Shown here in pieces: positions 1 through 35,177 of a stretch of 35,177 bases of DNA (positions are counted from its first letter, which is position 1; each line of letters starts with the position of its first letter). The DNA comes from Petrimonas sp. (GTDB lineage: Bacteria; Bacteroidota; Bacteroidia; Bacteroidales; Dysgonomonadaceae). The stretch is taken from assembly GCA_028698105.1 (NCBI GenBank), contig JAQVEB010000003.1, forward strand, positions 1 through 35,177, given 5' to 3'. The position numbers and the translations under genes are program-made. The notes under the pieces were generated by a model that saw nothing but the letters and a program-made list of their open reading frames with translations, did no database searches and was not told where the DNA came from.

Positions 1-12
1 CCCGGAGAACTG

Positions 13-15
13 TAG
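13..15 (+). other. In-frame TAG at a conserved Trp position of GH88
   Basis: Bases 1-18 read in the frame of the downstream GH88 gene give Pro-Gly-Glu-Leu-stop-Phe, followed by Met-Tyr-Glu-Tyr. GH88 proteins typically have a PGxLW(Y/F)MYE-like segment here, so the stop occupies the Trp position. TGG to TAG is a single G-to-A change. It may be a real nonsense mutation or a base-call error; the sequence alone cannot decide. Confidence 0.7.
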
Positions 16-18
16 TTT

Positions 19-969
19 ATGTATGAATACACGAAAGACCCGAAATGGGAAGACCTTGCAGTGAGATTTACAACTCCGCTCGAAAGCCAAAAACTGAACA
101 CTGGGACCCACGATCTCGGATTTATGATCAACAACAGTTTTGGTAACGGCCTTCGCCTGTCGAATAAAGCGGAGTATAAAAATGTCATAATGGATGCTGC
201 CCGTTCGCTGATCACAAGGTATAAACCAAACGCAAAAATTATTCGTTCGTGGGATCACAACGGCGATAAATGGCAGTGTCCGGTAATCATCGACAATATG
301 ATGAACCTGGAGTTATTGTTTTGGGCTTTTAAGGAAAGCGGCGATTCCACGTTCTATAACATCGCAGTAAATCATGCAAATACAACCATGAAAAATCATT
401 TCAGGGAAGATTACGGCACCTGGCACGTCATTGATTATGACACTATCACAGGCGAGGTGCTTCACCGCAATACGCATCAAGGGTATCAGGATGAATCAAC
501 CTGGTCGCGCGGAGAAGCCTGGGCGCTTTATGGTTATACAATGATGTATCGTGAAACAAAAGATGAAACTTATCTTCAACAGGCAAGAAACATTGCAAAC
601 TTTATCTTCTCAAACCCGAATCTTCCGGAAGATTTGATCCCATATTGGGACTACAGCGCCCCGGAAATTCCGAACGAGGAACGTGATGTATCTGCGGCCA
701 CCATTACCGCATCGGCACTGTACGAATTGAGTACATACGGAGGTGATAAAGCCGGTGAATACAAAAAATGGGCAGACACAATTCTCGAAAATCTCACAAG
801 TAATTATCGGGCAACGCTAAATTCAGATGCAGGTTTTCTATTGTTGCACAGTACCGGTGCTAAATCTTTGAACTCTGAAATAGATGTGCCGATTGTATAT
901 GCCGATTATTACTTTCTGGAAGCGTTGTTACGTAAAAATAAATTAGCTAACAATCAACCATTGTTTTAA
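19..969 (+). CDS. GH88 unsaturated glucuronyl hydrolase (5' incomplete, interrupted by amber codon)
   Basis: GH88 enzymes remove the 4,5-unsaturated uronic acid left at the non-reducing end by polysaccharide lyases, acting by hydration. Counting from the ATG at 19, the HDLGF motif places one catalytic Asp at residue 32, and IIDNMMN places the other at residue 92. Their spacing of 60 is close to the 61 between D88 and D149 of the Bacillus unsaturated glucuronyl hydrolase. GYQDESTWSRGEAW (about 155-168) is also a GH88 hallmark. The open frame lacks about 56 N-terminal residues plus any signal peptide. The same frame continues left to base 1 as P-G-E-L-stop-F-M, and families normally read PG-x-LW at this point. 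The gene therefore extends beyond the window and has a Trp codon replaced by TAG. The family call is firm; whether a functional product is made is doubtful. A lyase gene follows 76 bases downstream. Confidence 0.85.
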   Translation: MYEYTKDPKWEDLAVRFTTPLESQKLNTGTHDLGFMINNSFGNGLRLSNKAEYKNVIMDAARSLITRYKPNAKIIRSWDHNGDKWQCPVIIDNMMNLELLFWAFKESGDSTFYNIAVNHANTTMKNHFREDYGTWHVIDYDTITGEVLHRNTHQGYQDESTWSRGEAWALYGYTMMYRETKDETYLQQARNIANFIFSNPNLPEDLIPYWDYSAPEIPNEERDVSAATITASALYELSTYGGDKAGEYKKWADTILENLTSNYRATLNSDAGFLLLHSTGAKSLNSEIDVPIVYADYYFLEALLRKNKLANNQPLF

Positions 970-1045
970 AAGATCGAGTTTTCTGAGTACAAAATGATTA
1001 ATTAGAAGTCACATATTCGAAATCAGATAAAGAATCAGAGTAAAA

Positions 1046-2203
1046 ATGAGAACACTATTTTTCCTGACACTCTCTTTTGTAATTGTCTCTTGTGATAAAG
1101 ACACCTCATTTAAGAAACAGGCATCTGATTTTCTGAAAGACAAGATAATGGCGGATGCCAAGTGGGCTATGTCTCAAGAACCGGAAACCATAACTTCCTT
1201 TCAGAGTGACCGAAGCGAAGGTGGAATCCATGATTTTTACTCCGAAGGTGATTATTGGTGGCCAAGCCCCGATAATCCGGATGGCCCTTACATCCGCAAA
1301 GACGGAGAAACCAATCCGGATAATTTTGTGGCACATCGTTTGGCGATGATCCGGTTCAGCAAAGTTGTCGGATATTTAGCTTCCGCATATATCATTACGA
1401 ACGATGAAAAGTATGTTGATCATGCTTTCAGGCACATCAAAGCATGGTTTGTTGATTCAACTACGTATATGAATCCGAGCTTGTTATATGCTCAGGCTAT
1501 CAAAGGAATATCGTCAGGAAGAGGAATCGGAATAATAGATACGATCCATCTCATGGAGGTAGCACAGGGAATTATTCGTATGCAGAATGCCGCTTGTGTA
1601 AACAATGAAGATTTGATGAAAATAAAGCAGTGGTTCAGCGATTACATCAATTGGCTAACCTCACATCCGTACGGTATTTCGGAAATGAATGCAAAGAACA
1701 ATCACGGAACGTGCTGGGTGATGCAGGTTGCGTCCTTTGCTAAACTAACCGAAAATAAAGAAATATTAAAACTTTGCAGCAACAGATACAAGGAAGTATT
1801 GCTGCCGAATCAAATGGCCGGGAACGGAAGTTTTCCGCAAGAACTCGACCGAACAAAACCTTACGGATATTCTTTGTTTAATCTGAATGCGATGGCTTCT
1901 ATTTGCCAAATCCTTTCTACTGACGAGGATAATCTTTGGGATTATACTGCAAATAATGGCGCGAGCATAAGAAAAGGGATCGATTTTATGTATCCTTATG
2001 TTCTCGATAAGGGCCAATGGCCTTACAAAAAAGATGTAATGTACTGGGACGAATGGCCGGTTGCCCAAACTTTTTTAATATTTGGCGCCGTTAATTACAA
2101 TGAAGTTGCATATTTTGATTTGTGGAAAAGTCTGAAACATGATTCTTCCGTTCAGGAGGTTGAAAGGAATTTCCCAATTCGGAACCCACTGATCTGGCTT
2201 TAA
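1046..2203 (+). CDS. Alginate_lyase-fold polysaccharide lyase, lipoprotein (PL5/PL38-like)
   Basis: This 385-residue protein resembles the alginate_lyase domain family (PF05426), alpha/alpha-barrel lyases that cleave uronate-containing polymers by beta-elimination. It begins with a lipoprotein signal (FVIVSC, Cys16), so it is probably anchored on the periplasmic or outer-membrane side. Visible family features are DYWWPSPDNPDGPY (69-82), the NNHG segment (N218, N219, H220) that carries the neutralising Asn and catalytic His in PL5-type enzymes, and RTKPYGYS (269-276), whose Tyr is a candidate acid/base. The substrate cannot be fixed from sequence; alginate or glucuronan-like polymers are possible. 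The GH88 gene just upstream fits well, because it would remove the unsaturated ends this lyase makes. The ATG at 1046 follows an A-rich leader, usual for this phylum. Confidence 0.82.
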   Translation: MRTLFFLTLSFVIVSCDKDTSFKKQASDFLKDKIMADAKWAMSQEPETITSFQSDRSEGGIHDFYSEGDYWWPSPDNPDGPYIRKDGETNPDNFVAHRLAMIRFSKVVGYLASAYIITNDEKYVDHAFRHIKAWFVDSTTYMNPSLLYAQAIKGISSGRGIGIIDTIHLMEVAQGIIRMQNAACVNNEDLMKIKQWFSDYINWLTSHPYGISEMNAKNNHGTCWVMQVASFAKLTENKEILKLCSNRYKEVLLPNQMAGNGSFPQELDRTKPYGYSLFNLNAMASICQILSTDEDNLWDYTANNGASIRKGIDFMYPYVLDKGQWPYKKDVMYWDEWPVAQTFLIFGAVNYNEVAYFDLWKSLKHDSSVQEVERNFPIRNPLIWL

Positions 2204-2247
2204 GACAGAAAACGCGTGAAGCGTACAGTTTTTTATTTCTTTAACAG

Positions 2248-2285
2248 TTGTGCAATTATTTCCTCTAATAATATTTGTAATTTTG
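2248..2285 (+). promoter_or_regulatory. Possible promoter for the SDR-kdgK segment
   Basis: The 172-base gap before the SDR gene holds TAATTTTG (2278-2285), a perfect match to the Bacteroidota -7 box TAnnTTTG. A TTG lies at 2248-2250, but the spacing of 27 is longer than the usual 18-21, so the -33 box is weak. An 8-base palindrome CGTGCACG (2290-2297) sits just downstream. I see nothing else in the gap. Confidence 0.4.
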
Positions 2286-2375
2286 TGTACGTGCACGAAT
2301 TTATTGGGAAAAAGATTGTCAAAGGTGCAAAGTACATGAAATGATGTGGAACAATAAACCAAAAATGATATAAAA

Positions 2376-3188
2376 ATGTACGAATTATTCAACATCAAAG
2401 ACAAGGTGATTGTCATTACCGGAGGAACAGGGGTTTTGGGAGCTTCCATGGTGGAATATCTGGCGGCACATGGCGCTAAAGTGGCTGTTTTGGCTCGAAA
2501 CAAGGAGAAAGGCGACGCTTTGATCGAAAGTGTACGATCGAAGGACGTGGATGCCATTTTTCTGCAAACAGAGGTTACCGATGAAGCCGTTTTGAAGCAA
2601 AACGCTGAAGATATTTTTTCAAAATATGGAAAAATTGATGTGTTGATAAACGGCGCAGGCGGAAACATGCCCGGAGCCACTATCGGCCCAACCAGTTCAA
2701 TATTCGATCTGAAAATGGACGATTTCAGAAAGGTTGTCGATTTAAATCTCATGGGTACCGTAGTGCCCACCGTAGTTTTCGCTGAATACATGGTGAACGC
2801 GAAAAAAGGCAACATCATTAATATTTCCTCGGCATCGGCCTTGCGGCCGCTAACCCGCGTTGCGGGTTATGGAACTGCGAAAGCCGCCGTTACAAATTTC
2901 ACGAAATACATGGCAGGCGAGATGGCGATAAAATACGGCGAATCGTTTCGTGTGAACGCGATTTGTCCCGGTTTTTTCATTACGGAACAAAATCGCACCC
3001 TGCTCACAAATCCCGATGGGTCTTATACCGACCGTGGCAACACCATTATCGCGCACACGCCGTTCCGGCGCTTTGGGGAGCCGGAGGAACTTTTAGGCAC
3101 GCTGCACTATCTGGTGAGTGACGCATCAAAATTCGTAACGGGCTCGGTGGCTATCGTGGATGGCGGTTTCGATGCTTTCAGTATATAG
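2376..3188 (+). CDS. uxuB: SDR-family D-mannonate oxidoreductase (fructuronate reductase-like)
   Basis: This is a 270-residue classical short-chain dehydrogenase/reductase. The cofactor loop TGGTGVLG is at 15-22, the NGAG motif at 92-95, the catalytic Ser at 152, and Tyr165/Lys169 form the YxxxK pair. The NGAGGNMPGATI stretch and the RVNAICPGFFITEQN segment resemble the Bacillus YjmF/UxuB branch, which interconverts fructuronate and mannonate with NAD(P)H. That assignment rests on recognised sequence character and on the neighbouring KDG kinase. A KduD-type role (2-keto-3-deoxygluconate dehydrogenase) is the main alternative, and would fit the lyase/GH88 products equally well. The protein is cytoplasmic, with no signal peptide. 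A candidate -7 box lies upstream at 2278, and the kinase gene follows after 113 bases. Confidence 0.82.
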   Translation: MYELFNIKDKVIVITGGTGVLGASMVEYLAAHGAKVAVLARNKEKGDALIESVRSKDVDAIFLQTEVTDEAVLKQNAEDIFSKYGKIDVLINGAGGNMPGATIGPTSSIFDLKMDDFRKVVDLNLMGTVVPTVVFAEYMVNAKKGNIINISSASALRPLTRVAGYGTAKAAVTNFTKYMAGEMAIKYGESFRVNAICPGFFITEQNRTLLTNPDGSYTDRGNTIIAHTPFRRFGEPEELLGTLHYLVSDASKFVTGSVAIVDGGFDAFSI

Positions 3189-3301
3189 AATAAATACTGT
3201 TGGAACAAAGAGTAAAGACAGACAATTCGACTTATAGATTTTGAGACTTTTGTGCAGACGCGATGCATCACATTTCTTCTAACTTATAACTACTTCAACA
3301 T

Positions 3302-4381
3302 ATGTCACTGAAATTAAAAAAAGATTGTAAATACTCGTTGCTTGTGGCAACGAGCATGGGGGTACGCATCACGCCGGTAAACGCACAGCCGGTGTATAGT
3401 GGTTCGCTTTTCGAAATGCAGGCAACCAGCGCCGAAACTAACGTTGCAAGTATTTCCTCTTATTTGGGGTTACCCGTCAAAGTTTTGACTACTTTTGTGA
3501 AAGACAGTCCCATAGCCAAATTCATCAAAGCAGATCTGCGGCACCGGAATATGGATTTCGAAGGGCCCGAAGTTCCGCAAGGTGATCCATGGGGCTACCG
3601 GCATCAGTTTAATATTGCCGACAGCGGATTCGGACTGCGTGGCCCGCGTGTGCAAAACGACCGTGCCGGCGAAGTAGGGCGTACATTGAACGTGAAAGAC
3701 TTCGATCTGGAACGCATTTTCGGTCGCGAAGGCGTGCAGATCGTGCATCTATCCGGTTTAATTGCCGCTTTGTCTCCCGACACCAGTAATTTTTGTCTGG
3801 AAATTGCGCGTTTCGCGAAAAAACACGGAACGTTGATTTCATTCGATCTAAATCATCGCGCTTCTTTCTGGAAGGGACGTGAAAAAGAACTGAAAGAGGC
3901 ATTCAACGAAATTGCATCCTTATCGGATATTTTAATCGGAAACGAAGAAGATTTCCAGCTTTGCTTAGGTGTGCACGGGCCGAAAGCCGGCGGAGAGAAC
4001 ATCGAGGAAACCATTGAAGCCTTCAAAGGGATGATCCTGAATGCCAAAAAAGCATTCCCCAATGTTTCGGTATTTGCCAATACGCTTCGCGAAGTAGTGA
4101 GCACCAACGAACATCTTTGGGGCGCCATTGTTTATGAAAATGAGAACTGGCATGTGGCGCCGTTGCGCAAAATAAACGTGTTGGATCGCATCGGTGGCGG
4201 CGACGGTTTCGTGGGCGGTTTGCTATACGCCATTCTGAAAGAAATGTCGTCCGAAAAATGGATACAGTTTGCATGGGCAAGCGGAGCCTTGGCCACAACA
4301 TTTCTTACCGACTATGCCCAACCGGCCGATGAGGCCATGGTTTGGAGTGTGTGGGAAGGAAACGCACGGGTAAAGAGATAA
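3302..4381 (+). CDS. kdgK: PfkB-family 2-keto-3-deoxygluconate kinase
   Basis: This is a 359-residue ribokinase/PfkB-fold sugar kinase. The second PfkB signature appears as DRIGGGDGF (295-303), with Asp301 as the predicted catalytic base. The FDLNHR segment (181-186) is typical of KDG kinases, as is IGNEEDF (212-218). KdgK phosphorylates 2-keto-3-deoxygluconate, the common intermediate of glucuronate, galacturonate and alginate-type uronate breakdown, to KDPG. Its position directly after a UxuB-type reductase and near two uronate-releasing enzymes supports this substrate over fructose or ribose. No KDPG aldolase gene lies in the window. The start at 3302 fits the family: an N-terminal extension of about 10 residues precedes the first beta strand. 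The protein is cytoplasmic. Confidence 0.85.
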   Translation: MSLKLKKDCKYSLLVATSMGVRITPVNAQPVYSGSLFEMQATSAETNVASISSYLGLPVKVLTTFVKDSPIAKFIKADLRHRNMDFEGPEVPQGDPWGYRHQFNIADSGFGLRGPRVQNDRAGEVGRTLNVKDFDLERIFGREGVQIVHLSGLIAALSPDTSNFCLEIARFAKKHGTLISFDLNHRASFWKGREKELKEAFNEIASLSDILIGNEEDFQLCLGVHGPKAGGENIEETIEAFKGMILNAKKAFPNVSVFANTLREVVSTNEHLWGAIVYENENWHVAPLRKINVLDRIGGGDGFVGGLLYAILKEMSSEKWIQFAWASGALATTFLTDYAQPADEAMVWSVWEGNARVKR

Positions 4382-4476
4382 AATGACTTGGGGACTTGGC
4401 GAAAAGGTGATTGGGCGAAAGTTTCGCATCACACCATACTGTCTTGGGTCTTGATTCTAAAAATCTTTAAAAAAAT

Positions 4477-5931
<1,455 letters not shown>

Positions 5932-6008
5932 TATTGGGACAAGCGAATCCCGGTTCGTTTGAAAATTAACATAAAAGCGATTTGGATATCGCTTCACCCG
6001 TTAATAAT

Positions 6009-7295
6009 ATGATTTATTACCAAAACGGCTCAGCCACACATAATTTGTCTCACGAAGACCTGGAATCGGGTCTTCGTGAGGCATTCGATAAATTGGGTGA
6101 AAAGCGTAAAGTGCTCGCTATTCCGCCCGATTATACCCGACTTCCCAGCCGGGCAGGCGAACTAACGGAAATAAGCTGGGAGTACTACGGCGATAAACTG
6201 GCGGATGTTTTGCCTGCGCTCGGCACCCATACGCCGATGACCGACGAACAGATAATCCACATGTTTGGTAAAACACCGAAAGCGCTTTTTCGCGATCACG
6301 ACTGGAGAAATGATGTGGTTACGCTTGGCCGGATTTCGGCAGAGATCGTGGAAGATGTTTCCGAATATAAGGTACATTTCGATTGGCCCGTTCAGGTGAA
6401 CAGGTTGTTGGTCGAAGGGAACTTTGATCTGATCCTTTCCATCGGGCAGGTTGTTCCGCACGAAGTGGTAGGAATGGCCAATTACAACAAGAACATTTTC
6501 GTGGGAACCGGCGGAGCCGAAGCTATCAACAAAAGTCACTATGTGGGAGCGGTTTACGGTATGGAGCGCATGATGGGACGTGCCGATACACCTGTGCGAA
6601 AACTATTTAACTATGCTTCCGAAAATTTTGCGAAACATCTTCCTATCGTGTATGTGCTTACGGTGGTGGGCGTAAACAAAGAGGGAAAACAGCAGACGTA
6701 CGGATTATTCGTTGGAGACGATTTTGATGTTTTTGACCTTGCCGCTAAACTCTCACTCGAAGTTAACTTTCAAATGGTTGAAAAACCATTAAAGAAAGTG
6801 CTTGTTTGGTTAGACCCCACGGAGTTTAAAAGTACGTGGCTCGGTAATAAATCCATTTACCGGACGCGTATGGCTATTGCCGACGGCGGAGAACTTATTG
6901 TACTTGCTCCTGCATTGAAAGAATTTGGTGAAGATAAAGAAATTGATCGATTAATCCGGAAATACGGCTATTTCGGAACGCCAAAAACATTAAAGGCTGT
7001 TGAAGATAACGACGAGTTACGCAATAACCTGAGCGCGGCAGCGCATTTAATACACGGTTCTTCCGAAGGAAGGTTTTCCATTACGTACTGCCCTGGGAAA
7101 AAATCTGAAAATCTTACCAGACAGGAGATTGAAAGCGTCGGTTTTCGGTATGCCGATATCAATGAAATGATGCAAAAATACAATTTTCAACACCTGAAAG
7201 AAGGATTTAATACCCTGGAAAACGGAGAAGAAATTTATTTTATTTCGAGCCCGGCTTTAGGCTTGTGGGCTCATCGGGATAGGTTTGAGTATTAA
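6009..7295 (+). CDS. LarA-family nickel-pincer racemase/epimerase (DUF2088), candidate sugar-acid epimerase
   Basis: This 428-residue protein belongs to the lactate racemase (LarA/DUF2088) superfamily. Residues matching those of Lactiplantibacillus LarA are visible: PDYTR (Asp41, Arg44; cofactor binding), GTHTPMT (His74, like H108), VPH (His151, like H174), YNK (Lys161, like the pincer-linked K184) and KSH (His177, like the Ni ligand H200). The spacings H151-K161 (10) and K161-H177 (16) equal those of LarA, so the cofactor site looks intact. The substrate is inferred from context: uxuB, kdgK and gnd precede it, and proteins of this type in uronate clusters have been annotated as mannonate epimerases. 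No larB, larC or larE is in the window. I chose the ATG at 6009 over an in-frame TTG at 5982, which adds nine poorly conserved residues. Confidence 0.8.
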   Translation: MIYYQNGSATHNLSHEDLESGLREAFDKLGEKRKVLAIPPDYTRLPSRAGELTEISWEYYGDKLADVLPALGTHTPMTDEQIIHMFGKTPKALFRDHDWRNDVVTLGRISAEIVEDVSEYKVHFDWPVQVNRLLVEGNFDLILSIGQVVPHEVVGMANYNKNIFVGTGGAEAINKSHYVGAVYGMERMMGRADTPVRKLFNYASENFAKHLPIVYVLTVVGVNKEGKQQTYGLFVGDDFDVFDLAAKLSLEVNFQMVEKPLKKVLVWLDPTEFKSTWLGNKSIYRTRMAIADGGELIVLAPALKEFGEDKEIDRLIRKYGYFGTPKTLKAVEDNDELRNNLSAAAHLIHGSSEGRFSITYCPGKKSENLTRQEIESVGFRYADINEMMQKYNFQHLKEGFNTLENGEEIYFISSPALGLWAHRDRFEY

Positions 7296-7298
7296 GCG

Positions 7299-8180
7299 TT
7301 ATCCCGCATTCTTGTACTCCAGCAAATAGTCGGATGGAGTGTATCTAGTGATTTTCTTGAACTGCCGGTTGAAGTTTGAGATGTTGTTGAAGCCTACTTC
7401 GTAGCAAATCTGAGATATGGATAATCTGCCTTCGCGCAGTAATTTGCACGCATAGGATACTTTTAATTCATTAATATATTCAATACACGATTTACTCGTT
7501 TTCTCCTTGAAAAAGCGACAAAATGCCGACTTATTCATTCCGGCCTTGTCAGCGATATCCTTCAAATTTATGGGCTCTAAATAATTCTTGTTGATATAAG
7601 TCAAAATTTTTATGATCCGAGGATCGTCCAATTGGGTATCAAAACTGTTTTCAAAATAATCTTCATTGAGTAATTCTTTATCCTCGGTATTACTCATCAT
7701 GGATAGAATCTTAATACATTCAATTAATAAGTCTATGTTTTTTAAATTCAGCGCTTTCCTCAATCTTTTCTTAATTGAATCAATCTCTTTGCTGTCTTTG
7801 AAATAAATTCCGTATTGTGATTCTTCCAGTAAGTTCTTTATTTTGTGAAATTCGGGATAATTTTCAATTGCATGAAAGAAAAAATTTTTTGAAAATTGAA
7901 GGATAATTGCATTCACACGTATGTTTGGATTATTTTGATAATAAAGAGGATCACTTTTATACATATGCGGAAGAAAACTACCTAATAATACCAAATCTCC
8001 TTCAGAATAGGGTTCGATATTATTTCCTACAAACCTTTTGCCGGAGCTTTTAATTACATAAATGATCTCACACTCGCTGTGAAAATGCAAAGGATATTTA
8101 AAATGATCATAATCGCACCATTTTATTTTTACCGGAGATCCGGTACTGAAATTCAGTTGTTCATGCATTAATTTAGTCAT
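7299..8180 (-). CDS. AraC-family transcriptional regulator with N-terminal cupin sensor
   Basis: This 293-residue regulator combines an N-terminal cupin-like ligand domain with a C-terminal AraC-type double helix-turn-helix domain. The cupin part shows YPLHFHSECEIIYVI and, further on, LPHMY at about 29-74. The HTH part runs from about residue 185 to the end, with LKDIADKAGMNKSAFCRFFK as the first helix-turn-helix and ISQICYEVGFNNISNFNRQFKK as the second. Such proteins usually sense a small sugar and activate neighbouring catabolic genes. It is convergent with the LarA-like gene (3 bases between stop codons) and divergent from the DUF2264-SusCD operon, which is its likely target. Paired 21-bp-phased repeats at 8396-8432 are a plausible binding site. 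The ATG at 8180 was chosen; Met5 is an alternative. Confidence 0.92.
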   Translation of the reverse strand: MTKLMHEQLNFSTGSPVKIKWCDYDHFKYPLHFHSECEIIYVIKSSGKRFVGNNIEPYSEGDLVLLGSFLPHMYKSDPLYYQNNPNIRVNAIILQFSKNFFFHAIENYPEFHKIKNLLEESQYGIYFKDSKEIDSIKKRLRKALNLKNIDLLIECIKILSMMSNTEDKELLNEDYFENSFDTQLDDPRIIKILTYINKNYLEPINLKDIADKAGMNKSAFCRFFKEKTSKSCIEYINELKVSYACKLLREGRLSISQICYEVGFNNISNFNRQFKKITRYTPSDYLLEYKNAG

Positions 8181-8213
8181 CGTATGCTCACTTAAGTATT
8201 CTAAAATAATTAT

Positions 8214-8227
8214 TGTAACGTTTTACA
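8214..8227. promoter_or_regulatory. Short dyad upstream of the AraC-type gene
   Basis: TGTAA (8214-8218) and TTACA (8223-8227) form a perfect 5-bp dyad with a 4-base spacer, 34 bases upstream of the regulator start codon. It could serve autoregulation, but an AT-rich gap can easily contain such a dyad by chance. Confidence 0.2.
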
Positions 8228-8229
8228 TA

Positions 8230-8357
8230 GATAGGCTTACGCGATAGTTCCCCTAACGGCGAAGATAGACTCACTTCGTTCGCGATAAAGTCGCGGCGTT
8301 TAATATTTCAAGAGGCTTTCTGCTTATCAGCGTAGCCTATCGCCGCAGGCTTATCAG
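8230..8357. repeat. Compact inverted/direct repeat island in the regulator-operon gap
   Basis: The left end (8230-8242, GATAGGCTTACGC) matches the reverse complement of 8330-8343 apart from one inserted base. GCTTATCAG occurs twice, at 8322-8330 and 8349-8357. GCGATAAAGTCGC (8282-8294) is a small hairpin. The stretch is visibly richer in G+C than the AT-rich DNA on either side. The 13-mer at 8270-8282 (CTCACTTCGTTCG) recurs at 31679-31691. This looks like a degenerate non-coding repeat element, perhaps MITE-like. No open frame of note is inside it. Confidence 0.4.
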
Positions 8358-8395
8358 ACGAAAATATCACAATAATTCTTAGCATTTACTTATTA

Positions 8396-8432
8396 ATTGC
8401 AAATATAGTACATTTCATCGCAAATATACTAC
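8396..8432 (+). promoter_or_regulatory. Candidate AraC-type operator: two direct repeats with 21-bp period
   Basis: AT(T/C)GCAAATATA(G/C)TAC occurs at 8396-8411 and again at 8417-8432, with 14 of 16 bases identical and start points exactly 21 bp apart. That is two helical turns, the arrangement AraC-family activators commonly use. The repeat abuts a candidate -33 box at 8433, where an activator would contact RNA polymerase, and it lies between the divergent AraC-type gene and the DUF2264 operon. The link to this regulator is inferred from position. Confidence 0.5.
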
Positions 8433-8461
8433 TTGCGTTTAACTAATTTATTTTATTTTTT
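8433..8461 (+). promoter_or_regulatory. Candidate promoter of the DUF2264-SusCD operon
   Basis: A TTG at 8433-8435 is followed after 18 bases by TATTTTTT (8454-8461), which fits the Bacteroidota TAnnTTTG -7 box except for its last base. It would start transcription near 8468, leaving a leader of about 60 bases before the ATG at 8530. The adjoining upstream direct repeats raise its plausibility. An imperfect -7 box is typical of activator-dependent promoters. Confidence 0.4.
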
Positions 8462-8529
8462 TGGAACATAATTTAATATCCGTGGCGATTCCGAAAGAAC
8501 ACGGCACGCTGAATCTTAATATCAAAAAA

Positions 8530-10584
8530 ATGAAGAGAAAGTTTGAAGTAACAAATCCCGATCATGATTTAAGTCCGATCACGGGGATGAACAGGGGGCA
8601 CTATATCGAATGCGCCAAATATCTTCTGGAACGGGCTTTTACCCACATTTCTTCGATAGAACAGCATCTTAGTTTCCCCACAGTTCCGGGTAAAACTTAC
8701 CCTCAGCCAAATGCACCGGAATGGCGTTATCGAGCAGCTGATTTTGAGGCCTTGGAGCGAACTTTTACCCTGGCAGGTCCATTGATTCATATTGATCCGG
8801 AAACTTCCATCAACGGAATAAATTTAAGGGATTATTACGCGTTGCATTTTTACAGGGCTTTTACCCCCGGAAACCCCAACTCCATACCTTTGCCCGAAGA
8901 GTTGCCCGATTCAAATTATCAATTTACCTGTGAGTTCGGAGGATTATTCAAAACGTTGCTTCTTATGCCCGATACCATCTGGTCTCAATATACGGAAGAA
9001 CAGAAAAACGAAATGGTAAAAACCATTTCAAAATGGGGCCATCACAGAACAACGCAGAATAATTGGCGCATTTTTAATATCACTACGCTCTCGTTTTTGA
9101 AGAAACACGGATACGAGATTGATGATGAATTGCTGAAAAGTCATTTGCTATGGATAGCATCTTACCATTCAGGGAACGGATGGTATTTGGAACAGACTTA
9201 TAATTATTACTCCATCAGTCTTTTTATTGTCTATACCACCATCTGGAACAGGACATTCGGAGATGAATATTATCCAGAGATTTCTGCGATAATTGAACGA
9301 TCTGCTCAGAAACTGATGGAATCATTACCCAGTTTCTTTGGTCGCGACGGGTATATCAACATGTGGTCGCGGAGTATATGTTACAGGACTTGGGTTTCGG
9401 GAGCTTTTCCGGTGTCTTTTATGCTGAAAAATCCAAATCTTTTGGATCCGGGATGGGCCAGACGGCTTTGTTCAGGCTCGTTACTACAGTTTGTAACCCG
9501 CGAAGATTTTTATTATAATGAGATTCCGAGTCTTGGATTTTATGGACGAAAGGAATATATGGTACAAAATTATAGCTGTGCCGGAAGTCCGTTTTTGATG
9601 TTCCTGCCGTTCATTTGTCTTGCCCTACCTGAGGATTCACCGTTTTGGATCGCTAAGGAAAATGACGGTTTTTGGGAATCGCTGGGGGATAATTCTAAAA
9701 AAGTGATACTTAATAATCCCGGTCTGGTATTGGTAAATCATGGAAAAAATGGAACCTCTGAGATTATCCCTGGAAAGGTATATTATGACGATCCCAATTA
9801 TTCAAAACTATCCTACAATACCCATTTTCCGTGGGAAGATCATAATCCCGACGGAGGAACCTCAATGGAATATTCCTTTCGTAGTCTCGATCCCCGGGAT
9901 TTAAGAGGTGATGATGTGAATTTTTATCTTACCGGACTGACGGTTGATAACGATGCGCTGAAAAATCAGAAATTCACCATTTCACAAAGTATGTTGTACA
10001 ATGGGGTCATAAACAATGTGCTTTATCGTCAGGCTATTATGCGGAAGCCGCCTAATAACGGGGTCGGTTACATTATTGATTTGGCAGAAATTACCATTCC
10101 CGGGGGAGTTATCAGAGTTGATCGCACCCGTTTGGCATTTGAGTATGAGATTACCCTCGGTCATTATGGATTACCTCATTTGGAAGGTAAAGACGCTATC
10201 GTGGAGCAATTTGAGGAAAACGGAAAGAAGGTAATTACCGCTACCATTCCCGGAAGAAGTTTAGCTTTGATATCTTACAGAGGATGGGATCAGATTGAAA
10301 GTTTAGTTCATTCTTACCGCAATGCCGAGGCTGATGAAAGCACGGTGATATTCGTCCGGAAACGGCGTTTGGACAAAAATCCGCCGATGGAGCTGCTGAT
10401 AACCGTTATGTTGCACAAAATGAGTGATAGCCCGTGGAGTGAAGAAGAATTAAATCCTATAAAGGATATCGAGATAATGGATGTAACAGCCAACTATTCG
10501 ACACTGGGTGCAATTATTACTCTGTCTGACAATAGTAAATTCAACATTGATTTTGAAGATATTGACGGACGGAGAAGTTGCTAA
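8530..10584 (+). CDS. DUF2264-domain protein, cytoplasmic, predicted alpha/alpha-barrel carbohydrate enzyme
   Basis: This 684-residue protein resembles the DUF2264 family (PF10022). Family-like stretches are NPDHDLSPITGMNRGHY at the N-terminus, NNWRIFNITTLSFLKKHG in the middle, YHSGNGWYLEQTYNYYS after that, and the WSRSICYR segment corresponding to the family's GRS-x-x-YR motif. A beta-rich C-terminal part follows. No signal peptide or membrane segment is visible, so it probably acts in the cytoplasm on an imported oligosaccharide. My recollection is that some relatives have been classed with uronidases, which would suit the neighbouring uronate cluster, but I cannot verify this. It is the first gene of the operon. 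I chose the ATG at 8530 because an in-frame TTG at 8461 overlaps the candidate -7 box and adds non-family residues. Confidence 0.82.
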   Translation: MKRKFEVTNPDHDLSPITGMNRGHYIECAKYLLERAFTHISSIEQHLSFPTVPGKTYPQPNAPEWRYRAADFEALERTFTLAGPLIHIDPETSINGINLRDYYALHFYRAFTPGNPNSIPLPEELPDSNYQFTCEFGGLFKTLLLMPDTIWSQYTEEQKNEMVKTISKWGHHRTTQNNWRIFNITTLSFLKKHGYEIDDELLKSHLLWIASYHSGNGWYLEQTYNYYSISLFIVYTTIWNRTFGDEYYPEISAIIERSAQKLMESLPSFFGRDGYINMWSRSICYRTWVSGAFPVSFMLKNPNLLDPGWARRLCSGSLLQFVTREDFYYNEIPSLGFYGRKEYMVQNYSCAGSPFLMFLPFICLALPEDSPFWIAKENDGFWESLGDNSKKVILNNPGLVLVNHGKNGTSEIIPGKVYYDDPNYSKLSYNTHFPWEDHNPDGGTSMEYSFRSLDPRDLRGDDVNFYLTGLTVDNDALKNQKFTISQSMLYNGVINNVLYRQAIMRKPPNNGVGYIIDLAEITIPGGVIRVDRTRLAFEYEITLGHYGLPHLEGKDAIVEQFEENGKKVITATIPGRSLALISYRGWDQIESLVHSYRNAEADESTVIFVRKRRLDKNPPMELLITVMLHKMSDSPWSEEELNPIKDIEIMDVTANYSTLGAIITLSDNSKFNIDFEDIDGRRSC

Positions 10585-10640
10585 TAAGTTTTTTTGTGCA
10601 TCAAAAATGTAGCGTAAAATGCAAATATAAATTTAACAAA

Positions 10641-11897
10641 ATGAGGTACTTAATATTTTTACTGATATCACTATTTTCAACACACCTGATCGCGCAGAAA
10701 ACGGTGAAATTCTCATTAAAAGCGGATAGAGACTATTTAGATGTTCCGGTTTCCTTTTCACTCGATAATATTGATTATAATATCGATAGTTTACATCTAA
10801 ATCTGTATGAAGTTACAAAATCTGGTGAGAAGTTGATCCCGAGCCAATTGGAGTCGGGGCATACAGCTCGTCTTTGGTTCATACTTGAAGGTATTTCCCC
10901 AAAAAATTCCACACGAAAATTCGTTTTAAAATTCACTGAAAAAGAATCCTCGCAGAACCCCGATGATATTATTCGAATAAAAAAGTCGGATGGAAACCTT
11001 GTGTTGTTTTCAAAAGAAAAACCGGTGTTGAGTTATCGCTATGAAACGATGTTCCCTCCAACCGGAGTGAATCCCCTGTTCAAAAAATCCGGATTTATCC
11101 ATCCGTTGTGGTCGCCGCAGGGAGAGATGCTATCCCGCGTGCAACCTCCCGATCACTATCATCATTACGGAATTTGGGGTCCTTGGACGTTGACGCATAT
11201 CGGTGATAGAAAGGTGGATTTCTGGAATCTTGCCGAAGGGGAAGGAACCGTAAAATTCGCAGGATTTTTATCGGAAACATCGGGCGAAGTATTTTCCGGA
11301 TTTAAAGCGCTTCAACAACACATGGACTTCGGTGCAAAAGGCCCTGATCAGATTGCGATGAACGAGGTATTGGATGTAAGAGTCTGGAATAACGCCAAAG
11401 GAGTTTGGCTAATTGACTATACAACGGCGATCAATACGTCGTTAGATAGCGGAATTATGTTTGATGCTTACAGATACGGAGGAGGAATAGGTTTCCGTGC
11501 AACGGAAAAATGGACAAAGGATAATTGTACTGTACTGACATCGGAAGGAAAAACCAGAATTGATGCGGATGGCAGCAATGCCCGATGGTGTATTGTGGAA
11601 GGGGAATCGGGAACGCCCGAAGGCCGTTCGGGAATTTTATTTCTGAGCCATCCGGCAAATCGTGCTCATCCGGAGCCGATGCGCGTTTGGCCTTTGGATG
11701 GGAATGAAGGACGAGGCGATATGTTTTTCGAATTTACTCCCATTCGTCATAAATCGTGGGAATTGAAAAAAGGGAACGATTATGCTTTGAAATACAGAAT
11801 GATAGTTTTCGATGGCAAAATAGACAGTAAAACCGCAGAAATGTATTGGCTTAGCTTTTCGTCAACTCCAAAAATTGAAATTGAATCAAATAAATAA
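10641..11897 (+). CDS. DUF6807/PmoA-like secreted protein (first copy)
   Basis: This 418-residue protein has a Sec signal peptide (1-19, ending LIAQ). The central HPLWSPQGEML...PPDHYHHYGIWGPW segment (154-182) is typical of the family annotated PmoA or DUF6807 (PF14100). Despite the name it is unrelated to methane monooxygenase. The biochemical role is not established to my knowledge; a carbohydrate role is inferred because such genes sit in glycan loci beside Gfo/Idh/MocA oxidoreductases. The His-rich DHYHHYG motif looks like an active or metal site. It follows DUF2264 by 56 bases and precedes a second, shorter family member by 9 bases. An in-frame TTG at 10578 lies inside the preceding gene's end and gives no signal peptide, so I chose the ATG at 10641. 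Confidence 0.82.
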   Translation: MRYLIFLLISLFSTHLIAQKTVKFSLKADRDYLDVPVSFSLDNIDYNIDSLHLNLYEVTKSGEKLIPSQLESGHTARLWFILEGISPKNSTRKFVLKFTEKESSQNPDDIIRIKKSDGNLVLFSKEKPVLSYRYETMFPPTGVNPLFKKSGFIHPLWSPQGEMLSRVQPPDHYHHYGIWGPWTLTHIGDRKVDFWNLAEGEGTVKFAGFLSETSGEVFSGFKALQQHMDFGAKGPDQIAMNEVLDVRVWNNAKGVWLIDYTTAINTSLDSGIMFDAYRYGGGIGFRATEKWTKDNCTVLTSEGKTRIDADGSNARWCIVEGESGTPEGRSGILFLSHPANRAHPEPMRVWPLDGNEGRGDMFFEFTPIRHKSWELKKGNDYALKYRMIVFDGKIDSKTAEMYWLSFSSTPKIEIESNK

Positions 11898-11906
11898 GTA
11901 AGAACG

Positions 11907-12800
11907 ATGAAAAAAATTGTATTTTTTATCCTATTGACGATGTCTTTTTATCCCACCGTCTTTTCCCAGTCAAAAGTAACGGCAGAAAAGGTAGGAGATA
12001 AAATTGAAATCAGGGTAAACGGAAATCTTTTCACAAGTTATATCCTCTCCGAATTTGAAAAGTATCCGTTTTTTTATCCGGTTAACGGCCCTTCAAATGC
12101 TTCAGTAACTTCTTTTCGAAATGCCAATTATCCCCATCACAGTTCACTTTTTTTCGGATGCGACAGGGTAAACGGAGGTAATTACTGGCAGGAAGGATTG
12201 GATCGGGGACAAATCATCTCATTACGGGCCGATATCGTAGAAACTGGTGGGGAAAAAGCTGTAATCGAAAACGAATGTATATGGAGGCGTCCCGGTGCAG
12301 ATGCGCCTGTTAAAGACAAACGCATAATAACTGTTTCGGCTCCTTCAAAAGATAAATTTCAAATTGACTTCGATGTCACCATGGAAATGCTGATGGATGT
12401 AGTTATTGAAAAAACAAACCATTCGCTTTTCAGCGGCAGAATGGATCCTGATTTGGCAGTAATTAACGGTGGGATTATGATAAATGCAGAAGGACAAAAA
12501 GGGGAGAAGGATACGTTTGGAAAAAAATCATCCTGGATGGACTGCTACGGCACGAGGCAGGGAAAAACAGAAGGAATGGCTATCATGCAACATCCGTCAA
12601 ACGACTGGTATCCTGCGCCATGGTTTACACGCGATTACGGTTTCTTTTCGCCCACCCCAATGTATTGGCCTAAAAACGATAAAAATACAACCTTAAAGAA
12701 AGGACAATTAATAAAACTCAGGTACAGGGTTCTCGTTCACTCGGGTAACCATATTGAGGCCGGTATTGCTCAGGAATTTGAGAAATATAAATCAGAATAA
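11907..12800 (+). CDS. DUF6807/PmoA-like secreted protein (second copy)
   Basis: This 297-residue protein has a Sec signal peptide (about 1-20, ending TVFSQ). The motif block YPFFYPVNGPSN...NYPHHSSLFFGCD (53-86), followed by NGGNYW, is typical of the shorter DUF6807 subgroup. It carries a PHHSSLFF block where the longer neighbour has DHYHHYGIW, so the two are probably homologous but far apart in sequence. It starts 9 bases after its paralogue and ends 13 bases before the oxidoreductase gene, indicating tight co-expression. A role in handling oxidised sugars in the periplasm is my inference; no activity can be read directly from the sequence. Confidence 0.8.
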   Translation: MKKIVFFILLTMSFYPTVFSQSKVTAEKVGDKIEIRVNGNLFTSYILSEFEKYPFFYPVNGPSNASVTSFRNANYPHHSSLFFGCDRVNGGNYWQEGLDRGQIISLRADIVETGGEKAVIENECIWRRPGADAPVKDKRIITVSAPSKDKFQIDFDVTMEMLMDVVIEKTNHSLFSGRMDPDLAVINGGIMINAEGQKGEKDTFGKKSSWMDCYGTRQGKTEGMAIMQHPSNDWYPAPWFTRDYGFFSPTPMYWPKNDKNTTLKKGQLIKLRYRVLVHSGNHIEAGIAQEFEKYKSE

Positions 12801-12813
12801 AAACTTAAATCAA

Positions 12814-14190
12814 ATGGAAAGAAGAATGTTTATAAAAAAGGCAGCGGCAACAGCAGTAGGAACGGTAGTTTTTCCTACCATCGTACCCTCGTCCGTGTTC
12901 GGTAAAAATGCACCCAGCAATAAAATTAATATCGGACAAATAGGATGTGGGCGAATTGCACGCGATCACGACATAGCAGAAACTATCAGGTACGGACAGG
13001 CACAGTTTATAGCCGTGTGTGATGTGGACAAAAAAAGACTTTTGGACGGAAAGAAGTACATTGACGATTATTATTCGAAGAAAACAGGAAACAGTAAGTA
13101 TTCGAATGTCAAAATGTACGATGATTACAAAGAGATGCTTCTGAATAAGGATATTGATGCGGTCATTATCAGCACACCCGATCATCAGCATGCTGAGCCG
13201 GCAGCACGGGCTGCACTGGCGAAAAAAGACATTTATTTGCAAAAACCCACTTCACTGACGGTCACCGAAGGTAGATTTCTGAGCGATATTGTTAAAAAAC
13301 AAGGAGTTATTTTTCAGGTTGGCACTCAGCAGCGTTCGTCGCCACAATTCAGAATTGCTGCCGAGTTGGTTAGAAATGGAAGAATCGGTAAGTTGCATAC
13401 CGTAAAGATCGGATTACCCGGAGACCCGTCGGGTCCAGAAGCGGCGGAAATGCCTATACCTAAAAATCTCAACTACGATATGTGGCTGGGTTCGACTCCC
13501 GAAGTTTATTATACCGAGATACGCGTCCATCCTCAGGACAATTACGGACGCCCCGGATGGTTGAGATGCGAGCAGTTCGGTGCAGGGATGATTACCGGAT
13601 GGGGACAGCATCATTTTGACTCAGCTGCATGGGGAATGAATACGGAATATACAGGACCTATTTCTGTTGAAGCAGTGGCTCAGTTTCCGAAATCGGGATT
13701 GTGGGATGTACACGGTGATTTTATGGTAAAGGCTGAATACGAAAACGGCATCACAATGTACACCAGCGGAGGATATCCGAACGGTATCCGTTATGAAGGT
13801 ACGGATGGGTGGATATTTGTTTCGCGCGGGAACTACGTGGCTTCATCAAGCGATCCGGTAACACAGGCCAATAGTGCAAAAGCATTGGATGCCAGTGATC
13901 CGAAGATTTTAACTTCTGAAATAAAAGAAAATGAAATTCATCTTTACAAGAGTGATAATCAGCATGGGAACTGGCTCGATTGTATAAAATCGAGAAAAGA
14001 GCCTATTTCTCCGGTTGAAATCGGACATAGGGCATGCACGGTTTGTCTTATCAGCCATATCGCCATGAAGTTACCCGGAAAACTGGAATGGGATCCGAAA
14101 GCTGAAAAATTCAAGAACAACGAAGTGGCCAACTCAATGTTGAGCCGTCCGCAGCGATTCCCGTATGGTACAGATTATATTAAAATTTAA
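12814..14190 (+). CDS. Gfo/Idh/MocA-family oxidoreductase with Tat signal
   Basis: This 458-residue protein opens with a twin-arginine-type signal (ERRMFIKK, then an Ala/Val-rich stretch), so it is predicted to be exported folded with its cofactor to the periplasm. The Rossmann loop is GCGRIAR (44-50), TPDHQH lies at 121-126, and the usual EKP motif is QKP (143-145), keeping the catalytic-site Lys144. Family members oxidise or reduce sugar hydroxyls with tightly held NAD(P). In glycan loci they are candidates for making 3-keto sugars. The substrate is unknown. It follows two DUF6807 genes and precedes an atypical relative. I chose the ATG at 12814 because an upstream TTG frame at 12754 reads through the end of the previous gene and would bury the signal peptide. 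Confidence 0.88.
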   Translation: MERRMFIKKAAATAVGTVVFPTIVPSSVFGKNAPSNKINIGQIGCGRIARDHDIAETIRYGQAQFIAVCDVDKKRLLDGKKYIDDYYSKKTGNSKYSNVKMYDDYKEMLLNKDIDAVIISTPDHQHAEPAARAALAKKDIYLQKPTSLTVTEGRFLSDIVKKQGVIFQVGTQQRSSPQFRIAAELVRNGRIGKLHTVKIGLPGDPSGPEAAEMPIPKNLNYDMWLGSTPEVYYTEIRVHPQDNYGRPGWLRCEQFGAGMITGWGQHHFDSAAWGMNTEYTGPISVEAVAQFPKSGLWDVHGDFMVKAEYENGITMYTSGGYPNGIRYEGTDGWIFVSRGNYVASSSDPVTQANSAKALDASDPKILTSEIKENEIHLYKSDNQHGNWLDCIKSRKEPISPVEIGHRACTVCLISHIAMKLPGKLEWDPKAEKFKNNEVANSMLSRPQRFPYGTDYIKI

Positions 14191-14204
14191 TTAAACGAAA
14201 CTGA

Positions 14205-15614
14205 ATGAAAATTAGATTTTATAGCTCAGTAATAATGCTTGGTCTCCTTGTAATCTCATCTTGCAACATGCAAAAAGAAAAAAAGGAAGCATCGCCAAAG
14301 GTAACGTTCACTGGAAAAGAAGGTGAAATAAAATTGGTGGTGTTGGACCCGGGGCATTTTCATGCGAGTTTGTTGCAGAAATTCCATCAAAAACAAGTGA
14401 ATGACACGGTATTGGTGTACGCTCCGGATGGTAACGAACTTAGTCAGTATTTAGCAAGTATTGAAGGATATAACAATCGTTCTGAAAATCCCACTTCTTG
14501 GAAAGAGGTGGTGTATTCGGGCAATGATTATCTTGAAAAGATGCTTGATGAGAAAAAAGGAAACGTAGTGATTCTTGCCGGTAATAATCTCAAAAAAACC
14601 GAATATATCTCAAAAGCGATCAATGCAGGGTATAATGTTCTTTCGGATAAACCCATGGCCATTAATACCGAAAACTTCGAACTGCTTAAATCGGCCTTTG
14701 ATAGTGCACGTGCACACAATGTTTATCTGTATGACGTAATGACAGAAAGGTATGATATAATGAACGCAATTAGTCGTGAAATCATGAAAAATAAAGAACT
14801 TTTTGGAGATATAAACCCGGGAACGAAAGAAGCTCCTGCGATAAAACTCGAAAGCGTTCATCATTTCTACAAAGAAGTATCGGGGAACACACTTGTTCGC
14901 CCGGCTTGGTTTTATGATGTGGATCAACAAGGCGAAGGAATTGCCGATGTGGCTACGCATTTGGTTGATCTGGTACATTGGATATGCTTTCCTGATCAGA
15001 CGATTGATTATGAAAACGATATTGCCGGAATAACAGCCAAACATTGGCCAACCATAATGACATTAACCGAGTTTTCGCGATCAACGAAATTAGATACATT
15101 CCCTGCTTATCTTCGTAAATACGTGAATAATAAAGGTGAATTGGAAGTATTCGCCAACGGAACTATAAATTATAGCGTAAATGGTAAAAATGCAGAAGTT
15201 ACAGTGCTTTGGAATTATCAGGCACCCCAGGGAGCAGGCGACACATACAATGCTTCCATAAGGGGAACAAAAGCCTCAATAAGCATTGTACAGGATAAAT
15301 CCACGAATTATGTAGAACAACTCTACATACTTAGTAATGAAAACGACACGGATTTTGAGAACAAATTAAGTTCGGCTGTCGCTGGTTTACAAAGTAAGTA
15401 TCCTTATATAGCATTAAGTCCGGTTTCAAACGGCAAATATCTCATAAAGATTCCTGTTGAAAACCGAAAAGGACACGAAGACTATTTTGGATTTGTAGCC
15501 CGAAAGTTTTTCGACTTTTTAGTGCAAGACAGCATTCCTGAATGGGAAGTGTCTAATATGTTAACGAAATATTACATCACAACCACTGCATTGGCGGCGG
15601 CGATGAAAAATTAA
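14205..15614 (+). CDS. Gfo/Idh/MocA-like lipoprotein with putative oxidoreductase C-terminal domain
   Basis: This 469-residue protein has a lipoprotein signal ending LLVISSC (Cys20). The fold resembles Gfo/Idh/MocA, and the C-terminal half looks like the 'putative oxidoreductase C-terminal domain' (PF16490). The N-terminal loop after the first strand is DPGHFHAS (48-55), not a Gly-rich Rossmann loop, and the EKP motif is replaced by DKP (148-150). Cofactor binding is therefore uncertain; it may bind substrate or act without a nucleotide. It lies 14 bases after the canonical Tat-type family member and 51 bases before SusC, so it belongs to the same transcript. Being lipid-anchored, it probably works at a membrane surface next to the SusCD importer. 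Confidence 0.82.
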   Translation: MKIRFYSSVIMLGLLVISSCNMQKEKKEASPKVTFTGKEGEIKLVVLDPGHFHASLLQKFHQKQVNDTVLVYAPDGNELSQYLASIEGYNNRSENPTSWKEVVYSGNDYLEKMLDEKKGNVVILAGNNLKKTEYISKAINAGYNVLSDKPMAINTENFELLKSAFDSARAHNVYLYDVMTERYDIMNAISREIMKNKELFGDINPGTKEAPAIKLESVHHFYKEVSGNTLVRPAWFYDVDQQGEGIADVATHLVDLVHWICFPDQTIDYENDIAGITAKHWPTIMTLTEFSRSTKLDTFPAYLRKYVNNKGELEVFANGTINYSVNGKNAEVTVLWNYQAPQGAGDTYNASIRGTKASISIVQDKSTNYVEQLYILSNENDTDFENKLSSAVAGLQSKYPYIALSPVSNGKYLIKIPVENRKGHEDYFGFVARKFFDFLVQDSIPEWEVSNMLTKYYITTTALAAAMKN

Positions 15615-15665
15615 TATTTTATAAACCCAGAAAAAACTGAATATCACAATTTTAATTTATTTATC

Positions 15666-18600
15666 ATGGAAGTAAAAAAAAGAAGGTTTTCTTTACTCTC
15701 ACAGGACAGAGTGAAGAATAAATTTATGAGACTATTTAAAGTCTGTACTGTTTTGGTTTTTCTTTTCTTTTTCTCTCAACACTCTTTTGCACTGAACGAA
15801 TTGACAGTGCAACAATCAGGGAAAACCATTACCGGTCATATCGTTGACGCGAAAGGTGAATCCCTGATCGGAGTAAACGTGGTAGAAGCAGGAACAACCA
15901 ACGGTACTATAACAGATGTGGATGGGAATTACACCCTTAACCTGACGACATCAAATCCGATGTTAAATTTCACATATATCGGATTCAAAGCTCAGACAGT
16001 CAATGTAGGTAACAAAACGAGGATCAACGTAGTAATGGAAGAAGAAACCAGTTTCTTGGATGAAGTGGTTGTTATTGGTTATGGCACCATGAGGCAAAAA
16101 GACCTTACCGGTGCGATATCCACCATTAAAGCGGAAGAACTCAAAGTTGAGAGCCCTCGTTCAATTCAGGATTTATTGCGAGGCAATTCGGCCGGTTTGA
16201 ATATTGGCTTTGCCAATACCGCAAAAGGTGACGCTGGATTGGAAATCAGAGGAAGAAATACCCTGAAAGCAGGTTCATCTCCGCTAATTGTGTTGGATGG
16301 TGTTATATACGAAGGTTCGTTGACCGATATAAATCCTATGGACGTTGCATCCATAGATATATTAAAGGATGCAAGCTCGGCAGCAGTGTATGGTGCAAAG
16401 GCCGCGAGTGGGGTTGTTGTTATTTTAACTCAAAAAGGCGGACGCGAAGGCAAACCTTTGGTATCTTTTAATACCTCCGTTGGGTTAGTACAATCGGCTA
16501 ATCAACCCGCAATATTGGATGCCGCAGGTTTTATACAATACAGAAGGGCCTATGAAATAGGGAAAAATACCGATACTTATCTTCAGACATATCCCGAAAT
16601 CTTTGAGGATCCCAGAACATTACAGAATGTTAGTCAGCGCGATTGGTATAATTATGACAAAAAAACGCCGGTAGAAACGTTTACCGACGAAGATCTTTTG
16701 CGAACCTGGGTTACACGTTTGGAACTGAAAGCTCCTGAAATAGACAATTTTATTTTAAACAGAACGACCGATTGGGCAAAGAAAGTATTCCATACAGGAT
16801 TACAACAAGACTATCAGGCGTCTATATCAAATAGAACCGATGATGTTTCTTATTATTGGTCGTTAGGTTATTCTGACAGGGAAGGAATTATCGTGGGAAA
16901 CCGTTTTTCAACTTTCCGAACCCGGTTGAATCTTGAGTCAAAGATCACTTCCTTTTTGAAAATAGGTGTGAATTCCGGCTTTTCATCGCGCAATGAAGGA
17001 TACTTACAAGCTGATTGGGGTCAAATGGTTCGGATATCACCTTACGGAGCAGATGAGATAGGCAACAAAGAAGTAGATGAATACATCTGGAAATATCCGA
17101 CATCGGATGTTACCCCTGTAAACCCGTTTTTCGATAATTTGTATAGAGACAGAAAAGATTGGTACAATACCTTAAACGCCAATATGTATGCAATTGTGAA
17201 TCTGCCGTTTGACATTGAGTATCAATTAAACTTCATTCCTTATTACGAATGGCGGGAGTATTACAATCACGATTCATCAAAGAACTTCTCTTGGGCCGCA
17301 AGCGGTGGCAGTGCGGAGCGTACAACTTACAAAATTTATTCCTGGCAGCTTGATAATGTATTAAGATGGAAAAAGAGATTTAACGATCGTCATAATATTG
17401 AGACGACGTTCCTCATAAATGCAGAACAAAGACAATATTGGTCTCAGAAAATGACAGCAACCCAATTTTCGCCGAATGATATCTTGGGATATCACCGAAT
17501 GCAAGCCGGCACCGTACCACTAAATGAAAGCAACGATACATATCAAACGGGCGATGCGATGATGGGCAGGTTGTTTTATTCATATTTAGACCGTTACATG
17601 ATTACTGCTTCAATAAGACGAGACGGATTTTCGGCTTTCGGCCAAAAAAACCCCCATGCTATTTTTCCCGCTGTTGCGTTGGGTTGGATTTTTACATCTG
17701 AAAAATTTGCCGAACCTATAACGAGTTGGTTTGATTACGGAAAATTGCGATTCTCCTGGGGTGAAAACGGAAATAGAGATATCGGGCAGTATGAAGCGTT
17801 GTCAGACATGACATCCGGACCGCATCCCTATATTGACCAAAATGGAAACGTATATATAACTTCTCAGATTTATGTCAACAGAATGTCAAATCCAAACCTA
17901 AGATGGGAGCGTACGGCTTCATTGAACGTCGGATTGGATTTCTCATTCTTGAACAATAAACTAAGCGGAGCTTTAGAGAGTTATGTAGCCACCACAAACG
18001 ATTTATTAGTAGATAGAGCATTACCCGAAATAATTGGTTATAACAGCGTTGCTGCTAATTTAGGGAAGCTCCAAAACAGGGGTTTCGAAGCTACGGTAAA
18101 TACGAATCTCATCTCAGGACCTAAATTTGCGTGGAATGCATCCGCAAATTTCTCCTTAAACCGACGCAAAATAGTACACTTGTATGGAGATATGATTGAT
18201 ATTAAAGACGAAAATGGAAATGTTGTCGGACAAAAAGAAGCCGATGATATTAAAAATCGTTGGTTCATAGGTCAAGATCCTGATCGTATATGGGATTACG
18301 AACGCATTGGCGTGTGGCAAAAAGAAGAAGCAACGGAAGCTGCAAAATATGGTTTACAGCCTGGTGATTTTAAATACAAAGATCAAAACGAAGATGGTGT
18401 AATGACGGATGCGGACAGAATATTCCAGGGCTATACAACACCGCGCTTCAGATGGACATTACGAAACGAATTTATTTTCAACAGGAATCTTTCTTTGTCC
18501 ACCATGTTTTATTCTTACTGGGGGCAATACGGTTCATTTAACAGAGCTGCGAATGTTTCAAATTTTCCCGATAGATGCTCGGAATATGTACAGCCATACT

Positions 18601-18875
18601 GGACTGTAGAAAACAGAATAAATGATTATGCCCGAATAGGATCAAAAAATATAGGGAACAATTATCTTCAAAAGTCTTTTATTCGTTTTGAGAATATAAC
18701 TTTGTCGTATAACTTCCCCAAAAGTTTGATACAAAAATTTTATGTACAAGACTTGCGTTTAGCACTCTCTGTAAGAAACGTAGCAGTCTTCTCACCACAT
18801 TGGAACTTTTGGGATGCCGAATTAAGTGATCCAACTCCTCGTACTTATAATATTAGTTTGAATTTTTCACTTTAA
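15666..18875 (+). CDS. SusC/RagA-type TonB-linked outer-membrane transporter
   Basis: This 1069-residue protein is a SusC-type beta-barrel that imports glycan fragments across the outer membrane with energy from TonB. After a hydrophobic signal (about 22-42) come a carboxypeptidase-regulatory-like domain (ITGHIVDAKGESLIGV, from about 55 to 125), a TonB-box region (DEVVVIGYGT, 132-141), the plug domain (LRGNSAGLNI and DGVIYEGSLTDINP recognisable) and a long barrel ending in LSDPTPRTYNISLNFSL. Length and domain order are normal. No N-terminal anti-sigma-interacting STN domain is seen, which agrees with control by the AraC-type regulator. The signal begins about 20 residues in, so Met21 (15726) is an alternative start. 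SusD follows after 12 bases. Confidence 0.97.
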   Translation: MEVKKRRFSLLSQDRVKNKFMRLFKVCTVLVFLFFFSQHSFALNELTVQQSGKTITGHIVDAKGESLIGVNVVEAGTTNGTITDVDGNYTLNLTTSNPMLNFTYIGFKAQTVNVGNKTRINVVMEEETSFLDEVVVIGYGTMRQKDLTGAISTIKAEELKVESPRSIQDLLRGNSAGLNIGFANTAKGDAGLEIRGRNTLKAGSSPLIVLDGVIYEGSLTDINPMDVASIDILKDASSAAVYGAKAASGVVVILTQKGGREGKPLVSFNTSVGLVQSANQPAILDAAGFIQYRRAYEIGKNTDTYLQTYPEIFEDPRTLQNVSQRDWYNYDKKTPVETFTDEDLLRTWVTRLELKAPEIDNFILNRTTDWAKKVFHTGLQQDYQASISNRTDDVSYYWSLGYSDREGIIVGNRFSTFRTRLNLESKITSFLKIGVNSGFSSRNEGYLQADWGQMVRISPYGADEIGNKEVDEYIWKYPTSDVTPVNPFFDNLYRDRKDWYNTLNANMYAIVNLPFDIEYQLNFIPYYEWREYYNHDSSKNFSWAASGGSAERTTYKIYSWQLDNVLRWKKRFNDRHNIETTFLINAEQRQYWSQKMTATQFSPNDILGYHRMQAGTVPLNESNDTYQTGDAMMGRLFYSYLDRYMITASIRRDGFSAFGQKNPHAIFPAVALGWIFTSEKFAEPITSWFDYGKLRFSWGENGNRDIGQYEALSDMTSGPHPYIDQNGNVYITSQIYVNRMSNPNLRWERTASLNVGLDFSFLNNKLSGALESYVATTNDLLVDRALPEIIGYNSVAANLGKLQNRGFEATVNTNLISGPKFAWNASANFSLNRRKIVHLYGDMIDIKDENGNVVGQKEADDIKNRWFIGQDPDRIWDYERIGVWQKEEATEAAKYGLQPGDFKYKDQNEDGVMTDADRIFQGYTTPRFRWTLRNEFIFNRNLSLSTMFYSYWGQYGSFNRAANVSNFPDRCSEYVQPYWTVENRINDYARIGSKNIGNNYLQKSFIRFENITLSYNFPKSLIQKFYVQDLRLALSVRNVAVFSPHWNFWDAELSDPTPRTYNISLNFSL

Positions 18876-18887
18876 TACATTTGCTAT

Positions 18888-20792
18888 ATGAAATATATAA
18901 CATTACATAAACGGTATATCATTATTTTCGGACTGATTTTAATGATGTTTGGATGCAGTGATAACTGGCTCGAACCAAAACCCTTATCTTTTTATACGCC
19001 TGAGAATACTTATGTAGATGCCGCGGGTTTCTATGCAGCGCTGACAACTTGTGAGCGAAACATGCGTCACGAGTATTTCGGGGATGGTGCACCCATCTTA
19101 ACAGAGTTCATCCTTTCCGATATGGCCGTGGAGGGAACAACGGACAAAGCCGGCCCGCAGATGGATTTGGACGTTTCATTATTACCCGATGCGAACTTAA
19201 ACAGTACTGACTTTACTCGCGTTGGGTGGTATTGGTACGAAGGGTACAAAGGAATTAAATATGCCAATGTAGTTATTTCTAAGATCGATCAGGCCACATA
19301 TAAAGACGAAGCTGAGAGAAATGCGGTTCTAGGATCAGCATATTTTCACCGGGCATACAGGTACAATAAACTCGTTCATCAATTTGGGAATGTTCCATAT
19401 TTGGATTGGGAGATAACAGAGCCGAAGTACGATTTTTACACTTACGATCGTTGGTCAATTCTTGAAAAAATGCTGCCCGATCTCGAGTTTGCCTACAAGT
19501 GGGTACCAGAGAAGGTTGATAGGGGAAGAACTTCCAAGGCGGCATGTGGTGTATTGTTAATGAAAGTTTGTATGGCTTTAGGGAATTTTGATCGGGCTAT
19601 TGAAGTAGGAAATGAAATAGTAGCCACACATCCATTAATGACACACAGATTTACGGTGAATAAAACAAAGCCGAGAACAAACTTAATGCATGATCTTCAC
19701 AGTGTAGAAGCAAAACTGGATATGAGCAATACCGAAGGGTTGATGTATGTGGTTTCTTATCCTGAAGTTGATGGTTCCGATAGAATTCAATCCATGCGCA
19801 ACGGAGTCCCCTTTTGGAATAGCGGAAATGTGAAAACGCCAACCGGAAAAGCAGGAACGAGCGTTAGTATTGCTGCCGACGAAACGAATCCGTGGATGAA
19901 TTTGAACAAAAGTTATGGAAGAGGTATCGGACGTTTACGTACCACATGGTATTACTCTCATAAAATATGGACTGAAAAAGAAAAGAATGATTTACGCGGG
20001 ATTTACAATCGAGACAGTTGGAGAAGTCCGGAGGATCTTCAATACAATCATCCTGATCTGAAAAAGAATAATGACCCTTGGTATGGACAAAATCTTGTTA
20101 AACCCACGGCAATGTCGGTTGAAGATACAATACGTACTTGGTTTTCATGGCCTCATTATAAGTTGTTTGTCCCCGATCCGCTGCAAACACAATGGAATGG
20201 AGGGGAAACTCCCTGGTATATTTATCGTTCGGCTGAGGTATATTTGCTGATGGCGGAGGCCTATTATTGGAAAGATCAACCATTACAAGCTGCTGAAGCA
20301 TTGAATGTAGTCCGACTTCGTGCAGGAGCAGACGCACTAACGGCTGCAGATGTTAATATTGGTGCAATAATAAATGAAAGAGCCAGAGAATTGTATTATG
20401 AAGAGAATAGAAAATCTGAATTAACAAGGATAGCCTATACTTTTGCGAAGACCGGAAAGCCGTGTGAAGTATTTGGCGGAAGAGTTTACCGACTCGACAA
20501 CTTTTCCGGCCCGGGAGGTACAAGCTCCAATATAAAACAGGAAGGAATAAACTTTTATTATGATTGGATCATGAAGCAAAGTAATTTCTACAATAAAGGA
20601 GTAAAACATAAATGGGCAGAATATAAAATGAGTGTTCATCATGTCTTGTGGCCGGTGCCTGCAAATGCTATCAATACCAATATAAAAGGGATTATCAATC
20701 AAAATATTGGTTATCCCGGAGCCGAGAATAACGTAGAGCCTTTAATTGTACCAAAAGACGGAACAGTATTAGGCCCCGACGCTAATAAATAA
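18888..20792 (+). CDS. SusD/RagB-type outer-membrane glycan-binding lipoprotein
   Basis: This 634-residue protein is the surface lid partner of the preceding SusC. It has a lipoprotein signal ending MMFGC (Cys23), followed by SDNWLEPKP and FYTPENTY, the usual SusD opening. TPR-like helices are recognisable (YFHRAYRYNKLVHQFGNVPY at about 157-176). The C-terminal SusD signature appears as YLLMAEAYYW, LNVVRLRAGA and INERARELYYEE. The length is normal or slightly long for the family. It is the last gene of the operon, with a strong hairpin terminator directly after it. The ligand is not predictable from sequence alone; the uronate cluster upstream suggests, but does not prove, a uronate-bearing glycan. 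Confidence 0.96.
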   Translation: MKYITLHKRYIIIFGLILMMFGCSDNWLEPKPLSFYTPENTYVDAAGFYAALTTCERNMRHEYFGDGAPILTEFILSDMAVEGTTDKAGPQMDLDVSLLPDANLNSTDFTRVGWYWYEGYKGIKYANVVISKIDQATYKDEAERNAVLGSAYFHRAYRYNKLVHQFGNVPYLDWEITEPKYDFYTYDRWSILEKMLPDLEFAYKWVPEKVDRGRTSKAACGVLLMKVCMALGNFDRAIEVGNEIVATHPLMTHRFTVNKTKPRTNLMHDLHSVEAKLDMSNTEGLMYVVSYPEVDGSDRIQSMRNGVPFWNSGNVKTPTGKAGTSVSIAADETNPWMNLNKSYGRGIGRLRTTWYYSHKIWTEKEKNDLRGIYNRDSWRSPEDLQYNHPDLKKNNDPWYGQNLVKPTAMSVEDTIRTWFSWPHYKLFVPDPLQTQWNGGETPWYIYRSAEVYLLMAEAYYWKDQPLQAAEALNVVRLRAGADALTAADVNIGAIINERARELYYEENRKSELTRIAYTFAKTGKPCEVFGGRVYRLDNFSGPGGTSSNIKQEGINFYYDWIMKQSNFYNKGVKHKWAEYKMSVHHVLWPVPANAINTNIKGIINQNIGYPGAENNVEPLIVPKDGTVLGPDANK

Positions 20793-20806
20793 CTATCTTC
20801 GACGTC

Positions 20807-20857
20807 AAAAAAACTTCCTCTCAAGAAATTAATATTTTTCTTAAGAGGAAGTTTTTG
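20807..20857 (+). terminator. Strong intrinsic terminator after susD
   Basis: The arms AAAAACTTCCTCTCAAGAAA and TTTCTTAAGAGGAAGTTTTT pair over 20 bases with one C/A mismatch around a short AT loop. The stem ends in a T run on the + strand and an equivalent run on the - strand. It lies 15 bases past the SusD stop and separates that operon from the next one. Confidence 0.9.
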
Positions 20858-20906
20858 TAAATTTCATGATTCTTGAAAAAGACACAGCTAAATGAGGTTT
20901 TTTTCG

Positions 20907-20914
20907 TATCTTTA
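20907..20914 (+). promoter_or_regulatory. Possible -7 box of the Gfo-DUF1080-Gfo operon
   Basis: TATCTTTA (20907-20914) fits the Bacteroidota TAnnTTTG box except for the last base, and lies 42 bases before the ATG at 20956. No convincing -33 TTTG is at the right distance. A new promoter is expected here because the preceding operon ends in a strong terminator. Confidence 0.35.
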
Positions 20915-20955
20915 CGACAAATAAATGGGTTTTTATTAAAAAACAGAACTATATC

Positions 20956-22377
20956 ATGACAACAAGAAGGCAATTCATAAAAAAAACGGCATTCGCTTCT
21001 GCCGGATTGGCTTTAAGTGGTATTTACACTAAAACCAATGCAGCTAGCTACAGCCGAATCATGGGAGCAAACCAAAAAGTAAACCTGGCGCACATCGGTA
21101 TCGGGAATAGGGGCTGGGAAATCATTAACGATTTCGATAAAACCGGTTTAGCAAACGTGGTTGCGCTTTGCGATGTGGATTTGGGTGCCGAACACGCTCA
21201 AAAAGCCCTGGCTAAATTCCCAAACGCGAAGCGTTTTAAGGATTTCAGACAGATGTTCGACAAAATGGGCAACGAGATTGAAGCCGTGGCCATTGCAACC
21301 CCCGATTTTTCTCACTTTCCCATCGTGATGGCGGCTATGGCAGCCGGTAAACATGTGTACGTTGAAAAACCGCTCACAAGAACATTTCACGAATCGGAAC
21401 TTATCATACAGGCAGCAAAAAAATACCCCAAAGTGGTTACCCAAATGGGTAATCAGGGACATTCCGAAGGAAATTATTTTCAGTTTAAGACCTGGAAAGA
21501 CGCAGGAATCATCAAAGATGTAACGGCCATTACCGCGCACATGAACAACGTACGCCGCTGGCATAGCTGGGACCCGAACATTAAGAAATTCCCAGCTGCA
21601 GAACCCATCCCCGAAACATTGGACTGGGATACGTGGTTGTCGGCTCAGGCTTATCACGACTACAATAAAGATTTTGTGAACGGGCAATGGCGCTGCTGGT
21701 ACGATTTCGGAATGGGGGCCCTCGGCGATTGGGGTGCGCATATTCTCGACGCAGCGCATGAATTTCTCGATCTTGGGTTACCCGAAGAAGTAACGCCATT
21801 GCGCCTTAGCGGACATAACGACTACTTCTTTCCCATGTCCAGCACCATAGAATTCAAGTTTCCAAAACGCGGAAATATGCCTCCGGTGGTTATCACATGG
21901 TACGACGGACTGGACAACATCCCGGCGGTTCCCGAAGGATACGGCGTTTCCGAAATAGATCCGAATATCCCGAGTGTGGGCGGAGGTAAAATCCAACCCG
22001 CCAAACTAAATCCGGGAAAAGAAATTTACAGCAAGGAACTTACGTTTAAGGGAGGTTCGCACGGAAGTACATTGAGTATTATTCCTGAAGCGAAAGCCAA
22101 AGAAATGGAGAAAAAGTTGCCCGAGGTGCCCCGAAGCCCCTCCAACCATTTTGCGAACTTTTTACTCGCCTGTCAGGGAAAAGAAAAAACGCGTTCTCCT
22201 TTCGAAATCTCAGGGTCGTTAAGTCAGGTATTTTGTATGGGTGTGGCTGCACAACGCCTGAACCGGAAAATCATTTTCGACCGCGAAACAAAACGAGTGA
22301 CCAACGATGCATTCGCTGATGCTTATTTAACGGGAATCCCTCCTCGCAAAGGATGGGAAGAGTTTTACAAAATTTAA
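20956..22377 (+). CDS. Gfo/Idh/MocA-family oxidoreductase with Tat signal
   Basis: This 473-residue protein has a clear twin-arginine signal (TTRRQFIKK, then [11 protein letters not shown]), so it should act in the periplasm. The Rossmann loop GIGNRG is at 48-53, LCDVD at 71-75 marks the second strand, and YVEKPL (135-140) holds the catalytic-site Lys138. The later [15 protein letters not shown] stretch is typical of the secreted Bacteroidota branch. These enzymes are candidates for oxidising a sugar hydroxyl to a ketone with a bound NAD(P). The substrate is not predictable. It begins a tight three-gene unit with the tandem DUF1080 gene (14 bases later) and another family member, an arrangement consistent with oxidation followed by elimination of the glycosidic bond. 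Confidence 0.92.
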
Positions 22378-22391
22378 AATTATATAAGACT

Positions 22392-23750
22392 ATGAAGAAG
22401 TATTTTATTATGTTATTCGCAACAATGATCGTAGTTTCCGCTTCGGCGCAGGAACCGAAATGGCAAGACTTATTTAACGGCCGCAACCTGCGTGGCTGGA
22501 CAAAATTAAACGGAACAGCCGAGTACAAGGTGCAAGACAAGACCATAACCGGTATTTCGAGAATGGGAACGCCCAATACTTTTTTGGCTACCAACAAGAT
22601 GTATGGCGATTTTATCCTCGAATTTGATTTTAAAGTAGATGACGGCCTTAATTCGGGCGTGCAATTCCGTAGCAACAGTTTGAAGGAATATAACAACGGA
22701 CGAGTGCACGGATACCAGTTCGAGATTGATCCTTCGGACAGAGCCTGGACAGGCGGAATTTACGATGAAGCCCGCCGCGGATGGCTGTATCCGCTGACAT
22801 ATAATCCGATCGGACAAAAGGCTTTCAAGCACAACCAGTGGAACAAGGCGCGTATCGAGGCTATTGGAAATTCCATCCGTACGTGGGTGAATGGCGTACC
22901 GTGTGCCGATCTTTTGGACGATATGACCAAAACCGGATTCATCGCGTTGCAGGTTCACGCCATCAATAAAGAAGAACTTGTCGGTAAAACGGTTTCCTGG
23001 CGCAACATTCGTATTCTTACCGACGATCTGGATAAATTCAAAACCAGAGAAAACATAGATGGAATCGTGCAGATGAACACCATCGCGAATACCATTTCCG
23101 ACAGGGAAGCCCGCGAAGGCTGGAAACTTTTGTGGGACGGAAAAACAACCAACGGATGGCGTGGCGCCAAGCTCGATGGTTTCCCCGAAAAAGGATGGGT
23201 TGTGGATAACGGCGTTCTGAAAGTACTGAAAGGAACCGGAGGAGAATCCACCAACGGTGGCGATATTATCACAACACGGTTGTACAAAAACTTCATGCTG
23301 AAGGTTGATTTCAAAATAACCGAAGGCGCCAACAGCGGAATAAAATATTTCGTGGATCCCACATTGAACAAAGGTGCAGGCTCGGCTATCGGTTGCGAGT
23401 TTCAGATATTGGACGATAAAAACCATCCCGATGCCAAACTCGGCGTCAACGGAAATCGCACGCTTGGTTCGCTCTACGACCTGATTCCCGCTCCCGCCGA
23501 TAAACCGTTCCGTCCCGGATTTTTCAACACGGCAATGATCGTTGTCAAAGGCAATCACGTGGAACATTGGCTCAACGGCGTGAAAATAATCGAATACGAA
23601 AGAAATAATCAGGAATGGAACGCATTGGTGGATTACAGCAAGTATAAAGACTGGCCTAACTTCGGCAACTATGAAGAGGGATATATCCTTCTCCAGGATC
23701 ATGGCGATGAAGTGTGGTTTCAGAACATCAAAATCAAAGAACTGGAGTAA
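22392..23750 (+). CDS. Tandem DUF1080 (3-keto-disaccharide hydrolase-like) secreted protein
   Basis: This 452-residue protein has a Sec signal peptide (1-20, ending SASAQ) and two DUF1080 (PF06439) domains. The first begins [13 protein letters not shown] (24-36) and continues through LNSGVQFRS. The second begins [14 protein letters not shown] at about 249 and continues through GANSGIKYF and a W-x-N-G-V-K-I-x-EY segment. DUF1080 proteins are beta-jelly-roll enzymes linked to cleavage of 3-keto-glycosides made by Gfo/Idh/MocA oxidoreductases. Here such oxidoreductases sit on both sides, 14 bases upstream and 10 bases downstream. Two complete-looking domains in one chain suggest either two activities or one catalytic and one binding copy. 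I chose the ATG at 22392 because an in-frame ATG at 22353 overlaps the previous gene and buries the signal peptide. Confidence 0.9.
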
Positions 23751-23760
23751 ATTTTTTATT

Positions 23761-25131
23761 ATGGACAGACGAAATTTTTTAAAACAGTCGGCCATCACAG
23801 CCACCGGACTAAGTTTAACTCCGTTAATGGGAAAATCGTATGCATCCGTTTACGGTAAATCGGCGCCGGGTAATAAGATAAAAATCGGGCTCATCGGCTG
23901 TCGTAATCAGGGTTGGGCTAACCTAAGCACTTTTCTGCAGTATCCCGAAACCGAGTGCGTCGCTTTGTGCGACGTGGACGATCAGTGGTTATATCAACGT
24001 GCGGACGAAATTCAAAAACAAACCGGAAAACGGCCTCCGCAACTGGTGAAAGACTGGCGCAAGGTAATTGACAATAAGGATGTGGATTTGGTCATTATCG
24101 GCACCCCCGATCACTGGCACTGCCTTCAGTTGGTAGCAGCCTGTGAAGCAGGAAAAGATTGCTATGTAGAAAAACCGTTGGGCAATACCATCGAAGAGTG
24201 CGACCTGATGGTGAATGCTGCCCGCAAATACAACCGGATCGTTCAGGTAGGCCAATGGCAGCGCAGCGATCCGCACTGGGACGAAGCGGCTGCATACGTG
24301 CAGAGCGGCAAGTTGGGACGTGTGAGAACCGTAAAAGCCTGGGCATATCAAACCAGCAAATACACCTTGCCCGTTGTTCCCGATTCCGCTCCTCCAGCCG
24401 GAGTAGATTACGATATGTGGTTAGGCCCCGCGCCAAAACGAAATTTCAACCAGAACCGGTTTCACTACAACTTCCGCTTTTTCTGGGATTATGCAGGCGG
24501 GTTAATGGCCGATTGGGGAGTGCATCTGCTCGATTATGCCCTGAAAGGAATGAACGTGGGCTTGCCTTCGTATGTGTACGGCGCGGGCGGAAAATACGGA
24601 TATCCCAATGATGCGATGGAAACGCCCGATACACTCATGGCTACCTACAAATATCCCGATTTCAATATTATCTGGGATCATGCCTGCGGCATCGGAAACG
24701 GATTGTTCGGTCTTCGCGAAGGGGTTGTCTTCTATGGCGAAAACGGTACGCTCATTCTCACGCGTCAGGGGTGGGAAGTTGTTCCCGAACAAGCCGTTAA
24801 CAGCCGCAATTTTCCGTACTGCTATCCGTGCGACAATGAGCGGAAGCCCAACACTCCCCGGATGGAGCCGGTGGAAAAGAAATCAGGCGGCGGAAAAGGA
24901 TTGTACCTGCACGTGGGCAACATGCTCGATTGCATGCGCACGCGCAAATTGCCGAACGCCGATATCGCGATAGGAGCGGAAGTGGCTAAATTAAGCCACA
25001 TGACCAATATTTCTTCCCGCGTGGGTTCGGCACTGAATTGGGATAACGAAACGGGCACGTTCGATCATCTGGAAGCAAACCGGTTGATCAGAGCGACTTA
25101 CAGGGGGCCTTGGAAATTGCCGAAAGTATAA
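23761..25131 (+). CDS. Gfo/Idh/MocA-family oxidoreductase with Tat signal
   Basis: This 456-residue protein starts with a twin-arginine signal (MDRRNFLKQS, then ITATGLSLTPL) and is predicted periplasmic. The nucleotide loop is GCRNQG (46-51), a slightly altered GxGxxG. TPDHWH lies at 115-120 and YVEKPLG at 135-141, with Lys138. The MADWGVHLLD segment (249-258) is typical of the secreted branch. It is distinct from the first gene of this operon: motif wording and C-terminal halves differ, so the two may act on different sugars or opposite redox steps. The frame also opens at 23671 inside the DUF1080 gene, but the Tat signal fixes the start at 23761. A hairpin terminator lies 25 bases after its stop. 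Confidence 0.92.
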   Translation: MDRRNFLKQSAITATGLSLTPLMGKSYASVYGKSAPGNKIKIGLIGCRNQGWANLSTFLQYPETECVALCDVDDQWLYQRADEIQKQTGKRPPQLVKDWRKVIDNKDVDLVIIGTPDHWHCLQLVAACEAGKDCYVEKPLGNTIEECDLMVNAARKYNRIVQVGQWQRSDPHWDEAAAYVQSGKLGRVRTVKAWAYQTSKYTLPVVPDSAPPAGVDYDMWLGPAPKRNFNQNRFHYNFRFFWDYAGGLMADWGVHLLDYALKGMNVGLPSYVYGAGGKYGYPNDAMETPDTLMATYKYPDFNIIWDHACGIGNGLFGLREGVVFYGENGTLILTRQGWEVVPEQAVNSRNFPYCYPCDNERKPNTPRMEPVEKKSGGGKGLYLHVGNMLDCMRTRKLPNADIAIGAEVAKLSHMTNISSRVGSALNWDNETGTFDHLEANRLIRATYRGPWKLPKV

Positions 25132-25136
25132 AACGG

Positions 25137-26441
25137 TTACAGTTCTACGAGCGATAAAAGCTTCTTCCATTCACGGGGGAAGCTTTTTTTGAAACGGGTT
25201 ACTTTCCACTTGCGTTTCAGCGATTTTCCCCATTTTCGCCACCAAACGGCAAAGTAAAACGTAACAGGCATCACTGCCAGATAAATAAGCGAAAGAAGCC
25301 AATTTTGCGTGAAAATTCCGATAAGCAACGCTTGAAGAAAACCGAAAACCGGCACAAAAATCAAACCGGACACTAACCTTACGGTGGGGATAAACTGGTT
25401 GTCTTTAAAAGCGCCGAGCAACCTTTTGTATGCAACAATGGGCAGGATGCCGTTCACAAAACCGAAAGCCGCAACGGGAAAGGAAATGACCAACAAGAGC
25501 AGTTGTACAAGAAGCGCGAGCGGTGAAGACGGTTTATGTATTTCGTCCTTGCTTTTTAAGCCGTGCTCTGTCATTATTTGGATCGCCTCGCGGTAACCCG
25601 CCATTTTTTTATCGAAAACCTCGCGGTTATGCGCAAATAAATCGTCCAGTTTATGAACGATGTGCAGCGCCGCCTGCAAATAACCGTCTTTTTTACCGGA
25701 GAATTGCTCTTTGGCCGTTTTTTTTGCGTTGAGGTCTATGCAAAGCATATATTCGTTGTAAAACTCATCATTCCATACGTTTACGACCATTTGTTTCATC
25801 CGGCTTTCCATTTCCTGACGCATTCGGTTTGCCGCAGCCACCGGATTTTCCGCGTAAAGATTTTTGTAATCGGCAACTTTTATCGGTTCTCCGTAGGTAA
25901 CATACACATCGGACAAGAACCCGAAAAGATCGGGATAGTAAATGGCTGTTGGAATAATTTCGCTTTTCAGCGTAAAGTTTTCTTCGGCCTCTGTAGGCAG
26001 TACAATGCGCGGAATAGCTTTCTGCAACGGAAGCAGCGATTGTTTCGGGTTGTGTCTTCCTTCAGGAAAAAGCGCGAGCGGGATTCGCTTTTTCAACAAA
26101 AGGCTACTCGTTTCAAACGTATCGTTGTTGTTTTCCAGATTGTCTCTGCCGTCACGCATCCTGTACACAGGCATTATATGAAACCATATCAACAGGTCGG
26201 CGATCATTTTTTTTCTGAACACATCGGCGCGCGCAAGAAAAACAACCTGGCGTTTTATGTTTTTAAAAACCACAAGCAGCGGGTCAATAACCGCATTGCG
26301 GTGGTTTGGCGCGAAAATGACCGGTTTTTCGGGCGATATGTTTGAAAGCCCTGAGAATACGATCTTCCTGTAATGAAGTCTCATAGCCGTATTCACGAAA
26401 AATTGCACTACCCGGTATCCTTTACTGTATTCGTATTTCAT
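25137..26441 (-). CDS. Membrane-bound lysophospholipid/glycerol acyltransferase-like protein
   Basis: This 434-residue protein belongs to the PlsC-like acyltransferase family, which transfers acyl chains to glycerophospholipids at the inner membrane. The catalytic motif appears as NHRNAVID (46-53), an H-x5-D variant also found in other Bacteroidota members. Substrate-binding blocks follow: FPEGRH (125-130) and VTYGEPI further on. The C-terminal third has several hydrophobic segments (about 305-400: LALLVQLLLLVISFPVAAFGF, FLQALLIGIF, LIYLAVMPVTFYFAVWW), so it is an integral membrane protein longer than typical PlsC. Its ATG overlaps the stop of the transporter gene (26438-26441), so the two are probably translationally coupled. 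The acyl donor and acceptor are not predictable. Confidence 0.85.
   Translation of the reverse strand: MKYEYSKGYRVVQFFVNTAMRLHYRKIVFSGLSNISPEKPVIFAPNHRNAVIDPLLVVFKNIKRQVVFLARADVFRKKMIADLLIWFHIMPVYRMRDGRDNLENNNDTFETSSLLLKKRIPLALFPEGRHNPKQSLLPLQKAIPRIVLPTEAEENFTLKSEIIPTAIYYPDLFGFLSDVYVTYGEPIKVADYKNLYAENPVAAANRMRQEMESRMKQMVVNVWNDEFYNEYMLCIDLNAKKTAKEQFSGKKDGYLQAALHIVHKLDDLFAHNREVFDKKMAGYREAIQIMTEHGLKSKDEIHKPSSPLALLVQLLLLVISFPVAAFGFVNGILPIVAYKRLLGAFKDNQFIPTVRLVSGLIFVPVFGFLQALLIGIFTQNWLLSLIYLAVMPVTFYFAVWWRKWGKSLKRKWKVTRFKKSFPREWKKLLSLVEL
25156..25190 (+). terminator. Intrinsic terminator lying inside the convergent acyltransferase gene
   Basis: AAAAGCTTCTTCC (25156-25168) pairs with GGGGGAAGCTTTT (25175-25187) to give a 13-bp stem with two G-T pairs and a 6-base loop. 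More T residues follow on the + strand. It would end the three-gene operon. The same bases encode the last residues of the acyltransferase on the opposite strand, and the two stop codons are only 5 bases apart. Confidence 0.75.
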
Positions 26442-27406
26442 GCCGTTTCAACTTGAGGTTTAACTTTTTTCTTTCGCCAGTACGAAGCCAACGCAAGTCC
26501 GGCCAGAATGTGCCAAATGCCCCACCAGGCAGCAACAAAAGCCATTCCTCCCAATTGGAGTTCGGGCGGGAATATCCGCGGATTAAAAATCAACGCCAAC
26601 CCCAATCCGGAGTTTTGTATGCCGGTTTCGATGGAGATGGAGCGGCAATTTATTTCGTTTACCTTGAAAGTTTTCGGGAAATAATACCCTACGAGAAAAG
26701 CCAGTCCGTTATGCAGCAACACCACGATAAAAATCACGTGAATGTATTCGATAAAAAGTCCGAAATTGGCGCCGAGCGCGCTTATGATAAATGCCGCAAA
26801 GAAAAGGATGGAAGCATATTGAACGTACTTTTCTATCTTTTTGGTGATCACCGGGAATTTCAGGGCGAACAACATGCCGAGTATAACCGGAATGCCGAGG
26901 ATCAGTACCACGGTGCGAAACATCTCTACCGGTTCTATGGTTATCGGAACCAGATATGGAGACCGGGCGGCATATAACCCGCCCCAGAACGCGAAATTCA
27001 GCGGAGTCATAAACAAGCTCATCACCGTGGTAATTCCGGTGAGGCTCACAGAAAGCGCAACATTCGCTTTCGACAACGCCGAGATCATATTCGAAACGTT
27101 CCCGCCCGGGCAGGAAGCCACCAGAATCATTCCTATAGCCACTGCGGGGCTTGGTTTGATGATTAAAACCAAAAAAAAGGTAACCGCCGGTAACAATATG
27201 TACTGCGAGATCACGCCCAAAATCGCCGGTTTCGGGTTTTGCACCACGTCTTTAAAGTGGCTTGGCTTGATGCCCAATGCCACGCCGAACATGATGAACG
27301 CTATGGCAAGGTTCATTAAATTGATGCTTCCCTGGCTGAAATTCAGTAGAATGGAATCCAACTGCTCCATGTTCGGGAAGATTGATAACAGAAGGGCTGA
27401 ATGCAT
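26438..27406 (-). CDS. Bile acid:sodium symporter (BASS) family transporter
   Basis: This 322-residue inner-membrane protein has about nine or ten hydrophobic segments. Two BASS-family sodium-site regions are visible: ASCPGGNVSN (unwound-helix PGG.SN motif) and ETGIQNSGLGLAL (E...QN motif). Family members move organic anions such as bile acids, pantoate or keto acids with sodium. The substrate here is unknown, and the neighbouring acyltransferase gives no clear hint. A good promoter (TTTG, 18 bases, TAACTTTG) sits 24 bases upstream of this start. Met13 is an alternative start that would drop 12 residues. Confidence 0.92.
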   Translation of the reverse strand: MHSALLLSIFPNMEQLDSILLNFSQGSINLMNLAIAFIMFGVALGIKPSHFKDVVQNPKPAILGVISQYILLPAVTFFLVLIIKPSPAVAIGMILVASCPGGNVSNMISALSKANVALSVSLTGITTVMSLFMTPLNFAFWGGLYAARSPYLVPITIEPVEMFRTVVLILGIPVILGMLFALKFPVITKKIEKYVQYASILFFAAFIISALGANFGLFIEYIHVIFIVVLLHNGLAFLVGYYFPKTFKVNEINCRSISIETGIQNSGLGLALIFNPRIFPPELQLGGMAFVAAWWGIWHILAGLALASYWRKKKVKPQVETA

Positions 27407-27429
27407 GTGTGACTTTTTGTTTACAAATA

Positions 27430-27459
27430 CAAAGTTACAATTAAAAAGAAGTTTGCAAA
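27430..27459 (-). promoter_or_regulatory. Promoter of the BASS transporter-acyltransferase pair
   Basis: On the minus strand TTTG (27459-27456) is followed after 18 bases by TAACTTTG (27437-27430), both boxes matching the Bacteroidota consensus exactly. Transcription would begin near 27422, about 16 bases before the start codon. Confidence 0.7.
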
Positions 27460-27489
27460 ATTTTCATCCCATTCTGTTGTCGCGCGACT

Positions 27490-28269
27490 TTAATAATCGG
27501 AATAATCGGTTGGACGAAGGAAGGTAATATCGGCATGCGACATGTTATGCTGATATTCGGGCAACGAAGAAAGGCGTTTCCAATCCGGGTCTTTTCCGAA
27601 CGCGCTCCAGTGAGCGTCTCTGTCGGCTTTATTTTCGAAAGTGGTCATGTACATCAGATTAGGCATGATACTGCCGGCAATGACTTCGCCATAGAAAACC
27701 GCGTTAAAATTCAATTTCTTGAAAATATCCATTTCGCCACCTTCGTTAAACATGTGCACTTTGTTTTTGAAATAACCTTCGCCGGTGCTCTGATAGCTTC
27801 TCAGCTCGTACACGCGTTCGTTTTTCGGGGATTTCAGGTTGGGCTTTTTCATTGCAGGAGCCAGCGAGAACGCTTTCATCAGGATTACCTCCATACGGTC
27901 GTAAGCGGGCGCATCGTAAGGAGCTCCGATGTAATCTTTACCGTTTTGTTGATATTGACGGTCGGCTGCAAGTTTTTGGGCAACTTCCGAGACTGCGTTC
28001 AGCGATTTCACCGGGAAAAATACGTACATCATTTTTTGCGAAGCCGTATCGTTCGCGATAGCTTTGAAGACTCCGACATCGCGCACGTTCATTTTGTGCA
28101 GTGCGGGCAACAGCGCATTTTTCAGATATGCGTTGATCATCTTTTCCTGATCTGCTGTTTTATATTTATACACAGTAAGTTGATAATACTCCGGTTTGTT
28201 GTTTCTCGAAAACGAAGATGTAACGAAGAACAAACCCAAACATGCCAAAAGAACGATTTTTGTTTTCAT
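27490..28269 (-). CDS. Secreted NIPSNAP-family protein
   Basis: This 259-residue protein has a Sec signal peptide (about 1-21, ending TSSFS). A C-terminal NIPSNAP domain (PF07978, a ferredoxin-like dimeric alpha/beta-barrel fold) starts at ERVYELRSYQ and runs through NAVFYGEVIAG, NLMYMTTFENKADRDAHWSAF and PDWKRLSS. The first half (EYYQLTVYKYKTADQE...MMYVFF) looks like a second, more diverged copy of the same fold. The biochemical function of exported bacterial NIPSNAP proteins is unknown to me. A -7 box is present about 50 bases upstream of the start. An 83-base gap with its own promoter separates it from the transporter gene, so it is probably a single-gene unit. Confidence 0.85.
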   Translation of the reverse strand: MKTKIVLLACLGLFFVTSSFSRNNKPEYYQLTVYKYKTADQEKMINAYLKNALLPALHKMNVRDVGVFKAIANDTASQKMMYVFFPVKSLNAVSEVAQKLAADRQYQQNGKDYIGAPYDAPAYDRMEVILMKAFSLAPAMKKPNLKSPKNERVYELRSYQSTGEGYFKNKVHMFNEGGEMDIFKKLNFNAVFYGEVIAGSIMPNLMYMTTFENKADRDAHWSAFGKDPDWKRLSSLPEYQHNMSHADITFLRPTDYSDY

Positions 28270-28317
28270 TTTAGTTGTGTAAGTTTATTGGATAAAAAAT
28301 GATTTTGAACTGATCAG

Positions 28318-28325
28318 CAAATCTA
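28318..28325 (-). promoter_or_regulatory. -7 box of the NIPSNAP gene
   Basis: The minus strand reads TAGATTTG here, an exact TAnnTTTG match, about 50 bases before the start codon at 28269. No clear TTTG is at -33, so confidence is moderate. It is back to back with the promoter at 28370-28398. Confidence 0.4.
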
Positions 28326-28369
28326 TACAAAAAATTTTATTCTCACGAATTAAAATCCATTATATCGCA

Positions 28370-28398
28370 TTGATTCCTAAAACTTTTTATTACTTTTG
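28370..28398 (+). promoter_or_regulatory. Promoter of the zinc-ribbon membrane protein gene
   Basis: TTG (28370-28372) and TACTTTTG (28391-28398), separated by 18 bases, match the Bacteroidota -33/-7 arrangement. The start codon follows about 30 bases later at 28430. Confidence 0.6.
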
Positions 28399-28429
28399 CA
28401 AATATAATATATAAGAACACGTTTTTAGA

Positions 28430-29080
28430 ATGGAAGATGAAAAGTTGGTGCGTTGCCGTCCTTGCGGTTACGTGATGAAAGAGAGTGAATTAGGCGATGT
28501 GTGCCCGGCCTGCGGTTTACCTTATACGGTGTTTGAACCCTATCGCGAAAAAGTTTCTGCCGATCGCTTGCGCATACTGGCCATGGATGTTCATCCCATA
28601 GCCATTCACCTCTCGCAGACGTTTGTAGCGCTTGTTCCGGTTTTATTGATTTTTAATTTTCTTTTTCCCGATTTCTACCCGACCATTATTCGTTCGGTCA
28701 TCGCATTTTCTGTTTATGTTTTTCCCTTAACATTGCTTCTTTCTTTTGCATCAGGCCTTCTCGACGGCATTTACCGGTTTAAAACATTGAAAACGCCGCT
28801 GTTGAAATCAAAAATTATTTACGGTACACTTATCATTGTGCTTTCCATTGCTCAGGTCATTGTTTTCAGGCTCGCGGATTATTCGGGATACCTGTTGTTG
28901 CTTTCTGTCGCCTCTCTGGCCTGCGCGGTGAAATTAGGATCAATGGGTAAACATCTGATTGATGTAATTTTGCCCGGAACCTTAGTGCTGCGCAAGAAAA
29001 AACCGGCATCTTCAACCAAAATGTCCCCGGAAGAAATTGAAAAACTGAAAGCGGCAAAATTAGCGTCGAAGAATCAATAA
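28430..29080 (+). CDS. Zinc-ribbon membrane protein with DUF2231-like region
   Basis: This 216-residue protein has an N-terminal rubredoxin/rubrerythrin-like zinc ribbon with two CxxC knuckles (CRPC at 9-12 and CPAC at 25-28). A hydrophobic region of about four helices follows, beginning DVHPIAIHLSQTFVALVPVLL (about 53-73), whose HP-x-x-x-H pattern recalls the DUF2231 membrane family. The tail is short, Lys-rich and charged. No enzymatic function can be named. The metal knuckle and paired His residues suggest a metal- or haem-linked membrane role, which is inference. It has its own promoter upstream and a hairpin terminator downstream, so it is a single-gene transcription unit. Confidence 0.8.
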   Translation: MEDEKLVRCRPCGYVMKESELGDVCPACGLPYTVFEPYREKVSADRLRILAMDVHPIAIHLSQTFVALVPVLLIFNFLFPDFYPTIIRSVIAFSVYVFPLTLLLSFASGLLDGIYRFKTLKTPLLKSKIIYGTLIIVLSIAQVIVFRLADYSGYLLLLSVASLACAVKLGSMGKHLIDVILPGTLVLRKKKPASSTKMSPEEIEKLKAAKLASKNQ

Positions 29081-29110
29081 CTCATATACGGATTCTGATT
29101 AAACATTTGC

Positions 29111-29148
29111 AAAAGCCCGTTTATCTTTTGTCAGGATAAGCGGGTTTT
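29111..29148 (+). terminator. Intrinsic terminator after the zinc-ribbon gene
   Basis: CCCGTTTATC (29116-29125) pairs with GATAAGCGGG (29135-29144) over 10 bp with one G-T pair and a 9-base loop. Four A residues precede it and four T residues follow. It lies 30 bases past the stop codon. Confidence 0.8.
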
Positions 29149-29196
29149 GTACTATAAAAATAAGTCATTTGATTAATATTTAATGTGTTATCAGAT

Positions 29197-30219
29197 ATGA
29201 AAAACGAAAAAAACTTACCGGGAAAATTATCACGAAGAAGTTTTCTCGGCGCTTCTGTAGCCATTGCTGCCGGAGCATTTCTGCCTGCGGCATATTCGTG
29301 TGGAAGTAAAAATGCGTTATTGGGAACGGCAGGCAATCGGATGGTTCCAAACTCCAAATTCGGCGGTGTGCAAATTGGCGCCATTACCTACAGTTTTCGC
29401 GATTTAAGCGGAGGGTTGGAAGCAACACTAAAAGCTTGTGTTGATGCGGGATTAAGCTCGGTAGAGCTGATGGGAACCGGTGTGGAAGATTATTTGGGAG
29501 CGCCTAAATTTCCCATCCAACGCCGCCCAACACGTGAAAATCCATGGACCGATGCCGAAAAAAAATCTATTGATCAGTACACTAACGCATTGAAAGAGTG
29601 GCGAAAAGTAAACGGAACGCCGGACAAGTATGCACAATTACGCAAAAAATTCAACGACGCAGGCGTAAACATCCACATTTACAAATGGACGGCCGGAAAT
29701 ACCGATGAGGAACTCGATTATTCCTTTAAAGTGGCCAAAGCGCTGGGCGCCATCGGCATCACTGCCGTAGCAAACGACGAAAATGCCCGGTTGATGGGCC
29801 CTGTGGCTGCACGCAACGGTATGTACGCCATTCTTCACAACCATTATCAGTTTGCCGAACCCGGTTTCGATGTGGATAAACTACTGGCCTATTCGCCTGC
29901 CAACATGCTGAATTTTGATGCCGGGCATTATTTCGGTTCCACCGGACTGAATCCGGCCGATTTCATCCGCAAGTACCACACGCGCATTGCCAGCTTGCAT
30001 CTGAAAGATAAAACCAGCGCTACGAATGCAACCCAGAAAAATACCAACCAGGTTTGGGGACAAGGCGAAACGCCACTTACCGAGGTTCTGCAACTTGTGC
30101 GGGATCAAAAATGGCCGATCTATTGCGATATCGAACTGGAGTATCCGGTTGCACCATGGTCAACTTCGGTGAAAGAAGTAAGGACGTGCATGCAATACTG
30201 CCGGCAAATCTTAATATAA
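29197..30219 (+). CDS. Sugar phosphate isomerase/epimerase-like TIM-barrel lipoprotein with Tat-type signal
   Basis: This 340-residue protein belongs to the xylose isomerase-like TIM-barrel / AP-endonuclease-2 fold (PF01261). The signal combines a twin-arginine motif (SRRSFLG, 12-18) with a Cys at AAYSC (Cys35), suggesting Tat export and lipid anchoring. Likely metal-binding and catalytic positions are Glu90 (SVELMG), HNH (214-216), Asp241 (FDAGHYF), His268 (LHLKDK) and Glu313 (DIELE). Exported members of this fold have been linked to elimination or rehydration of 3-keto sugars made by Gfo/Idh/MocA enzymes. That makes it a candidate partner for the oxidoreductases at 12814-25131, though it lies about 4 kb away. 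I chose the ATG at 29197 over an in-frame GTG at 29185. Confidence 0.88.
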   Translation: MKNEKNLPGKLSRRSFLGASVAIAAGAFLPAAYSCGSKNALLGTAGNRMVPNSKFGGVQIGAITYSFRDLSGGLEATLKACVDAGLSSVELMGTGVEDYLGAPKFPIQRRPTRENPWTDAEKKSIDQYTNALKEWRKVNGTPDKYAQLRKKFNDAGVNIHIYKWTAGNTDEELDYSFKVAKALGAIGITAVANDENARLMGPVAARNGMYAILHNHYQFAEPGFDVDKLLAYSPANMLNFDAGHYFGSTGLNPADFIRKYHTRIASLHLKDKTSATNATQKNTNQVWGQGETPLTEVLQLVRDQKWPIYCDIELEYPVAPWSTSVKEVRTCMQYCRQILI

Positions 30220-30264
30220 CCCTTAAAACGAAAAAAGAGACTGAATTCCAATGGATAAATTCCG

Positions 30265-30272
30265 TATCTTTG
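30265..30272 (+). promoter_or_regulatory. -7 box of rarA
   Basis: TATCTTTG is an exact TAnnTTTG match, 22 bases before the rarA ATG. The expected -33 position has no clear TTTG. The very short leader is in line with promoters of this phylum. Confidence 0.5.
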
Positions 30273-30294
30273 TGCGGAACGAAAAAGTATTTTT

Positions 30295-31554
30295 ATGAGC
30301 GCCCCTCTTGCGGAACGATTACGACCACAAAATCTGGATGAATTTATCGGCCAACAACATTTGGTTGGTAAAGGAGCCGTTTTGCGTAAGATGATCGAAT
30401 CGGGACGGGTTCCTTCTATCATTTTCTGGGGCCCGCCGGGAGTGGGGAAAACTACGCTGGCAAACATTATCGCCAACACGGTGAAAGCGCCTTTTTATAA
30501 GTTGAGCGCGATAAACTCCGGCGTGAAGGACGTGCGCGAGGTGATTGACCGGGCGAAAAACAACCGTTTTTTCGAGTCTTCGGCGCCTATTTTGTTTATT
30601 GACGAAATCCACCGCTTCAGTAAATCGCAGCAGGATTCGCTGCTTAGTGCCGTGGAAACCGGAACGGTTACGTTGATTGGCGCCACAACCGAAAATCCGT
30701 CGTTCGAAGTCATACGCCCGTTGCTTTCCCGTTGTCAGGTGTACGTGTTAAAGGAAATGGAGAAAAAAGACCTCCGGACGTTACTCGACCGTGCACTGAC
30801 GGAAGACCTCATTCTGAAAGATAAAAACATTGTGGTGAAGGAAACGGGAGCGTTATTCCGGTTTTCAGGCGGCGATGCCCGAAAACTGCTCAATATTCTG
30901 GACTTGGTTGTAGCCGCCGAACCCGGTAAGAAAATCACAATCACCGATAAAAACGTAACCGAACGGTTGCAGGAAAATCCCGCCGCTTACGACAAAGGCG
31001 GCGAAATGCACTACGACATTATTTCAGCGTTCATCAAATCCATTCGCGGAAGCGATCCCGATGCGGCCATCTATTGGCTGGCGCGCATGGTCGCCGGAGG
31101 CGAAGACCCCGCGTTCATTGCCCGGCGGCTGGTGATCTCGGCGGCGGAAGACATCGGGTTGGCAAACCCCAATGCCTTGCTGTTGGCTAACGCCTGTTTC
31201 GATACCTTGCAAAAGATCGGGTGGCCGGAAGGCCGTATTGTGCTGGCCGAAACCACGCTTTATCTGGCTGCTTCCCCCAAAAGCAACTCCGCCTACATGG
31301 CCATTGGCGCGGCAATGCGCGAGGTGGAGCAGAGCGGGAATCTTCCCGTACCGTTGCATTTGCGCAACCCGCCCACTTCGTTGATGAAAGAACTCGATTA
31401 CGGCAAAGACTACAAGTACGCACACGATTACGATAATAATTTCGTGAAACAGGATTATCTGCCCAAAGAACTGAAAAACAAACGTTTTTGGGATGCGCAG
31501 AACAATCCTTCGGAAGCGAAAATGCGCGAGTTGATGAAAAAATTGTGGGGATAA
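30295..31554 (+). CDS. rarA: Replication-associated recombination protein RarA (MgsA-type AAA+ ATPase)
   Basis: This is a 419-residue clamp-loader-like AAA+ ATPase that acts at stalled replication forks. It opens with the family's LAERLRP..DEFIGQQHLVG. It has Walker A GPPGVGKT (46-53), Walker B ILFIDEIHRF (99-108), sensor 1 TTEN (131-134), and the C-terminal tetramerisation region with HYDIISAFIKSIRGSDPDAAIYWLARM and LRNPPTSLMKELDYGKDYKYAHDY. Length and all motifs are normal. It is a single gene with its own -7 box; the gene before it ends 75 bases upstream. Confidence 0.97.
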   Translation: MSAPLAERLRPQNLDEFIGQQHLVGKGAVLRKMIESGRVPSIIFWGPPGVGKTTLANIIANTVKAPFYKLSAINSGVKDVREVIDRAKNNRFFESSAPILFIDEIHRFSKSQQDSLLSAVETGTVTLIGATTENPSFEVIRPLLSRCQVYVLKEMEKKDLRTLLDRALTEDLILKDKNIVVKETGALFRFSGGDARKLLNILDLVVAAEPGKKITITDKNVTERLQENPAAYDKGGEMHYDIISAFIKSIRGSDPDAAIYWLARMVAGGEDPAFIARRLVISAAEDIGLANPNALLLANACFDTLQKIGWPEGRIVLAETTLYLAASPKSNSAYMAIGAAMREVEQSGNLPVPLHLRNPPTSLMKELDYGKDYKYAHDYDNNFVKQDYLPKELKNKRFWDAQNNPSEAKMRELMKKLWG

Positions 31555-31874
31555 TTCGGATTTGGAGAGTGGTGAGAGTGAGAAAGGGGTTTTAGTAGCA
31601 CAGAAACATTATCAAATTCAAAACTTCTATCAATGACATGTTTTTGATAAATATCTGATTTTGAGTTATTACAAATTTCTCACTTCGTTCGAAATGACAA
31701 CCGCAGATAGTTGGGCTTCAAGTTAGTGTCATGTTGGAGCAAAGCGGAAATCCCGATTATCGGGGCCGACGAAAGGAGGTATCTATTTAATTATCATTCA
31801 TGTCATTTCCTCTTTATGCCCAATTTTTGGGTGAGGTCTCAACATGTCTTTTTATCTTTCTTCTAATAGCCTGA
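31555..31874. repeat. Non-coding gap with degenerate palindromic repeats
   Basis: This 320-base gap lies between convergent rarA and lptD and shows no convincing gene. It contains the 13-mer CTCACTTCGTTCG (31679-31691, shared with 8270-8282) and a perfect palindrome CCCGATTATCGGG (31752-31764). It also contains a hairpin CCCAATTTTTGGG (31819-31831) and inverted arms around CATGTTG (31730-31736) and CAACATG (31840-31846) about 100 bases apart. The pattern resembles the palindromic intergenic repeats seen in many Bacteroidota genomes. No clear T-tract terminator is visible for either flanking gene. Confidence 0.45.
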
Positions 31875-34607
31875 TTAATACCAATCCATAGAATTATACG
31901 GTGAGTTGCGTTGCTCCCATTTGAGGTCTTGCAGAAGCGAAGCATTGGCGCGAATCACGAAATTGTACGATTTATACGGCCCGATCGGGATGAAATTGGC
32001 CGACATACTCCAGCAGTGCAGGTTTCGGGTAACGGAGCAGTTGATGTTTGTGAATCGTTTCAGATCGAAGTTGTAATCGGTGTTAAAAGTAAGGTTCCAG
32101 TTTTTGGTGGGTTGAAACGATCCGCTCATCCCGAAGTTGTGCGTCAACATGCCTTTATAATCCATCCGCCGCTCATCAAACTTGCTCATGTTTAATCCGT
32201 AACGTACTGAATAATTAAAAGACAGGTTCCACTGAACGCCGTTTTTCAAAAACCCGTCGGCATCATACTCGCCGCTATCCTGATTGCTCGTGTCGAACAT
32301 GCTTTTTTTCGGCCCCTGCTCATTCGGGTTTTGGCCCAACGAACCATCATCGGGTAAATCGGATTTTTCGTCATCGGTTTTATTATCTTCTTTCTTTTCT
32401 TCATCTTTTCCAAACCATTTTGCAAATGTATCCTGATTGATGGAATACGAAAATGAGGTGCCGGTGCTGATCAGTTTTCCGAAGCCTTTTCCGTTGAGTA
32501 TGCGCAACTTATCCACATGAACCGGACGTCCCTTCGAATCAAATTCGTAAATATAAGGATCCCAACTCCCGCTCAGGCTCAGCGTATAAGATTTGGAAAA
32601 TTTTAACCGGATGCCGGTGTTGATGTTGCTCCATTTCATGGAGTCGGCCATCATGTTGTATCCGAAACTGATTCCGAGGTCGTCAATCAGACTCTTCTTT
32701 ACGATGGAATCATTCTTGTTACGCATTTTCATTTCCACGTTATTCTTGAAATCGAACCCGATGCTTCCGTTTTGCCCCATGGGAGCAGTTCCGAACATCA
32801 TGCGCGAATACGGCGAATAGGTGTATTCCATCTCTTCGCCATCCTTATTGGTGTAGGTATATCGTTGGTAAAAGTTGTAGCGTGACGCGCTGAAATCGGG
32901 CGTGTAACTCAAACTGATGGATGGCGAGAACACGTGGCGGATTTGCTGTATTTTGTCTCCGAAAATTTTCCACGGCGTGTAGAATCCGTATAGTTTTGTA
33001 TTGAAACTCAGCGCGGCGCTGTAATCGTACACCCGATTAAAGCCGTAAATGGTGTCCACAACTTCGTTTTGTTGCTTCACAGGGTTCCAGGCTTCCATAA
33101 AACGCGATGTGTACCACCGCTCGTTGTAGTTGATGGATGGCGATATCTGGATATAATCGAACAACGTGAATGTGGCGCTGACCGGAATGTTATGGCGCAT
33201 GCCGTTTGTCCAGTCGCGGATGATGTTCGATTTAAAAAATTTGTTCTCTTTCGTCTGGATAGAGTTTCGGAATTCACCGGTGTAGCTCATGGATATTTTT
33301 TCATACCACCGTTCATCGCCAATTGCATTTTTGCGTTTAAGCGGATAAATGCGGCTCATGTTGATGGAAATGTTGGGCAAGGTGGCCGATATGGTAGAAT
33401 CGCGCGATACCTGGTTGATGTTCATCGTTGCCGAGAGGCTCCAGGGCGAATCGGGAAACCGTTGCGTGAGGTTCACGCTGGAGCTTTTGGTATTGTTGGC
33501 CGATCGGCGCGTGTAGAGGGTGGATAAGTCGTTGAGGTTGGCTTTGCTGGTCGAGAAGTTCACGCTTGCCGAGAGGGTGCGGTACATGTTCGCTTTCGGG
33601 TCCTGCGAGTGTGTCCAACTGATGCGAAAATCCTTGGAAACGGAATACGCGCCGGGAATGTCTTTTAACCTGCGGTCTCCGATAACGGTGTTGAGGTAGT
33701 AGGCGTTGAAATTACCGGAAAATTTGTAGCGTTTTCTGTAATTCGATCGCGCGCCCACGCCCCATGTGCCTTTGGTGTAAAGTTCTCCGGTGACGGCCAA
33801 ATCCACGTAATCGTTTATGGCAAAGTAATATCCGCCGTTGTTGAGGTAGAAGCCGCGGTTCATCTCGTCGCCGTAGGCAGGCATAATGATCCCGGAGGAA
33901 TAGGTTTTCGTGAACGGGAAAAAAGCGAACGGAAGCACTACGGGGAACAGCGGGACATCGGCTACAACAAGCCAGGCCGGGCCGGTAACCACGTCTTTTT
34001 CGGGACGTACTTTTGCTTTCGAGAGGTTCAGGTAGAAGTGCGGGTGTTCGTGCAAATCGCACGTAGTGTATTTGGCGTTGCGCATGTAGAACGAGTTATC
34101 GGCATTTTTTTTCGATTCCTCCGCAACGATGTAACCTTCACCCTGTTGCGTAACTACATGGTTAATAAACGCCTTTCGCGTTTTAAAGTTGTAGCGTACT
34201 TTCTTCATTTCGTACGTGGTGCCGTTATCGTCAAAAACGGGGTATCCGAACTCCTTCCCAACCGAATCCAGTCCGAAGGTGGAGGATATGATGCTGCTGT
34301 CCATATTCATCGTGATATATTCGCCTTTAATCCCGATTTTTCCGTATTTCACATCGGCATCGCCATACAGAAATCCCATATTCCCTTTGGTGAAGACCAT
34401 GGAGTCTTGTGCAGTGTAGTAAACAGGAGCTTCCAGCGTTTCTTTCTTCACCACGACGGTGTCAACGGCGGTAGTGTCGGATCTGAGGGTAGAGTCGTTG
34501 CGTTGGGGCAAGGATTCGTTTCTCAATGTTCTTGTTTGGGCAGAAGAAAATTGAGCAACAAGCGTGAAAGCGAGAAGAAATAGTATAACAGCCCCTAAAT
34601 GTTTCAT
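31875..34607 (-). CDS. lptD: Outer-membrane LPS-assembly protein LptD (Bacteroidota type)
   Basis: This 910-residue protein has a Sec signal (about 1-23, ending FSSAQ). A periplasmic OstA/LptA-like beta-jellyroll follows (about 60-230: GFLYGDADVKYG, AFINHVVTQQGEGYIVAEE, YTTCDLHEHPHFYL). The rest is a long beta-barrel rich in alternating aromatic strands, beginning near VLPFAFFPFTKTYSSGIIMPAYGDE. LptD inserts lipopolysaccharide into the outer leaflet. An acidic low-complexity stretch at about 735-786 (around DEEKKEDNK and SDLPDDGSLG) probably forms a surface or turn loop. The barrel ends in LKWEQRNSPYNSMDWY. A -7 box lies 34 bases upstream of the ATG. Identification rests on domain layout and on similarity to the Bacteroidota LptD group. 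Confidence 0.88.
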   Translation of the reverse strand: MKHLGAVILFLLAFTLVAQFSSAQTRTLRNESLPQRNDSTLRSDTTAVDTVVVKKETLEAPVYYTAQDSMVFTKGNMGFLYGDADVKYGKIGIKGEYITMNMDSSIISSTFGLDSVGKEFGYPVFDDNGTTYEMKKVRYNFKTRKAFINHVVTQQGEGYIVAEESKKNADNSFYMRNAKYTTCDLHEHPHFYLNLSKAKVRPEKDVVTGPAWLVVADVPLFPVVLPFAFFPFTKTYSSGIIMPAYGDEMNRGFYLNNGGYYFAINDYVDLAVTGELYTKGTWGVGARSNYRKRYKFSGNFNAYYLNTVIGDRRLKDIPGAYSVSKDFRISWTHSQDPKANMYRTLSASVNFSTSKANLNDLSTLYTRRSANNTKSSSVNLTQRFPDSPWSLSATMNINQVSRDSTISATLPNISINMSRIYPLKRKNAIGDERWYEKISMSYTGEFRNSIQTKENKFFKSNIIRDWTNGMRHNIPVSATFTLFDYIQISPSINYNERWYTSRFMEAWNPVKQQNEVVDTIYGFNRVYDYSAALSFNTKLYGFYTPWKIFGDKIQQIRHVFSPSISLSYTPDFSASRYNFYQRYTYTNKDGEEMEYTYSPYSRMMFGTAPMGQNGSIGFDFKNNVEMKMRNKNDSIVKKSLIDDLGISFGYNMMADSMKWSNINTGIRLKFSKSYTLSLSGSWDPYIYEFDSKGRPVHVDKLRILNGKGFGKLISTGTSFSYSINQDTFAKWFGKDEEKKEDNKTDDEKSDLPDDGSLGQNPNEQGPKKSMFDTSNQDSGEYDADGFLKNGVQWNLSFNYSVRYGLNMSKFDERRMDYKGMLTHNFGMSGSFQPTKNWNLTFNTDYNFDLKRFTNINCSVTRNLHCWSMSANFIPIGPYKSYNFVIRANASLLQDLKWEQRNSPYNSMDWY

Positions 34608-34640
34608 TCAAAATAGCCGATAGCGTATGGTTTTCACACG

Positions 34641-34648
34641 CAAAGCTA
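34641..34648 (-). promoter_or_regulatory. -7 box of lptD
   Basis: The minus strand reads TAGCTTTG, an exact TAnnTTTG match, 34 bases upstream of the lptD start. A TTG is present farther upstream on that strand (near 34674) with spacing of about 23, longer than usual. The gap between lptD and thrC is only 84 bases, so read-through from thrC is also possible. Confidence 0.45.
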
Positions 34649-34691
34649 ATCATTAATGTATTAATTCGCAGCAAAAATAATAAAAAGAAAC

Positions 34692-35177
34692 TTAAGACAG
34701 GATGATTAGGGCTTTTTTAAATAAATTGAAGTCGTTTAAGAGCGGCATACTTTGTTTCTCCCCCTGCATAAACGCTTTCAACCCTTCGGGAATTTCAACG
34801 GATTTCCCAATACATTCTTCTGCCGTTTCCTTGAATTTGGCGGGATGGGCAGTTGCGAGGAAAACGCCCGTTTCGTTGGTGTGTTTGCCTTGTTTCAACG
34901 CCAGATAGGCGCAGGCGCCATGCGGGTCGAGGAGATAACCGGCGGTTTCGTACACTTTTTTAATAGTTTCGCGGATATCTTCATCGGAAAAAGTGTAACC
35001 CGAAATATTGCCTGTAACTGCTTTGTGAGAATGTGCGTATAGGTCGAGAATGCGGTCGAAATTGCTGGGCGCGCCTACATCCATTGCGTTCGCAATGGTT
35101 TGTACGGATGGTTTGGGCGTGTATTTGCCGTTTTGCAGGTAATTGAAAAACACGTCGTTTCGGTTATTGGCCGCGAT
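34692..35177 (-). CDS. thrC: Threonine synthase, C-terminal part (continues past the right edge)
   Basis: These 161 residues form the C-terminal end of threonine synthase, the PLP enzyme that converts O-phosphohomoserine to threonine. The frame is open to the window edge (IAANNRNDVFFNYLQNGKY), so the N-terminal two thirds with the PLP lysine lie outside. Family stretches are SVQTIANAMDVGAPSNFDRI, LLDPHGACAYLALKQ and FLATAHPAKF. A GTG at 35151-35153 is inside the gene, not its start. It is on the same strand as lptD and upstream of it, with 84 bases between. Confidence 0.94.
   Translation of the reverse strand: MAANNRNDVFFNYLQNGKYTPKPSVQTIANAMDVGAPSNFDRILDLYAHSHKAVTGNISGYTFSDEDIRETIKKVYETAGYLLDPHGACAYLALKQGKHTNETGVFLATAHPAKFKETAEECIGKSVEIPEGLKAFMQGEKQSMPLLNDFNLFKKALIILS

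Follow-up and report, generated by a model that had tools for sequence, protein, structure and literature searches.

The araI1-araI2 site of E. coli and the XylS sites at the Pm promoter are composed of direct half-sites 21 bp apart that end by the -35 element of the activated promoter, and at the E. coli ara locus the regulator gene is divergent. AraC-type direct repeats with a 21-bp period have already been described in Bacteroides, and the site studied here is a further example. In one study, 21-bp-period direct repeats are predicted for the AraC-family regulator RhaR of Bacteroides, and positive control by RhaR is cited (PMC3870299). Similarly, another study gives predicted direct repeats averaging 21 bp as the sites of AraC-type HTCS proteins in Bacteroides thetaiotaomicron, and assigns the uronate regulators UxaR, UxuR and KdgR of this species, by prediction, to the LacI family (PMC3878776). 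Promoters of the Bacteroidota sigma-ABfr type carry a -7 element TAnnTTTG and a -33 element TTTG or TTG (PMC7366714).

We analysed a stretch of 35,177 nucleotides of Petrimonas sp. DNA, which is referred to as a whole as the window. A preliminary description of the window had reported two 16-bp direct repeats with an exact 21-bp period, next to a divergent AraC-type gene. We found the distal half-site (repeat 1), ATTGCAAATATAGTAC, at 8396-8411 on the plus strand with its core GCAAATATAGTA at 8399-8410, and the proximal half-site (repeat 2), ATCGCAAATATACTAC, at 8417-8432 on the same strand with its core GCAAATATACTA at 8420-8431, giving the arrangement GCAAATATAGTA-N9-GCAAATATACTA at 8399-8431 with a period of 21 bp. 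The two repeats are identical at 14 of 16 positions in the window sequence and their starts are 21 bp apart; a repeat finder independently recovered the pair in a 19-nt form (8393-8411 and 8414-8432, 84%), in agreement with the reported repeats. The 349-bp gap was shuffled 1000 times with its dinucleotides preserved, and 10 of the shuffled sequences contained a 14/16 direct repeat at any spacing of 16-60 bp. At this frequency of about 1%, the sequence of the repeat alone is suggestive and inconclusive, and it is the comparative data that secure it. The consensus half-site is GCAAAnATArTA. The window holds five copies of the shorter motif GCAAATATA, where 0.39 would be expected, at 8399, 8420, 10621 and 28398 and, on the minus strand, at 20239. 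The copies at 10621 and 28398 were indeed single and unphased as had been described, while the minus-strand copy at 20239 had been overlooked. The lone copies at 10621, 20239 and 28398 were considered as extra operators and rejected, since no in-phase second core accompanies them among exact matches. The copy at 28398-28406 coincides with a minus-strand -7 box, TATATTTG, directed toward a gene starting at 28269. A comparison of the regulator-operon gap with Rfam gave no match of note to a structured RNA.

The gene to the left of the repeats (7299-8180, minus strand) encodes an AraC-family regulator of 293 aa with a weak cupin/AraC_binding N-terminus and a C-terminal HTH_18 domain, and the gene on the opposite side encodes a DUF2264 protein, as expected from the divergent AraC-type gene of the first account. 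The profile matches were 3.4e-20 for HTH_18, a profile that also matches AraC, MarA, RamA and HTCS chains, and 1e-16 for HTH_AraC; the C-terminal double helix-turn-helix domain (HTH_18) places the protein in the AraC/XylS family. AraC_binding and Cupin_2 matched in all six orthologs, while the window protein fell below the cut-off for both (0.0036 and 0.0032). The locus resembles the HTCS sites in having an AraC-type HTH and direct repeats of about 21 bp upstream of a susCD-type operon (PMC3878776). However, HTCS proteins are membrane histidine-kinase fusions, whereas no kinase or receiver domain was found in the 293-aa regulator with its weak cupin-like N-terminus by the profile check, which sets it outside the HTCS group. 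The present site differs from the RhaR site (PMC3870299) in the group of its regulator, in the sequence of the half-site and in its target genes. UxaR, UxuR and KdgR govern uronate genes like those in this cluster but are LacI proteins, whereas the cluster regulator here belongs to the AraC family.

The DUF2264 gene (8530-10584, plus strand) is the first gene of the target operon, with an ATG at 8530 and an N-terminus common to the orthologs. It is followed on the same strand by two DUF6807 genes (10641-11897 and 11907-12800), which in several relatives are preceded by their own copy of the site, and by the remainder of this probable operon (12754-25131), encoding GFO/IDH/MocA oxidoreductases, SusC, SusD and a protein of the 3-keto-disaccharide hydrolase family. 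On the left of the regulator, and convergent with it, are genes for an alginate-lyase family protein, an SDR, a PfkB kinase, a 6-phosphogluconate dehydrogenase and a LarA-like protein. The last of these (5982-7295, Lar_N domain at 7e-10) lies within the uronate gene group, and a LarA-like protein is found beside the regulator in relatives too (80-88% identical). Judged by its translation, the gene that diverges from the regulator in a number of relatives is similar to a mannonate dehydratase. Given this gene content, a uronate or oxidised-sugar theme is likely for the cluster, and it suggests a uronate or oxidised-sugar metabolite as the ligand of the regulator.

We then compared the gaps upstream of related regulators. 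Orthologs at 79, 67, 61, 58 and 41% identity all carried an upstream tandem of TTGCAAATATA-like cores. In a motif-free self-match (at least 11/14, lags 12 to 44, 300 bp upstream, regulators at least 40% identical), lag 21 was found in 20 of 28 nonredundant gaps and any other lag in 1-5, one of the 28 being N-masked and matching trivially at every lag. Lag 21 was also the sole outlier among wider AraC-family relatives (12 loci versus 0-2). When 118 nonredundant gaps were scanned with the consensus half-site, 39 tandems scored at least 17 at lag 21; at a score of at least 19, there were 22 loci at lag 21 and at most 3 at other lags. Among regulators of at least 39% identity, 24 nonredundant gaps, the window included, held a lag-21 tandem with a score of at least 17, although these sites were drawn from related genomes and the counts are not independent. 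The conservation in relatives with the same regulator that an operator should show was thus observed. No tandem was found at L149, nor within 300 bp of the 60%-identical ortholog at L039/L138 under the chosen start codon; in the genome of the latter (G062), a weaker site is present at a distance of about 9 kb from the regulator. The close gap L139 was N-masked and unreadable.

The site was also specific. Six genomes, about 21 Mb in total, were searched for the pattern GCAAATATAGTA-N9-GCAAATATA-N-TA with up to 3 mismatches, which gave 6 matches, against 0 for the reversed control. Five of the six were the regulator gaps of five genomes, and the sixth (G021) preceded a DUF2264 ortholog located 16.5 kb away from the regulator. 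A looser scan with the promoter spacing in 16 genomes gave 17 matches and 1 control match. Matches outside the regulator gaps in these genomes head DUF6807 (L179, L180, L182) or DUF2264 (G085, G021, G124, G123) genes, and a further one, in G062, is separated from the regulator by about 9 kb. Where relatives have the cluster divided among several transcription units, DUF2264 and DUF6807 genes have copies of the site of their own. The tandem was present at each of the seven close DUF2264 orthologs that could be read (86-100% identical, that of the window included), even where the regulator is distant (16.5 kb in G021, about 25 kb in G124), while in G123 the DUF2264 tandem is a second site in the same gap; it was found at none of four distant DUF2264 homologs (32-37%). 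The repeats are identical in G021 and G124, whereas immediately outside repeat 1 the two sequences are unrelated. In L182, the gene upstream of the site is co-directional and there is no divergent promoter. In another relative (L038:2111-2566), the DUF6807a match is in two separate pieces, and a weaker tandem-like site precedes it at 2566.

Moreover, the tandem stands at a fixed distance from the -7 box of the outward promoter. At the DUF2264 gene of the window, a TTG at the -33 position lies at 8433-8435 on the plus strand, 13 nt past the start of core 2, and a -7 box, TTTTTTTG, at 8456-8463, with its TTTG starting 40 nt past the start of core 2. Compared with the sigma-ABfr consensus, the window has the TTG at -33 and one mismatch at -7; the imperfect -7 box of the preliminary description thus holds (TTttTTTG at 8456-8463 versus TAnnTTTG). 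A scan for promoters of the sigma-70 type gave fewer sites than shuffles and is uninformative in this phylum; the araI1-araI2 and XylS promoters are of the sigma-70 type, whereas the promoter here is a Bacteroidota -33/-7 promoter. With offsets counted from the first base of core 2 as zero, we found the outward -7 TTTG at +40 in 28 of the 39 tandem sites and at +41 in 3, with at most 3 at other offsets. A perfect TAnnTTTG stood at +40/41 in 22/39 sites and a TTG at +13, the -33 position, in 12/39. The 40-nt spacing persisted at a regulator only 30% identical (L031), and the spacers have no common sequence. A motif-blind map anchored on each outward TAnnTTTG showed a single peak, at lag 21 and 33-43 bp. 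When a consensus score of at least 18 was required together with the same geometry, 22 of the 195 outward boxes inside gaps qualified, compared with 5 of the 4471 located elsewhere; two or more of these five lie in front of target-type genes (DUF2264 in L141, DUF6807 in L040). With the -7 box centred at -7 and the start site so predicted at about 46-47 nt past the start of core 2, the operator would span about -67 to -36, repeat 1 covering about -67 to -57 and repeat 2 about -46 to -36. As at class II AraC-type sites, the direct half-sites are 21 bp apart and the proximal one abuts the -33 element. The window and several close relatives share a T rather than an A as the second base of the -7 box, and such an imperfect box in the close group is consistent with an activator-dependent promoter.

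Taken together, the conserved tandem, its movement with the target genes and its fixed distance to the -7 box argue for the AraC-type activator site proposed in the preliminary description. Judged from these sequence features, it is very probable that the repeats form the operator of the adjacent AraC-family regulator, for class II activation of the DUF2264-DUF6807-SusCD operon. One regulator dimer would bind both half-sites, as 21 bp corresponds to two helical turns and would place them on the same face. The proximal half-site runs up to the -33 element of the DUF2264-DUF6807-SusCD promoter, whose -7 box is weak; from this arrangement, the bound, ligand-activated regulator may recruit RNA polymerase. 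As each core also reads as a -7 box on the opposite strand, next to the regulator gene, the same occupancy would probably limit transcription of the regulator's own gene. Binding by the adjacent regulator, activation rather than repression, dependence on a ligand and self-control are in each case what we infer. The sign of control is unmeasurable from sequence alone and AraC-family proteins are able to repress, so the bound regulator might instead repress the divergent operon; this is improbable, as the position at -67 to -36 by the -33 element, the weak -7 box of the close clade and the 21-bp direct repeat make up an arrangement typical of activators in this family, such as at araI and the XylS sites.

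We also considered that another AraC-type protein of the genome binds the site. There are further AraC-type proteins in the genome (10 matches), and G085 retains the site beside a mere remnant of the regulator gene. However, the presence of the site follows the ortholog, with about one site cluster per genome and always near this regulator, which makes a different binder very unlikely. In G085, a close relative, what is left of the regulator gene (L155:947-1400) is a decayed stretch of about 400 bp that separates LarA from an intact operator and an intact DUF2264 promoter.

On the regulator strand, both repeats read as -7 boxes. The copy of TATATTTG in repeat 1 (8400-8407, minus strand) is a perfect Bacteroidota -7 box aimed at araC, a putative regulator promoter, and that in repeat 2 (8421-8428, minus strand) is a second araC-directed -7-like box that is less conserved in relatives. 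The lag-21 repeat coincides with araC-directed boxes in the gaps of relatives. In most of them, 16-60 bp separate repeat 1 from the start of the regulator gene, and the leader would accordingly be short; a -33 box was not recognisable on this strand. The repeats might then be merely tandem -7 boxes of the divergent regulator gene, with no operator at all, since both minus-strand cores match TAnnTTTG and repeat 1 lies at this short distance from the regulator start. This is very unlikely. The tandem heads DUF2264 and DUF6807 genes away from the regulator, repeat 2 may lose the match to TAnnTTTG while retaining TAGTA (GTTAAAATAGTA in L042), and the 40-nt spacing to the outward promoter would be left unexplained. 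Tandem -7 boxes alone are largely refuted as an explanation by the tandem at the co-directional DUF6807 gene in L182, which has no divergent promoter, and at distant DUF2264 genes. The core conservation could in part reflect promoter function on the regulator strand. A chance repeat in AT-rich intergenic DNA, for which the shuffled gaps speak at about 1%, is refuted by the conservation and specificity across relatives and is left with a negligible probability. Under the operator reading, self-control of the regulator through operator occupancy is likely but unproven, because the cores read as -7 boxes on the regulator strand, beside the regulator gene.

The 21-bp repeat and the 40-nt spacing to TAnnTTTG also occur at L031, L014, L011, L083 and other AraC-family loci (30-38% identical), and this layout at distant loci suggests a candidate phylum-wide rule. 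In a limited literature search, no description of the fixed 40-nt spacing was found. We tentatively propose, with rather less than even confidence, that stand-alone AraC-family regulators of the Bacteroidota share one rigid cassette, in which the second copy of the 21-bp repeat starts 36 bp before TAnnTTTG and the distal copy also serves, on the opposite strand, as the -7 box of the regulator gene. A single binding event would then turn the operon on and the regulator gene off. If this were true, targets would be predictable phylum-wide from the spacing alone. The strict rule (a 21-bp period followed by 40 nt to the TTTG of the -7 box) could be used to find other Bacteroidota AraC-type sites and to predict regulons. 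The present site also offers a trio of operator, promoter and regulator ready for experiment, at an uncharacterised glycan-use locus (DUF2264, DUF6807, oxidoreductases, SusCD).

A MITE-like repeat of 200 bp (8193-8392), absent from the preliminary description, takes up most of the space that separates the tandem from the regulator gene. It lies between the regulator start and the operator, ends in TAAGTA/TACTTA with TA on both sides, and has at least 4 copies in the genome at 99.5-100%, with partly inverted ends. Without the element, the regulator start would be about 20 nt from the first core, which is the distance in relatives, indicating that the element was inserted between the operator and the regulator gene. 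The MITE-like repeat adds 200 nt to the putative leader of the regulator.
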